Positions 1 to 61,205 of a stretch of DNA of 61,205 nt are shown here, one piece after another (position 1 is the first letter of the stretch; the number at the start of each line of letters is the position of its first letter). The translations under genes were made by a program, and so were the position numbers. The notes under the pieces were generated by a model. That model was not told the DNA's origin. It saw only the letters and a program-made list of their open reading frames with translations, and did no database searches. Source of the DNA: a virus; the IMG/VR virus record IMGVR_UViG_3300020438_000036, positions 1-61,205 of that record; one strand, 5' to 3'.

Positions 1-1360
1 CTGTGATAGTTATAGCAGACTCATGTCCAGTAACATCAGATTCTGTGACTGTGTATCCAGTGATGAATCCTTGAGCACCAACATATGCTTGAGTCGCATA
101 AGTAGAAAGATCAGACGCAACTAAGTATGTTCCAAGGTCTGATATTTGAGATTCCGTAATTGACAGAGCAGCCTGATGAGCCGTTACTGCAGATTCGGAA
201 ACTGATGTCAAATATGATTGTAAATCACTAATCTGAGATTCAGTTATAGACAGTGCTGATTGATGATCAGTTACAGATGCCTCAGAAACGGAGGTCAAAT
301 ATGACTGAAGATCACTTATTTGCGATTCGGTAATAGACAATGCTGCTTGATGATCCGTAACGTCCGTTTGAGTTACTGTGTATCCAGTGATATACCCAGA
401 ATCATTCGTAAATGAAGATACATTAGTAGGGGTTCCAGATAAATCTGAGTATGCACCAGAAGTTGCGACAGTAGATAGATCTGCAGAGTTTGCCTTCGTT
501 CCAATAAGATTTGCAGTAGAAGTCGCAAAATCTGGATCATTTCCAAGGGCAGTAGATAATTCATTTAGAGTGTTTAAAGTTTCTGGCGCAGAATCAACAA
601 CGCCTGCCACTTGAGTATCCACATATGTCTTTAATGCATAGGTAGAAAGATCGGACGCAACCAAGTATGTACCAAGATCACTAATCTGCGATTCGGTTAT
701 AGACAGTGCCGATTGATGTCCTGTAACATCAGATTCTGAGACTGTATATCCGGTGATAAATCCTTGAGCACCAACATATGCTTGAGTCGCATAAGTAGAA
801 AGATCAGACGCAACTAAGTAAGTTCCTAAGTCAGATATTTGTGATTCTGTAATTGATAATGCTGCCTGATGTCCTGTAACATCAGATTCTGAGACTGTAT
901 ATCCAGTAATGAATCCCTGAGATCCAACATAAGTTTCGGTGGCGTATCCATTAAGATCTGCGGCGACTAAGTAAGTTCCCAAATCAGATATTTGTGATTC
1001 CGTAATTGATAATGCTGCCTGATGTCCTGTAACATCAGATTCTGAGACTGTATATCCAGTGATGAATCCTTGAGCACCAACATATGCTTCGGTAGCATAA
1101 CCACTGAGATCTGAAGATACCAGATAAGATCCTAAATCACTAATTTGTGATTCTGTGATAGTTAGGGCAGACTCGTGGCCAGTGACATCAGATTCTGTAA
1201 CGGTGTATCCGGTGATAAATCCTTGAGATCCGACATAAGTTTCGGTGGCGTATCCATTAAGATCTGCAGCAACCAAGTAAGTTCCCAAATCAGATATTTG
1301 TGATTCAGTTATAGACAATGATGTTTGATGATCTGTAACGTCCGATTGAGTAACGGTGTA
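1..1360 (-). repeat. In-frame 153-nt and 87-nt tandem repeats in the fibre gene
   Basis: Copies of the segment reading TGHxxALSITESQISDL start at about 715, 868, 1021, 1174 and 1327, exactly 153 nt (51 codons) apart. Near 208 and 295 a shorter 87-nt (29-codon) version recurs. All copies are in the frame of the fibre gene, so this is a protein-coding array and not CRISPR. Confidence 0.85.
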
Positions 1361-2074
1361 TCCGGTGATGTACCCAGAATCATTTGTAAAAGAACTCACA
1401 GATGTCGGGACAGTAGGTATTGTTGGTTTGTTAGTTAATGAATCATAGTCTCCATCAAATAATGATGGCTGGTTGGTTAATGAATCATAGTCTCCATCAA
1501 ATAATGATGGTTGGTTAGTTAATGAACCATAGTCTCCGTCGAACAAAGAAGGTTTGTTCTTGATGAAATCTACGGCAGAACTGTCAGACTGATTATAATC
1601 CGACTGAACTTGTGCTGCTGGGATAGATGGAGCGTTTGTTAATGAACCATAATCTCCATCAAATAATGAAGGTTGATTAGTTAAAGATCCATAATCTCCA
1701 TCAAACAAAGATGGTTTATTAGTCAAAGAATCATAATCGCCATCAAAAAGATCTGGTTGATTGGTTAGATTAGTATAATCTCCATCAAATACGTTAGGTT
1801 TTCCTGTGAGATCTGCATATGCACCAGAAGTCGCAACGGCGGATAAGGATGATGTATCTGCCTTTGTGCCTATTAAGTTTGCGGTAGATGTTGCGAAGTT
1901 AGGATCGTTATTCAACGCAGCAGCTAACTCATTGAGTGTGTCCAATGTAGTTGGTGCAGAATCTACTAAGTTAGCAACTTTCTCATTGATAGTTGATTCA
2001 AGAGATGTTCCATCCGCAGTTGAGATTCCTACAAATTCTATATTTCCTGATAGTGGGTTGTATCTATAACTCAT
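1..2074 (-). CDS. Repetitive tail fibre protein, C terminus beyond window
   Basis: The frame opens at an ATG at 2074 that overlaps the stop of the preceding gene (TAATG) and stays open to base 1, giving 691 codons, so the C terminus is missing. The N terminus (MSYRYNPLSGNIEFVG, then a TLDTLNELAAALNNDPNFAT segment) is typical of marine T4-like phage fibres. It is followed by seven copies of a 14-residue unit (FDGDYxSLTNxP) and then by 51-residue and 29-residue units built on VTESDVTGHxxALSITESQISDLxxYL. Such repeats usually form trimeric beta-helical shafts; the receptor-binding tip would lie beyond the window. The role as an adsorption fibre is inferred from repeat architecture, not from a recognised tip domain. 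Confidence 0.85.
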   Translation of the reverse strand, partial: MSYRYNPLSGNIEFVGISTADGTSLESTINEKVANLVDSAPTTLDTLNELAAALNNDPNFATSTANLIGTKADTSSLSAVATSGAYADLTGKPNVFDGDYTNLTNQPDLFDGDYDSLTNKPSLFDGDYGSLTNQPSLFDGDYGSLTNAPSIPAAQVQSDYNQSDSSAVDFIKNKPSLFDGDYGSLTNQPSLFDGDYDSLTNQPSLFDGDYDSLTNKPTIPTVPTSVSSFTNDSGYITGYTVTQSDVTDHQTSLSITESQISDLGTYLVAADLNGYATETYVGSQGFITGYTVTESDVTGHESALTITESQISDLGSYLVSSDLSGYATEAYVGAQGFITGYTVSESDVTGHQAALSITESQISDLGTYLVAADLNGYATETYVGSQGFITGYTVSESDVTGHQAALSITESQISDLGTYLVASDLSTYATQAYVGAQGFITGYTVSESDVTGHQSALSITESQISDLGTYLVASDLSTYALKTYVDTQVAGVVDSAPETLNTLNELSTALGNDPDFATSTANLIGTKANSADLSTVATSGAYSDLSGTPTNVSSFTNDSGYITGYTVTQTDVTDHQAALSITESQISDLQSYLTSVSEASVTDHQSALSITESQISDLQSYLTSVSESAVTAHQAALSITESQISDLGTYLVASDLSTYATQAYVGAQGFITGYTVTESDVTGHESAITIT
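1430..1800 (-). repeat. 42-nt coding repeats (FDGDYxSLTNxP)
   Basis: Seven copies of a 14-codon unit, for example starting at 1441, 1483 and 1525. One 26-residue interruption (SIPAAQVQSDYNQSDSSAVD and following) divides four copies from three. The unit resembles the GDYxxLxNKP repeats found in many phage fibres. Confidence 0.85.
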
Positions 2075-2286
2075 TACGCCGTCCTTTCAACAGTCAGTAA
2101 GTTTCCGGCAGAATCATATGTAAAATCTAAACGGGCAACCACTGAACCGGACGAACCTCCAAGTTTGTATTCAACTGCAATCAAGTTATTAGTAGAGGGT
2201 TCATAAACATTCTGTATGAAATCATGAGCAGGGATTCCTAGACCGTTTGCGATATAGTTCTCTTGACCAAATTGTGATACTGCCAT
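2074..2286 (-). CDS. Small conserved phage protein upstream of tail fibre
   Basis: 70 residues, ATG at 2286 preceded by a strong AGGAGG ribosome-binding site. The C-terminal half (GGSSGSVVARLDFTYDSAGN) is predicted beta-rich, with no signal peptide or membrane segment. Its stop overlaps the fibre start by one base, implying translational coupling. I recognise no characterised family. Position suggests a small structural or fibre-associated protein; that is inference from context only. Confidence 0.7.
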   Translation of the reverse strand: MAVSQFGQENYIANGLGIPAHDFIQNVYEPSTNNLIAVEYKLGGSSGSVVARLDFTYDSAGNLLTVERTA

Positions 2287-2305
2287 TTTTCCTCCTAAAG
2301 TATTT

Positions 2306-2668
2306 CTACTTTAAATTTTCTTGTATTTCTTCGATAAGACTTTTTTTAGTCTTTCTTCTGTCCAATTCGACATCTAGGTGTTCTCTTGCCCAGATTTCCA
2401 GTTCTTCTTTTGTCATAGACTCAAATTCTGGTGTTTCTGGTTTTGCAGCAAAATGATTCTTTTGTTGTCTTGCCTTCTTTTTAGGTTTCTCTTCGACAAC
2501 TGGTTCTTCAGCAGGGGCTGGTTCGGCAGGAGCAGAACCAGATGCGGCTTCCATATCTGTCTTTAAGTTTCTCATAGAAACTAAGAGTTCTCCAGTTCTG
2601 GAATCTTCCCATCCTTTATCTGTCGCAACTGCGAATTTTGCCCACTTAGGCGGCGTAAACTTACCCAT
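2306..2668 (-). CDS. Hypothetical protein with C-terminal HeH/SAP-like motif
   Basis: 120 residues in three parts: an N-terminal domain (MGKFTPPKWAKFAVATDKGW), a low-complexity Ala/Pro/Glu linker followed by KPKKKARQQ, and a C-terminal helical segment (about residues 84-118, MTKEELEIWAREHLDVELDR then RKTKKSLI). The last part has the look of HeH/LEM or SAP-type helix-extension-helix domains that bind nucleic acid, which are common at the ends of small marine-phage structural proteins. The function is unknown. It lies 10 nt downstream of the large Lys/Glu-rich gene and probably shares its late transcript. Confidence 0.7.
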   Translation of the reverse strand: MGKFTPPKWAKFAVATDKGWEDSRTGELLVSMRNLKTDMEAASGSAPAEPAPAEEPVVEEKPKKKARQQKNHFAAKPETPEFESMTKEELEIWAREHLDVELDRRKTKKSLIEEIQENLK

Positions 2669-2678
2669 GATACCTCAC

Positions 2679-5477
2679 TTATGCAAAACTGGCGATTTTC
2701 TTCGCTCTAGCTTTGTTCTTATATTTTTCCATTGCCATTGCATGAACCTCTTTCTTCAATTCAGAGTTAGAGATTTTTGGTTGCAATTCTTTCACTAACT
2801 TCGACATCTCTGCCGCGTCTTTTTTATCAGAAGACTCAATTAATTCTTCTATGTCTGTATATTTAGACTCCTTCACAACAGACATTAATTTCTTATGGTT
2901 CTTAATTGCATACTCTTCGGCTTCTTTTTTATCTTCAAACTCTTTTACTTTATCGCCGTTTCCGTCATAGACGCAATACATACCACTTTCTTTATTCTTT
3001 TCTACATGATCTCTTGGATCCATTTTTTCGTTTATGGCTTCCTTGAGAGAGTCTTCAAGAACTTTCTTCGCGGTGTCTCCAGAAATTGTTACGGGATAAG
3101 TCTTTCCACCAAACGAGAAGTTTTTCTTCCCTGCTTTCTTCGCAGCAGACGCAGCGCCAATAAACTGTGCAACATCTTCGTCGGTAATTCCTTCGTTTTT
3201 CGTCTCAAACATCTTTCTGATATCTCCACCAGAAACATAATCGGGAAGCATATCTTCTAGATCGTCTACAGTGACAGTCTTCATCTTTGCAACTTTAGCA
3301 GCAAATCCTTTCATAGTCTTGGATTTCTTCATCAGTGCAGCAATTTCTTTTCCTGTCGCTTCTTCTAGTTCTACTTCTTCTTTAAATAATTTATAACCGT
3401 ACATATCATGTTCCTCTTGAACTTCTTCTTTAGAGAGCATTTTGTAAACAACAGAAGCGAGTTGTTTCCCAGACATCTTCTCCATCTTCGATTTATTCTT
3501 ATCGTTTACTTTATCATAAACTTGTAGAATAAGACCAGCAGTGGTCAAATCAATTCCCTTCATGTGTTGCTTTCTATCAACAATCTTGCGAGCAAGTTCG
3601 ATGCCATTCTCTTCTGTGATATCTACAAGTTCCTCTAGGTTCTCAAAGAGTTTCGCAGCCTGACCTAGAGACATAACCTTAAATGCGCCTATGTTTCCGG
3701 TCTTATTCGTCACTCTAAACTTGAACTTTTTTCCGTCCATAGATATCTTAACATCATAATTCTTGCCGTCCTTTCCTCGGACAGTCTTAAATTCTGATTC
3801 ATTCATCTCAATTTCCTCCATAAATTCAGAAGCCTTCAGTTTAATATTATGTGATCTTCGAAGTTCTGTTGCTGCTATCTGAGAAACGAAGTTAACCTTT
3901 GCCTTTGCGATCTGAGTCAGAGCTTCTTTATCCTGAGACTTAATCATTTTTGTTAATTTTTTGTAAGAAGAACTAGTAGGATCCACAGTAGAAACAGTAG
4001 AATATGCCTTCTTCAGTTTGCCGAGTTGTGCTGCACTGAAACCTTCTGTAGTCTCCACTCTCTTTCTTTTCATAGATCTATTGTGGAATAGATATTCAAT
4101 CGCACCGTCTCTTAATTCTTTATCCGACTTCTTTTTATTTGCCGGATACTGCTTCATAATACTAATAGTCTTCTGGATATTCTTTTCGTCTGAAGGACTG
4201 TACTTCTTCTCTTGAAGTTCTTCTTTCATACCAATAATTTTATCAACCATCTTGGTTGCTTTATCTTTAGATACCTTTAGACCTTTCATCACAAACTCAA
4301 TTCCCTGTTCTCTATTTTTAGAGGGGCCCATGAGTTTCTCTGCTTTCTTTAGATTTTCGTCTAGTTCGACTTCTTCTGTCAATTTATAACTCTTGATAGA
4401 TGCGCCCATATCTCCAAGTGCGAGTGTAGCATCTCCACCCTTTCTACTATAGAGGAAGAACTTCATTCCACCAGTCTTATCTGTCGGTTGTAGTCTTACC
4501 TTATCGACATCGTACTTTGCACTTCTGGATTTATTGACTACAGAAAACTCTCTAGTTTGAGAACTAGAAACAGTGCTACCGTAATTGATTTCTACCTTAT
4601 CACCTTTCTTCAGTTTTTCAAAGTCTCTTCTGGACATTCTCTCATTGAGCTCCATAGACTCAATATACATATTCAGTTCGTATGACTTTCCGGTGTTGTA
4701 TACTTGAACGCGAAGTTTCTTATTTCTTTCTCCATCCAAGTCTAAATGATAACTATTTGTCTTTCCGTTTGATGGTTTGCGGGGGCCAAATGCGACCTGA
4801 GTATCTATCGAATCGGCAGATACTTTGAATCCTCTTTTCTTTGCCACCTTGTAAGAATGTTGCATTGCGGCAGAAAATGTTTTGTGATACAAATCATAAT
4901 CTAGTTTTTCTGTTATCGTGGCATCTTCAATCTTTTTCTTTGGTTGGCCGGGAGTTGATTTGCGATACTTCTTTTCTAGTTCTTTAGATGCAAACTCTCC
5001 AGCACCAGCCTTAGATTTGAAGGGCTGTTTCTCTGCTCCAGTGACAGACTCAGGGACACAATCGGGAACCATTTTGTTCCCTTTCTTCTTCATTCCTACT
5101 TGTTTGTAACCATCCCAACACGGAGCCTGTTCTTTCTTGGTTCCACCACCGACTTTAGCAGCGAGGTCTTTATCTGCGCCACCCCAAGTTCCTTTACCTT
5201 TGGTAATAAAGGAATTTACGCGAGCTAGAGCCCACTGTTGTGCAGTTGTGCCGGGGCGATGACCTGTCTTGTATGCAGCCATTCCACGATTGTAAACTTG
5301 TTTTAGAATTCCAAGAGAAATACCACTTTTCTCTGCTTTAGATTTGAGTGCTTCGTCAGATTCCTCTAACTCTTTATTGTACGTCTTTCTTTTGTCCCCG
5401 CCGCGAACTCTTCTTTCCGCGCCCTCTTTCTTATGCCACTCTTGAAATTCTTTGAATGATTTATAACCAGATTTCAT
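2679..5477 (-). CDS. Large multi-module Lys/Glu-rich protein, possible polyprotein
   Basis: 932 residues, one of the longest genes here, directly behind a TATAAATA late promoter (5511-5518). Residues 1-110 hold a module with VYNRGMAAYKTGHRPGTT and GTWGGADKDLA, which I recognise only as a domain of unknown function recurrent in marine T4-like phages. Residues about 193-275 form a second module (YDLYHKTFSAAMQHSYK). Later modules are separated by acidic linkers ending in L/M-x-E: MELNE (275-279), EEVELDE (368-374), EELQE (419-423), EEIEMNE (554-560), EEVELEE (700-706) and LKEAINE (811-817). These resemble T4 prohead-protease sites (L/I-x-E). The N terminus contains KSFKEFQEW, loosely like a capsid-targeting sequence. 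A packaged, gp21-processed polyprotein is an inference. Confidence 0.8.
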   Translation of the reverse strand: MKSGYKSFKEFQEWHKKEGAERRVRGGDKRKTYNKELEESDEALKSKAEKSGISLGILKQVYNRGMAAYKTGHRPGTTAQQWALARVNSFITKGKGTWGGADKDLAAKVGGGTKKEQAPCWDGYKQVGMKKKGNKMVPDCVPESVTGAEKQPFKSKAGAGEFASKELEKKYRKSTPGQPKKKIEDATITEKLDYDLYHKTFSAAMQHSYKVAKKRGFKVSADSIDTQVAFGPRKPSNGKTNSYHLDLDGERNKKLRVQVYNTGKSYELNMYIESMELNERMSRRDFEKLKKGDKVEINYGSTVSSSQTREFSVVNKSRSAKYDVDKVRLQPTDKTGGMKFFLYSRKGGDATLALGDMGASIKSYKLTEEVELDENLKKAEKLMGPSKNREQGIEFVMKGLKVSKDKATKMVDKIIGMKEELQEKKYSPSDEKNIQKTISIMKQYPANKKKSDKELRDGAIEYLFHNRSMKRKRVETTEGFSAAQLGKLKKAYSTVSTVDPTSSSYKKLTKMIKSQDKEALTQIAKAKVNFVSQIAATELRRSHNIKLKASEFMEEIEMNESEFKTVRGKDGKNYDVKISMDGKKFKFRVTNKTGNIGAFKVMSLGQAAKLFENLEELVDITEENGIELARKIVDRKQHMKGIDLTTAGLILQVYDKVNDKNKSKMEKMSGKQLASVVYKMLSKEEVQEEHDMYGYKLFKEEVELEEATGKEIAALMKKSKTMKGFAAKVAKMKTVTVDDLEDMLPDYVSGGDIRKMFETKNEGITDEDVAQFIGAASAAKKAGKKNFSFGGKTYPVTISGDTAKKVLEDSLKEAINEKMDPRDHVEKNKESGMYCVYDGNGDKVKEFEDKKEAEEYAIKNHKKLMSVVKESKYTDIEELIESSDKKDAAEMSKLVKELQPKISNSELKKEVHAMAMEKYKNKARAKKIASFA

Positions 5478-5510
5478 AATATTTCTCTAATTAGGTATAC
5501 TTATCCTCAA

Positions 5511-5518
5511 TATTTATA
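5511..5518 (-). promoter_or_regulatory. Late promoter TATAAATA
   Basis: Exact T4-type late box on the minus strand, 34 nt before the ATG at 5477, in the short gap behind the adenylyltransferase-like gene. Use by the gp55 sigma factor and gp45 clamp encoded in this window is expected. Confidence 0.8.
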
Positions 5519-5522
5519 ATTT

Positions 5523-6908
5523 TTAGAAAGAGTACTTCTGGGGCAAAAGACCTTTTCCTATTAATTCATCAAGAAAATCTTTAAATCTTCTAGGGCGAAG
5601 GTTAAAAGTTTGGGATGCGTGACTGAAGGCATCATGTGCTGAATGTTTTGGGTCTTTTTCGTAGGCCTGCAAGAAGTATTTCAACGCTGCCTTATATCTA
5701 CTCTTTTTAAATACCTTCTCTGCAGCGCGACTCATCCAAGGAAAATTGTCGAATATCTCATCGATCTGAGTATGATCTAATTCTTCATACTTCAATACAG
5801 AGTTAGAACTAGAGAAGTTCTTCTTACGCATGATAGTTTTTGCGGTAAGTTCTATTTCGCCGTCTTTATCTTTCTTTATAACTACTGGGATGTTGAGGTA
5901 ACTGGAGATGTCTTTGATGATTGCCTGATCGTCTGCGTTAGATTTGATCTGATTGCCCTTATTATTCTTAATCTTCTTAAAGATTTTTTGAAGTTCTGCA
6001 ACCTTGATCTCCGGAGTATTTCTTTTGTCGTTTATTCTATCTACAAAGTGTCTTGTAAATTCGACATCAATCTGGTACTTTTTTAGAAGCTTATCAGCAA
6101 ACTTCTCCAAATCATCTATCTGTTTTTGACTTACCAGTTCATCTAACTTCTCTTCGATAAGAAAAGACTTGAAACCTGAGATAGATGATTCTCTCTTCTG
6201 TAGTTCAACTGGGATATAAAATTCTTGTATGAGTTCCTTGTCATCAAATACTTCTATCGATTCTACTGTAGGAGACTCTATAAACTCTCTAAAGGTATGG
6301 ACATCAGAACCAAGAAATAGACCAAGTTCAGTATCTTCTACCTTCATTGCCTTTCTAAGCATCTTAAAGAGAAGTTCTCCACCTCTAAACTTGGAGGGCA
6401 ATCCGTTCTTAAACGAATCGTAATCATTCGCAGCAGCGGCTGCTCTCATCTTGGATGCAGACATACCTGAGACACCTTCTGCATCTGGATCTCTTTCTCC
6501 TGCAGATACTATTTTGACTCCACCTTCAAATTCATAAAAACCATGTCTGCCTTCGACACCATTGTATTTGTTGAGAACATTATCAAACTCTGATACTCTA
6601 TCTCCGCCCACAACCATTATTGCTTCTTTATAACCCAGTTCATGGATAAGACTGACAGCATTAAACGCAGTCTTGACTTTATTATTTGACATGATGTTCT
6701 TAGAATACTTCGGAAACATCTTCTTCATAAACTTGACCTTGGATCTAAAATCCAATGGGTCTTTCTTCGGGTTCTGAGAATGACTAGGGAATACCAAGAA
6801 GTCGGCACCCTCTTTTTTTGCAACAGCAAAAACCTTATCCAACAATTTTTCGTGACCTGTTGTTGGAGGATTAAATCTGCCAAAAGTGAAGACTACTTTA
6901 TCCTTCAT
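5523..6908 (-). CDS. Nucleotidyltransferase (NadM/cytidylyltransferase-like) with C-terminal extension
   Basis: 461 residues. The N terminus (VFTFGRFNPPTTGHEKLL) carries the F-G-R-F-x-P-x-T-x-G-H signature of HxGH nucleotidyltransferases, and residues about 147-156 (SGMSASKMRA) match the second S-x-T/S-K-x-R motif, so residues 1-190 probably transfer AMP or CMP to a phosphate, as NMN adenylyltransferases do. Residues 246-254 (FKSFLIEEK) look like an internal capsid-targeting or L-x-E site. A second domain follows (about 255-375, with FTRHFVDRINDKRNTPE and ELTAKTIMRKKNF), common in marine phages but unassigned. The last 80 residues are helical. The substrate is not determinable from sequence. 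The start overlaps the upstream stop by 11 nt. Confidence 0.78.
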   Translation of the reverse strand: MKDKVVFTFGRFNPPTTGHEKLLDKVFAVAKKEGADFLVFPSHSQNPKKDPLDFRSKVKFMKKMFPKYSKNIMSNNKVKTAFNAVSLIHELGYKEAIMVVGGDRVSEFDNVLNKYNGVEGRHGFYEFEGGVKIVSAGERDPDAEGVSGMSASKMRAAAAANDYDSFKNGLPSKFRGGELLFKMLRKAMKVEDTELGLFLGSDVHTFREFIESPTVESIEVFDDKELIQEFYIPVELQKRESSISGFKSFLIEEKLDELVSQKQIDDLEKFADKLLKKYQIDVEFTRHFVDRINDKRNTPEIKVAELQKIFKKIKNNKGNQIKSNADDQAIIKDISSYLNIPVVIKKDKDGEIELTAKTIMRKKNFSSSNSVLKYEELDHTQIDEIFDNFPWMSRAAEKVFKKSRYKAALKYFLQAYEKDPKHSAHDAFSHASQTFNLRPRRFKDFLDELIGKGLLPQKYSF

Positions 6909-7314
6909 CAGAAGTCCTTGTTATTTCAAGTATCTTTTCTATCTGAGTTCTAATAATCGGTTCACGATTAGGCCAGTAGATATAATCTTTTTCTTTATTT
7001 TTCAATAAATTATAAAGAAGTGGCATAATAAGTTTCTCTACTTTCATCAACTTATCTTCGGTCACTTCACTGGTTATATCTAATCCGCTCAGTTTTTCCT
7101 GATACAGTTGTTTCGTATCGACCAACTCAGACATAATATCTGTCTGGAGTTCTACCAATTCTTGTATTTTGATACCAAGGTTTTGTATTTCACTATCTAC
7201 ACCATCGATCTTGACTGAAACTTCTTGAGGGGCAGATCTGAGCTCCGCGAGTTCATCTTCATCAACCGCAGTGAAACCGTAATCTATATCTTCGTATTTG
7301 TATTCGTTACTCAT
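6898..7314 (-). CDS. Hypothetical protein, coiled-coil-like
   Basis: 138 residues from the ATG at 7314 (MSNEYKYEDIDYGFTAVDED). A longer frame reaches 7377 but would run 41 nt into the preceding gene. An acidic N terminus precedes a long heptad-like helix (IDGVDSEIQNLGIKIQELVE and onward) and a C-terminal segment with YIYWPNREPIIRTQIEKILE. The C-terminal W-P-N-R segment resembles proteins paired with gene 26-type or small baseplate-associated products in marine phages, but I cannot assign a function. Confidence 0.65.
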   Translation of the reverse strand: MSNEYKYEDIDYGFTAVDEDELAELRSAPQEVSVKIDGVDSEIQNLGIKIQELVELQTDIMSELVDTKQLYQEKLSGLDITSEVTEDKLMKVEKLIMPLLYNLLKNKEKDYIYWPNREPIIRTQIEKILEITRTSDEG

Positions 7315-7336
7315 AGTAATACTATTTATCTGTTCG

Positions 7337-7612
7337 TTATTTCCAGAACTCAGTAATTTCGATAATAAGGTGGCCACTTTCTTTTATCAACCTATGATAT
7401 TCCATTTCCCATATAATAAACTCATCATCAACTTTTAACTTTTCTGGTAAAATATTATCTTTCTGGAAATACCAATCTCCTACTTCTATTACTCTCATAT
7501 GTCTTGTGTTTACATCTCTGTGCCATACGAGAGACTCTTCATCGACGGTATCTGTGAATGTTCTAAGGAATTTGTTTGATGTTATTGAGGTTTGAACGTA
7601 TGGTTCTACCAA
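7337..7612 (-). CDS. Hypothetical protein, cupin-like fold
   Basis: 91 residues. The order WHRDVNTRHMRVIEVGDWYF then FIIWEMEYHRLIKESGHLII has the beta-strand pattern and paired histidines of a small cupin-like barrel. The RHMRV/GDW and YHRLIK motifs recur in marine T4-like phages. Metal binding through His residues is possible but unproven. It overlaps the upstream gene by 7 nt and is part of the same accessory operon. Confidence 0.6.
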   Translation of the reverse strand: MVEPYVQTSITSNKFLRTFTDTVDEESLVWHRDVNTRHMRVIEVGDWYFQKDNILPEKLKVDDEFIIWEMEYHRLIKESGHLIIEITEFWK

Positions 7613-8157
7613 AAGAAATTACCCCCACCAGAAAGTCCTAATGCTTTGGCGTACTTAGGTAAACGACAAGCCCAATATCCAGCCTTTGTTTTATCGTTTT
7701 TCTGAGCACAATTATGCCGCGCAACAAAAGATTTTCTCGCTTCGGGGTCATTGATTTTTGCAGAAAGGCCAGTATCATCACCAAACGAAATCTTTATAAC
7801 ATTTCCTTTATCATTCTTAACGTAAACATAATATTTTTTACTGCCGCCTCTCTTGGGTTTGTTCAGTTCTACATCTTTTTCTTCTTCTGACATAGGTAAA
7901 TCTAGTGGAACTTCTTCGCCTTCAAACTCTGCAAAGTTTCCTATGTCAGTATTTAAAATCTCTATATCGGATTCATTTAGGTGTTCTAACTTGCCTTCCT
8001 GATATAATGATTTGGCCTCTATAAAGAATTCAAAAAACCCTTCAGAACCCATTCGAAAGATATTCTCCAAAAATGGTATGTCGTTCTCTAAATGAAATCG
8101 GATTGCTTCACTGCAATCTTCACATATAGGTTTATTATAAGATGCAAAACTTTTCAT
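7606..8157 (-). CDS. Accessory protein with C-terminal ARHNC...YWAC domain
   Basis: 183 residues. The C-terminal third (KKYYVYVKNDKGNVIKISFG, then ARKSFVARHNCAQ, YWACRLPKYAK and GGGNFFW) is a small basic domain found at the C terminus of many phage virion-associated proteins; its two Cys and one His may bind zinc. The N-terminal half is acidic and helical, starts MKSFASYNK and contains FFIEAKSLYQ near residue 45, which resembles an I-x-E prohead-protease site. The ATG overlaps the stop of the preceding 58-residue gene (TAATG). The function is unknown; a virion location is inferred. Confidence 0.65.
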   Translation of the reverse strand: MKSFASYNKPICEDCSEAIRFHLENDIPFLENIFRMGSEGFFEFFIEAKSLYQEGKLEHLNESDIEILNTDIGNFAEFEGEEVPLDLPMSEEEKDVELNKPKRGGSKKYYVYVKNDKGNVIKISFGDDTGLSAKINDPEARKSFVARHNCAQKNDKTKAGYWACRLPKYAKALGLSGGGNFFW

Positions 8158-8333
8158 TATAAAGCTTCCAAATACTCTTCGTTGAGTTGTGTTTCTAATT
8201 CTTCCACTCTGGTTTTCAACCAGCTGATTGCAGTAATGATATGTCCTGTCGCTGATGGACGAACCTTTGACTCTGCATATGCAATTTCTCTTCTCAGAGT
8301 ATTTACTAAATCTTGTTTTTCACTAACACTCAT
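8157..8333 (-). CDS. Small conserved helical protein (58 aa)
   Basis: A gene shorter than most ORF cut-offs: ATG at 8333, stop at 8157-8159 overlapping the next ATG. The product (MSVSEKQDLVNTLRREIAYA, then ESKVRPSATGHIITAISWLK, ending EELETQLNEEYLEAL) is one helical hairpin. It fills the gap between two supported genes with 3-nt spacing on one side and a one-base overlap on the other, which strongly supports coding. I recall similar short proteins in marine T4-like phages but know no function. Confidence 0.75.
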   Translation of the reverse strand: MSVSEKQDLVNTLRREIAYAESKVRPSATGHIITAISWLKTRVEELETQLNEEYLEAL

Positions 8334-8336
8334 AAT

Positions 8337-8660
8337 TTATCCTTTCTTTTTCATTTTGGTTCTCTTGGCTTTCCATGTCCTAGAACCCATTTCCTTTTCA
8401 ACTTGTTCGATTGCTTCTATGAGATCTGGAATATTCATAGACATTCCACCCTTCTCCATAAGACTTCCCGCCTGTTTCCAGTTCTTCATTTTAACTGCGC
8501 GAGATAGCTGATCCACATAACCCTTCAACTTCATGTTGAGAGTGCTGTAAGTATAGACTCCATTAAAGTATACTTGAGGATCTTCGAAATCTTCAAGACT
8601 TTGTGGATTCTGTACTTCTACTTTAACCTTCTCGGTGAGGTATTGTTTGAAATCTTTCAC
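8337..8660 (-). CDS. Candidate internal head protein with capsid-targeting-like N terminus
   Basis: 107 residues. It begins MKDFKQYLTEKVKVEV, closely matching the pattern of the T4 internal-protein capsid-targeting sequence (MKTYQEFIAEA: M-K-x-aromatic-x-x-aromatic-h-x-E). L-T-E is also the sequence at the presumed cleavage point of the major capsid protein here. The rest is a basic helical protein (YVDQLSRAVKMKNWKQAGSL) ending KAKRTKMKKKG, suited to DNA association. Packaging and cleavage after LTE are inferred. The start overlaps the kinase-like gene stop by 4 nt. Confidence 0.65.
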   Translation of the reverse strand: MKDFKQYLTEKVKVEVQNPQSLEDFEDPQVYFNGVYTYSTLNMKLKGYVDQLSRAVKMKNWKQAGSLMEKGGMSMNIPDLIEAIEQVEKEMGSRTWKAKRTKMKKKG

Positions 8661-10024
8661 TCATCTTTCTCCGAATACATCATGTAATCATAGACGGATG
8701 TCATATAATCACTTGCCTTAGTAATCTTTGCCTGAACCCATGCGTCCAATTCGATATCCTGATTAGGGGAATCTCTGAGCATCCCGACTAATTCATCTGA
8801 GAGTTGTTCTGCTTTATCTGCAAGTGCTCTGAGTTGGGTTAGTGCCATCTTTGATTCTTGATCTTCATATATATCCATAGAATAATCCTCCTTGATACCT
8901 CTTTGCTTCTTCACCTGAGATATCCAATCTTTTCCGATACTATTCTTGGGGGGTTTAGCAGCCCAAGTTTTAATATCCTTATAAACTCTCTTAGAATCTC
9001 TTGCGAAATCTGCCCCATCAGAGTTATCGACCACATAAAAATTTGTCTTAAATGTGTTCTGGAATCTACCGATATTCTTCTGAACTCCTTTCCACATCTT
9101 TTCTACTTCTGCGTCTGGTAGTTGTCTTGGACGATTTCTGTTTCTTTCTAATGCAGTCTCAAGATCTGTGTTAACAAAAATCATCGCAGAATCATATCCA
9201 AGTTGATCTAAGTATCTCTTTTGTGTTAATATCTTCTTGAAGTTCTTTCCAGTTCCATCAATGACAAGTCCCAATCTTCCCTTAATATACATCGACTTCT
9301 GGATATCTGTCAGTTTAGTTGCTTTACCTCTGACGGCTTGTCCTTGCGGAGACATTATATCATCTGGAGTTGTTGATAATCCTGCCTTCTTGAGTAACTT
9401 CTCAAATGCTGGATCCGAATTGACAAGTTTCATACCAAGAGAAACCAGTCCAGTTTGACCTACAATAAATGACTTACCAGATCCGGGCCCACCTGCGAGA
9501 AATACTGCCTTGAATATAGAAGGATCATTTATGCCTTCTTCTAAATCTACTTCTTCTGATTTTTCTTTATCTTTGAGATATGCGGCAATTGCCATCTTTT
9601 GAATCTTTTTATCAGACTTACCCTTGAACTGAGGAGCATCTGACTTGCGGAAATCGTCTATATAATCTCCGGCATCGTCTTTCTTGGGATCGAGTTTCTC
9701 TTGTTGTTTTTTCTTTTCTTTTTCTTTTTTCGCAATAGCGATTGCTGCCTGTTGAGCAGGAGATACCGATTCGTCCTCTTCCTCTCCATACATCTTCTTA
9801 AACTTTAATGTATGTTTGGATGGTTTTGTTTTCGCACCAGCATCGCCAGGAGCAGGCCCAGACTTCTTCTTTTTAAAATGTGATGCACGTTTATCTTTAG
9901 TTGATTTGGACATATCTCCGGCGTAGTACTTCTTTGGTTGAGTACCCTCTTTATCTTCGATGTCTTTATCCTGTGCAACTCTTCGAAGTTTTTCTCTGAG
10001 AAATATTTCTTTATAGTCTTTCAT
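8657..10024 (-). CDS. P-loop kinase (zeta-toxin/PNK-like) with removable basic leader
   Basis: 455 residues. The N terminus (MKDYKEIFLREK) is capsid-targeting-like. Residues about 30-80 (PKKYYAGDMSKSTKDKRASH, then AKTKPSKHTLKFKKMYGE) form a basic module seen in other phage virion-associated proteins. LEEG at 161-164 is a plausible prohead-protease site just before the catalytic domain. Walker A is AGGPGSGKS (177-185), followed by LVIDGTGKNF, a NTD motif and RNRNRPRQLPDAEV, as in zeta-toxin or polynucleotide-kinase-like enzymes. It probably phosphorylates a nucleotide, sugar nucleotide or nucleic acid end. The substrate is unknown; injection with DNA is a hypothesis. Confidence 0.78.
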   Translation of the reverse strand: MKDYKEIFLREKLRRVAQDKDIEDKEGTQPKKYYAGDMSKSTKDKRASHFKKKKSGPAPGDAGAKTKPSKHTLKFKKMYGEEEDESVSPAQQAAIAIAKKEKEKKKQQEKLDPKKDDAGDYIDDFRKSDAPQFKGKSDKKIQKMAIAAYLKDKEKSEEVDLEEGINDPSIFKAVFLAGGPGSGKSFIVGQTGLVSLGMKLVNSDPAFEKLLKKAGLSTTPDDIMSPQGQAVRGKATKLTDIQKSMYIKGRLGLVIDGTGKNFKKILTQKRYLDQLGYDSAMIFVNTDLETALERNRNRPRQLPDAEVEKMWKGVQKNIGRFQNTFKTNFYVVDNSDGADFARDSKRVYKDIKTWAAKPPKNSIGKDWISQVKKQRGIKEDYSMDIYEDQESKMALTQLRALADKAEQLSDELVGMLRDSPNQDIELDAWVQAKITKASDYMTSVYDYMMYSEKDE

Positions 10025-10491
10025 TAACTTTCCGCAATTTCAAACTCTACCTTTCCATTTTCATAAAGGTATTCTCTATTCTTTAGATGACCTTCTTCAA
10101 TATCATCTTTACTCTGTCCGTAGTAGGCAACCGCAAGCTTGCGTTCTATCATCATATCGTTCAAATTCAATTCTACTTCAAACGTAGGATGACCAGCATT
10201 ATCTACTGCGATAAATTCTCCCAGTATTCTGCCAAACTTACCCTTCTCATCTTTATGAGTTTGTAGTAATACCTCACCATATTTATCTCCCATTAAAGCT
10301 TCCTGTAGAAAGTCTTTTGCGAGTAATCCAAATTTCTTTTCTTCTAAATCTCTGGTTCTGGATTCTGGTGTGTCAATTCCATACAGTCTCACTCGTTCTT
10401 TCTTTAACCAGACACCAAATCCTAAATCGATATCAACATCCACCGTGTCGCCATCAATAACCTTTATCACATCAACTCTATACTTGTACAT
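10024..10491 (-). CDS. Staphylococcal-nuclease-like endonuclease
   Basis: 155 residues. VIDGDTVDVDIDLGFG, ERVRLYGIDTPESR and KFGRILGEFI match the SNase (thermonuclease) fold: the Asp of DGDT, the Arg of VRLYGIDTPE, the Glu that follows and the Arg of GRILG correspond to the calcium and phosphate-binding catalytic residues. It cleaves DNA or RNA phosphodiesters. There is no signal peptide, so it is intracellular or packaged. It sits between the kinase-like gene (one-base junction) and the KWDG protein. Host DNA breakdown is a reasonable role in marine T4-like phages. Confidence 0.85.
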   Translation of the reverse strand: MYKYRVDVIKVIDGDTVDVDIDLGFGVWLKKERVRLYGIDTPESRTRDLEEKKFGLLAKDFLQEALMGDKYGEVLLQTHKDEKGKFGRILGEFIAVDNAGHPTFEVELNLNDMMIERKLAVAYYGQSKDDIEEGHLKNREYLYENGKVEFEIAES

Positions 10492-10492
10492 A

Positions 10493-11746
10493 TCACTTAT
10501 CCCAATTTTTCGCAGCAGTAAAGTTATTATAACTAAACTCTAATCTATCGACCAGTTTCACCGCACCCTTACCACTCTTATCGATAGCAACATATCCTTC
10601 CGGATTGCTTACTTCGTATCCATTTGAAGTTCTTATAAAGATATCGGTAAGTTGTTTCACTTTATTCAACTTCGTCACAATAATTGACTTCGCAGAAACC
10701 AAACCTTGCATGAATTCTACTAAGTTTATTATTAATTTGTCATAAGAAATTAACTGTTTTACCAGTTCATCTCTTTCTTGTTCTTTTACTTCTCTGCCCT
10801 TCGCAGACTTCAATTTCGTTATTACCTTTTCATCATAATACTTTTTGACGTACATAGAATAATTTAGGTTTTTAACATTTTGTACAGAAAAATTAGCGCC
10901 CGACCTTATAAATTGGTTTAGATATGTTTTAAACGATCCCCCGGCCCTAGATTTAGAAAAACTCTTATCTTGCATAGATAAGAACTTTTTCAGTTCGGAA
11001 GATTTAATCTTTCTAAACGAACTTCCAACACCAGACAATATTTTAGTAACCTGATCGGTTTCCGATTTAGTAAACTTCGCAGTACCAGAAACATCTTTAT
11101 AAGTGGCATCATCCATCCAAACAGAAGATGGTTTGTTTAAGTTAGATATGTTGACCCCGAATGACGCAGACATATCTTGCAGATCACTGCCTTTATATGT
11201 GGTGTGCCAAACTACACCAATTTTGGACTTATTAATTTGTTTACCAAGATCGGAATTTATATCCGCAGCATATACTAGAGTGTTTGGTTGAAATGTATAG
11301 TAGGTTTTACCGTCTATCTTAGTAGTAGAGACATCATCAGTGAACATCAAGTCTCCCTGTATGACACCTTTGATATTGAGTTTCTTAAACTCGTTGAATG
11401 CTATTTTGAATTTAGAATCAAGTTGGGCAGATAGATTATCATCATTAATATCTTTGATACTCTTATAAAGTATCGGGTTGACATTGAAGACACTTTTCTT
11501 TGCGACAAAAAACTTGCCATCGGACGGATCTATTCCTGCGAATATTGCTGGAGCTCCATCCCATTTAACTGTCATATTAACTCTGGAACCTGTTGTTCCC
11601 GCGAGCATATTACGAAGAGAACGAAGAAAATTTAATGCAGCACGACCACCATCAATTCCGTGGTTGATGATTTCTTCTTCTATATGTTCTAGGTGTAAAT
11701 TTTTTCCACCTTTCGCTTCTGTTAAGAATTCAGTAAAATCGTGCAT
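10493..11746 (-). CDS. KWDG-motif protein with capsid-targeting-like N terminus
   Basis: 417 residues behind a late promoter (11769-11776) and AAAGGA ribosome-binding site. The N terminus MHDFTEFLTEAKGGK is the best capsid-targeting-like sequence in the window, with LTE followed by A. Residues 58-70 (MTVKWDGAPAIFA) resemble motif I (K-x-D-G) of ATP-dependent ligases and mRNA-capping nucleotidyltransferases; FFVAKKSVFN and IKGVIQGDLMF could be motifs Ia and III. I recognise the family only as a DUF frequent in marine T4-like phages. A covalent nucleotidyltransferase or RNA/DNA ligase-like activity is therefore possible, not shown. Confidence 0.75.
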   Translation of the reverse strand: MHDFTEFLTEAKGGKNLHLEHIEEEIINHGIDGGRAALNFLRSLRNMLAGTTGSRVNMTVKWDGAPAIFAGIDPSDGKFFVAKKSVFNVNPILYKSIKDINDDNLSAQLDSKFKIAFNEFKKLNIKGVIQGDLMFTDDVSTTKIDGKTYYTFQPNTLVYAADINSDLGKQINKSKIGVVWHTTYKGSDLQDMSASFGVNISNLNKPSSVWMDDATYKDVSGTAKFTKSETDQVTKILSGVGSSFRKIKSSELKKFLSMQDKSFSKSRAGGSFKTYLNQFIRSGANFSVQNVKNLNYSMYVKKYYDEKVITKLKSAKGREVKEQERDELVKQLISYDKLIINLVEFMQGLVSAKSIIVTKLNKVKQLTDIFIRTSNGYEVSNPEGYVAIDKSGKGAVKLVDRLEFSYNNFTAAKNWDK

Positions 11747-11768
11747 TAAAAATATTCCTTTAATAGAA

Positions 11769-11776
11769 TATTTATA
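11769..11776 (-). promoter_or_regulatory. Late promoter TATAAATA
   Basis: Exact late box on the minus strand 23 nt before the ATG at 11746, in a 33-nt gap following the dioxygenase-like gene. Confidence 0.8.
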
Positions 11777-11779
11777 ATA

Positions 11780-12388
11780 TCACTGATACCGCAAAAATGT
11801 TGATATAACGTATCGTTCTTCCTTTGAGGGAGTTATTTGGGAAGGATGAGTCCAGAATGAAGGGTGTATAAGAACTCTTCCTGTGCGCGATTCTACGCCG
11901 ATATTATAGTCGGGCAGAGTGTATTGGCCATCTTCTGTATCATTGAGAAAAAAGTTTACGGTCAAAAATCTTTTGTGTTCGGAATCAATCATAACATCAG
12001 AATGATATCCTACCTCATCAGTTGGAATATACTTTCTCATCATCAACTGTTCATTGACAGCCTGCGAAGGAAAGAATTCAATATTATAAAATTGTCGATA
12101 TATTTCACTATATCGTTGGAGTCTTTGCAGTACAAAATAAGAAACTTCTTTCCATCTTGGTTTAATCTTTAATAGATTTTCGTCCAGAATATCAAGTTCA
12201 AAACAACCATAATTTTCGTAATCAACTCTTCGCGGAATAGATTCCTTAAAAAGATCAATTGTTTCCTCACAGTAATCTGGAGGCAATGCATCATCCCACA
12301 TACAGATATAAGATTTCGCTGCAGATGGTTCTGTTGGTATTTCTATCTCTTCCGATTCAAGTTCAACTTCTTCTAATTGTTCTGTCAT
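11780..12388 (-). CDS. 2-oxoglutarate/Fe(II)-dependent dioxygenase superfamily protein
   Basis: 202 residues. YHSDV (H-x-D), the distal WTHPSQI His and RYVISTFLRY supply the Fe(II)-binding H-x-D...H triad and the 2-oxoglutarate-binding Arg of the prolyl-4-hydroxylase-like fold. FLTVNFFLNDTEDGQYTLPD and GRVLIHPSFW are the usual strands around them. Such genes are common in marine myoviruses and may hydroxylate protein or nucleic acid; the substrate is unknown. The start overlaps the helicase stop by 4 nt (ATGA). Confidence 0.83.
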   Translation of the reverse strand: MTEQLEEVELESEEIEIPTEPSAAKSYICMWDDALPPDYCEETIDLFKESIPRRVDYENYGCFELDILDENLLKIKPRWKEVSYFVLQRLQRYSEIYRQFYNIEFFPSQAVNEQLMMRKYIPTDEVGYHSDVMIDSEHKRFLTVNFFLNDTEDGQYTLPDYNIGVESRTGRVLIHPSFWTHPSQITPSKEERYVISTFLRYQ

Positions 12389-13767
12389 AGTGTAACCTCT
12401 ACTTTACCAAATTTAGATTTAGTATTCTTTGTAAAATTATTTGTTTCTTCTAATGGTGCTTCTATTAAATCTGCCTGAGCCGACTCTTCTACATCATACA
12501 ATCTCATTTTAGATCGATCAATTCCAACGACAAATCGTTTGTTCATATTTGGATCGTTATATCGATTCTTCAATTGTTTGATTAGAATCTGATTCATATC
12601 TTCCAGTTCTTCTGTAGATATAATCGCGAACATAAAGTCAGCAGTAGCAGGCAAACCAAAACTTTCGGAAGTATCTTCTAATCCTATATCGGAATTAGTA
12701 AATCCGGATCTTGTTGTTTGTGTAGCACTCACTATCGGAACATTAAACTCTACCGCCAATCCGCGAAGTTCTTCCGCAATAGATTTAATATAACTATATG
12801 AATTAACATTTGCGCCACCCCGTATCCTTGCAGAGCTACATATATTAAGGTAATCGATAAAGACAATATCCGGATAAAAGTTTTTCTTCATTTGCAGTTC
12901 ATTGAGAAGATGTCTAAAGTGATTTGCATTTGCGGATGCAGTAGGATATTCTTTAATAACCATTTTACCAGATGTTTTTGACTCAAGACGTTTGATTTTA
13001 TTCTCAAACATATTCCTACTCATCTCTGGTATTTGTTGCATAGGGACGTTCAGAAGGTTCGCATCAATCCTCTCAGCGATCTTTTCTTCAGACATCTCTA
13101 AGGTAATGTATAGAACATTCTTCCCCTGAGAGAGTTGTGCAGACGCAGAATCACACATAAAGAGAGACTTACCCACACCAGTACCAGCCAAGGCGATGTT
13201 AAGAGTTTTCTTAGACAATCCGCCCTTTGTTATCTCATTAAACTTTTCTAGATGGAAAGGAAGTTTTTCTTCTACTCTTTGATAGAATTCAAAACGCTCC
13301 TCCGAGTCATCAATAAAATCATGGCCAACATGGTTGTCAAAAGATACGGCAAGAGCATCTTGTAGTATCTTCGGTAAGGATCCGGTATCTTCTTTAGAAT
13401 TGTCATCTTCAATAATCTTAATTGATTTAAATATAGCGTTATAAATGGCGCGACTCTGACACCACTTCTCGGTCACATCTGTCAACCATTCTACATTTAC
13501 TTTAGAATCGTACTCTTCAATTACATTGATAGTTTCAATACATTCTTTATAAAGAGCATCGTACAAATTCAAATCTTCCAATGTTATACGAAGACTTGTT
13601 TTTTCTGGCAGAGCGTTATATTTATCTATATGATCGTAGATCATCTTGAATATTTCTCTATCTCTTTCTTCAGAGAAATACTCTGGTTCGATAAAGGGTA
13701 TTACTTTTCTGGAATAATCTTCTCTATTGACTAAGTTCTGCAGTATCGTGAGTTCCGTCAATTCCAT
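12385..13767 (-). CDS. 41: Replicative DNA helicase, T4 gp41 (DnaB-like)
   Basis: 460 residues, close to T4 gp41 (475). It has an N-terminal helical collar (EPEYFSEERDREIFKMIYDH) and a RecA-like C-terminal motor: Walker A LAGTGVGKSLF, LYITLEMSEEKIAERIDANL, and the Walker B region DIVFIDYLNICSS. It unwinds DNA 5'-3' ahead of the fork as a hexamer and recruits primase. The ATG lies 44 nt inside the preceding gene, the only sizeable overlap in this cluster; MELTELTILQ matches the expected gp41 N terminus, so the overlap appears genuine. Confidence 0.95.
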   Translation of the reverse strand: MELTELTILQNLVNREDYSRKVIPFIEPEYFSEERDREIFKMIYDHIDKYNALPEKTSLRITLEDLNLYDALYKECIETINVIEEYDSKVNVEWLTDVTEKWCQSRAIYNAIFKSIKIIEDDNSKEDTGSLPKILQDALAVSFDNHVGHDFIDDSEERFEFYQRVEEKLPFHLEKFNEITKGGLSKKTLNIALAGTGVGKSLFMCDSASAQLSQGKNVLYITLEMSEEKIAERIDANLLNVPMQQIPEMSRNMFENKIKRLESKTSGKMVIKEYPTASANANHFRHLLNELQMKKNFYPDIVFIDYLNICSSARIRGGANVNSYSYIKSIAEELRGLAVEFNVPIVSATQTTRSGFTNSDIGLEDTSESFGLPATADFMFAIISTEELEDMNQILIKQLKNRYNDPNMNKRFVVGIDRSKMRLYDVEESAQADLIEAPLEETNNFTKNTKSKFGKVEVTL

Positions 13768-14053
13768 CCATAGTATCCTTTACTGATGTTGTTAGCATAA
13801 AGTTTAAAACTTCACCTACCAGTTTACCAAATTTACTGTCGTTGTCAAGTTGTTCTACTGTATGTAGAAAGTTAGATCTTAACGCATTATAATCGTATGT
13901 GCATGATGCTCCGGACTGATCATCATTTTCTTCTACCTTAACATTGCCAAGTTTAAAAATAACATCCTTATATTCCCCTTGGTCAATTCTAAATGCAAAA
14001 TGATCTTCTTGATCAGATTCCATAACTGTAAAAAAATCATCATTTATTTTCAT
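13724..14053 (-). CDS. Hypothetical protein between helicase and zinc protein
   Basis: 109 residues starting MKINDDFFTVMESDQEDHFA. It is acidic, with an N-terminal beta-rich half (HFAFRIDQGEYKDVIFKLGN) and a helical C-terminal half (RSNFLHTVEQLDNDSKFGKL). It overlaps the upstream gene by 14 nt and the helicase gene by 44 nt, indicating tight coupling with replication functions. I do not recognise the family. Confidence 0.7.
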   Translation of the reverse strand: MKINDDFFTVMESDQEDHFAFRIDQGEYKDVIFKLGNVKVEENDDQSGASCTYDYNALRSNFLHTVEQLDNDSKFGKLVGEVLNFMLTTSVKDTMDGIDGTHDTAELSQ

Positions 14054-14360
14054 TCAACTGTTCCTCCAATTTTGTTATCTCTTTTTTCAAAGAGCCTATA
14101 GTATTTTCTATTTTCTCTCTCTTTTGTTCGTCGGACATTGTAGATTGTTCTTCCGATAAAAGTGTCTCCGGTTCTCGTTCTTCAGTTCCATAGACCTCAA
14201 CCCACTTATCTTTTGGACATCTAAGTTTCGCAATCTTTGCCTTTGCGGGCATAAAACATCCGCATTCTTTGCACATATGAGCAGACTTTATGTAATACTC
14301 ACAAGTCTTACATATAGACAGCCTCTCCTTATAAACAAACGCAGATGCGAAGAATGCCAT
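14040..14360 (-). CDS. Small zinc-ribbon protein with C-terminal coiled coil
   Basis: 106 residues. CKTCEYYIKSAHMCKECGCF followed by MPAKAKIAKLRCPKDKW provides C-x2-C...C-x2-C-x-C and a distal Cys, a treble-clef or ribbon zinc site. The C-terminal 40 residues (KREKIENTIGSLKKEITKLE) form a heptad coiled coil, suggesting an oligomer. The family is common beside uvsX in marine T4-like phages. The role is not established; a nucleic acid or replisome adaptor is plausible. Confidence 0.78.
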   Translation of the reverse strand: MAFFASAFVYKERLSICKTCEYYIKSAHMCKECGCFMPAKAKIAKLRCPKDKWVEVYGTEEREPETLLSEEQSTMSDEQKREKIENTIGSLKKEITKLEEQLNENK

Positions 14361-15397
14361 TATGCCTCGACTTCTTCTTCCATGATAGAATCCGTAACCA
14401 ACATATACTTGTCTTGGACATAATTCTTAAAGGATTCGCTCTCTAGGATTGGATTCCAAACATCATTTCCTACAAGTTCTTTTGCACGATACTTCTTCTC
14501 TATGATCTCTCCAGTTTCTAAATCCGTCAACTGATACCAAGCACCACTACGACTGATTACACCAGCGTCTAATGCCATATCAAGAAGACCTGACCACTTA
14601 TCAATACCGCCATCGAAACTTACGCTAACAGGGATTTTGGACTTCTCTTTAACGTATCTAGACTTCTCTACATTGATGACAAACTGATATCCAGTTACAT
14701 CTGTACCTTCTTTCTGTTGTCTCCTACCGACGATCCAGATTGTATCAGAAGAGTAGTAGATGCCAGTTCCACCAGACACTACTGGTTTAGAGAACATTTC
14801 CTGCGAGTCATATGTGTGGTTCACAACAACCATTGGAATATTCTTTGACTTTAGATATGGAGTAACTGATCGGAATAATGACTTGATTCCTTTTGCGCGG
14901 GTCATATCACCAACCATCTTCCCATCCAAAGCATCTTGGACTTCTTTATGCGATGCAAGATTACCAATAGAATCTACAAAGATATAGACTTCATCTTCTT
15001 TTTCCAGTTCATGCAGTTGTTTTACAATATCAATCTTCAGTTGTTCTACATCCATAATCGGTGAATGTAATACTCTGGACATATCGATATCGAATGTCTC
15101 AAAATATTTCTGGGGAGTACCAAACTCTGAGTCATAGAACAATGCGATTGCATTTGGTTTTGACTGTAGATATGCCTTCATCATCAACAAACCAAACGCA
15201 GTCTTAAAGTGTTTAGATGGCCCTGCGATTGTAGTCAGTCCAGATGTCAATCCACCACAAATGGTTCCCGATAATGCAATGTTAACTGCAGGGATATCTG
15301 TAGGAACCATTTCATTATTCATAAAATCAGAATCCTTAAGTAGTTGGGCTGATTTAATAGTTGTATTGGTTCTCAACTTGTCCATTAATTTTGACAT
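14360..15397 (-). CDS. uvsX: UvsX RecA-like recombinase
   Basis: 345 residues. Walker A is TIAGPSKHFKTAFG, matching the unusual GPSKHFK of T4 UvsX; IFVDSIGNLASHKEVQDAL is the Walker B region and VVVNHTYDSQEMFSKPVVSG includes the conserved His-Thr-Tyr region and loop L2. It catalyses homologous pairing and strand exchange and starts recombination-dependent replication with UvsY, gp32 and gp46/47. An AGGAG ribosome-binding site precedes the ATG. It lies 9 nt behind DNA polymerase. Confidence 0.95.
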   Translation of the reverse strand: MSKLMDKLRTNTTIKSAQLLKDSDFMNNEMVPTDIPAVNIALSGTICGGLTSGLTTIAGPSKHFKTAFGLLMMKAYLQSKPNAIALFYDSEFGTPQKYFETFDIDMSRVLHSPIMDVEQLKIDIVKQLHELEKEDEVYIFVDSIGNLASHKEVQDALDGKMVGDMTRAKGIKSLFRSVTPYLKSKNIPMVVVNHTYDSQEMFSKPVVSGGTGIYYSSDTIWIVGRRQQKEGTDVTGYQFVINVEKSRYVKEKSKIPVSVSFDGGIDKWSGLLDMALDAGVISRSGAWYQLTDLETGEIIEKKYRAKELVGNDVWNPILESESFKNYVQDKYMLVTDSIMEEEVEA

Positions 15398-15406
15398 ATT
15401 AATCTC

Positions 15407-17902
15407 CTAAAAAAAGTCATCAAGTGTGTATTGTTTTTTCAATTGCCAATCAATAGAATCTGTGATTGTTTTAATTGGTTCTAAAAACGATTTTTCAAAT
15501 TGTGTGTTATAATCAATATAGTTTTCTAGATTGAACTCTTTGGGCAAACTAGACATTAACGCAATTGCATTGTTTTGTATTGGATTTGGAGTTTTAAGAT
15601 ATGCAAATTTAATCTTATCTCCATTCTTTATCTTTTGATATGTATTACCCAATTTATATTGATCTATAAGTAGATTGTAAAAGAGAACACCCTTCACATG
15701 AATAGGAGTGCCTTTCTTAAATACATCTTTGGAGTCTTTATATTTTTCTATTCCGTTGACTCCACGCGGAAATGATATATCCGGCACTGGATATGTTTTA
15801 AATTCCTTTTCGAAATCTATAATGAACTTCATCAGATCTTCATTCGAACTGTTCATAATGATCTTTAACGATTCTTTAATCTTTTCTCTACAGGCCTGTG
15901 GTGTCGAAGATCTGACAGCCTCTATGCCCATAATCTTAAGTTCTGGAGATGCGTATCGAACTCCTTCATTGTCATGGACATTAAGAATATATCTCTTCTT
16001 TGCAGTCCATATGCCCTTAGATGCAATCACTTCTCGCTTCATAAACATCTTCTGGTCATATGCATTCGTATAATCAGCAAGTTCTTGATAACACTTGTCG
16101 ATATATGGTTCGATCTTATCTTTTGCGACTGCATCAAGAAAGTCTACTACTTTACTATCTTCGGGAACTTCCTTGAATACCTTCTCTACAAAGTCACCAA
16201 GAGCAACATAGATTGAATCGGTATCACTTGCAATAACATAACTCTTCGGTTCTTCATTGTCCATCAGTTTATTGAAGTAGTCATTCACTTTGTTTTCAAT
16301 CCACTTGATAGACAGTTGCCCAGAAGAAGTAATTGATGTTGCCTGTCGGATATCATAGTATCGAAACCACTGATTTCCTAACGCACCATAGGCAGAGTTA
16401 AGAAGAATCTTTGCGGCCATCTGTTTGTTATCAAGTTGAGATATCTTTTTATCTATCTCTACAGGATCACCTTCACCGGATTGCTTCTTCTGTTTCCATT
16501 GGATCATTTCCTTTTTATACTGGACACGATCATCATACATTCTCTGCATCAGTTTAGGAAGAAACCCCTTCTTCGATTTCAAGAACATATGTCCGGTAGG
16601 GCAAACAGTTTCATCTTTTAGTCCAGACAAATCTGTCTTCTTTTCGAGCAATTCGTCAATAGATGTCGGAACAGTTTCGCCCTCTATCAAGGTTTCTGGA
16701 CTGATGTTATACTGCATGATTAAGTGAGGATATAGACTATTCAAGTCAAATGATACTACCCACTTGTGCAGTCCAACAACAGGATCTTTTACATAAGCCC
16801 CTTCGAAAGATTCCGATTTTTCATTCCTAGACTTGTTAGGAACTACAGTTTTAGTTTTCTTCAATTCATCAAATGCGACTGTATCCCATATTTTGACCGG
16901 AGAGAAAACATCTTCGAAGTTAACTTTAGATTGGTAAGCAAGAGTTACCAGAAGTTCCATCAACTTCAATTTATCTTCAAGTTTATCGACTAACTCTACA
17001 TCTTTGATGTTATAGTCAATATACTTTTGATAGTCTAATTTATAGAACAGATGCATCTGCTCAAATTCTGAGTGATCTAGTTTTCTTTCTCCAAGTTCAA
17101 CATGAGCAATAAAATCCAGAGAGTAACTTTCGCGGGTTACATAAGTAAACTTCTTGTATAAATCTAGATAGTCTATGATTGCAATACCAGAAATTTTAAC
17201 TTGAGTTTGTGCCCTACCGAACATCATCTTTTCGACTCTAGAAAAAATTCTCCAAGGAGACAATCTTCTAACTTCGGTCTCGCCAAAAAGTCTTTCTATT
17301 CGGTTAACCAAATAAGTCATATCAAACTGGTTTACATTCCAACCAGTCACAATATCAATCTTAGAGTTTTCCCAAATCTGTAAGAAATTACGGAGAAGAC
17401 TATGTTCATCCCCAAATTTCATATATTTTATTCTGGGTAGGTTGTCTTTATTTTCCCAGTCGCCTAGGCCAAGGACAACGTAGAAACCGCCCATCTTCAT
17501 TGTGATTGCGTTGACTCGTTCTATTGCTTCGGATGGTTCTGGAAATCCACTCTCACACTCTACCTCAATATCAATATTGCAGATATTAAGTTTAGAAAAA
17601 TCATATTCTATATTAGATGGGTATTCATCAGAAATAAATGGATAAAGATATTGGTCGTGGCCATATACCTTCATATTATCTATATCTTTATACTTCTCTT
17701 TAAATTCTCTAGCCTCTCCGATAGAACCAAACTGGACTCTATCTACTGGTTTGTCATCAAGAGTTTTATATAAAGAATCTTTTTTTCCAGATATGAAGAG
17801 GGACGGCGAGTAGTCTATTTTGACTTCTCGGCGTTTATTTCCATCAACTTCTCTGAGAAAGATTTTGTTTTTTACACACTGAACATTAGTGTAAAATCTC
17901 AT
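15407..17902 (-). CDS. 43: Family B DNA polymerase, T4 gp43
   Basis: 831 residues (T4 gp43 898). The proofreading exonuclease domain has NICNIDIEVECE (Exo I), GWNVNQFDMTYL (Exo II) and YIDYNIKDVELV (Exo III). Polymerase motifs are SFDLNSLYPHLI (A), KILLNSAYGALGN (B) and IASDTDSIYV (C, catalytic Asp pair). The C terminus KKQYTLDDFF is the clamp-binding peptide expected for contact with gp45. The ATG has a GGAG site 5 nt upstream. No intein or intron interrupts it. Confidence 0.97.
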   Translation of the reverse strand: MRFYTNVQCVKNKIFLREVDGNKRREVKIDYSPSLFISGKKDSLYKTLDDKPVDRVQFGSIGEAREFKEKYKDIDNMKVYGHDQYLYPFISDEYPSNIEYDFSKLNICNIDIEVECESGFPEPSEAIERVNAITMKMGGFYVVLGLGDWENKDNLPRIKYMKFGDEHSLLRNFLQIWENSKIDIVTGWNVNQFDMTYLVNRIERLFGETEVRRLSPWRIFSRVEKMMFGRAQTQVKISGIAIIDYLDLYKKFTYVTRESYSLDFIAHVELGERKLDHSEFEQMHLFYKLDYQKYIDYNIKDVELVDKLEDKLKLMELLVTLAYQSKVNFEDVFSPVKIWDTVAFDELKKTKTVVPNKSRNEKSESFEGAYVKDPVVGLHKWVVSFDLNSLYPHLIMQYNISPETLIEGETVPTSIDELLEKKTDLSGLKDETVCPTGHMFLKSKKGFLPKLMQRMYDDRVQYKKEMIQWKQKKQSGEGDPVEIDKKISQLDNKQMAAKILLNSAYGALGNQWFRYYDIRQATSITSSGQLSIKWIENKVNDYFNKLMDNEEPKSYVIASDTDSIYVALGDFVEKVFKEVPEDSKVVDFLDAVAKDKIEPYIDKCYQELADYTNAYDQKMFMKREVIASKGIWTAKKRYILNVHDNEGVRYASPELKIMGIEAVRSSTPQACREKIKESLKIIMNSSNEDLMKFIIDFEKEFKTYPVPDISFPRGVNGIEKYKDSKDVFKKGTPIHVKGVLFYNLLIDQYKLGNTYQKIKNGDKIKFAYLKTPNPIQNNAIALMSSLPKEFNLENYIDYNTQFEKSFLEPIKTITDSIDWQLKKQYTLDDFF

Positions 17903-17914
17903 TCAATCTCCAAA

Positions 17915-18289
17915 TCATAATTTAACAAACGCAGAATTGGAAGAGGATGTTGCTGCATTTGCGGTAGTAGACTTAATAGTCTGTGTACCTTCAGGCGGCA
18001 ATATAATACCACTTCCAAAAACTTTGTTGTATTCACTCAGTAGTTCATTAACCGGCTCAATAACAAATCCTACATAAGATTTGTTAAGAGTGAGTCCGTC
18101 CTTGACTTTAGTATATGGAAGAAATGGTGCGATACCAATTCTTGCGGTAGCAGATGTTGGGTCTGCATAAGAACTTGCGATTTGACATACATTTTTAATT
18201 CTGTATGTATCCTCTCCATCCTCAGTTATTTCTCCCATTAACTCTTCGCCTGAGATCAGACGAATGACTTTTATATCGTTTATCGACAT
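17915..18289 (-). CDS. Sm-like small beta-barrel protein, paralogue A
   Basis: 124 residues. The N-terminal half (IKVIRLISGEELMGEITEDG) has the strand-turn-strand pattern of Sm/LSm folds: a basic first strand, then a GE(E/D)xxG turn. It resembles the protein at 34995-35381 (YKILRLKNGEDILGGMKGES). The C terminus is low-complexity Ala/Ser/Thr. It sits between small unknown genes and DNA polymerase. RNA or protein binding is possible; the function is not established. Confidence 0.72.
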   Translation of the reverse strand: MSINDIKVIRLISGEELMGEITEDGEDTYRIKNVCQIASSYADPTSATARIGIAPFLPYTKVKDGLTLNKSYVGFVIEPVNELLSEYNKVFGSGIILPPEGTQTIKSTTANAATSSSNSAFVKL

Positions 18290-18555
18290 TAGGACTCTTC
18301 GGTTGCTTCGGGTGCGCCAGGCGCTACTGGTTGAGGAACATTAACGAATGTTGATACCAACACTCTAAGGTTCTCTTCGGCAGACGCCAACTTCACTATC
18401 CATTTATCCATCTCTGCAACAAAGTCGCTATGTTCAGAAATTCCTGTCGGATTTGTGAAGTATACATTGAGATTGGCAATTGCCTCATCTCTTTCGTATT
18501 CATATTTACGGATTAATGCCCTTACAAAAGGACTATCAGCGTAGTTGTATTTCAT
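18289..18555 (-). CDS. Hypothetical helical protein
   Basis: 88 residues from the ATG at 18555 (MKYNYADSPFVRALIRKYEY). An in-frame start 36 nt further upstream would lengthen the overlap with the preceding gene from 20 to 56 nt and has no better ribosome-binding site, so I prefer the shorter form. Long amphipathic helices carry KYEYERDEAIANLNVYFTNP and KWIVKLASAEENLRVLVSTF; the tail is Pro/Ala-rich. No family recognised. Confidence 0.65.
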   Translation of the reverse strand: MKYNYADSPFVRALIRKYEYERDEAIANLNVYFTNPTGISEHSDFVAEMDKWIVKLASAEENLRVLVSTFVNVPQPVAPGAPEATEES

Positions 18556-18898
18556 AATCTTTTCCCTTTTCACGATACCATTTTTTTTCACTTTTAATGT
18601 GGTTTCTCAATAACTCTTTCAACTCTGAAGCCTCCGGAGTATCTCCTAACCATCGGACGATTCTTCTTTCGATATACCGCCACTCCATGTTAAGAACTCT
18701 TTGCACAACCTGAGGCTGTTCTTGCATCAGTTTTGTGTTGTTACAAATCAGTTCTATAATTCTTTGATTGGGAAGTGCTGGAGTCATTCTCACATCACCA
18801 AATGAATTCGATCTATTTTTAGTTCTATATAGAATCGGTTCTCCAGTTTCTTCATCTTTTCTTAGATGAACATCATACTTTACTTCTTGACTATCCAT
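18536..18898 (-). CDS. Hypothetical protein
   Basis: 120 residues with an extended N terminus (VHLRKDEETGEPILYRTKNR) and a helical C-terminal half (QRVLNMEWRYIERRIVRWLG) rich in Arg, Trp and Lys. It overlaps both neighbours by about 20 nt inside the hsp20-to-polymerase run. I recognise no domain; net basic character would allow nucleic acid contact. Confidence 0.65.
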   Translation of the reverse strand: MDSQEVKYDVHLRKDEETGEPILYRTKNRSNSFGDVRMTPALPNQRIIELICNNTKLMQEQPQVVQRVLNMEWRYIERRIVRWLGDTPEASELKELLRNHIKSEKKWYREKGKDYEIQLR

Positions 18899-19062
18899 TC
18901 CTTTTCTTCTTGAATTTCTGCGCGGCGAGTTTTAGAAGCCTTGATGATTTCCATCAGCACTTTTCGGGCGCGAACGCCAGCAGATTTATTTCCTCTCGCA
19001 AACTTCTCATTCTCAAATTTATATTGTTCTAATAAAACGATAAGTTGTTCATGCGTTTCCAT
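18880..19062 (-). CDS. Small basic histone H1-like protein
   Basis: 60 residues from the ATG at 19062 (METHEQLIVLLEQYKFENEK), which has a GGAG site 7 nt upstream; the longer frame to 19107 lacks one. The core FARGNKSAGVRARKVLMEI plus KASKTRRAEIQEEK matches short histone H1-like/Hc1-like proteins found in marine cyanophages and pelagiphages. It probably binds DNA or RNA non-specifically. Confidence 0.7.
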   Translation of the reverse strand: METHEQLIVLLEQYKFENEKFARGNKSAGVRARKVLMEIIKASKTRRAEIQEEKEWIVKK

Positions 19063-19116
19063 TGTAGTCTCCGGTAAATTATAGGGGGGATACAGAGTAT
19101 CCCCCACTACAATTAT

Positions 19117-19563
19117 TTAGTCCACCAGTAATTTGGGGGAACTTGTTATGTCAATAACTCTTGGTTTTTTCTCTTCTGGAACAACCAATTCTAGAGATAC
19201 TACCAAAAGACCATCAGTGATTGTGGCATCCACAACAACTAAATCTTTAGATAGAGTAAACTTCTTAACGAAGTCTCTAGATGCAATTCCTTTGTGAAGA
19301 TATTCTTGTTCCGGTTCTTGTGTTGACTTAGATCCAGATACAGTAAGTACATAGTTTTCATGTACTACAGAAAGATCTTCTTCTGAAAAGCCCGATACCG
19401 ATATTTCTATTCGATATAAGTTATCGACTTTAACGATATTGTAGGGCGGATAATTGTCCTGAGTTCCTTCCGTCATAGAATCTAATGTTCTAAACAAACT
19501 ATCAAATCCGATAGTTCTTTTCAAAAAGGGATCGAACTCAGCTAGGGTTCTCATTGTAACCAT
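19117..19563 (-). CDS. hsp20: Hsp20 small heat-shock chaperone (IbpA-like)
   Basis: 148 residues: N-terminal arm (FDPFLKRTIGFDSLFRTLDS), alpha-crystallin domain (YPPYNIVKVDNLYRIEISVS, then GFSEEDLSV, LTVSGSK, EYLHKGIASRDFVKKFTLSK) and a short tail lacking a clear IXI motif. It resembles IbpA-type proteins widespread in marine T4-like phages and presumably holds unfolded host or phage proteins. An AAGGAG site precedes the ATG. The upstream gap holds both a TTGACA/TATAGT promoter and a TATAAATA late box, so expression early and late is likely. Confidence 0.93.
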   Translation of the reverse strand: MVTMRTLAEFDPFLKRTIGFDSLFRTLDSMTEGTQDNYPPYNIVKVDNLYRIEISVSGFSEEDLSVVHENYVLTVSGSKSTQEPEQEYLHKGIASRDFVKKFTLSKDLVVVDATITDGLLVVSLELVVPEEKKPRVIDITSSPKLLVD

Positions 19564-19650
19564 TGTTATCTCCTTATATAAGCGAGTTATGTAATGTCTC
19601 CGACCATTGTCGCAAGACTAAGTGAGGACTCTTTACGCAATCCTCAATTA

Positions 19651-19658
19651 TATTTATA
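19651..19658 (-). promoter_or_regulatory. Late promoter TATAAATA before hsp20
   Basis: Exact late box about 88 nt before the hsp20 ATG, 3 bases downstream of the -10 element of the sigma70-type promoter at 19661-19689. Confidence 0.8.
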
Positions 19659-19660
19659 AC

Positions 19661-19689
19661 ACTATACAGGTTTATTTCTTACTTGTCAA
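19661..19689 (-). promoter_or_regulatory. Sigma70-type promoter (TTGACA-N17-TATAGT) for hsp20
   Basis: On the minus strand TTGACA occupies 19689-19684 and TATAGT 19666-19661, with exactly 17 nt between. The -35 overlaps the last codons of regA. Confidence 0.8.
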
Positions 19690-20090
19690 TTGGTTTGTTT
19701 TTTTCTTCCGATATTATATTTTGGAACCAATTCCCATTCGCTTTTATCTTTATGTGCGATAATTTTTATCTGAGACAATGGGGCAGGATCCATAACATCT
19801 TTCACTGGAACATCAACTAACTTCCATTCTTCTAATAAATTAACAATAGCATTTCTTCTTGCTCTATCATTATCAGAAAAGTCTGATGGTTTCCCATCTA
19901 ATTTGAATAATTCTTTGAAGTGGACAATGTAGTATTTTCCACGTTTATGTAGAATGTGGCAGGACTGATAAAGCTTCTTTTCTTTTTTAGAAGACACACC
20001 AATCCGTGTCAGAGTTTCTCGTATTTTGAGAAAGTCTTCTGGATCCTTTAGAGTCACCTCTACTAAGTCTTCTATATTGAGAAAATCCAC
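19686..20090 (-). CDS. regA: RegA translational repressor
   Basis: 134 residues. EVTLKDPEDFLKIRETLTRI, LYQSCHILHKRGKYYIVHFK and the C-terminal KSEWELVPKYNIG closely follow T4 RegA, which binds ribosome-binding sites of early mRNAs and represses their own translation and that of clamp-loader genes. It sits where T4 has it, immediately after gene 62. A 10-residue basic tail (RKKQTN end) extends beyond the T4 length. Confidence 0.95.
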   Translation of the reverse strand: MDFLNIEDLVEVTLKDPEDFLKIRETLTRIGVSSKKEKKLYQSCHILHKRGKYYIVHFKELFKLDGKPSDFSDNDRARRNAIVNLLEEWKLVDVPVKDVMDPAPLSQIKIIAHKDKSEWELVPKYNIGRKKQTN

Positions 20091-20091
20091 A

Positions 20092-20475
20092 TTATCCGCC
20101 TTTGTATAGTTTGCTTCTGATATATTCTAGTTGAGCACTAGATAAAATGGACATCGCTTCTTCAGCTTTTCTATTGCTGTACCCATAATATTCTTTGATT
20201 AAATCAATATCAGAATTGATTTCTTTCTTTGCCCAAGGAGAGAATCTCTTCCTTGGTCTAATACTATTTAGTAAATAATCAAATTGAAGTTTGTTGTCTG
20301 TCAAGGCATAACGGTTCATTTCATTCGCATACATGATAGTATCCATATAGTATGAGAATGTTTTATTTATCAAATATGGCTGGTAAGATTTCTCCCATAG
20401 TTCATCTTCGCTGTCTAAAAGGTTCTCTTTTGTATGAGACAGAGCTGGGACATAATCTTTAAATAGATCATACAT
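20092..20475 (-). CDS. 62: Clamp loader small subunit, T4 gp62
   Basis: 127 residues from the ATG at 20475, two bases after the gene 44 stop; an upstream ATG at 20490 would sit inside gene 44. The N terminus MYDLFKDYVPALSHTKENLL and LFD-type helical body (NKTFSYYMDTIMYANEMNRY, then RPRKRFSPWAKK) match gp62, the non-ATPase subunit that assembles with gp44 to load the gp45 clamp. It is shorter than T4 gp62 (187), as in other marine relatives. Confidence 0.9.
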   Translation of the reverse strand: MYDLFKDYVPALSHTKENLLDSEDELWEKSYQPYLINKTFSYYMDTIMYANEMNRYALTDNKLQFDYLLNSIRPRKRFSPWAKKEINSDIDLIKEYYGYSNRKAEEAMSILSSAQLEYIRSKLYKGG

Positions 20476-20476
20476 A

Positions 20477-21415
20477 TTATTTCCAATCACACTCGACCAT
20501 CAGTTCAGTCAAACACGCAACCATGTTAATTTCTTGATCTGCAACAAAAGCAGACTTGTGTTGATAATCAGCAATCGTAACCACAGCTTGTGGGATAGAT
20601 TGTGGTTCCATATAAGAATACAATCCATCATAGACTGTACGGAAGATTGTCGAAGGATCATTATCAAGATTATCGACAACCCACTTTCGCATATCGGTGA
20701 ACTTTCTATCCTTGAGAGTAGAACTCAATCTCTTAAGACTAGACTCACTGACATTAACTAGAATACCTTCATCTATCTCTCCGCCGACAGAGTATCGTTG
20801 AAGTTCGTTTAGAACTCTACGCCAATCGGGGTAATACTTGTTGATAAGTTCCAACAGAGATTTCTGTTTGTATTCAATACCTTCTTCTGCAAGAATGTTT
20901 TTGATTCTTTCATAGAATCCAGCAGAGAGTTTTGGTTTCTCTGATTTAGGAATCTTGAACTCCACTACCGAACACCGACTATGCAATGGATCGATAATTC
21001 GGTTGCGGAAGTTACAAGTAAGAATGAATCTACAGTTGCCCGCAAACTCTTCGATGAACCCACGCAGGGCTGGTTGTGTGGATTGTGGGTTCAGATAATC
21101 TGCCTCATCCAGAATCACACACTTACCTTCACCAGAGAATGACACTGTAGACGCATAGTGCCTTATTTTGGTTCTGAGAGTGTCTATATTTCCATCCTCA
21201 GACCCGTTTATCATAAGGTGATCCAAACCTACCTCTTTGCATAATATCTTCGCTACAGTCGTTTTACCGACGCCTGGCGCACCACTAAGAAGTAGGTTTG
21301 GAATTTCTTTGTTGGCCACAAACTCCCGAAAAGTATCTTTCAACTCTTCGGGGAGAATGCAGTCATCAATTGTTTGTGGACGATATTTCTCCACCCATAA
21401 TAATAAATCTTTCAA
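20477..21415 (-). CDS. 44: Clamp loader ATPase, T4 gp44
   Basis: 312 residues (T4 319). N terminus LLWVEKYRPQTIDDCILPEE is the RFC box; Walker A is LLSGAPGVGKTTVAKI, Walker B CVILDEADYL, sensor 1 RFILTCNFRNRI and the SRC motif HSRCSVVEF. A gp44-gp62 complex opens and loads the sliding clamp using ATP. Confidence 0.96.
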   Translation of the reverse strand: MKDLLLWVEKYRPQTIDDCILPEELKDTFREFVANKEIPNLLLSGAPGVGKTTVAKILCKEVGLDHLMINGSEDGNIDTLRTKIRHYASTVSFSGEGKCVILDEADYLNPQSTQPALRGFIEEFAGNCRFILTCNFRNRIIDPLHSRCSVVEFKIPKSEKPKLSAGFYERIKNILAEEGIEYKQKSLLELINKYYPDWRRVLNELQRYSVGGEIDEGILVNVSESSLKRLSSTLKDRKFTDMRKWVVDNLDNDPSTIFRTVYDGLYSYMEPQSIPQAVVTIADYQHKSAFVADQEINMVACLTELMVECDWK

Positions 21416-21426
21416 TAGACTTCACC

Positions 21427-22428
21427 TTAATTCTTCGATGATTGTTTACGGTCAAATCTCGCAAAAAGAGTCGAATTATTACGCAAGTTCGTTGCAAATG
21501 AATCCCAATTATTGCCAACTTTTGATCCCTTCTTATCGGCCATATACTTATCTAACCAATAGCAGACAAAATTAATACATGGACGGATCTGTTGCAAGGC
21601 AGTACCTTTTGCCTCACCCAAAAATGAATTAACTTTCCATTCATTGGTAATATGAGTGATACCATCTCTTATTGAGGTTCGATCTATGATGCAGTGTCCA
21701 AAATCCATTCCATCCAACCCTTTGAGCAACCTTTTATCTTCGGTGCCGAAGTGTTTCAGCATTAAGAGTGCTGCTGAAATCCAAGACTGATTCCACATTT
21801 CTGAGTTTTTGATTATTTTATCTAGGGCCTTAATCTCTTCCAAATAGACTCCGACCATCCCCGCCAGTACCGCAGATTTAGTATCATTGGAATTGAACTC
21901 ATCGGGGAAGTACAATTGGCACGCCTGAGACAATCCTGTAACAATTTGACCTTTCTTCAATTTCTCTGAAATAGGATTGTACCCATACATACCAGTTAAA
22001 ATTCCATACAACTTTTCATTGGTGCGCTCAAGGGCATCTGCTGAATCGAATGTGTTATATGAAGTCTTCATTCTCGACATACTATCAAAGTTATAAGTGA
22101 TTGTAAAAACCTTAGATGGTATTTTATCCGAACCGCCGACTTTCCAGTTTAGGGCCCGAGTATTTGAATCGAGCCTACAAATATATCCTGCTTTATATGG
22201 TTCTCCTTCAACTTCATCGTCTTTGGTTAACCTTGCAAGAAACACTACACAATGCTCGACCATTATTTTGGATAGATGTTTTTGTGCCTTTTTAAGTCTA
22301 CTTTCGGTATCTCTTTGCACAAAACACTCTGGCAAATTCTGATATTCGTCATAATCCATCCAACCAGAATCGAGTTCTTTTGATGGATCATAGATTTGTG
22401 GTATCTTTTCAATTTTTTGTTTTTTCAT
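21427..22428 (-). CDS. ParB-like fold protein between genes 45 and 44
   Basis: 333 residues. The N-terminal region (LPECFVQRDTESRLKKAQKH, HCVVFLARL, then GYICRLDSNTRALNWKVGGS) resembles ParB/Srx-type proteins with QR and D-x-N-T-R motifs; here the usual D-G-N/H-T-R is DSNTR. The C-terminal half is helical (GLSQACQLYFPDEFN onward). It interrupts the T4 order 45-44 and is presumably expressed with the clamp and loader. The family is seen in marine phages; function unproven. Confidence 0.6.
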   Translation of the reverse strand: MKKQKIEKIPQIYDPSKELDSGWMDYDEYQNLPECFVQRDTESRLKKAQKHLSKIMVEHCVVFLARLTKDDEVEGEPYKAGYICRLDSNTRALNWKVGGSDKIPSKVFTITYNFDSMSRMKTSYNTFDSADALERTNEKLYGILTGMYGYNPISEKLKKGQIVTGLSQACQLYFPDEFNSNDTKSAVLAGMVGVYLEEIKALDKIIKNSEMWNQSWISAALLMLKHFGTEDKRLLKGLDGMDFGHCIIDRTSIRDGITHITNEWKVNSFLGEAKGTALQQIRPCINFVCYWLDKYMADKKGSKVGNNWDSFATNLRNNSTLFARFDRKQSSKN

Positions 22429-22437
22429 AATTTTTCC

Positions 22438-23133
22438 TTAAATATCATACTGAGAATCTGATTCCAGAGTAATCCAATATTGAATTGGTCGAGTCTGATG
22501 TCTGAAAGTAGATATCGCATTACGAGATACACTCACATTGTAGTCGCCTTCAATCAACTTAAGATTCTCAGACTTGAAGTACATCTTGAAGTTAACATTG
22601 CTGTCCCCAACAGGCTCTTTTGCGATATCAGTTGTATCAGACTTCTTATCTAACGCAGTGAAAAATATCTCACCGCCTTCGGTGATCAATCCATAGTCTG
22701 GCAAAGAATTTATCGCAGCGACTTTCTGGATTGTCGCAAGAGTGGAACTCGGAAGAGTGACATTGATGTCGTACTCAGGAGTCGCCTTTACATCTTCTGG
22801 ATTATTCTTAGATCCTTCCATCGCAAACATAGTTGTAGGATGGATAATCGCACTCGGTTCTGCAGCCATGAACTTATAGGTCTTAGAACCATCAGCCATA
22901 ATTACAGAAGTGTCACCAAAGTTCAACTCAGGATATACCGCAAGGTTTCCCAAGAACCGAGGCAAATCATAGATGCCAAATTCTTCTGGAAACTCTTCTT
23001 CGATATCAGCAGTTGCGAGAATGTTTCGCATCACCGACATTGTTGCAATTCGATTATTACCAGTCAATAAAATTGAAGGGTTAATACCCGAAAAGTTCCT
23101 TAGTATAGTTTGAGTATCTTCACTAATCATCAT
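22438..23133 (-). CDS. 45: Sliding clamp, T4 gp45
   Basis: 231 residues (T4 228). ISEDTQTILRNFSGINPSIL is the conserved N-terminal strand-helix; EEFPEEFGIYDLPRFLGNLA and MADGSKTYKFMAAEP match gp45. The trimeric ring tethers DNA polymerase and, with gp55 and gp33, activates late promoters, which occur throughout this window. An alternative start one codon downstream cannot be excluded. Confidence 0.95.
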   Translation of the reverse strand: MMISEDTQTILRNFSGINPSILLTGNNRIATMSVMRNILATADIEEEFPEEFGIYDLPRFLGNLAVYPELNFGDTSVIMADGSKTYKFMAAEPSAIIHPTTMFAMEGSKNNPEDVKATPEYDINVTLPSSTLATIQKVAAINSLPDYGLITEGGEIFFTALDKKSDTTDIAKEPVGDSNVNFKMYFKSENLKLIEGDYNVSVSRNAISTFRHQTRPIQYWITLESDSQYDI

Positions 23134-23467
23134 TTAAATCTCCGTCATTGTCATGATTATAAAGGGCCAGCAGAGAGTAGTGTATGATCTTCATTAGATC
23201 TTTTCGCCACTCTTCAGTAGTTCCTTTCCTTCCATATCTCTGGGCATATTTCATTATATTCCCAATTAAAAATCCAGTTCCATGTCCAGAGTCAATAATG
23301 AACTCTGTCGATTGAAACTGGTTCTTAGAATAATGCATTGAATAGGTTTTGTCAATGTATATTTTAAGTTCTTTTAACAACTGATCTTCGTTGAACTTAT
23401 ACTCAACTGGACAATTGCTAATTTCTCCCAACTGTTGTTGGATTAGTTGATTTAATTCTGCCGACAT
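23123..23467 (-). CDS. DUF3310-like protein
   Basis: 114 residues. The C-terminal part (TEFIIDSGHGTGFLIGNIMK, then YAQRYGRKG and WRKDLMKIIHYSLLALYNHD) fits the small phage family DUF3310, in which a helix with G-N-x-x-K-Y precedes R-x-G-x-K-G. Some members are annotated as nucleotide kinases without good support. It overlaps the clamp start by 11 nt. Confidence 0.7.
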   Translation of the reverse strand: MSAELNQLIQQQLGEISNCPVEYKFNEDQLLKELKIYIDKTYSMHYSKNQFQSTEFIIDSGHGTGFLIGNIMKYAQRYGRKGTTEEWRKDLMKIIHYSLLALYNHDNDGDLNDD

Positions 23468-23476
23468 TCTTGATCC

Positions 23477-24646
23477 TTAAAACGCAGTGTCATTGTCAGA
23501 GGCATAGTCGGATCCTTCTGGAATCTGACCCTCGCACGAAGAGTCTTGAAACTCTTCATTAGGGTCACTAATCTTCTCAAAGAGATCGATGAATGATGCC
23601 TTAGTATCTTCATCAAAACGACTGACGCACAATTCAATAGACTTCATTTTGTTCTTGAAGATTGAGAAAGTCTCAATAATGTGAACCAGTCGGCGAGTAG
23701 AGATCAACTCATCACAACCGCCTTCCATGAAGGTCTTTCGAATCGCAGAAGCCCATACAGTCAAGTCTTCCGCGAACTCCGCGTCCTTCACGCCGAAGGA
23801 CTCTAGGTAGTTGTTGAGAATCTTCTTCTCAGTAACCTGAGTAGGATACTCCTGTTCGAAAGTAACCTTGAATCGCTCTAGGAACGCTTCGTTTAGGACA
23901 TTGGTTCCAATGAATCGTCCATCGTCGGATCCTTTACCTTTAGTGTTCGCAGTCGCAATGACAGTGAATCCCTTCTTAGGAATTACGAATCGGTTATCCT
24001 TCTTGAGAAAGACTCCCTTGCCGTCAATGATAGACTGAAGACACATAATCTTATTTGATGCAAGGTCAATCTCATCCAAGATAAGAACCGCGCCAGTTTC
24101 CATCGCCCGAACTACAGGGCCGGGAACAAATCGGATGTTTCCGTCCACTAGAGTCTTATCTCCTAGAAGATCCGATTCATCGGTTTCGACAGTTATCGGA
24201 ATGGTGATACACTCTCGCTTGAGTGCCGCACAAACTTGTTGAGCACCGTGAGTCTTACCATTTCCAGAAAGACCAGTGATGAAAACCGGATAGAACATCT
24301 TAGAACCTACGATGGTCTTAAGATCATTGTAGAATCCAAACTTAACAAAGTTAGGATCTTTTGCGGGAACCAGATTTTGTTCTAATGAGATATCAATAGA
24401 AGTTTCCTCAATAACCTTAGACACATTTTGAGTTTGAGTTGGAGGAGCTCCAGCAACGCTTTCGGGAAGTTGATATTTTCCATAAGAAACTTTCAGTTCC
24501 ATAGAACGCAACCATTTAGTACTAGAAGATCCAATCTTCTTAGCAGCAGCCTTGATTTGTCCGGAAGTTACAATCCCATCCACTGCTTCTTTTTGAAGAG
24601 TTTCTAGGAGAACTTTGCGGGTTTCTAGGTTTGCAGTACGAGGCAT
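23477..24646 (-). CDS. cobS: MoxR/CobS-like AAA+ ATPase
   Basis: 389 residues. An N-terminal SAP-like/linker segment precedes an AAA+ core: Walker A GLSGNGKTHGAQ, Walker B VLILDEIDLA, sensor 1 FTVIATANTKG and a CobS-like region (ETDESDLLGDKTLVDGNIRF). Marine T4-like phages carry this gene as 'cobS', by similarity to cobaltochelatase. Pairing with the VWA protein upstream fits a MoxR-VWA remodelling system; cobalamin synthesis is not implied. It has its own TTGACA/TAGAAT promoter. Confidence 0.9.
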   Translation of the reverse strand: MPRTANLETRKVLLETLQKEAVDGIVTSGQIKAAAKKIGSSSTKWLRSMELKVSYGKYQLPESVAGAPPTQTQNVSKVIEETSIDISLEQNLVPAKDPNFVKFGFYNDLKTIVGSKMFYPVFITGLSGNGKTHGAQQVCAALKRECITIPITVETDESDLLGDKTLVDGNIRFVPGPVVRAMETGAVLILDEIDLASNKIMCLQSIIDGKGVFLKKDNRFVIPKKGFTVIATANTKGKGSDDGRFIGTNVLNEAFLERFKVTFEQEYPTQVTEKKILNNYLESFGVKDAEFAEDLTVWASAIRKTFMEGGCDELISTRRLVHIIETFSIFKNKMKSIELCVSRFDEDTKASFIDLFEKISDPNEEFQDSSCEGQIPEGSDYASDNDTAF

Positions 24647-24678
24647 ATTTTCTCTCTCAGTTATTAATTCCAGTCTAT

Positions 24679-24707
24679 ATTCTAATCTATTCTTAGATCT
24701 TTGTCAA
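24679..24707 (-). promoter_or_regulatory. Sigma70-type promoter (TTGACA-N17-TAGAAT) for cobS and replication genes
   Basis: TTGACA at 24707-24702 and TAGAAT at 24684-24679 on the minus strand, 17-nt spacer, 33 nt before the cobS ATG. No promoter-sized gap follows until hsp20, so it may serve cobS through regA. Confidence 0.8.
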
Positions 24708-24710
24708 GGG

Positions 24711-27014
24711 TTATTTTACTAAATCGACAAATTTATTTAATAATTGGCGGTTCACAACCTTGGATTTGTTGTGACTCATGAAGTTTTTTGCGATGGCAGA
24801 CTTTGACATTGAAGAATTTACATTCAATTCATCAGTTTTAGGATCTACTTTCGCATTAATAATGTAGTACTCATTATGTCCTGAGTTAGTCGCAACGAAG
24901 AAATTATCCCTATTGAATTCTTTTCGCAAATTACGATACTCTTCCATGTATGGCTGTAGATTATGGTTAACAAATCTTTGTATGATTCGTTTGATCTCAT
25001 TTCTACCATAAGAACCTAAGAGATAGAAACCAATAGAATTGATTCCATGCTTCTCTCGCAAGATCTTGATAAGAAACTTGGACGATTCAAACCCGTCAAT
25101 TCCGCTGTAGTCGGACTCGGAAGTCATGCGATAAGTTTCATTAGTAGAGGTATCTCGCACATAAATGTTTGAAGCATACCTAGTGGATCGCGCACACGGA
25201 TATTCACCATCGTCATACTTGTAGGATAAATGATCAGTTGGTTCGCCGTCAGTCAAGAGAACCAAGTTAACTTTTTCTAAAGAATTCTCTTTACGAAACT
25301 TCGGGATTACTCTGTCTAGGAGAACCAGCGCCTGATTGGTAGGAGTTGCACCGAACTGATCTTTGGATAATGCGTGATCCCGCAGTCGGTAAGGAATATA
25401 ATATGATCCTATCTGGTTTGCCACAGCAGCGGCGATATTCAAATAGTTCTGGCAAGACTGATTAAAGACTTTGCCGCTCATTCTACTAGATAAAGTATTT
25501 CGCAGTGCGATGTTGTTAAGAACAATATCACTGGTAGAAAACTTAGAAAGTTCCGGAAACCCATTAGATGGTTCTTTTCTATTAACACTGGTAAAGTTGT
25601 AGACCTCAAAAGGAATTCCAACTCTCTTACAGAATGTTGCGAGAACGATAGTCTGCTTGACAGTGTTAAGAACAGTAGATCCCATAGATCCGCTCCAGTC
25701 TACTACCATAACCATGCCGTGATTCTTGCCATCCGGAGTGTTGGTCTTGCGAAGGAAAATATCCTCATTGACCTGATAACTCCATAACTTAGAAGTGTTG
25801 ATCGCACCAGTCTTGGCTTCTGAACTCAGTGCCTGAGCGCGAGCAGCCTTCTTCATTTCGAATTCTTTTACGAGATAAGAAATAGTCTTTGAGTTTTCTG
25901 AGATCAGTTCTTTGAGAGAAGGAAATTTTAAATCTGGCGCATCGGCGTGACTAAATTGTTGACGATGAACTACATCCAACGCAGAGATTTGATGTTCAAA
26001 ATCTGACTGAACTTCTTTGTAATCGTGAATGTAGTCCGAGAACTCGTAGTTGTGGTGAAGATTAATATACACACTTTCGCGGGCATTCTCATTGACCATA
26101 TCTTTGAGGTTGTCTTCTAAAGACTGACTGGTTTCTGAAGAGAATTCGTCAATGCGAATGCTGGTTTGTTGGCCATCTTGCGGATTTGATTTATCGTCGG
26201 AAGATGTTGTAGACTTCTGCTCTTTTTGATTGGTTTCTTCTCCGTTAGATTCTTCTGAAGATTCTTCTGGAGTTTCATCCGATTCTTCTTCTCCCTCTCC
26301 GGATGCAGAAGTCTCATCAAATTCGGTCGCATCTTCATCAGAAGGCATTTCCTGAGTCTCGCCATCTTGAGGTTCGTTGTCGCCCCCAGACTCGGAGGGA
26401 GACATTTGTTGCTGAGGTTGCTCCTCTTGCTTCTCTTTTAGATACTTGTAAAGATCTTCGCAGATATCCGCAACTTCAGAATAAGTTTCTGCGTCATCTA
26501 TTCTACGAATGAATAACATTTCTTCTGAATTGAAGATTGATGGTGCGTATAGGTTTAACGCATATCGCAACTTAAAGAAGAGATTGATGCGGTCAATGAA
26601 ATTACGAGATTGAATAGGTTGACCCTTAAGACTGAAAAAGTCTCTATCATAAAGATCTTGATACGCATTCTTGAAGGGAGCCTGAAGACCTTGAAACTTT
26701 CGCTTCATTAACTTCTCAATTCGAGCATCTTCCACTACGTTAAGAAACGCATGGTTGGATCGCTTCATAGCGTCTTCTAGAACTTCTAGATCACTTGGAG
26801 TGTATAGTGCGTGAGCAACTTCATGACCAACAAAAAGGTCATATATATCAGGAGTATATGATTCATCTTTCCAGATAGGAAGAAGTAAGAGTCGAGTCTC
26901 AACATTGAAACTTGCTGTCACAACTTCTGAGGAGTGTTCGACGCGAATGTTTTCTTCCGCAAGTAGACGAGCAAGAAGACTCTTGGAATTCTTGGAGACG
27001 GTAACTTCGGTCAT
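24711..27014 (-). CDS. VWA-domain protein with HExxH motif (CobT-like)
   Basis: 767 residues from the ATG at 27014 (MTEVTVSKNSKSLLARLLAE); a TTG start 18 nt upstream lies too close to the predicted transcription start. Residues about 60-75 (LFVGHEVAHALYTP) hold H-E-V-A-H, a possible zinc-peptidase site, with NVVEDARIEKLMKR downstream as in peptidases of this type. An acidic low-complexity linker (about 200-280) precedes a VWA domain with MIDAS residues D-W-S-G-S (VVDWSGSMGSTVL), a Thr and DGEPTDH. It pairs with the CobS-like ATPase. It probably works as a metal-dependent adaptor or protease in a MoxR-VWA complex. Confidence 0.88.
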   Translation of the reverse strand: MTEVTVSKNSKSLLARLLAEENIRVEHSSEVVTASFNVETRLLLLPIWKDESYTPDIYDLFVGHEVAHALYTPSDLEVLEDAMKRSNHAFLNVVEDARIEKLMKRKFQGLQAPFKNAYQDLYDRDFFSLKGQPIQSRNFIDRINLFFKLRYALNLYAPSIFNSEEMLFIRRIDDAETYSEVADICEDLYKYLKEKQEEQPQQQMSPSESGGDNEPQDGETQEMPSDEDATEFDETSASGEGEEESDETPEESSEESNGEETNQKEQKSTTSSDDKSNPQDGQQTSIRIDEFSSETSQSLEDNLKDMVNENARESVYINLHHNYEFSDYIHDYKEVQSDFEHQISALDVVHRQQFSHADAPDLKFPSLKELISENSKTISYLVKEFEMKKAARAQALSSEAKTGAINTSKLWSYQVNEDIFLRKTNTPDGKNHGMVMVVDWSGSMGSTVLNTVKQTIVLATFCKRVGIPFEVYNFTSVNRKEPSNGFPELSKFSTSDIVLNNIALRNTLSSRMSGKVFNQSCQNYLNIAAAVANQIGSYYIPYRLRDHALSKDQFGATPTNQALVLLDRVIPKFRKENSLEKVNLVLLTDGEPTDHLSYKYDDGEYPCARSTRYASNIYVRDTSTNETYRMTSESDYSGIDGFESSKFLIKILREKHGINSIGFYLLGSYGRNEIKRIIQRFVNHNLQPYMEEYRNLRKEFNRDNFFVATNSGHNEYYIINAKVDPKTDELNVNSSMSKSAIAKNFMSHNKSKVVNRQLLNKFVDLVK

Positions 27015-27043
27015 TTGGTTCTCTATCAACAAACTATACAGCT

Positions 27044-27072
27044 ATGCTAAGGGGCTAGATGGCAATTGTCAA
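27044..27072 (-). promoter_or_regulatory. Sigma70-type promoter (TTGACA-N17-TAGCAT) for the VWA gene
   Basis: TTGACA at 27072-27067 and TAGCAT at 27049-27044 on the minus strand, 17-nt spacer, about 30 nt before the ATG. A pair of 10-bp direct repeats lies just upstream. Confidence 0.75.
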
Positions 27073-27092
27073 CTGTTTATTTGGCGATTTAG

Positions 27093-27123
27093 TAGAACTT
27101 TTTGGAATATCGATAGAACTTTT
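27093..27123 (-). repeat. Two 10-bp direct repeats 21 bp apart upstream of a promoter
   Basis: tagaactttt occurs at 27093-27102 and 27114-27123 (plus-strand reading), 21 bp or two helical turns apart, just behind the -35 at 27067-27072. An activator or repressor site is possible; AT-rich coincidence is the alternative. Confidence 0.4.
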
Positions 27124-27125
27124 AG

Positions 27126-27965
27126 TTATAAATCCTTTTTATGCCAGTCTCTGCAGACATCCATCATTCTTTTGCGTCCTAAAAAATTAATATCTGGATC
27201 ATCCAATAAAACCTCAAATATCTTAGGTATGCCCGCATTAAGATGTAAATTTTCATGGTTCTTAATAGTAAACATTTCTAATTCTGGGAAATCCGCTCGA
27301 ACTGGTTCTTTTTGACGAGGGCGATTTAGTTGAGGCCAAGTTTTATTCCAAAACAATTCCCTCACTTTAGGATCAAGATATGGAGTAACATGAATTTTAT
27401 TATATTTTTCTACAAGATTTGTGTGTTGACTTAAACCAGCACAATCTCCATCAAGATATGCAGTTCTAAACTGACTCCAAGTTACTCTTGGAGTGCCCGA
27501 AGGATTTTTTCTATGAACTTTTATATACTTCTTTGTTGTCGATATATCTCTGTATCTCTTGTATGCCTTTTTCCCTGGCTGAAAGTAACCATCAGAACCC
27601 CATCCAGTCAAAACATATTTTTGTTTTACTTCTGGATAAACATACAAAAATGGAAATACACACTCAAAGTGAGTCTTTTTTCTACATCCATGATCTACAA
27701 GAATTTTCCAGTCATCTAGTAAATTTTCAGTTGGAACTTCTATGACAGAACAATCCCATCCCATCTTATCAGAAACTTCTTTTGCCTTAAGAGAATCATA
27801 TGAAGGAGAATTTTTGAGATTAAATGTGTACGCAAAAATTCTTTTCCCTACATCTTGAGCTGCGATGGCCACAGATATAGAATCAACTCCACCAGACAAC
27901 ATAACTGCAACTTCACTTTCTGGCACATTGTTCTTAATGTGATCCTGCAGTATTTTTCTAATCAT
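27126..27965 (-). CDS. Asparagine-synthetase-like ATP pyrophosphatase (stand-alone)
   Basis: 279 residues. SGGVDS (24-29) is the PP-loop that binds ATP; GWGSDGYF (121-128) corresponds to the GEGADELF motif of asparagine synthetase, and TPYLDPKVREL (194-204) to the conserved PFLD segment. This is the synthetase half only: there is no N-terminal glutaminase domain or Cys2. Family members adenylate a carboxylate and replace AMP with an amine. It ends a four-gene operon with a DNA cytosine methyltransferase, overlapping the gene before it by 8 nt. Activation of a carboxyl on modified DNA or a precursor is a hypothesis; a QueC-like role is less likely given the AsnB-type motifs. Confidence 0.8.
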   Translation of the reverse strand: MIRKILQDHIKNNVPESEVAVMLSGGVDSISVAIAAQDVGKRIFAYTFNLKNSPSYDSLKAKEVSDKMGWDCSVIEVPTENLLDDWKILVDHGCRKKTHFECVFPFLYVYPEVKQKYVLTGWGSDGYFQPGKKAYKRYRDISTTKKYIKVHRKNPSGTPRVTWSQFRTAYLDGDCAGLSQHTNLVEKYNKIHVTPYLDPKVRELFWNKTWPQLNRPRQKEPVRADFPELEMFTIKNHENLHLNAGIPKIFEVLLDDPDINFLGRKRMMDVCRDWHKKDL

Positions 27966-29484
27966 TAGCTAATCTTATTGGGGATGATCCGTGACTTCGG
28001 TTTTCCTTTCTGGTCTCGACATAAGTATCAAAAGGATCAGAAGTGTAACTTTCCTTGTATGACAATTTACCATGGCCTTTTTCATAATCGCCGGTATGAA
28101 GTCTTTCGGGGTCAATTTCCGTTCCGGCTGGAGTCATCCAATCCTGACTTACTGCTGCCTCTGTTTTTTCATTATCGCTAACTACCCTAGGGCCGCGTTT
28201 TATCAAAAATTCTTCTATTTTAAAATTCTCAGTTAATAATTCGTTGCATTTTCGGGCATTTCCCATTTGTATTCCGGTTATTAATTTTTTATACTGACTT
28301 TCTACTGAGCTTCCTGTCTTTGTAGTAGTGTACTTCTTTTTAGATTTCCAGAGTTTATTGTGCTCCTTAGTCAGCTTATCATAAAGTGCATTGAGATTTT
28401 TTTCTGGAATTACATATCCGTCGAGATACCAATATTTATAGATGTGGTAAAGATGTTGAATAACTATCTTATTCTTAATTCCCAGATATCGACAAGAGCC
28501 TCTTTTATTTTTAGTTTTGAAAATTATGTCATCGAAAAAATGGTTAATAAACTTAATTGCAGCATTAACTTCCGAATCTTCCAGTTTATCTATTTGGTAA
28601 ATAAGGTCAAGTTTTTTGTTGGTTACTGCGGCCTTTGTCCAATCATAAATAAACATCCAAAGTAATTGTGCAAACCAAGCATCTGCCTTTCTCATTGTCA
28701 ATGCGTTATCGGTAAACCACTTACACCCTTCCTTTATAAGATATTCTTTGTATTTCTTTGGCAGTTCTCTAACCTTTTCTGCAACATAAGATGTAGAGGT
28801 GTTTCTGAACAGTTCTTTAGTAAAATGAACTCCCTCATTAATAGACCTACATATGCTAGAACATTTTTCGCGGCCAATATTAGTGAATACTACAGTCGAT
28901 ATTTCGATGTGATTATGAAGATGATATTTCATCTTTTCGTCTAAAGTCGAGTATTTATCACAACTTTCGTCAACCTGTATAAGTTCGTATTTATTGTCTG
29001 GAGTTATAACCTGATATGTCCCATGAGGAACAGTTATCTTGTCATGAATAAATCCAAGTAAAATTTTACCTTCATTTTCACCAGACGTAACAGAAGAGCC
29101 AGAAACGGTGCCAAGGGTCTCTTGTCTATTCCAAGAGTCTAAAACCATATATCCACCAGAAATACCTTCAGGAAACTTTTTTATCCACTTTTTCCAGTAC
29201 TCTATATCTTCTTTTTTGTTGGCCTTCACAGCCGCTTCCCAACAACTCACAATACACGCAAATACAAAAGAAGTCACCGCGCTTCCGGACAGTAAACTTC
29301 TAATATATGCTTCAGCGTCTTTTTGAGACCAACGTCCAGAGCCACCATTTTTACTAGGAAAATCCGAATTAGCTTGATATGCTGGATCTGAAAGTAATGC
29401 AAGTGTTGCACATACATTAATATATTGTAAAAAAGTTAAAACTTCTTTTTTAGAATTTGAATAAAGATTGGTTTCGCTTTTCAT
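27958..29484 (-). CDS. DUF262-like protein with C-terminal HNH-like segment
   Basis: 508 residues from the ATG at 29484, which overlaps the methyltransferase-like gene's stop (ATGA); a TTG further upstream is less likely. Residues about 60-125 (YIRSLLSGSAVTSFVFACIV then MVLDSWNRQETLG) follow DUF262/ParB-like proteins, with D-S-W-N-R-Q where others have D-G-Q-Q/N-R; SICRSINEGVHFTKELFRNT matches the R-L-N-x-G-x-x-L-T-x-x-E block. The C terminus (LHTGDYEKGH 462-471, ENRSHG 494-499) resembles an HNH motif. DUF262-HNH proteins include GmrSD and SspE, modification-sensing nucleases. Activity is untested; substitutions make function uncertain. Confidence 0.62.
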   Translation of the reverse strand: MKSETNLYSNSKKEVLTFLQYINVCATLALLSDPAYQANSDFPSKNGGSGRWSQKDAEAYIRSLLSGSAVTSFVFACIVSCWEAAVKANKKEDIEYWKKWIKKFPEGISGGYMVLDSWNRQETLGTVSGSSVTSGENEGKILLGFIHDKITVPHGTYQVITPDNKYELIQVDESCDKYSTLDEKMKYHLHNHIEISTVVFTNIGREKCSSICRSINEGVHFTKELFRNTSTSYVAEKVRELPKKYKEYLIKEGCKWFTDNALTMRKADAWFAQLLWMFIYDWTKAAVTNKKLDLIYQIDKLEDSEVNAAIKFINHFFDDIIFKTKNKRGSCRYLGIKNKIVIQHLYHIYKYWYLDGYVIPEKNLNALYDKLTKEHNKLWKSKKKYTTTKTGSSVESQYKKLITGIQMGNARKCNELLTENFKIEEFLIKRGPRVVSDNEKTEAAVSQDWMTPAGTEIDPERLHTGDYEKGHGKLSYKESYTSDPFDTYVETRKENRSHGSSPIRLAND

Positions 29485-30167
29485 TTTATAGCAATTGCTC
29501 CTACAAATAAGTGGTTTCTCCAAAAAGGTTGGACTTCTTGAAATCCTGCTTCATACATCATGGATAGTAGATCGTCCCAGTGCATTGGTTTCAGCATGGA
29601 TCTCAAAGTATACTCTTTATCCATAATATCTTCACAAGAAAACTCTTTTCTTTTGTGGTCATAAAAGAGGAATGTGAGTATCTGTTCTAGTTCTGGAGAT
29701 GAGGCATAAGTCTTCTCAGAAAAAACGAATGCTCCGCCGGGAAGAAGAGAATCATATATTGAATCCAGAATAGATTGTCGATCTCGTTTTGGAATAAACT
29801 GCAAAGTAAATATACTCGTTATGAATGAAGAGTCAACAGGAAATATAAAGTTTCTCACATCTTGAAAATGTAAACTGAGATTAGAATCAATATATTCTTC
29901 TTCTCTAGATTTCATATCTTCCGCAAATCCATCTGCATTTTCAACTCCATGATACTGTGCGTTAGGAGCCGATTCCTTATTCTGGTCAATCATTGCCCCC
30001 AGAGTTTTTCCAGTAGAACAACCAATATCAACTACACTAGTATCATTTTCTACAAAGTATCTAGACATTGCAACTATATCATCATGAAGCGATGAATAGT
30101 GACGAATAGATGCATCTATGTGAGCATCAAATCCTTCTTTTCTGTGTGCAAAAGTAAAGTCTGCCAA
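29481..30167 (-). CDS. CmoA-like carboxy-SAM synthase homologue
   Basis: 228 residues with a TTG start directly after the methyltransferase stop and a GGAG site 9 nt upstream. SAM-binding motif I is VVDIGCSTGKTLG (45-57). FTLQFIPKRDRQSILDSIYD (120-139) and PGGAFVFSEK align closely with E. coli CmoA ([30 protein letters not shown]). RSML at 189-192 aligns with the CmoA KRSML segment, whose Arg199 binds the carboxylate of carboxy-SAM. CmoA makes carboxy-SAM from SAM and prephenate. No CmoB is next to it, so a use other than tRNA wobble-uridine modification is suggested. The alternative is an ordinary class I methyltransferase. Confidence 0.78.
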   Translation of the reverse strand: MADFTFAHRKEGFDAHIDASIRHYSSLHDDIVAMSRYFVENDTSVVDIGCSTGKTLGAMIDQNKESAPNAQYHGVENADGFAEDMKSREEEYIDSNLSLHFQDVRNFIFPVDSSFITSIFTLQFIPKRDRQSILDSIYDSLLPGGAFVFSEKTYASSPELEQILTFLFYDHKRKEFSCEDIMDKEYTLRSMLKPMHWDDLLSMMYEAGFQEVQPFWRNHLFVGAIAIK

Positions 30168-31364
30168 TTAAATTTTCTCCAATACATTTTCATAGATAGA
30201 CGCAGCAATTGACTGCATCATTTTTGGCGGAACCATTCTACCAATTCTTTCTGATTTCTGGTTCCATTTTCCGGTCAACTTAAAGTCATCAGGTAAACTC
30301 TGAATCCTCTTCAATTCGCCCAGAGTGAGTTTTCTAGGTTCTGCCCAATGGAATGCACCTGCTGTGGTGTCATTACTCCCCATCGCCGTTAGCGTGGGTG
30401 CTGGGGCGTATCTGGATACTCTTTTGAGGTTAAAGTGGTGTCCCTTCGGATGATAGTCCATTCCAGTCAAAACTTTCTTCGGATCGTCTTCCATCTTACT
30501 TCCGGTCTGTAACCAATACGCAGTTTTACTAAACTTCTCTGTGAGATAATCAACTTCTTCTTGGTCATATTCTAAATCTATCAGAGCGTCCATCAGGGGA
30601 ATTACATCTCTAGATGGTTGTGGGAAAATATTTCCAACAGTCATAAAATTAAGACCAGCCTTCTCAGTAATGTCATTTCTAACACCGATAAAGATGACCC
30701 TAGTTCTTGTCTGAGAAACACCATAGTATCTTGCGTCCATGACTTGAGATGAAACATCATATCCTATCTTTTCGAACTCGTTAAGAATTTTATTATAGTA
30801 TTGTTTCGCCTCGCCAATGGTTAGTCCTTTAACATTCTCCGCAACAATAACTTTTGGCTTGATGTCATTTGCAACTCTAAGGAACTCAAAGAAAAGATCT
30901 TCGATATTCTCTACCATCTTCCCATCAGAATAATTCTTGGTCTGACCCCAGCCATCGGAATGTTTTCCAGACACATTGACTATAGTTGTTTCTCCAAATA
31001 GATCAACCATCTCTTCCTTTTTAACATTGTGAGATAGTTTCCCTGCAACCGAAAATGCGGAACACGGTGGCGAACCGTCAAGGATATCTAACTCGCCTAC
31101 ATCCAATCCGACAATATCCAGAAAGTCTGATCCACTCAACTCTTTAATATCATTAGGTAGTATAGGAGTATTTGGGTAGTTTTCTGCATAGGTATTTTGT
31201 GCTTCTTCGACAAATTCGTTCACACACAATACATTACCGCCAGCTAGACGATAACCAGTACTAGAACCACCGCCTCCTGCAAATGTGGATATGACGTTAA
31301 ACTTATTTTGTGCGGATGCAGTAAATACATCCTTAAGGGTATAAGGCTGATACATAGTATTCAT
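30168..31364 (-). CDS. DNA cytosine-C5 methyltransferase with Arg in motif X
   Basis: 398 residues from the ATG at 31364 (a TTG at 31391 is possible but coincides with a -35 element). Motifs in order: I STFAGGGGSSTG, IV DGSPPCSAFS with catalytic Cys101, VI VAENVKG (176-178 ENV), VIII QTRTRVIFIG, a target domain of about 100 residues, IX LTLGELKRIQSLPDDF and X RIGRMVPPKM. Motif X normally reads GNxVPP or GNSV; here the Asn is Arg376. An Asn-to-Lys change in this region of M.MpeI lets it use carboxy-SAM, so with the CmoA-like neighbour this may be a cytosine carboxymethyltransferase. It precedes three co-oriented genes with overlapping or adjacent ends. Confidence 0.9.
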   Translation of the reverse strand: MNTMYQPYTLKDVFTASAQNKFNVISTFAGGGGSSTGYRLAGGNVLCVNEFVEEAQNTYAENYPNTPILPNDIKELSGSDFLDIVGLDVGELDILDGSPPCSAFSVAGKLSHNVKKEEMVDLFGETTIVNVSGKHSDGWGQTKNYSDGKMVENIEDLFFEFLRVANDIKPKVIVAENVKGLTIGEAKQYYNKILNEFEKIGYDVSSQVMDARYYGVSQTRTRVIFIGVRNDITEKAGLNFMTVGNIFPQPSRDVIPLMDALIDLEYDQEEVDYLTEKFSKTAYWLQTGSKMEDDPKKVLTGMDYHPKGHHFNLKRVSRYAPAPTLTAMGSNDTTAGAFHWAEPRKLTLGELKRIQSLPDDFKLTGKWNQKSERIGRMVPPKMMQSIAASIYENVLEKI

Positions 31365-31391
31365 TATCTCAAATTTTTTAGTCGTTGTCAA
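31363..31391 (-). promoter_or_regulatory. Possible sigma70-type promoter (TTGACA-N17-GATAAT) for the modification cassette
   Basis: TTGACA at 31391-31386 and GATAAT at 31368-31363, 17-nt spacer. The -10 overlaps the preferred ATG (31364), so initiation here would give a transcript starting next to the in-frame ATG at 31355. Same geometry as the other early promoters, hence listed. Confidence 0.5.
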
Positions 31392-31566
31392 GTTTTATTT
31401 CTACCGAGAAATTGTTGATATATTCTTTCATAAATCTACGGATCTCTCTGGATGCACTTGAGTCGTTTAGTTCGCACAGGGCAATAAACTTTTTCTTCTC
31501 TTCTTTATTGACTTTTATTAGCAGAGTAGAATCTTTTTTCTTAATGTCCAGATCTATTCCGTCCAT
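31378..31566 (-). CDS. Small ribbon-helix-helix-like protein
   Basis: 62 residues. A basic N-terminal strand (STLLIKVNKEEKKKFIALCE) is followed by two helices (LNDSSASREIRRFMKEYINN), the Arc/MetJ ribbon-helix-helix pattern, so it is probably a DNA-binding dimer. Its ATG overlaps the gene 46 stop (TAATG). It could regulate a nearby promoter; the target is unknown. T4 also has small ORFs beside gene 46, but homology cannot be judged by eye. Confidence 0.72.
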   Translation of the reverse strand: MDGIDLDIKKKDSTLLIKVNKEEKKKFIALCELNDSSASREIRRFMKEYINNFSVEIKLDND

Positions 31567-33284
31567 TACTTCTCTTCCACTATCCTACTGAAGTTTTTGA
31601 CTTTATCGAACTTGATGATGCTTCGGAACTTATCATACAGAATCTCTCCCTTGTGAGATATGACAAAGACATTATTTCCGCCAAGTTGATTAAGAAGTTT
31701 TAAGAACTCATCTGTTCCATTACTATCTAATGAACTATCAAATACTTCATCTAATATCAAAAGATTTGTATTTACACTATTCTTCATCTTCGCAACTTCT
31801 CTCCAAGTGAACAGTAAAGCCAAGTCGATTCGCATCTTCTCACCTTCTGAGAATGAACTATAAGAAAAGTTTTCTCTATTACGAGACTTGATGTTTTCTG
31901 AGAAGTTTTCATCCATCGTAAAGTTAACATAGAAATCCATTTGATGAAGATACTTGTTTATCAAACCATTCATAATAGGAAGATAGTACTTGATGATAGA
32001 AGTCTTGATGCCACCATCCTTAAGAAGTGTAGAGGCAACATTTAAGTATTCTCTTTCTTCCAGAAGTTCTTCTCGCAAATTTTCTATCTTTTCTTTTTTA
32101 TCTATAAACTTTTTTAGTTCCTTTCGCATCTTTGTAGTAGATGTATCCGTGGATTCAAGTTCTTCTACTTCTCTTTCATAATCCTTTATAGAACTCTTCA
32201 GGCCTTTATTATGAGAAGTCTTTTCAGATATATCTGCAGTAAGATTAGATACCTTAGTTTGGGTGTTCAATAAGTCATCCATTCTTGCATTGATGACTTC
32301 ATACTCACTCTTAAAATCTTCTAGAGCTTGTTCTATTTCTTTTTGTTTATCCTTTCTTTCCGAAATCATCATTTCTTTGTGTGATGAATCGACATCCTGT
32401 TTACAAGTAGGACAATTATCAATATCGCGAAAAAACTCTTGATCTGTTTTAAGGGACTTAATCTTGGAAGTCAGTCCAGCACTAATACTATCCATCTTGG
32501 ATATTTTCTTTTGTACTGGTTTCAATTCGACAAGTGTATCATTTAACATACCGATCTTTGCATTAAGTTTTTCTACACAAGAATCATTATCATCAATTTT
32601 TAATTGATATTCTTCTATCTTCTTCTTCGATGACTGTATGAGTTTCTTTCGGTCTTTCTTTATCTCTTCTATACTAGATTCTTGCAAATGAATCTGATTA
32701 TCTATGATGTTTCTTTCATTACTATTTTCTTTGACACTCTCTTTATGATCTATTAATCTAGATTTGAGTATCTCGTTCATAGAAGAAAATATCTTAATGT
32801 CCAGTAGATCTTCAATAATGTCTCTTCGGTCTTTTGCCGATAGTTGCATAAACGGAACAAAAGTTGCAGAACCTAGTATCACTGTTTGAGTGAAAGACTT
32901 GAAGTTAAGTTTGAGGATATTGTCTTCGAGATATTTTTGATAATCTTTTATCTTTGAATCTTGATTGATCATCTTTTTATTATGATATATCTCAAAGATG
33001 CCGGGCTTGATACCTCTACGAATCTTATACTGAGTCTTCCCTACCTTAAACTCAATCTCAATAAGACAATCTTTCTCATTAACTGAATTGGGGAGTTGTG
33101 GTTTGTTTATCTTACGGAAAGGTTTCCCAAACAATCCAAATGTTAGAGCGTCTAGAACAGTAGATTTTCCTGCTCCGTTTGCTCCAAGAATTAATGTGGT
33201 AGGGGATTTGTCAAATAATATTTCAGTAAAATTGTCTCCAGTGGAAAGAAAATTCTTCCACCGTATTTTTTGAAATTCTAACAC
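31566..33284 (-). CDS. 46: Recombination nuclease ATPase subunit, T4 gp46 (Rad50-like)
   Basis: 572 residues (T4 560) with a GTG start at 33284 touching the gene 47 stop. LILGANGAGKSTVLDALTFG is Walker A, CPTCKQD (zinc-hook Cys pair) sits between two coiled-coil arms, and FSEGEKMRIDLALLFTWREV followed by LLILDEVFDSSLD gives the ABC signature and Walker B. With gp47 it resects DNA ends for recombination and host DNA breakdown. Confidence 0.95.
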   Translation of the reverse strand: MLEFQKIRWKNFLSTGDNFTEILFDKSPTTLILGANGAGKSTVLDALTFGLFGKPFRKINKPQLPNSVNEKDCLIEIEFKVGKTQYKIRRGIKPGIFEIYHNKKMINQDSKIKDYQKYLEDNILKLNFKSFTQTVILGSATFVPFMQLSAKDRRDIIEDLLDIKIFSSMNEILKSRLIDHKESVKENSNERNIIDNQIHLQESSIEEIKKDRKKLIQSSKKKIEEYQLKIDDNDSCVEKLNAKIGMLNDTLVELKPVQKKISKMDSISAGLTSKIKSLKTDQEFFRDIDNCPTCKQDVDSSHKEMMISERKDKQKEIEQALEDFKSEYEVINARMDDLLNTQTKVSNLTADISEKTSHNKGLKSSIKDYEREVEELESTDTSTTKMRKELKKFIDKKEKIENLREELLEEREYLNVASTLLKDGGIKTSIIKYYLPIMNGLINKYLHQMDFYVNFTMDENFSENIKSRNRENFSYSSFSEGEKMRIDLALLFTWREVAKMKNSVNTNLLILDEVFDSSLDSNGTDEFLKLLNQLGGNNVFVISHKGEILYDKFRSIIKFDKVKNFSRIVEEK

Positions 33285-34330
33285 TACGCAGGCTCTCTTA
33301 ATGCAGTAATATATAAATCTTGAATCAAACCTTTAAGTCGATTCTTATCCAAATCTAAGTTATAGTCATCTATGTATCCGGAGAGAAGAGACATAGTATC
33401 TTCTATAGATTGTGTCTCATCCATTCCTTCAAACTCGTATGTATCGTCAACTACAGATACATCAACGACATCGTTGTTGTATAATTCATCTATCAGATTA
33501 TCCAATAAATGTTGTTTTGTCTTATTTTTAACGATCACTTTAACATATTTTTTATTGTATGTCGAGTAATTTATTTGGCCGAGTTTTTCTTCATCATAAA
33601 AGATCTTATGAAACATACGATATGGATTCTGAATGAATTCTATCTCGTTTGTGTCTGTATCATATATGTGGAAACCTCTAGGATCGTTGTAATCAATCCA
33701 AGTTGTTTCGTAGGGGCTTCCAAGGTAATGAATATTTCCATTGTTTGATTTGTGATGGAAATGGCCAGAGCAAACCAATTCGAACTTTCGAAACATACCA
33801 ATGTCAAAACCATCTTCGCACTTGATACCGCGACTCATTTCAAATCCGGCTATCTCCAAATGACCAAAGAGAGTTGTTGCTTCAGAGTCCCTGATATGAG
33901 TTTTGCATATATCATAGTTTCCAGAATTAATCCACGGCATGAAACAAATATCTCTGCCGTCGAAATTGAGAGTTTCTGGATCAGTATAAACTTTAGGAGC
34001 ATACTCATGATTGAAGTCTATCAGTTCATTCATAGAATTGATATCATTCGTATTCTTAAAATAGGTATCATGATTTCCGATAATGATATGAGTTTCTATC
34101 TTATCATTTTGCAATCTTTTCATGAAACGAGTATTCATCCCATGAAGGATATTGAAGTTGATAAACTTTCGTCTATCCACAACATCCCCCAAATGAATCA
34201 TCGTAGTAATATTGTTCTCTGACAGATATGGAAAAAACACATTGTCATAGAACTCCATCATGTAATCAAAGAAGACTAGGGAATCCCCCCTAGCTCCAAA
34301 ATGAGTATCAGTCAAGAGGGCTATTTTCAT
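33284..34330 (-). CDS. 47: Recombination nuclease subunit, T4 gp47 (Mre11-like)
   Basis: 348 residues from the ATG at 34330, chosen because AAGGAA lies just upstream and MKIALLTDTHFGARGD is the family's N terminus; the longer frame adds 22 basic residues inside gene 55. Phosphoesterase motifs: DTHFG, HLGDVVDRR, IIGNHDTY, GHLEIAG and CSGHFHHK, which bind two metals. It forms the gp46/47 exo-endonuclease complex. Confidence 0.95.
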   Translation of the reverse strand: MKIALLTDTHFGARGDSLVFFDYMMEFYDNVFFPYLSENNITTMIHLGDVVDRRKFINFNILHGMNTRFMKRLQNDKIETHIIIGNHDTYFKNTNDINSMNELIDFNHEYAPKVYTDPETLNFDGRDICFMPWINSGNYDICKTHIRDSEATTLFGHLEIAGFEMSRGIKCEDGFDIGMFRKFELVCSGHFHHKSNNGNIHYLGSPYETTWIDYNDPRGFHIYDTDTNEIEFIQNPYRMFHKIFYDEEKLGQINYSTYNKKYVKVIVKNKTKQHLLDNLIDELYNNDVVDVSVVDDTYEFEGMDETQSIEDTMSLLSGYIDDYNLDLDKNRLKGLIQDLYITALREPA

Positions 34331-34859
34331 TCTGTTCCTTTTTCTTCGCTTTTGCTCTGGTCTTCTTAGTCTTCTCAGATTTCTCAAAGTCTTCAATAAA
34401 TCCAGACATATTATTTTGCATGAACTCTAGATAACTTTTCTTAGTCACTCCACCTGCCTCAAGTATGTCATCTTCTAAGACATGGCGTTCAAGAGATTTG
34501 TACTTAACATAAGTCTGTTTTTTCTCTTTCTGCATCCTTCTTATAAAGGCATAGTAAATTATCTGAGTAAAATATGCAAAGGGGTTTTTAGATTTCTCTG
34601 GATTAAAGTTATCTATGTATAGAAGACAGTTCTCTATTCCATCAGAAATCATTTCATCTTTATATGTGTAGTTAATAAAGTTGGGGCGATACGAAAGATG
34701 ATTAGAAATCTTCATAATACATTCTCCAATGTAATTGGGAATTCTAGGCCTCGGATTGCCTTTCTCTTTCGCATCAATGACAGAATTGCGAAATTCTATC
34801 ATTGCAGAAAGGAGTTGCTTATTATCTACATAGTGTGCGTTTTTCTTTTTTTCTGCCAT
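34308..34859 (-). CDS. 55: Late-transcription sigma factor, T4 gp55
   Basis: 183 residues (T4 185) from the ATG at 34859 (MAEKKKNAHYVDNKQLLSAM). Earlier in-frame starts overlap the -10/-35 elements at 34885-34913 and so would not be transcribed from that promoter. YTYKDEMISDGIENCLLYID and NPFAYFTQIIYYAFIRRMQK match the sigma region 2 segment of gp55 that recognises TATAAATA boxes. With clamp gp45 it drives the late genes of this window. Confidence 0.93.
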   Translation of the reverse strand: MAEKKKNAHYVDNKQLLSAMIEFRNSVIDAKEKGNPRPRIPNYIGECIMKISNHLSYRPNFINYTYKDEMISDGIENCLLYIDNFNPEKSKNPFAYFTQIIYYAFIRRMQKEKKQTYVKYKSLERHVLEDDILEAGGVTKKSYLEFMQNNMSGFIEDFEKSEKTKKTRAKAKKKEQNENSPLD

Positions 34860-34884
34860 TGGGTTCTCGTTAAAAGTTGCATAC

Positions 34885-34913
34885 ATTGTAACAAATGATG
34901 GTGCGTTTGTCAA
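34885..34913 (-). promoter_or_regulatory. Sigma70-type promoter (TTGACA-N17-TACAAT) for 55-47-46
   Basis: TTGACA at 34913-34908 and TACAAT at 34890-34885 on the minus strand, spacer 17 nt, preceded by a long A/T tract (34914-34939) that could act as an UP element. Start about 20-25 nt before the gene 55 ATG. Confidence 0.8.
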
Positions 34914-34939
34914 ACATTAAATATTTTTTAATTTAACAC

Positions 34940-34968
34940 TTGACATACGCCGGTTGTATGTGTATAAT
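34940..34968 (+). promoter_or_regulatory. Consensus sigma70 promoter on the plus strand (TTGACA-N17-TATAAT)
   Basis: TTGACA at 34940-34945 and TATAAT at 34963-34968, spacer 17 nt: both hexamers are perfect. It points against every gene in the window. The spacer contains the inverted repeat ACATAC-N7-GTATGT (34943-34961), a potential operator. It is back to back with the gene 55 promoter and shares its A/T tract. Confidence 0.8.
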
Positions 34969-34994
34969 AAATCTGTTGTGATTTAAGGAATATT

Positions 34995-35381
34995 CTAATG
35001 CTTAATCTTATCTTCGAATTCTTTCAACGCGTTGATGTAATCATCATTAGATTTATCTAATTCTTTCTCTGTCATTGCATCGTCAAAAGACTTAAAAGAT
35101 ATTCTTGAATTCTTTGATTCTAATAATTTTTTATAGAACTCTATGATTTCATCTTTACATGAAACTATAATTAAAACTTCACTTTTTTGTATTTCGTAGT
35201 CTAACTGCGGAGAATAAGGAATCCAATCTGAAAAGGCAAGGTATGCCTCGGAAGGTCTTAGGCCCGTGGGTATCCTACTTAATTGCCAAGGCCTGTGGAT
35301 TATGTAGTGATCTCTACTTTCCCCCTTCATTCCGCCTAGGATATCCTCACCGTTCTTTAATCTAAGTATCTTATAATCCAT
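34995..35381 (-). CDS. Sm-like small beta-barrel protein, paralogue B
   Basis: 128 residues. YKILRLKNGEDILGGMKGES followed by YIIHRPWQLSR has the same strand-turn pattern as the protein at 17915-18289 (K-h-h-R-L-x-x-G-E-x-h-x-G). The C-terminal 50 residues are helical and charged (EIIEFYKKLLESKNSR). A late box lies 55 nt upstream inside uvsW, and a plus-strand promoter fires into its 3' end. RNA binding is possible by fold only. Confidence 0.72.
   Translation of the reverse strand: MDYKILRLKNGEDILGGMKGESRDHYIIHRPWQLSRIPTGLRPSEAYLAFSDWIPYSPQLDYEIQKSEVLIIVSCKDEIIEFYKKLLESKNSRISFKSFDDAMTEKELDKSNDDYINALKEFEDKIKH
34998..35060 (+). CDS. Possible 20-residue leader peptide behind the plus-strand promoter
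   Basis: ATG at 34998 with AAGGA 8 nt upstream, 20 codons then TAA (35058-35060). The peptide is hydrophobic (starts MLNLIFEFFQ). It lies about 23 nt downstream of the predicted start of the plus-strand transcript and is antisense to the end of the Sm-like gene. Coding is unproven; the transcript may be purely antisense. Confidence 0.25.
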   Translation: MLNLIFEFFQRVDVIIIRFI

Positions 35382-36867
35382 CTTTATACATTCTTATTTC
35401 ATTGATCTTAAAGTCAAATTTCTCTTCATTATAGATATTTATACGTTCAAAAAAGTGCCTAAGAGCAAAGTTAGTATGGGATTTATGTTTAAGATCATCG
35501 ACAATATCATAAAGAACCGCACTCTCTTTCCTATCTCCCTTTCTCAATCCTCTACCAATTGATTGAAGATTTCTTATCTTACTCTTAGAAGGAGAAGCAA
35601 ACACAACATTGTGAAGATTCTTTATGTTGATACCAGTTGAGAATGTACCATAAGAGGCAACAATGATTGCGTTATCGGATTCTTCTGTGGTGAGCCTAAC
35701 CTCTTCTCTATTGCCTACTTTAGTTTCACCACTTACATAGAACAAAGGTCTATCCGAATCTACCTTTTCTTGTAATTGTAAGAATAAAGGCTTACCGTGT
35801 TTTTCTACAAAGTTAAAGAGAACTAGTGTATTGCCTTTGAGACTATTTGTCAAATTAACTATGAAGTTGTTTCTTTTTTCATTTCTCACTATCCAATCAA
35901 TTTCATCCGGATATGGCATTTTCTTTGTTTCTTTACATTGTTCGTCTGAGTATTTGAGAACTAGACATTCAATCTTAAAACTAGAAAGAGTTTCATTATC
36001 AATTAATTTTCTAGTGGTTGTGACTTTCTTAACATCCCCAAATAGACCAGTGAGAACTAACTTGTGAGTTTTAGTTCCGTCTAATGTTCCTGTGGTGCCG
36101 AACCTATATTTACACTCGGTCATCTTCTCCATAATCTTCATAAGAGAGTTGGCTTTGAATAAATGACACTCATCTCCAATAACTGCACCGAACTGATCAA
36201 AGTATGGCTTTCTCTCTTTGTATATAGATTGCCATGTAGAGATCACCACTCTCTTGTCCGTAGTCTTGGATTGTCCCTGATAAATGACATGGCACTTATT
36301 CTTGACATCAAATCCATAGTCTTGGAAGTCTGCATACATCTGAGAAACCAAAGAGGTAGTCGGAACAATTATTAGTATTTTCTTACCAGACAAATCCGGA
36401 TGCATTAGATAAAATCTTATCAAGGTATAGATGATAAGAGACTTCCCAGAAGCTGTTGGTGATAACAGCAAACATCTGTCTTTATTGATAGCGGTCTGTA
36501 TTGCGTCTAGTTGATAATCTCTGTATGTTAAAGGTTGTCCCTTAGATTGAGGTTTAACATATTCTGCTAGTTCTTTGAGATTATCCTCATTGAATATAAC
36601 TCTATCTGGCTTTTCGCAAAAGAATTCATACTCATTCATTTCGCAGAAGTTCTGGACTTGATTAATCAGTCCAGCATATATCTTTCTATTGGTAGGGTTA
36701 AACAGACGAATCTTTCCATCCCACACCTTATTTCTATATGCAGGCATAAACTTTGCGCCAGGCACTTCGTAGGTAAAGTAATCCACCAATTCCTTCAGAA
36801 TGAATAGTTCATCCGAATCCAGAATATAATGCACTTCGCTGTGTTTATGTGCGGTTACCGATTGCAT
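35371..36867 (-). CDS. uvsW: UvsW DNA/RNA-DNA helicase
   Basis: 498 residues (T4 503). Superfamily 2 motifs: Q/I region LLLSPTASGKSLIIYTL (Walker A), GAVIGDECHLFKA (DECH), FGTTGTLDG (III), VLFNFVEKHG (IV), VASYGTFSTGINIKNL (V) and QSIGRGLRKGDR (VI). The N-terminal YFTYEVPGAKFMPAYRNKVW segment is typical of UvsW. It regresses forks and removes R-loops, limiting origin-dependent initiation late in infection. Its ATG overlaps the uvsY stop (TAATG). Confidence 0.95.
   Translation of the reverse strand: MQSVTAHKHSEVHYILDSDELFILKELVDYFTYEVPGAKFMPAYRNKVWDGKIRLFNPTNRKIYAGLINQVQNFCEMNEYEFFCEKPDRVIFNEDNLKELAEYVKPQSKGQPLTYRDYQLDAIQTAINKDRCLLLSPTASGKSLIIYTLIRFYLMHPDLSGKKILIIVPTTSLVSQMYADFQDYGFDVKNKCHVIYQGQSKTTDKRVVISTWQSIYKERKPYFDQFGAVIGDECHLFKANSLMKIMEKMTECKYRFGTTGTLDGTKTHKLVLTGLFGDVKKVTTTRKLIDNETLSSFKIECLVLKYSDEQCKETKKMPYPDEIDWIVRNEKRNNFIVNLTNSLKGNTLVLFNFVEKHGKPLFLQLQEKVDSDRPLFYVSGETKVGNREEVRLTTEESDNAIIVASYGTFSTGINIKNLHNVVFASPSKSKIRNLQSIGRGLRKGDRKESAVLYDIVDDLKHKSHTNFALRHFFERINIYNEEKFDFKINEIRMYKDGL
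35436..35443 (-). promoter_or_regulatory. Possible intragenic late promoter TATAAATA
   Basis: Exact late box inside the 3' end of uvsW, 55 nt before the Sm-like gene. It may be used, since T4 late boxes can be intragenic, but coding constraint alone could also produce it. Confidence 0.45.
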
Positions 36868-37301
36868 TAACCGCCCTCTAGAAATTTCCGCACATTAATC
36901 AAATCTTTTATTAGCCATTTATTACTATCAAGAAGATTCATCTGTTTTTCTATAAAAGTTAATATTTCTTTTTGGTATGTAAGCTTCTGCGCCTCTGTGA
37001 TGAGATCATCATCGTCATCTAACCACATCTGCACATCACCTTTGAGAACTTTATATCCATCAGACTCCCACCCAAGAAGATCTAATTCGTCTTCGTTGAG
37101 TTTACCTAGATAGTATTTCTTTTTCTTTGCTTCGAGTTTTTTGTATTTGAATTGATTTAAACTGACAATAGAAGCCTGATCAATACGATAGTTATGCCAC
37201 TTGGAACATAACATAGAAAGATTGAGAATAGAGGTTTCAAGGTCAGTTCTGTCAATTTGGAGGTCTTTAACGGCCTCTTCCTTGAGTTCACTTAGTTTCA
37301 T
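36867..37301 (-). CDS. uvsY: UvsY recombination mediator
   Basis: 144 residues (T4 137). Helical, with KLSELKEEAVKDLQIDRTDL and SILNLSMLCSKWHNYRIDQA, and KKYYLGKLNEDELDLLGWES, in the order found in UvsY. It loads UvsX on gp32-coated single-stranded DNA. The gene sits 4 nt behind the tube-fold gene and overlaps uvsW, matching the T4 uvsY-uvsW pair. Confidence 0.9.
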   Translation of the reverse strand: MKLSELKEEAVKDLQIDRTDLETSILNLSMLCSKWHNYRIDQASIVSLNQFKYKKLEAKKKKYYLGKLNEDELDLLGWESDGYKVLKGDVQMWLDDDDDLITEAQKLTYQKEILTFIEKQMNLLDSNKWLIKDLINVRKFLEGG

Positions 37302-37304
37302 ATT

Positions 37305-37826
37305 TTAGTCTATTTTTTTAATTTCATATCCAGTGTATTGGAAATCTGCAGTAGTCGCTGTTGGTTCATCTCCAGTTTCTAGAGAAGAGAATGGGATATC
37401 CCCTAACGCAATAGGAAATAAATCTTTGAATACTGCCTCATATATTGGAGCGCCCTGATTGTTATATAATAACAAGGAACCATCAGAATAAACATCATCC
37501 CCAGTCAATTGTCTTCCTTGTGCAAAACTTCGATATTGGCCAAAACTCTCAGGAAATCCTAGACCCCTAATCCAGTCATATACTTCCATCCAAGCCTTCA
37601 TTTCTTCGTCCACTAAGAAACTGACAGAAAGAACTGAGAATATTATTTTATCGCCAGGTTCCTTTCTATCCGCAAAAGGTGTTCCCAGAAGTGCTTCTCC
37701 GAAAGTCATGCCAGGCAAACTGACACCCTGCACAAATGGACTCAATGAAGGACACTTGAGGATGCTCAACTGAAATGACTGATTACTCAGATAATTTGGA
37801 TTTTCAAAATCGACATTTAACGCCAC
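37305..37826 (-). CDS. Tail tube-fold (gp19/gp54-like) structural protein
   Basis: 173 residues, 23 nt behind a late box. FQLSILKCPSLSPFVQGVSL, TPFADRKEPGDKIIFSVLSV and SFLVDEEMKAWMEVYDWIRG are the strands and helix of the T4 gp19-type tail-tube fold that also occurs in gp48/gp54 at the baseplate-tube junction. It is not the main tube protein, which is at 50718-51269. Position by uvsY in marine relatives fits a baseplate or tube-associated subunit. Confidence 0.7.
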   Translation of the reverse strand: MALNVDFENPNYLSNQSFQLSILKCPSLSPFVQGVSLPGMTFGEALLGTPFADRKEPGDKIIFSVLSVSFLVDEEMKAWMEVYDWIRGLGFPESFGQYRSFAQGRQLTGDDVYSDGSLLLYNNQGAPIYEAVFKDLFPIALGDIPFSSLETGDEPTATTADFQYTGYEIKKID

Positions 37827-37848
37827 AATAGATACTCCGTAACACTAT

Positions 37849-37856
37849 TATTTATA
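37849..37856 (-). promoter_or_regulatory. Late promoter TATAAATA
   Basis: Exact late box just behind the terminator at 37859-37884, 23 nt before the ATG at 37826; it restarts transcription for the tube-fold gene and uvsY-uvsW. Confidence 0.8.
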
Positions 37857-37858
37857 TC

Positions 37859-37884
37859 AAAAAAAAGGGACTCCGAAGAGTCCC
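37859..37884 (-). terminator. Intrinsic terminator with UUCG loop
   Basis: On the minus strand GGGACTC-TTCG-GAGTCCC is followed by eight T residues. The 7-bp stem with a UUCG tetraloop lies 22 nt after the first adhesin stop codon. Confidence 0.9.
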
Positions 37885-37905
37885 TCTAAGTCATAAGGTA
37901 TATTA

Positions 37906-40071
37906 TTATGCTTTATATGTAGCTACCGCACCCTGTACTCCAGCACTAACGTATATCTGATCATCGCCAAATGCGACATCTGCACCAAATCCCGTATAAC
38001 CAGACCCTTGCGGATTCCACATATTTGGCCCGCTTGGAAAATTAGTTCCATCCACTTTTGCAAAGAAAAACTTCCCTGCGCCACCGTCGGCATCGGGAGC
38101 ACCGAACACCACATGGTCTCCTTCTGGAGATATATCAACAGATTGTCCCCACTTACTATTAGACTCGGAAACTTGAGTGTTAGCCCTCCAAGAATTGACA
38201 CAGACCCCAGTAGATACATCAAATACGGAAACAATACCTCCTGTCGAGTTCCCTGACTGTCTACCTCGCATATCTCCAATGACTAACTTAGAACCATTTG
38301 GAGTAATTGCCATTGATCTATGTTCTGTCCCAGGCCGCGATTCATTATTTACATCGCCGTTCCCGGCCGGGTTACTTGTGTTGATAGTTCTTATATAAGA
38401 ACCATCGGAAAGGTTATAAATGAATACCGCTCCACCAACCATGTCACTCCCGCTCCACATATATTCTGGAGAAGAAACCGCCAGAAGTCCTGCCGATGCA
38501 GCTATCGCAACAGCAGAGCCAAACCTTATATTTGACATTTCGCTCTGACCTGCTGTACCATTGTAAGGATTAGTAGGTCTTTCTAGAACATAACCATTTG
38601 CAAACGCAGAAGATTCATCTGGTTGACTTAAATCATATACAAAAACTTTTCCGCAGTTAGGTTGTCTGTAGCTAGTATTGACGAGATGTTGCATCTTTGC
38701 ATCGGGCGCGCCAATTGCGAGATAACCACCACCAATGTCAATCGTTTGTCCATACGAAGACCCTCCACTATAATATGTATCATCTTGTACTTGTTGTGGG
38801 AGATATGAATCTCTTGGAGTAAACATAAATTTAGCAACTGGCTGGCCAAGCGTTTGAGTTCCGTCTGTATTCACCTTCCAAACTTGTACATCACCATTAT
38901 TATAGTGAGATTGGAATGCAACCAGATTTCCATCTAATGCTAGTTTTGTTCCTCCGTTGTCTGGAGTATATGCTCCTGTATGCCAAGATAAAGCATGACC
39001 GTTATTTGCCGCTGGGCCCAAACCACCAAAAGATCCCCCTTGCCCAATCCAGTTTGGCAGAACATAATCGATTGTATTTCCAAGAGCGCCGGATCCTACA
39101 GAACTATCATATATCTCAACAAACCCTCCATTACTATTATATTTCGTCTTGGAGGTTACGAAAAATTCACCAGAAGTGGCCATCCATTTACCGAATTCCT
39201 CGCCTTCATTACTGGTATTATATCTAGTATAAATGTCAATACTGTCCCAATTAAAACCAAAAGTAAGAGTAAACTCTGAAGGAGTTGTGGTTGTTAAGTT
39301 AGTTCCGTCTGATGCAGTGAATGACAATGAGAAAGAACCAGCATCCGCACTATTAGAACTTGCGGAAATTGTGAAAACATTATCTGCTTGTGATACCGTA
39401 GTTCCACCTAAGGCCCCTGCAGTTACTTGATAACTATATGTTATTGCATCTCCTTGCGGATCTGTTGCAGCAAGAGTAATCACTGTATCAGCGCCAGGCG
39501 ATAATGCATAAGAACCATCTGGAGTTGTTGTGAAGTTTGGTTTTTGATCAACCAATCCTACACCAACCCATGATGCACCTGTGAAGATATAGAGTTTCTT
39601 ATTCTCTTCTACGATACCCTTTGCACCAGCAGCAACTCCGCTTGATGGCAAATCTCCAACTGTCGCATAAACTGTTAATGCATCTGGCAATGCAGTGTAA
39701 GACAGAACACCAGTTCCAGCATTATATGATAAGTCTCCAGCCGCACTGAATGAACTTCTGACTCTTGAGTCGGTCACATATAGGTTACTAGAACCTTCCG
39801 CAACTTGAGTAGAAGTCGGAGTTGCAGCACCCGCCGGAGTTCTGAGTTTCTTAACACCGAATGCAAGTTTCTCAATATCTGCAGTAGACGCACTAGTCGC
39901 CATCGCAGATACTTTTGTATCTAATGCAGTTTCTAAATCTGCATCATCGTCTAGATTTGCCTTCTCAATTGAACGAGACAACTTGACGATCTGATCTGCA
40001 GTGGTTGCAGAACCTAGCGCAGCCAAGAGTTTTGTTTTGAGAGTATCTCTTGAAGTAAATGTATTAGCCAT
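37906..40071 (-). CDS. Adhesin-like virion protein 1 with FG-GAP-type repeats
   Basis: 721 residues with an AAAGG site. An N-terminal helical segment (about 1-80, KLAFGVKKLRTPAG) is followed by a domain with TVYATVGDLPSSGVAAGAKG, then an Ig/cadherin-like module (ITLAATDPQGDAITYSYQVT, TFTISASS region) near 190-270. The remainder holds repeated G-S/G-D-N/G-x-Y-x-h-V-x-S units (FGSAVAIAASAGLLAVSSPE, SPEGDHVVFGAPDADGGAGK) typical of integrin-alpha/FG-GAP beta-propellers that bind ligands. Closely related N termini occur in three other genes here. An adsorption or capsid-surface role is inferred. Confidence 0.75.
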   Translation of the reverse strand: MANTFTSRDTLKTKLLAALGSATTADQIVKLSRSIEKANLDDDADLETALDTKVSAMATSASTADIEKLAFGVKKLRTPAGAATPTSTQVAEGSSNLYVTDSRVRSSFSAAGDLSYNAGTGVLSYTALPDALTVYATVGDLPSSGVAAGAKGIVEENKKLYIFTGASWVGVGLVDQKPNFTTTPDGSYALSPGADTVITLAATDPQGDAITYSYQVTAGALGGTTVSQADNVFTISASSNSADAGSFSLSFTASDGTNLTTTTPSEFTLTFGFNWDSIDIYTRYNTSNEGEEFGKWMATSGEFFVTSKTKYNSNGGFVEIYDSSVGSGALGNTIDYVLPNWIGQGGSFGGLGPAANNGHALSWHTGAYTPDNGGTKLALDGNLVAFQSHYNNGDVQVWKVNTDGTQTLGQPVAKFMFTPRDSYLPQQVQDDTYYSGGSSYGQTIDIGGGYLAIGAPDAKMQHLVNTSYRQPNCGKVFVYDLSQPDESSAFANGYVLERPTNPYNGTAGQSEMSNIRFGSAVAIAASAGLLAVSSPEYMWSGSDMVGGAVFIYNLSDGSYIRTINTSNPAGNGDVNNESRPGTEHRSMAITPNGSKLVIGDMRGRQSGNSTGGIVSVFDVSTGVCVNSWRANTQVSESNSKWGQSVDISPEGDHVVFGAPDADGGAGKFFFAKVDGTNFPSGPNMWNPQGSGYTGFGADVAFGDDQIYVSAGVQGAVATYKA

Positions 40072-40088
40072 TTTATTTTTCCTTTAAA

Positions 40089-42980
40089 TTAAGAAATTAT
40101 TCCTTTTATGATTCTCAGATTGTTTGTATTCAAATCTCCACCAATCGCATAGTTCTCTACCATAGTTACTCTATCGATATTCAGAAGGGCAGTTTCATGT
40201 TTAATTTCGCCCGTAGATATCTGAATTATATATGAGTCCCAATTATGAGAAACTACTGCGTAGTCTCCGTATGCTTCGATTTCCTGACCGAAATTATATC
40301 CAGCAGTGCTCTGTCGATCATAATAGGCTATACCTGACCCACCAGCAGTGTTTTCATCTATTGTGAATTCTAATGTTCCTGTAGGCATATCGAAAATGTG
40401 GACTTTACCGTGACCGTCATTCGGATCACCAATAATAGCCTTGTCTCCAGAAACTGCAATTCCATTTTCTCTACCAGAAATACCGCCAAATCTACCATTA
40501 ACTACTGGATTTGGATCGTCAAGTCTAGAGACTTCTTGTCCAGTTAAATAATCTATTATGTGTACTGCCCCCGCTTGATATGCTCCGGAATGACTATACA
40601 TATCTTGAACTGCAAGATAATTTTCTCCCATATCGTGGTTATAAGCTGCGATACCAGCATTTGGATTTGAATTAACTATATTCCAAGGATGATTAGTATC
40701 GGTATATTGCCAAACTATCTCCCTTGTATCCCATTTGACCATTGCATACTGATTATACGCTGTTCTGGGTAAGAAGATATAATTTCCATGCATACTAATA
40801 CTCTGGACTTGATTACTTCCCCAGCCTGGGATACTTAGAAGAGATGACCCACCATCAGCATAACTTCCGTCAAGCGCGGAACGAACTCTAACGCTCCCTC
40901 CTTCGATAGCGGCAAAATAATCTCCGGAAGAAGCCATTGCTCCATTATCATCTGGGACACTACCTGCTGATGATACATTCCATATCAGAGAGTTATCTGC
41001 CAAATCATATGCGTAGAACGAATTGTGATCAAACCCAGCGATTACTATATTTCTACCATCCGATAATTGAGTAGAAGTTAGAGTGTGTCCGATGTCAGTC
41101 CCACCTATTGTGGCTATTGTTGAGTCTGCCGCAGACCAATCTATACTAGAGGCACCAGAACCTCCACCAGATTGAGTAACTGGAGCCTCAAAGATATAGG
41201 CCCGATGATCCAGAGCGCCCGGGCCCTGAGCAACTAATATTTTTCCGGTTGTCTTGTCTGCTGATATAGAACGACCAAAGTATTTATTGTGGTTATGATT
41301 TGCAGAAGATGAAAGGTCATCTGGATTGTCTAGTGTTGCCAACAAAGATCCGTCTGTTATGCTATAGAAATAAACCCTACCTCTTCGATGAGGAAAACTT
41401 GAGAATTCTCCCCCAGTGTCTGCGGTAGGGGCAGAAATCATAATTGTATCACTAGAAAGAATTTTCGCCTGTGTTCCAAAGTATTCATTTTGGGAAGCAT
41501 TTGGAGTTACTATTGTTCTAATTAGATCACCAGAACTATTATATATGTGTACAGCACCGGCGTTTGCCTCGCCCGAGACTATTGCCTCTCTTTCGCAAAA
41601 TGCAGCAATGAAATCCCCACTATTTTCGAATACATCAACACTGTGTCCGAATGGGGCTGTATATCCGCTAGGTTGTACAAATTTGCTATCTCCTACGCCA
41701 GAAGGTATCATGTCCCCAGTAGTTGCGTCAAACACCGAACCTCGGTTTTCTAAACCCACGCCTTGATACATTCCCGGCGATGCAGTGACAAGAATATTTC
41801 CTGATATAGCAACCGACTCGCCAAACTTGTAACTGGGGTTCTGAGTATAACTTTGTAATGAGAGAGTATATTCGTCTGCACTGGGAAGATTGTTCTTGTC
41901 TGAAATGTCATAGACGTATACTCTTCCTCGGTTACTGAGGTTTCGCGGAGCTCCAACAACAAGTTTAGAACAATCTTCATTCAATGCAACACTCTGACCA
42001 AATCTACAGTCGTTAGCTAGTTCTGATGGTCTTGTTATTGTTGCTACAACATTACCTGTACTTGCTTGAATAATTCTTACTCTATCCTGATTCATATGAT
42101 AACCAGAACTAATTGCAATATAATCTCCGGACATCGCTGTTGGGCCATGACCTTCGTAGTCAACTCCTTGTTGACCATTTGATACTGTTCCGGTAACACT
42201 GTGTTGTAGAGTTGCTGTCTCGGTATCGTAAATGTATAGTGTGCCCCTATAACTGCCAGCATTTTCCGAATCCGCAATACAGAAATAATCTCCGGATATT
42301 GCTGCAGAGTTGCCCCACCTAGAATCTCCTAGAGATTGTACTCTATGTACAAATGTCGTATTGACTGACTGCCAGTCTACCTGAGAGGTAGAACCTCCAC
42401 CTGCTGCAACTACCGCTGCAACTTTCCATTCTGATCCATCCCAGTATTTCAATTCTGATGTTTGTTGATCAAAAACAACCTGGCCTCCAAATGCTCCAGA
42501 AGCAGGAATATTTTCTGTTAACCCGATTTCTTGAATTCTGAAAACCTGTGAGTTATTCTCAAATAAACCATTGACATGATTGTAGACCAAAGTCTCATCA
42601 TTCATGATAGAAGATATATTGACCTCACTGAGAGTAGAAACTGAAAGTCCACCCCAAGATTCTGCAGTTCCATTTGTTGCAAGGAAGTTACCGGAGTTTT
42701 GTGCTTGGTTTGGAAGTGTTCCACCAGCGACAAATGTTTCTGGTTCTAGGACATTACCGATTGCTTTACCAATACTCTTGAGTTCTGTTGCAGTCGCGGA
42801 TGGAGCTAGATCTTCTGCTCTTGCGTTGATTGCAATTTCTAAATCTGTGTTCTCTGACTGTTCCAAACTAGGAGCAAGTCTTGAGATGTTCATTAACTCT
42901 CTTGCAGTCGCAGTGACAGCAACTGTAGACGCCCTATTAGTGAGGGCGGTTATTGAAGGATCTAAATTTGTATCTGACAT
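40089..42980 (-). CDS. Adhesin-like virion protein 2 with FG-GAP-type repeats
   Basis: 963 residues, 17 nt behind the next paralogue and preceded by AGGAAA. The N terminus (TDLEIAINARAEDLAPSATA) is the divergent version of the shared helical anchor; residues about 100-180 contain FGGQVVFDQQTSELKYWDGS. Two runs of propeller repeats follow (FGQSVALNEDCSKLVVGAPR, GESVAISGNILVTASPG, then FGGISGREN, AVSGDKAIIGDPNDGHG), separated by SGGGSGASSIDWSAADST. Unlike its neighbours it lacks the cadherin-like DPENDPVSF module. Probably surface-exposed; target unknown. Confidence 0.75.
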   Translation of the reverse strand: MSDTNLDPSITALTNRASTVAVTATARELMNISRLAPSLEQSENTDLEIAINARAEDLAPSATATELKSIGKAIGNVLEPETFVAGGTLPNQAQNSGNFLATNGTAESWGGLSVSTLSEVNISSIMNDETLVYNHVNGLFENNSQVFRIQEIGLTENIPASGAFGGQVVFDQQTSELKYWDGSEWKVAAVVAAGGGSTSQVDWQSVNTTFVHRVQSLGDSRWGNSAAISGDYFCIADSENAGSYRGTLYIYDTETATLQHSVTGTVSNGQQGVDYEGHGPTAMSGDYIAISSGYHMNQDRVRIIQASTGNVVATITRPSELANDCRFGQSVALNEDCSKLVVGAPRNLSNRGRVYVYDISDKNNLPSADEYTLSLQSYTQNPSYKFGESVAISGNILVTASPGMYQGVGLENRGSVFDATTGDMIPSGVGDSKFVQPSGYTAPFGHSVDVFENSGDFIAAFCEREAIVSGEANAGAVHIYNSSGDLIRTIVTPNASQNEYFGTQAKILSSDTIMISAPTADTGGEFSSFPHRRGRVYFYSITDGSLLATLDNPDDLSSSANHNHNKYFGRSISADKTTGKILVAQGPGALDHRAYIFEAPVTQSGGGSGASSIDWSAADSTIATIGGTDIGHTLTSTQLSDGRNIVIAGFDHNSFYAYDLADNSLIWNVSSAGSVPDDNGAMASSGDYFAAIEGGSVRVRSALDGSYADGGSSLLSIPGWGSNQVQSISMHGNYIFLPRTAYNQYAMVKWDTREIVWQYTDTNHPWNIVNSNPNAGIAAYNHDMGENYLAVQDMYSHSGAYQAGAVHIIDYLTGQEVSRLDDPNPVVNGRFGGISGRENGIAVSGDKAIIGDPNDGHGKVHIFDMPTGTLEFTIDENTAGGSGIAYYDRQSTAGYNFGQEIEAYGDYAVVSHNWDSYIIQISTGEIKHETALLNIDRVTMVENYAIGGDLNTNNLRIIKGIIS

Positions 42981-42998
42981 TTGTTTTTCCTATTTAAA

Positions 42999-45101
42999 TT
43001 ATGTTGTTGCCTTGAACAGATATGCAGTTCCTGAGTAATCGTAAGAACCTTGTTGATATCCAGGCGAACCCGCAATTAAAGTCGTTCCATCAACTGCAAA
43101 GTTATGTCTGGTGTATCCGACCAGCTGCGAGTTTGCAAAGTAATCTTGTTCTGGAGAAGTAGGACTATCTAACGACATAGTAGACATATAACTAGAAGAA
43201 AGATTTGAATTCGCACTTCCGCCAGCTGGAATGTTGTTTAAATTAAATACCGATATTTGACTATACGACCCTTCTTGTCTACCCCCCACTACAAATAACG
43301 CTTCATCGGTCATTTCAACACCATTTCCGAACTGATAAGACGATCCTCCCCAAGCGATAGGAAGATTAAAATCATTAGGAGTTAACCTTCCGCGAATAAC
43401 TGGTGCTGCAGCATTATCGTCCGTAGAGTCAAACTCGTACAAATATACCACACCTCTAGCCGACTCGCCTCCTGTTTCGCTAATTGCAATCCAGTTATCG
43501 TTTATTAGAGTATTAAATCCAAAATTCCCATACCCGGCAGGAGATGTAGGATTTATTTCGTATTCTGTATTATTCACTGTGTTTTTTACCCAGGCCCGCC
43601 CAGCTTCATTTTGACCACCATAATCCGCGCCGTCTTCCCCAAAAACTACCCAGTTATTTTTTATATCCAATCCTCTTCCTAGACTACCCAAGCCAGAACC
43701 GCCTTTACTGACAAAGGTTCCAGTTAACGTCGGCGAAGATAGATTAGTGATATCTATGGTATGAATTCCTCTACTATAGCTGGTTGCTAAATAAAGAGTG
43801 TTACCATCATCAGAAAATACCATTTTCTTATTATTAGCGTATGTATCTCCAGTGTATATAAATGTACTTATTAAATTTCCAGAAGTAATATCAAAGAAAT
43901 CTATATGAGATCTCCTAGTATTCGCGGAGACTCTTCTATCAGAGAGTGTGGCTACGACATTTCTTCCTTCATGTATCTGACATCTAAAAAACCCATTATT
44001 GATCCATAGATCGTCCGACGAAGCTCCAATTCCAGACGGAGATGTGAAATAAGCAGCTGCCCCCCAATCTAATGTGTGTAATAAGCTTCCCGTCATATCG
44101 TATAGATAGTGTCTGCCTCCCCGATATCCAAACTGAAAACGATCTCCACTACCAACCACAAAATAATTTTCTGATATTGCAACGGATGATCCAAATTTGT
44201 GACCATCGCTGGCGCTTGTCCAAGTCTGCCAGCCAGGATTTGGATTTATTATTTGTGTCGTATTCCAAGAAGAAAACGCAGCCCAATCTGTAGAGAATGC
44301 GAGTGTAAAACTTGATGGCGTCGTTGTTGCGACATTCACTGAGTCATTTGCGGAAAATGTTAATTCGAATGTCGCAGGAAGAACTCCGTGAGGTGTTATA
44401 GTAAAGACATTATCATTCTGTGTAACCGTAGTTCCGTTGAGTGCTCCAGAAGTAACTGCGTGTGAGAATGATACTGGATCGTTTTCTGGGTCTGTTGCAG
44501 TCAAGGTAATGACTGTCGGAGTCATGTCGGTAGCAAGAGTATATGCTGCATCGTTCCCCGATACTGTTGGAGCAGTATTGATTAATGCAACTGCATACCA
44601 ACCATCTGCAGTTTTAATGTATAACTTATTATTTGATTGAACAACTGCTTGATCTCCGGCAGAAGCACCAGCGGGTAAATCACCGACTGTTGCAACAACT
44701 TGTAGTGCGGCCGCAGTAGGAGCGGTATAAGAAACTACACCGCCATTGTATGATAAATCTCCAGAAACACTTATTTGTGGTTGAACACTTTCAGCGTTTA
44801 GAAACTTATTTCCACCTTCTGTGAGGTTATCAGTATTTGCAACTGATCCCATATCCGCAGCACCAGTTCTTAATTCTTTAAGACCTTCGGACATTTCTAC
44901 TAGATCATCTACTGATGCACTAGGAATTGCTGCAGCCATTTCGGTATCGATGTCAGTTTCAACTTCTGAATCATCTGTAAGACCGACAAACCTTGCGGAT
45001 TTTGCAAGTCTCCCCAAATCTCTTGGGTTAGAACCAGAAACTTGACTTCTTATACGAGTCTTCATGTTCGTTTTTGAGTTGACTAAGTTGGAATTAGGCA
45101 T
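42999..45101 (-). CDS. Adhesin-like virion protein 3 with FG-GAP-type repeats
   Basis: 700 residues from the ATG at 45101 (MPNSNLVNSKTNMKTRIRSQ), chosen for its GGAG site and the late box at 45137; the longer frame to 45167 would start upstream of that box. The helical anchor (LGRLAKSARFVGLTDDSEVE, EMAAAIPSASVDDLVEMSEG) and cadherin-like module (LTATDPENDPVSFSHAVTSG, about 190-280) are almost identical to the protein at the right edge of the window. The propeller repeats after about residue 290 (FGSSVAISENYFVVGSGDRF) differ. Probably a tail or capsid surface protein. Confidence 0.78.
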   Translation of the reverse strand: MPNSNLVNSKTNMKTRIRSQVSGSNPRDLGRLAKSARFVGLTDDSEVETDIDTEMAAAIPSASVDDLVEMSEGLKELRTGAADMGSVANTDNLTEGGNKFLNAESVQPQISVSGDLSYNGGVVSYTAPTAAALQVVATVGDLPAGASAGDQAVVQSNNKLYIKTADGWYAVALINTAPTVSGNDAAYTLATDMTPTVITLTATDPENDPVSFSHAVTSGALNGTTVTQNDNVFTITPHGVLPATFELTFSANDSVNVATTTPSSFTLAFSTDWAAFSSWNTTQIINPNPGWQTWTSASDGHKFGSSVAISENYFVVGSGDRFQFGYRGGRHYLYDMTGSLLHTLDWGAAAYFTSPSGIGASSDDLWINNGFFRCQIHEGRNVVATLSDRRVSANTRRSHIDFFDITSGNLISTFIYTGDTYANNKKMVFSDDGNTLYLATSYSRGIHTIDITNLSSPTLTGTFVSKGGSGLGSLGRGLDIKNNWVVFGEDGADYGGQNEAGRAWVKNTVNNTEYEINPTSPAGYGNFGFNTLINDNWIAISETGGESARGVVYLYEFDSTDDNAAAPVIRGRLTPNDFNLPIAWGGSSYQFGNGVEMTDEALFVVGGRQEGSYSQISVFNLNNIPAGGSANSNLSSSYMSTMSLDSPTSPEQDYFANSQLVGYTRHNFAVDGTTLIAGSPGYQQGSYDYSGTAYLFKATT
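44290..45076 (-). repeat. DNA repeat shared with 60420-61204 (adhesin anchor module)
   Basis: The N-terminal ~260 codons of the genes at 42999-45101 and 58975-61205 are very similar in DNA and protein, while their 3' parts differ. Such a direct repeat about 16 kb apart could recombine and exchange C-terminal propeller modules. Confidence 0.75.
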
Positions 45102-45136
45102 GGATTTTCTCTCTCCAGTATAAAATGATTTTCTTA

Positions 45137-45144
45137 TATTTATA
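45137..45144 (-). promoter_or_regulatory. Late promoter TATAAATA for the adhesin cluster
   Basis: Exact late box 36 nt before the ATG at 45101, just after the terminator at 45166-45192. Confidence 0.8.
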
Positions 45145-45165
45145 AAAAAAGTATTTGAGTTTTCC

Positions 45166-45192
45166 AAAAAGGAAGGGGGCGATGCCCCCTTC
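45166..45192 (-). terminator. Intrinsic terminator
   Basis: On the minus strand GAAGGGGGC-ATC-GCCCCCTTC is followed by CTTTTT: a 9-bp GC-rich stem and T tract. It closes the short region behind the late box at 45262-45269. Confidence 0.85.
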
Positions 45193-45256
45193 TATCACAT
45201 TTTTATGAAGAATTGCTCTTCAATAATTTAAATAAGAATGGAAGTCGTTTAACGAC
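45166..45256 (-). ncRNA. Candidate ~90-nt late structured RNA
   Basis: A late box (45262-45269) predicts a start near 45256, exactly at the inverted repeat GTCGTT-A-AACGAC. A second hairpin follows (TGAAGA-GCAAT-TCTTCA, 45206-45222), then the intrinsic terminator (45166-45192). The span has no ribosome-binding site and no ORF longer than a few codons. Promoter, folded body and terminator in about 100 nt is the architecture of a small RNA. It could instead be a processed leader or a spacer insulating gene 23 from the adhesins. Confidence 0.5.
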
Positions 45257-45261
45257 CAAAC

Positions 45262-45269
45262 TATTTATA
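45262..45269 (-). promoter_or_regulatory. Late promoter TATAAATA for the candidate small RNA
   Basis: Exact late box 10 nt behind the gene 23 terminator. The nearest ORF is over 160 nt away, past another terminator. Confidence 0.75.
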
Positions 45270-45278
45270 ATCACCCAC

Positions 45279-45301
45279 AAAAAAAGGGACTCGAAAGTCC
45301 C
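45279..45301 (-). terminator. Intrinsic terminator after gene 23
   Basis: On the minus strand GGGACT-TTCG-AGTCCC is followed by seven T residues, 30 nt after the gene 23 stop. The flanking A and T runs on both sides would also let it work for plus-strand transcripts. Confidence 0.88.
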
Positions 45302-45330
45302 TTTTTTCTTTTTAGATTTTAAGTAATCGA

Positions 45331-46692
45331 TTAACCGATTGCTGTCAATCCTGATACCGCAACCTTCCTGTAGTATTGGTTTGAACCAGAACTCATTGAG
45401 GCAAATGGGTTTGCAACAATTCCGTATCGGGTCTTGAATCCAATCTTAGGTTGGAAAGTATTTTCGCCGACTGCGCGAACCATTTGTAATGGGACGTATG
45501 GGCAGTAGAAAATACCAGCATCATAAGGTGAAGATCCCTTATAACCTACAACCAACAACTCATATCCAGAAGTTGATGTGAAGTAAGGATCAATATAAAC
45601 TCTCATTCTTCCGTTAAGAACACCGGCAAAAGTTTGACCTGTGTCATCAACTGAAAGATTAGTTTGTAGTGCGGGGTTGTAATCTAGTACACCTGACATG
45701 GCGAGAGCAGAGGCAACGTCCGAAGAACAGATAACCAAGTTACCTTTTCCTCTACGAGTTTCTTTAGCAATTGCGTTTGCTTCTCTTTCGATCTGGTAAA
45801 GAAGACCTTTATACTTCTCTACTGACCAACGACCATCTGCGTCAGCATCTAGATCAAAAACACCCTTCGTAGTTACACCAGCTTGTGCGCCAGGCTTTGC
45901 AACTGCGTATACTGTTCTCAGAACTTCTCTGTTGATTTCAGCAGTGATTTCTGAAGAAAGAATGTTTGATAATTCGCTTTCAGCGTCTAGACCGTGAACT
46001 GCCTTCAGATCTTGTGCCAATTCCATAGTGTATTCTGCTTTCAGTGCTCTTGATTGCGCTGTGACAGATACTCTATCGATAGAGAATGACATTTGATTGA
46101 AGTGGCCGCCCGTACCCATTCCAGATACAGAACCGTCTCCTAATGCTTCTGCCTTAGCAGTAGCAGCAGATCCGCCCGTTGTGTAGTCACCAGCAGAATA
46201 GTCTAGTTCGGCTGAAGCGCCAGAACCAGAAACTGCAGCACCACTGAATGGGTCAGTTCCTGCATGGGCAGGACTTGAGGCACCAGAGAAAGCAGTATCT
46301 GCTTCGCCGTAAAGTGCTTCACCGGCTTGATCGCCGTATTGTGATTTCATTGCAAAAATGAGACCTGTTGGGCCGCTCATAGGTTGAACACCTAGAACAT
46401 CATAGGCCATCAGGTTAGGCATAGAACGTCTGATCAATGAAATCAGTACAGGATCCATACCCTTAATGTTACCTTCGCCACCGACAACTGGAGACATACC
46501 GCCACCAACTGCATTTATCGGCCCTTCAGTCAACATTGAGGCTTCTTCTCTTGCAATACTTTCTTGGTTTTCAAGAAGCATAGCGGTTACCGCTCTCTTA
46601 TAAGAATCTTCGATCTTGGGTAGATCGGGATGCTCGATTACTGGCTTCCACTTCTCTTGAAGTTGCTCTGACAAATGCATTTCTGTATACAT
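45331..46692 (-). CDS. 23: Major capsid protein precursor, T4 gp23
   Basis: 453 residues. The N-terminal peptide ends at SMLTEGPINAV (about residues 53-63), a canonical L-T-E|G prohead-protease site, so about 57 residues should be removed. MDPVLISLIRRSMPNLMAYD, FSIDRVSVTAQSRALKAEYT and FYCPYVPLQMVRAVGENTFQ are diagnostic of gp23. It forms the hexamers of the prolate or isometric head. An AAAGGAG site precedes the ATG; a late box lies 63 nt upstream and a terminator follows. Confidence 0.98.
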   Translation of the reverse strand: MYTEMHLSEQLQEKWKPVIEHPDLPKIEDSYKRAVTAMLLENQESIAREEASMLTEGPINAVGGGMSPVVGGEGNIKGMDPVLISLIRRSMPNLMAYDVLGVQPMSGPTGLIFAMKSQYGDQAGEALYGEADTAFSGASSPAHAGTDPFSGAAVSGSGASAELDYSAGDYTTGGSAATAKAEALGDGSVSGMGTGGHFNQMSFSIDRVSVTAQSRALKAEYTMELAQDLKAVHGLDAESELSNILSSEITAEINREVLRTVYAVAKPGAQAGVTTKGVFDLDADADGRWSVEKYKGLLYQIEREANAIAKETRRGKGNLVICSSDVASALAMSGVLDYNPALQTNLSVDDTGQTFAGVLNGRMRVYIDPYFTSTSGYELLVVGYKGSSPYDAGIFYCPYVPLQMVRAVGENTFQPKIGFKTRYGIVANPFASMSSGSNQYYRKVAVSGLTAIG

Positions 46693-46754
46693 CGTAGTCT
46701 CCTTTGGATTAATTCAATTAAGTTTTTGTCAAGTTTTTCTTAATTTACAGTTAT

Positions 46755-46762
46755 TATTTATA
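46755..46762 (-). promoter_or_regulatory. Late promoter TATAAATA for gene 23
   Basis: Exact late box in the 82-nt gap between genes 22 and 23, as expected for the highest-expressed structural gene. Confidence 0.85.
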
Positions 46763-46774
46763 ATATTTTGATTT

Positions 46775-47839
46775 TTACTGTTTTCTACTGAACCTTGAGA
46801 TTGCTCTTGCGTAGTTTTCCATTACTGGGTTCATAGTTTCTTTGGCAGCTTGTTCTTCCAGAACCGCCGGAGAATCTTCAACCGCAGTGACTTCTTCTTC
46901 GCCATCTACAATTTCACTAGAAACAGTCTCTTCACTTGGAAAATAATTTTCCTTAATGACTTTAACCTTTTCAGCAAAATCTTCAGTAGAAGTAAATTCT
47001 ATACCTTCAGACAAAGAACGAATCTTATCAGCCTGTTGGATAGTCATACCTTCCACGACATCCCTAATGATTCCATCTTTCTGAACTAATTCAACTTCTT
47101 TTGAAAGTTTAACATTCTTTTCGATTTCTTCATTGAGTTGTTCTTTAACTTGTTCTGCTTCTGCAACTGCTTCTGCATACAAGTCTGACTTCTCTTCTGG
47201 AACTTCGATATAGTTTTCTTCGAAAACTGTCTTCATGCCAGAAATGAAGTTTTCCATGATTTCGAGCTTAAGGGTGCTTTCAACAACAACCTTATTCTCT
47301 TCCAACCACTCTTTTGCGACATAAGACAAATACTCATCTACCTTTTCCGCAAGTTGTGATCTAACTTCAAGAACTGACTTCTCAAAATCTTCTTCGTATT
47401 GCTGATCTATCTTTTCAACTTCTGCGTTTACTTGTTCTAGAACAGCTGCTTCGAAAATCGTGCGAGCCTTTTCTTGGAAATCTTCGGACAATTCATGTCC
47501 AGACAACATTGCATCAATGTGTTCTGATACATCAATATCTTCTTTCTTGACCTTCTTCTTCATCATAAAAGAATTCTTAGGTTCTTCTTCGTCTTCTTCA
47601 TCGTCGGCCTCTTTCATTTTTTTCTTACCGTAGCCGCCTTCTGCCAAAGACTCTTCTTCTTCACTTTCTTCAGAAGTTTCTTCTTCGTCTAACTCGGCAA
47701 GAATTTCTTCTACCGCTCCGTCAGCTTGTTCCTCAGAAACTTCTTGAACTAGTTCGTCTTGAGACTCTTCAGAAATTTCTTCAGACTCTACTGAATTCTC
47801 TAGTTCTTCAACTTCATTGACTTCTAGTTCATTAGCCAT
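46775..47839 (-). CDS. 22: Prohead scaffold core protein, T4 gp22
   Basis: 354 residues, longer than T4 gp22 (269) because of an acidic N-terminal stretch (ELEVNEVEELENSVESEEIS onward) with many potential L-x-E sites. The C-terminal half is a long charged helix (EVRSQLAEKVDEYLSYVAKE, then NFISGMKTVFEENYIEVPEE), as in scaffold proteins. It assembles inside the prohead and is degraded by gp21. Order 21-22-23 is the T4 order. Confidence 0.9.
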   Translation of the reverse strand: MANELEVNEVEELENSVESEEISEESQDELVQEVSEEQADGAVEEILAELDEEETSEESEEEESLAEGGYGKKKMKEADDEEDEEEPKNSFMMKKKVKKEDIDVSEHIDAMLSGHELSEDFQEKARTIFEAAVLEQVNAEVEKIDQQYEEDFEKSVLEVRSQLAEKVDEYLSYVAKEWLEENKVVVESTLKLEIMENFISGMKTVFEENYIEVPEEKSDLYAEAVAEAEQVKEQLNEEIEKNVKLSKEVELVQKDGIIRDVVEGMTIQQADKIRSLSEGIEFTSTEDFAEKVKVIKENYFPSEETVSSEIVDGEEEVTAVEDSPAVLEEQAAKETMNPVMENYARAISRFSRKQ

Positions 47840-47874
47840 CGTATTATTCTCCTAATTGAGTTGATTTTACCAAA

Positions 47875-47882
47875 TATTTATA
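47875..47882 (-). promoter_or_regulatory. Late promoter TATAAATA for gene 22
   Basis: Exact late box between genes 21 and 22, 35 nt before the gene 22 ATG. Confidence 0.83.
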
Positions 47883-47887
47883 ATAAT

Positions 47888-48535
47888 TTAGTTTTTAGAC
47901 AATTTTTCGAAGAAATCTTCAAAGAGTCCTATCTTAGTAGTTTCCATCTCTTTAGACTTTGCAGACCTAACTGCATTTCGATAACTGTCAATTTGTGCTT
48001 CGCGGATAATACCATTATCCCAAATCCATTCCTTACCTTCCATGATTCCATTTACGAATGCATCAGGAGCAGATGGATCCGCCACGATATCGGCTGCAGT
48101 CGCAAGATAAAAATCACCTTGTACTACATTGTTTCCTTCTTTCGTAGACTTCACACTTCCCATACCTCTAGAAGAAACACCAAGAGACGCACCTTCTTTG
48201 ATAAGATTTGATACTATTGCACCATAAGGAGTTTCTTTCATAATCTTTGCCTTACCGACATAGTTATCGCCCTCAAGTTTGAGAGATTTAATCATGTGGG
48301 AAACTCTTTCAAGGTTAATAGAGGGCCCATCCGGATGACCTAATTCACCGAATGCCCTGTTTTTATTAATGTAATTTTCTGTATATCTCTTGACTTCTTT
48401 CTCAAGAACTTCTTTTGGATACACTCTGCCGTTTCGATTTTCTATATTTGACTGAAGAAAGACTCCTTCAATATAAAGGTCTTTTCCTTTTTCTTCTACA
48501 ATAAGATCTTCGCAAATTTCTGTTATAAGTTTCAT
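47888..48535 (-). CDS. 21: Prohead core protease, T4 gp21
   Basis: 215 residues. RAFGELGHPDGPSINLERVS supplies the catalytic His and GASLGVSSRGMGSV the Ser of the herpesvirus-assemblin-like protease fold; YLATAADIVADPSAPDAFVN is also characteristic. It cleaves capsid and internal proteins at L/I-x-E after assembly. The N terminus (MKLITEICEDLIVEE) resembles that of T4 Alt (MELITELFDED), an injected head protein, which may mark a shared core-targeting feature. Confidence 0.93.
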   Translation of the reverse strand: MKLITEICEDLIVEEKGKDLYIEGVFLQSNIENRNGRVYPKEVLEKEVKRYTENYINKNRAFGELGHPDGPSINLERVSHMIKSLKLEGDNYVGKAKIMKETPYGAIVSNLIKEGASLGVSSRGMGSVKSTKEGNNVVQGDFYLATAADIVADPSAPDAFVNGIMEGKEWIWDNGIIREAQIDSYRNAVRSAKSKEMETTKIGLFEDFFEKLSKN

Positions 48536-48537
48536 GT

Positions 48538-48813
48538 CTATGTTCCTGTACGTTTGGCCATTGACCTTGCTCTGCGAGTATTAGAAATAGCAACTTTGCC
48601 CTTTCTCTTTCGAGCAGACTTTTTATTCCTCAAACTCATTTTGACTTTATCTGAAGCAGAAATTTTAATTTCTCTTTTATTGCCATCAACTTTGTAACCA
48701 GCCCGGTCAGATTTAAACTTAATTTTACGTTTGCCACCACGGATAACAACTTTACGTTTTACCGCTTCGTCTAAATCATCTTCTAGAAATTGTGAAAAAG
48801 TCTTCATAGTCAA
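48538..48813 (-). CDS. Prohead core protein, gp68-like position
   Basis: 91 residues, very basic (SAMKRKGK and RRARSMAKRTGT-like C terminus). The N terminus MTMKTFSQFLEDDLDEAVKR matches the capsid-targeting pattern (M-K-T-aromatic-x-x-F-h-x-E). It lies between the acidic core protein and gp21, where T4 has gene 68. It probably enters the prohead core and is cleaved. A start at the second Met (48807) is equally possible and would fit the targeting pattern better. Confidence 0.78.
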   Translation of the reverse strand: MTMKTFSQFLEDDLDEAVKRKVVIRGGKRKIKFKSDRAGYKVDGNKREIKISASDKVKMSLRNKKSARKRKGKVAISNTRRARSMAKRTGT

Positions 48814-48818
48814 TCCTA

Positions 48819-49088
48819 TTATTCGGTTTCTGCAACCTCGGCTTCACCTTCGGGTTCTTCAACTTCCGCAGAAATTTCTTCGGTATCTTCTACCTCGACC
48901 TCTGGTTCGCCTTGAAACAAAGTCGCAGCAAATTCTTGTTTATGACCTTCGATTTCATCGGCCATATTTTGACTCAGGATACCTTTTATCGCATTCTGAG
49001 CATCTGCTAACTCGCCACTAACAATGTCATCGACAATATTGGCGGTTGCTTCCAAGTTACTATTTATATTTTCTTCGTTGTCACTCAT
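48819..49088 (-). CDS. Prohead core protein, gp67-like
   Basis: 89 residues, highly acidic C terminus (EVEVEDTEEISAEVEEPEGE) and helical N terminus (ATANIVDDIVSGELADAQNA). The acidic tail and place between gene 20 and the gp68-like gene match T4 gp67, a small prohead core component. Assignment is by position and composition, not strong sequence similarity. Confidence 0.72.
   Translation of the reverse strand: MSDNEENINSNLEATANIVDDIVSGELADAQNAIKGILSQNMADEIEGHKQEFAATLFQGEPEVEVEDTEEISAEVEEPEGEAEVAETE
49061..49068 (-). promoter_or_regulatory. Possible intragenic late box TATAAATA
   Basis: Exact late box inside codons 7-10 of the gp67-like gene. A transcript from here would miss that gene's ATG but could supply the gp68-like protein, 21 and beyond. 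It may be coincidental coding sequence. Confidence 0.35.
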
Positions 49089-49099
49089 TTTTTAGACTC

Positions 49100-50650
49100 C
49101 TATATGAGATTTTGTTCATTATCTTGTTGTCCCTCTTCGCCACCTTCATCTTCTGGTGGCTGGTCTTGAGGTTCGTCACTTTCCAACTCTTTCTTAATTT
49201 GACTGTCCATCTGTTTGATTTCTGAAGTAGTCATCTTAAGAATATTTCTTCTCACCCATTCATTAGAATAGTACTTGCCGATGTAGTCTTGCATCTCTGC
49301 GACTAACGCAATTCTATCTCTAATCATTTCGGAATTCTTAATTTCTGTATAATATGAATCCTGAGTAAAGTCAAATATAATATCCTGACTCATCTCTTTC
49401 CATTCGTCTACACTGATAAATCCTTTTAGTATAAGTTGCTTCTTCAATAGATCGGTAAATAGATCTGAAAATTTATCTCGTAGTCGTATGATAAATCTGT
49501 TGAATTTATATTCGTCTCTGGATATCTCTTGAGCTCTTCCCAACTGCATGGTGTTCTCTGGTTCTAATCTTGAGATAGGAACATTCAGAGATTTGTATAA
49601 TTTCTTGAGGAAGTAATTGACATCATCCATCTCGCCTAGGTTTGTACCACCGGGCAATGTTTCAATCTCAGTTCCTCGACCACCTTCTCTGCGAGGAAAC
49701 CAGTAATCCTCTAACATTGATAGATGTTTTCTATCGTCTCTGACTTCACCAGTAGTTCCATCGTAGACAATCTTGTTCTTGTGTTTGGTCATTATTTCAG
49801 AAAGGTATTGTTCTGCTTTCTGTTTCGGCAAGTTACCAACATCAATATAGAACACTCTTCTTTCTGGTGCTCTTGTCCATCTGTAAATAACAACGGAGTC
49901 TTCCACCAGTTTCAATTGATTGAGAGGTTTGATTGCTTTATGAAGATGACTTACGACATAGTTTCTGCGACCATCTTTAAGTCCTGATGTGACATGACAA
50001 ATAGAATCGATAGTAATTGGAAGTCCGGAAACGCCCTCAGCATTTACAATTCCTTTTTGATTGTAAACATAATATTCTTCTTGGTTAGAAACTAACCCTG
50101 CAGTATTTACGGGATCTTGCGCTGAAACTTTGTCTTTCTTGACTTGTTTTACTTTTTTAATTTTACGAGGATCGATATTGCGAAGTTCTCTGATGCCTTC
50201 TTTTGGCTTAGATTCATTGATGATGATATGATAGAATATTCTTCCGTCAACATACCAATTGCGGAAAATATCATAACCTCTTTCTTTGAACTTAAGAAGT
50301 TTTAGAATATTATTAAATTCCTCTTCAATAGTTTTTCGAAGAGAAGCACTCTTGATGTTCTTTGTGTGAATTTTGACAGGATATTCGATAGTGTCGTGGA
50401 CTATCGCTTCGGATGTGATATCGTCAACGGCAATCTCCACTTCTGGATGCATCACCATTTCACGATATTTGTTTATAAGTTCTGAGTCCGACTTAGCATT
50501 ATTTTCCAATTCTAAGTAGGTTCCGGAGAACCCACTCTGAATTGTTAATGCACCGTCATCGGTTTGATCTTCTCTAGGGACAAAGGAACGAACAGGTTTG
50601 TTGTCCTCCGAATTCCTAGATATATTGAAACCAAAAAGTTTAATCGCCAT
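49100..50650 (-). CDS. 20: Portal vertex protein, T4 gp20
   Basis: 516 residues (T4 524). SGFSGTYLELENNAKSDSEL, YREMVMHPEVEIAVDDITSE, RNIDPRKIKKVKQV, RWTRAPERRVFYIDVGNLPK and SRLEPENTMQLGRAQEISRD are the family's conserved blocks. The dodecameric ring forms the DNA entry and exit channel, initiates head assembly and docks gp17. Confidence 0.97.
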   Translation of the reverse strand: MAIKLFGFNISRNSEDNKPVRSFVPREDQTDDGALTIQSGFSGTYLELENNAKSDSELINKYREMVMHPEVEIAVDDITSEAIVHDTIEYPVKIHTKNIKSASLRKTIEEEFNNILKLLKFKERGYDIFRNWYVDGRIFYHIIINESKPKEGIRELRNIDPRKIKKVKQVKKDKVSAQDPVNTAGLVSNQEEYYVYNQKGIVNAEGVSGLPITIDSICHVTSGLKDGRRNYVVSHLHKAIKPLNQLKLVEDSVVIYRWTRAPERRVFYIDVGNLPKQKAEQYLSEIMTKHKNKIVYDGTTGEVRDDRKHLSMLEDYWFPRREGGRGTEIETLPGGTNLGEMDDVNYFLKKLYKSLNVPISRLEPENTMQLGRAQEISRDEYKFNRFIIRLRDKFSDLFTDLLKKQLILKGFISVDEWKEMSQDIIFDFTQDSYYTEIKNSEMIRDRIALVAEMQDYIGKYYSNEWVRRNILKMTTSEIKQMDSQIKKELESDEPQDQPPEDEGGEEGQQDNEQNLI

Positions 50651-50672
50651 TTAACATCACCTTTAAATCTAC

Positions 50673-50701
50673 ACAACTATTTATAATGAAAAAATAGTTG
50701 T
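50673..50701. other. Inverted repeat enclosing a late promoter box
   Basis: ACAACTATT (50673-50681) pairs with AATAGTTGT (50693-50701) around an 11-nt centre; the late box at 50678-50685 lies partly in the left arm. No T tract follows, so it is not a standard terminator. Confidence 0.55.
50678..50685 (-). promoter_or_regulatory. Late promoter TATAAATA for gene 20
   Basis: Exact late box 28 nt before the portal ATG. Confidence 0.83.
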
Positions 50702-50717
50702 ATAGATTGGGGAAATA

Positions 50718-51269
50718 TTAGATGCTTACGCTGACCTGTAGGCCTCCTGCTGCTTCTTCATGCAACCAGAAGTCATATGCAAATGTGCAAGTAAACTCTT
50801 CGATCTGGTCATTAGAATCCCAAGCAAGTTCTACTGCACCAAGTTCTGTTGGGAAAATACCAACAAACTTATATGTCGCAATAACTGCGCCGTCTTTTCC
50901 ATAATGAACGACTTTAGAATCTCTGTTCTTGTAAGTTGTTTGATTGTTAAACTGCAAGTTTGATGCGTGGTCGTTGATACCGCCCATCCAGTTTTCCAAT
51001 GAAGTTCTTACTGAGAAATCTTCGTCATTAAGAATTGTAACAGTCCAAGGTTCGAATGTCCTATTTCCGGCAAGTCTTACTTGTCTACCGAAATAAGGAA
51101 CATCGATTGCAGGAATAGTTGAAGCCGGCAACTGAGCAGCTCTACAATGAAAACGGAATACGTTATCCGCAGAACCGTCAATTGGGTTTCCAACTTCCAC
51201 TTCGAATAGGTTAGGTCTTGCCCCACCGTTTCTCAGATTTGATTTGAATGATGCGATATCAAACGCCAT
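50718..51269 (-). CDS. 19: Tail tube protein, T4 gp19
   Basis: 183 residues (T4 163). FHCRAAQLPASTIPAIDVPY, FGRQVRLAGNRTFEPWTVTI and NWMGGINDHASNLQFNNQTT match gp19, whose hexamers stack into the inner tail tube. It is followed by a hairpin and the gene 20 late box. Order 18-19-20 is as in T4. Confidence 0.95.
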   Translation of the reverse strand: MAFDIASFKSNLRNGGARPNLFEVEVGNPIDGSADNVFRFHCRAAQLPASTIPAIDVPYFGRQVRLAGNRTFEPWTVTILNDEDFSVRTSLENWMGGINDHASNLQFNNQTTYKNRDSKVVHYGKDGAVIATYKFVGIFPTELGAVELAWDSNDQIEEFTCTFAYDFWLHEEAAGGLQVSVSI

Positions 51270-51292
51270 TGTTTTCTCCTAAATTTTAACTA

Positions 51293-51300
51293 TATTTATA
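51293..51300 (-). promoter_or_regulatory. Late promoter TATAAATA for gene 19
   Basis: Exact late box 24 nt before the tube ATG, in the 38-nt gap after the sheath gene. Confidence 0.83.
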
Positions 51301-51307
51301 ACGATTA

Positions 51308-53362
51308 CTATACAGATCCAACAATTTCTTCAAAATCTGTTCCAGTTCTTGTAGCAACAAAGTTTAACTGGATGAAGTTGATAGACCTAGCAGGTTTAAT
51401 GAAGATGTCACCAACAAACTCATTACTGTCAACAACTTGAGCAGTATTATTTGTTGAGTCACAAACAACCTTAAAGTCAAATATACCTCTACGACCCTTT
51501 ACTTCTCGTAGGAAAGGTTCGACCAGAGATACAAATTGTGAACGTGTGAATTCATCATTCATTTCGAACAAAGTAAACTTAGATGCTGTTGCAATAGTCT
51601 TCTCTAGAACAATAAACAATCTTCTTACATTAATTCTGTCAAAGGCACTTGGTTTAGTGGTGAACGTCTTGTCACCATAAAGAACTGTACCTTGGCCTGG
51701 GAATGTAACAACTGGGTTTAGAGCCTTTCTGTAAAGATCGTCTCTGTTTGCCTTTGTTTGTGTCCAAGCAGTCTTAACAACATTCTTGATAACTCCACGG
51801 TTGAAACCAGCAGGAGAGAACCAAGGATCTCTTTCACTATCAGTTCTTGCCATAAGACCAGCGATGTCTCCGTTTAAAGGAACCCATCGATACTTATCAT
51901 TGTACTTGTCGTATTGATACTTGTAGTTTGAATCTACAAATGCATAATTGCTGTTACTTGTCATTGTAGAAGTGAAATAACTAATAACGTCAGATGCTGG
52001 AGATGAGCCTGCACAATCTACATATCGTGCAGATATCAGAGCGACTGCATCTCTTCGACCAGCGGCAACTGTGTCGATGATATGTGTTTGTACTGTATTG
52101 CCGTCTGTAATATCTCCCCACTCTCCAGACATCACTAAGGCAACATCTGTAGTTTCTGAATCTTCAAATACGCTATATCCAGAAATTGCTTCTCCGGCAG
52201 TTGGAACAGAACCTTCCGATCCACCAGAAAATTCTACATATACTATAGAACTTAAGGTTGCAAATGTTGTTCCTAGAGATGGTGTTCCCCAGTTTGTACC
52301 TTCTGTGGTGTGGTTTACTGCAAATATATAATCGGAATATTCGTTTACATAGTCTATATAGTAAATATTTGTTCCGTCTTCGAGCTTTCCATCAGATGCT
52401 TTTGATAAGAATGAAAATTTTTCAATAACTTTATCTGTTCCAGATTCAGAAGAACATACAAGGATATGTACTTCTCCAGTGACTGGGGCTCCAGAAAATT
52501 CATTTTGCAGCGTTGATGATAAACTAGAGAATGTTCCGGAATCTACCATATAAACTTTTAAAAAATTACCATGCGGGCCCGGAGTTCTTGCAACAAATTC
52601 AGAACCACCGGCCTGACCGGATCCAAACGCAACATCACTTTCAGTCCCAACTAATACTGGGGTATATGCAAATGACGTAACTGTTGGGCCCTTGACTGTA
52701 ATTGTGATATCACTTGTCGGGGCAGTTGAGAAGTCAATTGATTGACCACTAACAGTAAAATCAACACCAATACTAAATCCGTCCACTTCTACTGTGTCAT
52801 TTGCCCCAACTGTTTGAGAAACTTCAAATTTACTTCTCGCGGGAACATCTACAAGAATAGTTCCGGTTGGAGCCGATCCAAATGTCAAAGTTGTTCCATC
52901 ACCTGTAAAGTCTGTAGTCGCAGTTCCGTCCACAGTTACCGTGAGAGTTTCGTCGTAAGTAACTCTAGATAAGGTAAATGTTGTATCTGCGCCGTTACCA
53001 GTGAATGTTTCTCCACTTATTGCAGAGACAGCAGTTCCTGTTTCTGTTGCAAGAGTAGGAGTCGATGTAGTAGGGACTCCTGCGACTGCGTTTAATGTTC
53101 CACTTCCGACAACTCTAGAAACTTGCAAGTTCCCAGCATATGCCAAGAAATTCGCAGCGGTGTAAAAAGATCTATAGTTTTGGTCTGTTGGTTTACCAAA
53201 AACTTGCGCCAATTCAGTTTCACTAGAAACCGTAACTATTTCACCTACTGGGCCTTTTGCAAATTGACCCACCAAAGCACCTACGGATACCGCAGCTGCT
53301 GGAGTGGTGGTAGTTAGGTCTACTTCTGATACATTAACGCCGGGACTTACTTGAAATGGCAT
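51308..53362 (-). CDS. 18: Contractile tail sheath protein, T4 gp18
   Basis: 684 residues (T4 659). The N terminus QVSPGVNVSEVDLTTTTPAA and C-terminal domain (AFDRINVRRLFIVLEKTIAT, then PFLREVKGRRGIFDFKVVCD) are diagnostic sheath segments. The central region (about 115-240, GNGADTTFTLSRV and FEVSQTVGANDTVEVDGFSI) carries repetitive beta-rich insertions that likely project outward. It forms the contractile hexamers around gp19. Confidence 0.97.
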   Translation of the reverse strand: MPFQVSPGVNVSEVDLTTTTPAAAVSVGALVGQFAKGPVGEIVTVSSETELAQVFGKPTDQNYRSFYTAANFLAYAGNLQVSRVVGSGTLNAVAGVPTTSTPTLATETGTAVSAISGETFTGNGADTTFTLSRVTYDETLTVTVDGTATTDFTGDGTTLTFGSAPTGTILVDVPARSKFEVSQTVGANDTVEVDGFSIGVDFTVSGQSIDFSTAPTSDITITVKGPTVTSFAYTPVLVGTESDVAFGSGQAGGSEFVARTPGPHGNFLKVYMVDSGTFSSLSSTLQNEFSGAPVTGEVHILVCSSESGTDKVIEKFSFLSKASDGKLEDGTNIYYIDYVNEYSDYIFAVNHTTEGTNWGTPSLGTTFATLSSIVYVEFSGGSEGSVPTAGEAISGYSVFEDSETTDVALVMSGEWGDITDGNTVQTHIIDTVAAGRRDAVALISARYVDCAGSSPASDVISYFTSTMTSNSNYAFVDSNYKYQYDKYNDKYRWVPLNGDIAGLMARTDSERDPWFSPAGFNRGVIKNVVKTAWTQTKANRDDLYRKALNPVVTFPGQGTVLYGDKTFTTKPSAFDRINVRRLFIVLEKTIATASKFTLFEMNDEFTRSQFVSLVEPFLREVKGRRGIFDFKVVCDSTNNTAQVVDSNEFVGDIFIKPARSINFIQLNFVATRTGTDFEEIVGSV

Positions 53363-53424
53363 TTTATCATCTCCTTAAAATTTATCATAAACTCATTAGT
53401 TTAAGTATATTCTTCTTTGATTAA

Positions 53425-53432
53425 TATTTATA
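53425..53432 (-). promoter_or_regulatory. Late promoter TATAAATA for gene 18
   Basis: Exact late box in the 92-nt gap between genes 17 and 18, 63 nt before the sheath ATG. Confidence 0.83.
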
Positions 53433-53454
53433 AAAAAAGTGTTTTTTAATAATC

Positions 53455-55077
53455 TCAAAGACTATTTTCGACAACCTGCCAGACTTGACCTTCATCGTCT
53501 GAAAAATTCTCAAATTCTGCACCATCTTGGATGTACCCAAACGGCGTCATATTCTCTTCTAACATACGAATTCTTTCTTCGTAAATTTCTCTTCTGGTGT
53601 CTAAATCGGACAGTTCTTTGAAATACGCATCAGTGACCATCCAAGAAAATAAAATCAAGGTATCTACCATGTCATCGGTTCTACCGTTCTCGGCCTCGTA
53701 TTTGTGACCCTTCGAAACAAAAGTTGTTAACTCGTTTATGGTATCGAAGTCGTTTATAATTAATTTATTTTCTTCAACCAAACTCTTCATATTAAAACAA
53801 CCGATTTTTTTTGTTGACTTAGTTGTTCTGATTCCCATCGTAAAGGCTTTACCGAAACCAGAACTAATCGACTGGCCTTTGCGAGTATCATTGTGAATCG
53901 AAATAATATTTTCGTACTCGAGCTCATGATATAAAATATCGCTAACCTGTTGCCCTACGTCATTAATTTCTACTAGTATATACGCATTATTATACTGAAC
54001 TGCTATTCCTTTTATAAGTGTCGGATATACCATCGGCGGCATTTCGTTGGATCTGAATGTTGCTACCTGTTTATATGGAACTTCTGATGCGTCAATTACC
54101 GATAGTGCAGAGTAATCCTGACCCCTTCCTCTACTCACATCTACAGTAATAAAGTATGTACTTGTTTCTTTAGGCTCCTCATATATCTTTACTGTTCCAT
54201 TGCGAGTCATCTTTATGGGAGAACTATAAGAAAGATTTTTTAATTTCGCAGTATTAATGAGAGTATTAGTACTACCTAAAAACTCGGTCTCAAACTCCTG
54301 CCGAAATTGTTCTTCAGAAGTATTCTTAATTGTTTCTTCTTTCCATTTTTCATCACGGCCCGGAACCTCAGACCAATGAACTTCTATAGATTTATAAGAA
54401 TTGGTATTTTGAATTGAATCATTCCAAAGTTTATAGAAATGATTCATACCTTGTGGAGTAGATACAATAATAACTTTAGTAGAAGCACCAGATGAAATTG
54501 TAGGATACACCGAATTAAAAAACTCTTCTGCAATTTCATTTGGTACGAACGCAAATTCGTCTAAGAATAGGATATTGAAGGATCCACCTCTTATAGCAGA
54601 GGATGAAGTCGCAGCAGCCATTATCTTTGCACCATTCTCTAATTCTATATTAGTCTTGTTCCAAACCAATACTCCCTGTTGTAACCAAAGAGGAAGATTC
54701 TCATACGCCCTCTGAAGTCTACTGAGAAGTTCTCTAGCGGTTGCAAGTTTGTTTGCAAGAAGAGCAACAGATACATCTTTATTGAAGAGTATATAATGAA
54801 GGAAGAATGCGATACAAGTGATAGACTTTCCTGACTGTCTCCCAATTTTGCATATAGTAAATCTTTCCTCGTGGAAAGTTTGAATCATATTTTCTTGAAA
54901 TGGATATAATTCAAAAGGAACTAGTCCAACATCTAGGTTTACAATCTTCATATATTTCTTGATGAAATACACTGGATTCTCTAGACACTTAACATATTCC
55001 TGTGCTTGTTCTTGAGTCCATTGAATCTCAACCCCTGCGTTTTTTAGGTTGGGATTATTTAAATAGATATCACTCAT
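53455..55077 (-). CDS. 17: Terminase large subunit, T4 gp17
   Basis: 540 residues (T4 610). The packaging ATPase has KIGRQSGKSITCIAFFLHYI (Walker A) and NILFLDEFAFVP (Walker B). The RNase H-like nuclease begins ITVDVSRGRGQDYSALSVID, with catalytic Asp, and continues with VEINDVGQQVSDIL and NGRTDDMVDTLILF. It drives DNA into the prohead and cuts concatemers at headful. No intron is present, unlike some T4-like relatives. The start overlaps gene 16 by 8 nt. Confidence 0.97.
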   Translation of the reverse strand: MSDIYLNNPNLKNAGVEIQWTQEQAQEYVKCLENPVYFIKKYMKIVNLDVGLVPFELYPFQENMIQTFHEERFTICKIGRQSGKSITCIAFFLHYILFNKDVSVALLANKLATARELLSRLQRAYENLPLWLQQGVLVWNKTNIELENGAKIMAAATSSSAIRGGSFNILFLDEFAFVPNEIAEEFFNSVYPTISSGASTKVIIVSTPQGMNHFYKLWNDSIQNTNSYKSIEVHWSEVPGRDEKWKEETIKNTSEEQFRQEFETEFLGSTNTLINTAKLKNLSYSSPIKMTRNGTVKIYEEPKETSTYFITVDVSRGRGQDYSALSVIDASEVPYKQVATFRSNEMPPMVYPTLIKGIAVQYNNAYILVEINDVGQQVSDILYHELEYENIISIHNDTRKGQSISSGFGKAFTMGIRTTKSTKKIGCFNMKSLVEENKLIINDFDTINELTTFVSKGHKYEAENGRTDDMVDTLILFSWMVTDAYFKELSDLDTRREIYEERIRMLEENMTPFGYIQDGAEFENFSDDEGQVWQVVENSL

Positions 55078-55534
55078 GATCTATGACTCGGTTCTTTCCT
55101 TTAATAACTTCTAATAGGTCATTAGTGTTTCCAACAAAGACTGCGTTGTTGTTCACCACTTTACTTGGCCCACCTTCTTTTGTGTTCTGTATCTTATTCA
55201 TAGTGACTTGAAGTTCAATGAGGTCTTTTGTGAGATCCCCAGTAGTTTTCATCAATTGACCTACCACTTCGTATGCTCTTGGATGTTCGCTCTGTTTCGC
55301 AAGTTCAATGAGATTATTGAGAGTGTCCTGACCCTTCTCTACCAAGTCGTGTAGATTGTGACGATGAAAATCATAATCATTCTCTATATCTTTTTGGCGT
55401 TGTTCGTTTTTTTCTTCTTGATACTCTTGTATATCATTATTAGCTTTCACAACTAACTCTTGAGATGTTTCCTTTATCTCATTTTCAATTCCAAGAAAGT
55501 CATTAAGTCTTTCGTCTACACTTTTAGTCTTCAT
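55070..55534 (-). CDS. 16: Terminase small subunit, T4 gp16
   Basis: 154 residues (T4 164). A helical protein: RLNDFLGIENEIKETSQELV, then a central coiled-coil (LHDLVEKGQDTLNNLIELAK, PRAYEVVGQLMKTTGDLTKD) of the type that oligomerises in gp16, and a C-terminal tail. It stimulates gp17 and recognises packaging substrate. It lies in the T4 order between 15 and 17 and overlaps both. Confidence 0.92.
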   Translation of the reverse strand: MKTKSVDERLNDFLGIENEIKETSQELVVKANNDIQEYQEEKNEQRQKDIENDYDFHRHNLHDLVEKGQDTLNNLIELAKQSEHPRAYEVVGQLMKTTGDLTKDLIELQVTMNKIQNTKEGGPSKVVNNNAVFVGNTNDLLEVIKGKNRVIDHE

Positions 55535-56276
55535 TATTAAACTCTGTTATACTTTGGCTAAATCCATAATCATCAAGTTCTGTGGCAGTAGTAGGATCTA
55601 CTTCATACTCTTGTTGAGAAAAATCTCTGTTTGTATCTATATTAACAATCTTTGCAGTTGACTTCTTGATTGTCTTTCTGTTGTCTTGAGAACCATACAG
55701 ATATCCTTTTAGGGTGAAACCTAAAGTCCACTCTAAAACTCTTCTTGTTTGATAATCTCCTTCATATGTATCCTGTACATCTACTGAATCCAATATGACA
55801 GGAGTATCTCTCACTATATCCAATTCATCTACTTCCTTTATAGGCACAATAAAGGACGGAGTAAAGAAAGGAAGTATCTGTTCTAATATCTGAGTACCGT
55901 CTTCTGCATTCTTTACTAATAAAGAAAGAGTAACTGATATGTCCCAAGGAACTGGATTATAAACGAATGTTTTGTTTCCCTCTGTAGTATGCGCCCCAGT
56001 ATATCCTGACATCTTGGGGAGTTTTCTTCCTGAGTCATAACTGATACCAGATATCTCAAAACTCATTCTAGGTAGGACTACTGCGACATCACTACTCTCT
56101 GCGTTAATTCTAGAGATATACTTTTGAGCAGGCCCATAAGATAGAGGCACTCTTATAATGCTCGTGACAACTCCAGAAGAATTTTTTCTCTGGATATCGA
56201 TATCATCAAAGAGAGAACCAAATGCTATAATATAGTTCCTCAGAGTTCCTCTATATTGTGGGGTTATGCCTAACAT
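55524..56276 (-). CDS. 15: Tail sheath stabiliser / tail completion protein, T4 gp15
   Basis: 250 residues (T4 272). YIIAFGSLFDDIDIQRKNSS, RVPLSYGPAQKYISRINAES, VLPRMSFEISGISYDSGRKL and the WDISVTLSLLVKNAEDGTQI to LEQILPFFTPSF region follow gp15. The hexamer caps the tail and joins it to the neck. Its start touches the gene 14 stop. Confidence 0.93.
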   Translation of the reverse strand: MLGITPQYRGTLRNYIIAFGSLFDDIDIQRKNSSGVVTSIIRVPLSYGPAQKYISRINAESSDVAVVLPRMSFEISGISYDSGRKLPKMSGYTGAHTTEGNKTFVYNPVPWDISVTLSLLVKNAEDGTQILEQILPFFTPSFIVPIKEVDELDIVRDTPVILDSVDVQDTYEGDYQTRRVLEWTLGFTLKGYLYGSQDNRKTIKKSTAKIVNIDTNRDFSQQEYEVDPTTATELDDYGFSQSITEFNNED

Positions 56277-57142
56277 TAGTAACTCTCACTGAATGGGTTG
56301 GTAACTGAGAAGTCAATAACAGAGTCAGTAGTTCCTGAGAAATCGGATCCCCCACTATTATCCACTGTATTCTCAGTTGTTTCTATATAAGTTATTTGTT
56401 GTGTCGCACCTAAGAGATACTCTGCTGCAGAGGTTGCACCGATTGTATTTGTATTCTGTGCGAATGTTCCGGTAAGTGAACCAACTCTCAGAACATTAGT
56501 TCCGGAGTTCCAAGAGATTACTTCTCCAGTGGCGGTTGCGTTTGCAAGATCTGCTCCCTGATATATAGTCTCACCTACAGAGAATTCCCCAGTTCCAGTT
56601 CCAAAAGTCAAGTCCACACTGAATGATGTGTTCTCAGTTCCAATATCATCTATCTCTGCAACACCAGTATCGAATGACTCATGTGAGTATTCGAAGAGCT
56701 CTGTTGTCAATCTGAATACATACATTTTGCCAAGCTGATAGAATGGCACTTCATCTTCAACAAATTGAATCTCGAAACACCTATCAACTAAAGGAAAGTA
56801 TATTAAGTCTCCGGATAGAGGGATTGTTTTGCTTGTGGCTTCTGTGAATCTTTTCTTTGATACAATAACATTCAATTGATCTCGTACTTCAAGTCCGAAC
56901 TTAGAAAGGAAGTCTCCTTCACCAGCAAATCCATCCGTATCTTCTATATGCATCTCTACCAGATATGCAGTATTGAATTCACTTAGAGTTGCTTCGTTGA
57001 ATACAGTATCAGAGTTTACTTCAGTTCTTTCTATATAATAGAAGTCTTGACCGTGAATCTGAATAGACTCAACGACCAAATCTTCCAAAAGATTTTGTTC
57101 AGATGCAAAGTTTGTCTGATTAAAATATTGATTGACTGCCAT
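56276..57142 (-). CDS. 14: Neck protein, T4 gp14
   Basis: 288 residues (T4 256). YFNQTNFASEQNLLEDLVVE, IQIHGQDFYYIERTEVNSDT and GDLIYFPLVDRCFEIQFVED match gp14. The C-terminal third (FGTGTGEFSVGETIYQGADL to TGTFAQNT) is a beta-rich insertion of the kind found in marine homologues. It forms the neck with gp13, where head and tail join. Confidence 0.92.
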   Translation of the reverse strand: MAVNQYFNQTNFASEQNLLEDLVVESIQIHGQDFYYIERTEVNSDTVFNEATLSEFNTAYLVEMHIEDTDGFAGEGDFLSKFGLEVRDQLNVIVSKKRFTEATSKTIPLSGDLIYFPLVDRCFEIQFVEDEVPFYQLGKMYVFRLTTELFEYSHESFDTGVAEIDDIGTENTSFSVDLTFGTGTGEFSVGETIYQGADLANATATGEVISWNSGTNVLRVGSLTGTFAQNTNTIGATSAAEYLLGATQQITYIETTENTVDNSGGSDFSGTTDSVIDFSVTNPFSESY

Positions 57143-57143
57143 G

Positions 57144-57893
57144 TTAACCTACCAAGAAATCTACAGGTAATTCGTAGTTAGTAGACATCTCTTCCTCAAG
57201 TTGAGTTATCTCTTGGTTTGCTTCGTCCAAGATTCTTGTTCCACTAAATGTCATGCCGCCAGGCATTTGAATTCCTTCGTATTTCGATAGATTCTCTCCC
57301 CATTGCTTCTTTATAAGTGCAGTTGCGTATCTCTTCAACCATCTGTCATTCCAGACATCCGTATAAGTATCCGGATCCAAAACACGATACACTTCTACAA
57401 TTAGATATTCATCAACACCTAGACTCTCCTCCCAGTCTATATCTAAGAATAAACGATTTTGGTGACGATTAAATCTAATCGGCACTCTTCCTGTGATCAT
57501 ATCATTGACTAACTGGAGATGTGACTGTGTAAGTTCATAAGTCAACAACTCCATACTTTTAAGATCATAAATTTCATTTAGATGCATTTGATAACGAACA
57601 TCAAAGAAACTTTTAGAATATCCGTCTGTCTTATCAAATAAAGGTAGAACTCTTTTGACACCAACAATCGCATCGTTGAGCTCGATGTATCCGTTTGTGA
57701 TATTATCCTGAGTGACTTGATGTTTTAGATAAACCTTTTCTACCGCATCATAGTGATAGTCGCGATAGTGCTCAAACGCATCATCAACACGATCATCTAC
57801 TTGTTCGTCGGCTATGTTTATCTGGATTACAGGTTTGCCCAATTTTCTGAGACAGTATTCTTTGAATTCACTTCTGCTGGTTATTGCAGGCAT
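57144..57893 (-). CDS. 13: Neck protein, T4 gp13
   Basis: 249 residues (T4 309). EFKEYCLRKLGKPVIQINIA, DRVDDAFEHYRDYHYDAVEK and WNDRWLKRYATALIKKQWGE are characteristic of gp13, which closes filled heads and forms the neck ring with gp14. A late box lies 25 nt upstream of the ATG. Confidence 0.93.
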   Translation of the reverse strand: MPAITSRSEFKEYCLRKLGKPVIQINIADEQVDDRVDDAFEHYRDYHYDAVEKVYLKHQVTQDNITNGYIELNDAIVGVKRVLPLFDKTDGYSKSFFDVRYQMHLNEIYDLKSMELLTYELTQSHLQLVNDMITGRVPIRFNRHQNRLFLDIDWEESLGVDEYLIVEVYRVLDPDTYTDVWNDRWLKRYATALIKKQWGENLSKYEGIQMPGGMTFSGTRILDEANQEITQLEEEMSTNYELPVDFLVG

Positions 57894-57917
57894 ACTAATA
57901 CTCCTATTCTATAAGAG

Positions 57918-57925
57918 TATTTATA
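57918..57925 (-). promoter_or_regulatory. Late promoter TATAAATA for genes 13-17
   Basis: Exact late box in the 35-nt gap before gene 13; no further late box is seen until 53425, so it probably serves 13, 14, 15, 16 and 17. Confidence 0.83.
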
Positions 57926-57928
57926 TTT

Positions 57929-58948
57929 TTAGGATTTCCTTCTTTTTCTTGGTTTGTAAAAAGGAAACTTAATAACCTCTGAGTCTAGGTTTATTTGATG
58001 TTTTTCGAAGGTTTCTTCGTTGAGATCTATCTTCTCTATACGAGCATTGACAGGAAATTCCTCCATAGGAAACTCTTTCATTCTCTGAAAGAACATACCT
58101 TCGACATTGAACTCAAGATCCGGATCTTCTTCAAACAATATATTCTGTCTCTCAGAGAAATACGATACATTATTACCTAGACATACCGGATAGAATCTAA
58201 GGTTCTTATAATTAGAAGAGTATGTATAATGATCTAACTTAGTATATTTAGAGCTTTGATTGTCGTATAAGAATATCTCGTTATTTGAGTTGATAGATAC
58301 TTCATAATCTCCAAAGAAGAACTTCTTATCCTTGAATGCAAATCTGGGGATAGATACATCGAAGATACATACGCCAAGATTGGTGTTGATAACCAGAGAA
58401 ATCTTATTCTCTTCTTTAGTTCCTATCTCTACATTCTTGATGATTTTGTTTCTTAATTTAATCTTTCTTGCAGATTGGAAATTATTAGAAACAATTATGA
58501 TTTCGCTTTGAGTGATAAAGAAGTTATAATAACTCTTTCCAAAGATCGCAGTCTTTGATTCTACCAGAGAATCTATTTTAAGACTAGAGGAATTAATCCA
58601 AGCTTTCTTTCTGGCGTGACTATAATTAAGAAGCGATATGGTGTTGTTAAATACTATCGGAAAAGTATTTGTCTTTTGTTTCTCTTGAAAAAAAGTTCCA
58701 AATGTGTTAGTATTGCGAGTTCTATATTTGTACTCTATCTTGTCATTTGGAGAATAGAAAAAAAGAGATTCTTTTTTGTTTCCAATACAGAACCCCCCTT
58801 TGTTATCATAGTTGAGGGAAAATGCGAAATTATTATCAACCTTGATGGGAAAGTTACATTCATATTTCGATGTTAACTTCTCGCCATCAAGATTGTAATA
58901 ATCATCCAAGTAGTTTATTGAGTCTTCACTCAGCGTCAATTCTTTCAT
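57929..58948 (-). CDS. Unknown beta-rich protein upstream of neck genes
   Basis: 339 residues. The sequence alternates short strands and turns (NFAFSLNYDNKGGFCIGNKK, GKSYYNFFITQSEIIIVSNN, LVINTNLGVCIFDVSIPRFA), with many Asn, Ser, Lys and Tyr and no signal peptide, suggesting a beta-propeller or beta-sandwich. The C-terminal 20 residues are basic (FYKPRKRRKS). A late box ends only 7 nt before the ATG, so the message would be nearly leaderless. Position among late genes suggests a structural part. I recognise no family. Confidence 0.65.
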   Translation of the reverse strand: MKELTLSEDSINYLDDYYNLDGEKLTSKYECNFPIKVDNNFAFSLNYDNKGGFCIGNKKESLFFYSPNDKIEYKYRTRNTNTFGTFFQEKQKTNTFPIVFNNTISLLNYSHARKKAWINSSSLKIDSLVESKTAIFGKSYYNFFITQSEIIIVSNNFQSARKIKLRNKIIKNVEIGTKEENKISLVINTNLGVCIFDVSIPRFAFKDKKFFFGDYEVSINSNNEIFLYDNQSSKYTKLDHYTYSSNYKNLRFYPVCLGNNVSYFSERQNILFEEDPDLEFNVEGMFFQRMKEFPMEEFPVNARIEKIDLNEETFEKHQINLDSEVIKFPFYKPRKRRKS

Positions 58949-58954
58949 AAAGAA

Positions 58955-58962
58955 TATTTATA
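58955..58962 (-). promoter_or_regulatory. Late promoter TATAAATA, very close to its start codon
   Basis: Exact late box; transcription would begin at about 58949, one base before the ATG at 58948. Confidence 0.65.
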
Positions 58963-58974
58963 TTGTATTATTAA

Positions 58975-61205
58975 CTACGGTTTCCAAATATATGCGGAGG
59001 GATACCCATCTTCCCCACCATACTGGACACTATAACTAGATCCATATTTTCCAGTTACTGCAATAAAATCTCCTTGGACATATACTGCAGGAGCGTGACC
59101 TATAGGATATGTAAACATCCATGCATTTACGAGTGTATGAACTATACTTCCATCCGATGCACTATAAATGTCAACATCTCTTGTGTTAGCTCGACCTGCC
59201 ACAACTACATTTCCATCAAATGCAATCCCTCTGCCGAGCTGATATGCTCCATCCGATCTAGTAATATTCCCATATCCATAGTTTTGTGGGTGTTCTATTT
59301 CTGTTATCATGTTTCCGTTTGTTAGATCAAATATGTATATCTTTCCGCCTCTCTCATACCAACTATTCGTTTGAGTAAAGTCTGATCCATTCCAACCGCC
59401 AGTACCGCTTGGATGATCTGTACTAGTATAGTTTCCTGGCGAACCCACAGCAAGTTTATCTCCAACCACTACCATACTATTAAATTCAAAATTACCCAGT
59501 CCGTCTTGTGAACCTCCCCCAAAGTATGCATAGTGAGCCTTAGATCCACCACCAACAGGAACTTTCGCCCCACTGTAGTCTGGATTATTTAACGTATGTA
59601 ATAATGTTGGAGATGCTGGATTGCTTATGTCGTATACATAAACCACCCCAACGTAAAAATGATTGTCTGCCGGGCCATCGCCCGATGCCGCAACACACAA
59701 ATATTGATTATTCATTACCATATTATCACCAAAATAATCGGAGTGTGTCGTATTACCGCCCGTTTGCCTAGCTGCAGAACTGGAGTGAGTCAAGTCAGTA
59801 ATATGATTTCCGGTAGAGTTTTCAAATATTTTAACTGTTCCTGAGTTGTCATTGGTGTTAACTCTTGCCACTGCAGAGTGTGTATCGTTTACTGCAACCG
59901 CCCGACCAAAGTTTCCGACTTGAGATGCCAGAGGATCGTCCAATGTTACATATGAATTTGTGTCTGTGTTATATACATATGCTCTACCAGCCTTTGTGTA
60001 TGAGTTAGCTATAGGAACCCATTCTTCTTTTGCACCAACTACAACATATCGACCATTAGGAGAGGCATCTATTTTATCGCCAAATCTATCTCCATTTGTC
60101 TGATCAGAACTGTCCGGATACTGATTTGGATTTACAAATCCCCAGTGATCCGAATATGGATAGCCATCTAATCCGGAGGAAGAATCTAACTTCACCCCCA
60201 TAACTATACCTCTAGTGTCCGATCCTTTTTTTACTGTAGGATCTGCAAAAACAATCCAGTGTTCACCATTTTTTTCATAAGAACAAAATGATGTTGTTTT
60301 GTCGCCGTTTGGAAATTGGCCAATATTGCCAAAGATATTAAACCCACCCTGTTGATATAAGTGAAAAATACCATTTCTCTTATCTTCGCCAATCAACGTA
60401 GGACTACTCCAATCAGTTCCAAAAGCTAGTGAGAAACTTGATGGTGTTGTTGCAACATTCACAGAGTCATCTGCAGAGAATGTTAATTCGAATGTTGCAG
60501 GATTAGATGCGTGTGGAGTGACAGTGAACACATTGTCGCTCTGAGAAACCGTGGTTCCATTCAATGCACCAGAAGTTACTGAATGCGAAAACGATACAGG
60601 GTCATTCTCTGGGTCTACTGCAGTCAATGTGATAACTGTAGCGGTTCCGTCCGTTGCAAGCGTATATGATGCGTCATTTCCTGATACTGTTGGTGCAGTG
60701 TTAATCAATGCAACAGCATACCAACCGTCTGCAGTTCTAATATATAATTTATTATTAGATTGGACAACCGCTTGATCTCCTGCACTTGCGTCAGTAGGAA
60801 GATCTCCGACTGTTGCGACAACTTGGAGTGCAGAAGAAGTCGGCGCAGTATATGAAACCACACCACTGTCATACGACAAATCTCCAGAGACACTTATTGC
60901 TGGTTGTACGTTTGCTGCTTTGAGAAACTTATTGCCGCCTTCTGTAACATTGTCTGATGTACTGACTCTACCCATATCTGCATTGCCAGATCTCAACTCT
61001 TTAAGACCTTCTGACATTTCTACGAGTTCATCTACGGATGCAGCAGGAATCGCAGCAGCCATCTGAGTATCAATATCAGTTTCTACTTCTGCGTCATCTG
61101 TGAGTCCCACAAATCTGGCGGACTTAGCAAGTCTACCTAGATCTCTTGGTGTTTGACCAGCTTGGACTCGGTTTCTAATACGAGTCTTCATGTTAGTCTT
61201 TGAGT
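58975..61205 (-). CDS. Adhesin-like virion protein 4 with FG-GAP-type repeats, start outside window
   Basis: At least 742 residues; the frame is open to the right edge (S-K-T-N precede MKTRIRNRVQAG), and the homologue at 42999-45101 shows the same SKTNMKTRIR inside, so the true start lies about 8 codons beyond the window. Anchor and cadherin-like module (LTAVDPENDPVSFSHSVTSG) are nearly the same as in that protein. Its own propeller repeats follow (FGDKIDASPNGRYVVVGAKE, FGRAVAVNDTHSAVARVNTN, LGRGIAFDGNVVVAGRANTR). Predicted to be a surface adhesin on head or tail. Confidence 0.78.
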   Translation of the reverse strand, partial: SKTNMKTRIRNRVQAGQTPRDLGRLAKSARFVGLTDDAEVETDIDTQMAAAIPAASVDELVEMSEGLKELRSGNADMGRVSTSDNVTEGGNKFLKAANVQPAISVSGDLSYDSGVVSYTAPTSSALQVVATVGDLPTDASAGDQAVVQSNNKLYIRTADGWYAVALINTAPTVSGNDASYTLATDGTATVITLTAVDPENDPVSFSHSVTSGALNGTTVSQSDNVFTVTPHASNPATFELTFSADDSVNVATTPSSFSLAFGTDWSSPTLIGEDKRNGIFHLYQQGGFNIFGNIGQFPNGDKTTSFCSYEKNGEHWIVFADPTVKKGSDTRGIVMGVKLDSSSGLDGYPYSDHWGFVNPNQYPDSSDQTNGDRFGDKIDASPNGRYVVVGAKEEWVPIANSYTKAGRAYVYNTDTNSYVTLDDPLASQVGNFGRAVAVNDTHSAVARVNTNDNSGTVKIFENSTGNHITDLTHSSSAARQTGGNTTHSDYFGDNMVMNNQYLCVAASGDGPADNHFYVGVVYVYDISNPASPTLLHTLNNPDYSGAKVPVGGGSKAHYAYFGGGSQDGLGNFEFNSMVVVGDKLAVGSPGNYTSTDHPSGTGGWNGSDFTQTNSWYERGGKIYIFDLTNGNMITEIEHPQNYGYGNITRSDGAYQLGRGIAFDGNVVVAGRANTRDVDIYSASDGSIVHTLVNAWMFTYPIGHAPAVYVQGDFIAVTGKYGSSYSVQYGGEDGYPSAYIWKP
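60420..61204 (-). repeat. DNA repeat shared with 44290-45076 (adhesin anchor module)
   Basis: Partner of the repeat in the gene at 42999-45101; very similar DNA up to about codon 270, then unrelated propeller sequence. Confidence 0.75.

Follow-up and report, generated by a model that had tools for sequence, protein, structure and literature searches.

The window, the whole stretch of viral DNA analysed here (61,205 nucleotides, from a marine T4-like phage), carries on its minus strand a group of genes, several of which code for proteins with a short peptide resembling the capsid-targeting leaders of the phage T4 internal proteins (IPs). The features between 2679 and 11776 are as follows.

2679..5477, minus strand: 932-aa multidomain protein (DUF5824), with a tag-like KSFKEFQEW near its start
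5511..5518, minus strand: T4-type late promoter TATAAATA, upstream of the 932-aa gene
5523..6908, minus strand: cytidyltransferase/NMNAT-like protein (PF01467, phrog_3041)
6147-6173, minus strand: internal tag FKSFLIEEK, residues 246-254 of the cytidyltransferase-like protein, at a domain junction
7606..8157, minus strand: 183-aa protein (phrog_7595), whose start, MKSFASYNKPICED, is only weakly tag-like
8337..8660, minus strand: 107-aa protein with a leader that fits the T4 rule
8628-8660, minus strand: leader of the 107-aa protein, MKDFKQYLTEK, with a GTG start
8657..10024, minus strand: P-loop kinase, zeta toxin/polynucleotide kinase-like (PF06414, E 8.5e-7; phrog_505, E 2e-6)
9992-10024, minus strand: leader of the kinase, MKDYKEIFLRE
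10024..10491, minus strand: staphylococcal-nuclease-like protein (SNase; PF00565), with the untagged N-terminus MYKYRVDVIK
10493..11746, minus strand: DUF6267 protein, with a predicted RNA-ligase-like fold (PF19782, E 3e-100)
11714-11746, minus strand: leader of the DUF6267 protein, MHDFTEFLTEA, which fits the T4 rule and is conserved in relatives
11769..11776, minus strand: T4-type late promoter TATAAATA, an exact match, upstream of DUF6267

All peptides quoted in an earlier, sequence-only reading are present on the minus strand, and the T4 pattern with which they had been compared, MKTYQEFIAEA, is the real start of T4 ipII and ipIII. Starts of this type occur in 2 of 30 genes in a 14-kb T4 stretch, ipII and ipIII only. 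Within the window, the DUF6267 and 107-aa proteins fit the T4 targeting rule, and relatives of the latter begin with MKDFKEYLVEN and MKSFKQLTEAG. The kinase leader is tag-like but has one residue too many for the strict rule. The same reading had placed a set of tagged enzymes in the interval 5523-11746, which holds for several genes but not for SNase, p58, p91 and p159; SNase lies in the same gene run, and its cargo status is doubtful. The N-terminus of the cytidyltransferase-like protein also has no tag. Its internal FKSFLIEEK is there as described, but marks a fused domain and not an N-terminus, and free-standing homologues of the C-terminal part of this protein start with the tag. In relatives, the 183-aa protein is part of multidomain cytidyltransferases by fusion. 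The tagged set reaches past the interval to the 932-aa protein, a homologue of which has KTFKEFIEW.

Possible protease sites (cleavage marked by a slash) lie inside some of the larger proteins. The kinase has a candidate site predicted from its sequence, VDLEE/GINDP (residues 157-163), just N-terminal of the kinase domain, and in relatives this domain begins after LxE/G. Four protease-like linkers (ESMELNE, EEVELDE, EEIEMNE and EEVELEE) are found in the 932-aa protein. The kinase itself matches the zeta toxin profile PF06414 strongly enough to pass the family cut-off and has GGPGSGKS as its Walker A P-loop. A PADLOC search returned nothing notable except weak matches for SNase and the kinase, and a sequence search of solved structures gave nothing meaningful for the kinase or cytidyltransferase domains, or for DUF6267.

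The fold of DUF6267 was approached through models. Nucleotidyltransferase motifs I (KxDG), III, IV (EGxV) and V (K) are invariant over 39 and 35 aligned sequences. The window-length model (pLDDT 77) contains a long helical insertion that led to mixed structural matches, and the short form found in cyanophages (pLDDT 91) settled the question that it left. With the short-form model the best 50 rows of a VIA-align search were all ligases (top Z 8.5 over 175 residues, rmsd 3.8), with a Foldseek E value of only ~0.1. On these models DUF6267 has an RNA-ligase fold, and by fold and motifs it would fall in the covalent nucleotidyltransferase (RNA/DNA ligase) superfamily. It shares fold and motifs I, III, IV and V with T4 Rnl2, Naegleria RNA ligase and TbREL1, and differs from them in its ~10% identity and, in the window form, the helical insertion.

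Counted in the window alone, loose tag matches number 3 against 0.31 expected (P = 0.0045) and strict matches 2 against 0.16 (P = 0.0125). The pattern is short and degenerate, and P values of this size would by themselves leave some room for chance resemblance. Chance is rejected, and its probability is negligible, because of how the leader is conserved among relatives and how rare it is elsewhere. Among 38 distinct DUF6267 leaders, position 4 is F, position 8 is L or I and position 10 is E in all 38; position 7 is F, Y, L, I or M in 35 and H in three, while the remaining positions drift. The strict rule is satisfied by 51 of 63 DUF6267 family members, compared with a mean of 0.2% in 62 other families. 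These are the positions identified by mutagenesis in T4, where 4 and 7 serve capsid targeting and 8 and 10 cleavage (Mullaney and Black 1996, via PMC9026906). As judged from the aligned sequences, the leaders are real and maintained by selection. Leaders and payloads are shuffled among relatives, so that one leader type occurs on unrelated payloads, and where domains have become fused the tag persists at the join. SAM lyase and RimK-like enzymes are among the payloads of relatives. The Methylophilales phage Melnitz has relatives of DUF6267 and of the cytidyltransferase, and a RimK-like protein with the tag. Cyanophage cytidyltransferases are tagged in 74/74 cases; no tag is present on cyanophage DUF6267 or on the RaK2 cytidyltransferase. 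HTVC008M-type loci have short, MELLNED-type leaders.

A T4-type protease, scaffold and capsid protein occur together in the genome of the window, as listed here with the neighbouring core protein.

45331..46692, minus strand: major capsid protein gp23 (PF07068, E 1e-141, from residue 77)
46775..47839, minus strand: scaffold, gp22-like (PF25623 T4_CASP, E 6e-63)
47888..48535, minus strand: prohead protease, gp21-like (PF03420 Peptidase_S77, E 4e-39)
48538..48813, minus strand: prohead core protein, gp67/68-like (phrog_3503 head scaffolding, E 8e-4), between the portal and protease genes
From 48807, minus strand: core-protein leader MKTFSQFLED, starting at the third codon of ORF 48538-48813

A candidate cleavage site of gp23, assigned by analogy, is MLTE56/G57, and the same place reads LLTE/AP in S-CREM2 and FLAE/AP in S-SCSM1. 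The core-protein leader, also put forward by the sequence-only reading, is tag-like, but E9 and D10 depart from the strict rule. In T4, D at position 10 allows targeting and blocks cleavage (PMC9026906). Exact TATAAATA matches number 16 on the coding strand and 0 on the opposite strand, and the sites at 11769..11776 and 5511..5518 predict late expression of DUF6267 and the 932-aa gene. In HTVC008M-type loci no exact match lies directly upstream of DUF6267.

Packaging was assessed using published virion proteomes of the cyanophages S-CREM2 and S-SCSM1, which are not close relatives of the window phage. The tag pattern for S-CREM2 was set before looking at virion hits. In this Synechococcus phage, 4 of 5 pattern-matching proteins (a cytidylyltransferase, a kinase, a SAM lyase and one unknown) were detected in virions, a significant association overall (Fisher P = 0.012) and without recognised structural proteins (P = 0.0016). 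The untagged S-CREM2 homologue of DUF6267 is not among the virion proteins, and untagged neighbours and homologues show no enrichment in virions. The virion NMNAT/cytidylyltransferase of S-SCSM1 carries the tag; several virion proteins of this phage have none, and over all ORFs the association (2/7, P = 0.07) is not significant. A pattern that allowed the core at any place within residues 1 to 35 gave P = 3e-5 in S-CREM2, but was dropped as evidence because it had been written once the hits had been seen. The examined part of the S-CREM1 record bears no virion marks, and this phage was left out as a third proteome.

The authors of the proteomes leave room for carry-over of enzymes in cyanophage virions. 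Detection could then reflect the abundance of these proteins, and the leader could be a helix that docks onto a phage complex in the cytoplasm, such as the replisome or late transcription machinery, an idea that fits the tagged genes adjoining replication genes and the weak association in S-SCSM1. We regard this as improbable, given that the conserved positions are those of T4 targeting and cleavage, including a protease-type E10, that late promoters are present, that a core protein bears the same leader, and that untagged neighbours and homologues are not enriched in virions. Of the earlier claim, which is partly supported, capsid targeting has good support: conserved leader positions coincide with functional T4 positions, the window has the head machinery as well as late promoters, and tagged relatives occur in a published virion proteome. 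It is likely that the leaders direct proteins to the capsid as those of T4 do and that the tagged proteins are packaged and ejected; packaging, which we infer for this phage, is the very likely part.

The proposed sequence of events is as follows. Late in infection, tagged proteins would be expressed from late promoters of the T4 type; their leader would dock on the prohead core (scaffold gp22), and the capsid would enclose them. Prohead protease gp21 would then cleave after L/I-x-E, and multidomain proteins would probably also be cut at internal sites. Mature enzymes would share the head with the DNA and be ejected into the next host. There the RNA-ligase-like enzyme, P-loop kinase and NMNAT-like enzyme could act ahead of phage gene expression. 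Cleavage, ejection and host function are presumed. Tagged proteins might instead work inside the prohead, in assembly, DNA packaging or end repair, with no role as host effectors. T4 IPIII does so in part, its mutants being slower in head assembly (PMC9026906); a ligase and kinase could treat packaged DNA ends, and the tag is also on a core protein. This is unlikely, since T4 ejects its IPs and Alt, which are active in the host, the SAM lyase and RimK-like cargo of relatives is hard to fit as assembly factors, and payloads are exchanged freely.

For the ejected enzymes, the simplest role would be nucleic-acid repair and NAD-related counter-defence, which, taken alone, we propose tentatively. 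Given the tags in this phage and the tagged relatives in virions of related phages, it is probable that marine phages bring finished enzymes into the host together with their DNA. It is conceivable, though speculative, that marine T4-like phages have a modular delivery system of swappable leader-payload cassettes and of polyproteins whose domain junctions bear tags and protease sites, the cargo being packaged, cut into separate enzymes in the prohead and injected as an RNA-repair (ligase and kinase) and NAD-related anti-defence kit preceding phage gene expression.

The reports of virion enzymes in S-CREM2 and S-SCSM1 consulted here propose no targeting signal or route into the head, and a literature search for capsid targeting together with cyanophages turned up a T4 review alone that mentions both. 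A recognisable tag would explain how such enzymes enter the head. It also lets head-borne proteins be predicted from genome sequence across marine T4-like phages that infect cyanobacteria, SAR11 and methylotrophs. The large DUF6267 family, whose function is unknown, gains a predicted RNA-ligase fold and, in the lineages that carry the tag, a likely site of action.

Among known systems, the giant phages SPN3US and phiKZ have ejection-protein propeptides cut by a gp21-related prohead protease at several sites each; these propeptides differ in being usually >100 residues, with no short common leader described. The T4 ADP-ribosyltransferase Alt is likewise a head-borne enzyme with a short N-terminal propeptide cut at I-T-E and a further cleavage at a distal L-T-E (PMC5694885). 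The short MELLNED-type leaders of HTVC008M relatives resemble its propeptide. The enzyme is not homologous to those of the window. Cyanomyoviruses are without alt, T4's head-borne effector (PMC2984593). The virion cytidylyltransferase of S-CREM2 and S-SCSM1 is a tagged homologue of that in the window, which has an internal tag instead of an N-terminal one. T4 IPI, IPII and IPIII share with the window an N-terminal leader of 10-19 residues that has an aromatic residue at position 4, a hydrophobic residue at 7, L/I at 8 and E10, as well as a late-gene context and unrelated payloads behind a common leader. The window differs from them in its cargo of larger enzymes (ligase-like, kinase and nucleotidyltransferase), and the window and its relatives in that some leaders lie within fusion proteins and that cassettes are reshuffled at a site close to replication genes.

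Peptides resembling the capsid targeting sequence of T4 internal proteins had been quoted from this 61,205-base IMG/VR virus record in a sequence-only reading, and every one of them is present in the window, where genes are T4-like and nearly all lie on the minus strand. In a 14 kb stretch of T4, MKTYQEFIAEA starts ipII and ipIII, the sole pattern matches (2/30 genes), and the ipI leader is longer (MKTFKEFTSTTTPVSTITE/A). Tag matches in the window numbered three under a loose rule (0.31 expected, P = 0.0045) and two under a strict rule (0.16 expected, P = 0.0125), making chance an improbable source of the window matches on evidence short of overwhelming. The same reading proposed a tagged set in the interval 5523-11746; the quoted proteins do carry tags, and four neighbors, SNase (10024..10491), p58, p91, and p159, do not and need not be cargo.

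Leader conservation was assessed among 80 related loci, in those with the 5' end of the gene for DUF6267 (10493..11746, minus strand, MHDFTEFLTEA in the window) present. At the N-terminus, a leader runs into a nearly constant KGGKNLHLEH. The 38 distinct 11-residue leaders all have F at position 4, L or I at position 8, and E at position 10; position 7 holds H in three and F, Y, L, I, or M in the other 35, and positions 2, 3, 5, 6, and 9 are variable (2.1–2.9 bits). In T4, residues 4 and 7 mainly direct targeting and residues 8 and 10 processing, and a leader with D at position 10 permits targeting and not processing (PMC9026906). No other single result is as strong as this agreement of the conserved positions with the functional ones. 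The strict rule fits 51/63 DUF6267 proteins, all five members of a 97-aa family, all three RimK-like ATP-grasp proteins, and seven of nine in a 142-aa family; across 62 further families of these loci (506 members), it fits a mean of 0.2% of members. These counts are non-independent because the loci share descent. Letter drift at the free positions points to selection on the tag. DUF6267 leaders are shortened in HTVC008M-type loci (L096–L175), to MELLNED, MLLVED, MYNDLLVED, or MYSLNNYLVED, then KNTHLEH.

The cytidyltransferase of cyanophage-type loci is tagged (MKKFSAFLxEA) in all 74 cases with an N-terminus found, and the adjoining DUF6267 starts MPNKHLEH, without a tag; the tag is thus borne by different neighbors in different lineages. 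In phage Melnitz-3 (L082), the RimK-like protein (82-1131) has a capsid-targeting-type leader, as do all three members seen. Its relatives are annotated as S6 modification enzymes, and if injected it could modify host ribosomes. A tagged protein upstream of DUF6267 (L082:12203-13288) and its relatives have no Pfam match; a TPKTDxxIG...SLK stretch recalls PD-(D/E)XK nucleases.

The virion proteome of Synechococcus phage S-CREM2 is published (PMC10665884 Table 3), and the tag pattern was set prior to reading its sequence. Five of 219 proteins match, and four of these are virion proteins:

gp6, SAM lyase (PF23780), MKDFDSFLEEF, virion
gp14, kinase, MKRFDAFLTEE, virion
gp154, cytidylyltransferase, MKNFSSFLTEA, virion
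gp136, MQTFSMFFSED, virion

The association is significant over all proteins (Fisher P = 0.012) and with recognized structural proteins excluded (P = 0.0016). The DUF6267 relative gp87 (start MNKATKPLTHIEH) has no tag and is absent from the published virion proteome. An NMNAT detected in S-SCSM1 virions (PMC9602691) starts MKSFLQFLKEA, and the association over all S-SCSM1 ORFs is weak (2/7, P = 0.07). Carry-over was raised by the proteome authors as an alternative account of virion detection (PMC10665884, PMC9602691). Packaging of the tagged proteins into heads is very likely. In the S-CREM2 virion protein gp12 (L086:7704-10313), a tag-like RFASFMAEA lies at residues 18–26 and not at the N-terminus; the protein is annotated as a Cas9-like nuclease, a name that no Pfam match backs.

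The window encodes a portal, prohead protease (Peptidase_S77), scaffold (T4_CASP), and gp23, and a core protein gene between those for portal and protease carries the tag MKTFSQFLED (weak phrog_3503 match, E = 8e-4). Exact copies of the T4 late promoter TATAAATA number 16 on the coding strand and zero on the opposite strand, against ~2.8 expected per strand. Several lie upstream of gp18, 19, 20, 22, 23, and the core gene, none lies upstream of the helicase and polymerase genes, and two exact matches precede cargo candidates:

11769-11776, upstream of DUF6267
5511-5518, upstream of the 932-aa gene

Of 34 window/Melnitz-type loci in which a gene directly precedes DUF6267, 27 have TATAAATA 13–48 nt before that gene. 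The late promoter reported for cyanophages is NATAAATA (PMC2984593). Two large window proteins (42999-45167 and 58975-61191) have a common MKTRIR[SN] start region and are possibly related tail fiber proteins.

In relatives, the slot upstream of DUF6267 pairs payloads (phrog_2496, 8438, 1462, and 22045 among the families) with differing leaders. Payload KLKAEDYEAAIVIG is found behind MQGFKTFLSEA-type, MRFQDFRDNLNEA, MKGFKDFIDEPVDLQEA, or long MSIRAHVRK..NFLTEQ leaders, and leader MRFQDFRDNLN precedes two payloads. A second leader type of ~30 aa (M-S-I-R-K-Y-Y-R-Q-L-N-P...), ending near an E, precedes several unrelated payloads in this slot (L029:1340-2692, L065:8616-10001, and L072:8839-9999). 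Fused proteins retain tags at domain junctions: a fusion in locus L025 has an internal PKLSFEQFIKEDKAGKNLHLEH, and FKSFLIEEK in the window lies where stand-alone homologs begin MKTFRQHLLSEQEITKQDL. When homologous stretches in differing architectures are used to place domain starts, [LIVMF]xE falls within -8..+6 of 63% of these starts versus 25% of random places, a difference whose significance is overstated because the proteins are related. Four [ED][EDSNK][VIFLM]x[LIM]xE linkers occur in the 932-aa protein versus 0.18 expected, and the kinase domain starts directly after xE/G in the window and several relatives. ITE and LTE motifs are cleavage sites of T4 gp21 (PMC5694885). The junction tags and protease-like linkers suggest that the fused proteins may undergo polyprotein-like processing, and the tagged proteins are likely processed.

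Long and short forms of DUF6267 share invariant K-x-D-G, Q-x-D, E-G-x-V, and K-x-x-D-R, which we take to match ligase motifs I, III, IV, and V in type and order. The modeled structure of the short cyanophage form (pLDDT 91) aligns best with RNA or DNA ligases, which fill all of the top 50 places; Naegleria RNA ligase (Z 8.5) and T4 Rnl2 (Z 6.8) lead, and Foldseek E-values are only ~0.1. DUF6267 and the cytidyltransferase are joined in phrog_455, which supports a functional link. Together, a ligase-like DUF6267 and a zeta/polynucleotide-kinase-like P-loop protein make a role in nucleic-acid repair plausible, with the role in the host inferred. Counter-defense or repair would be a reasonable, unproven guess at what the tagged proteins do, and by analogy with T4 they are likely ejected.
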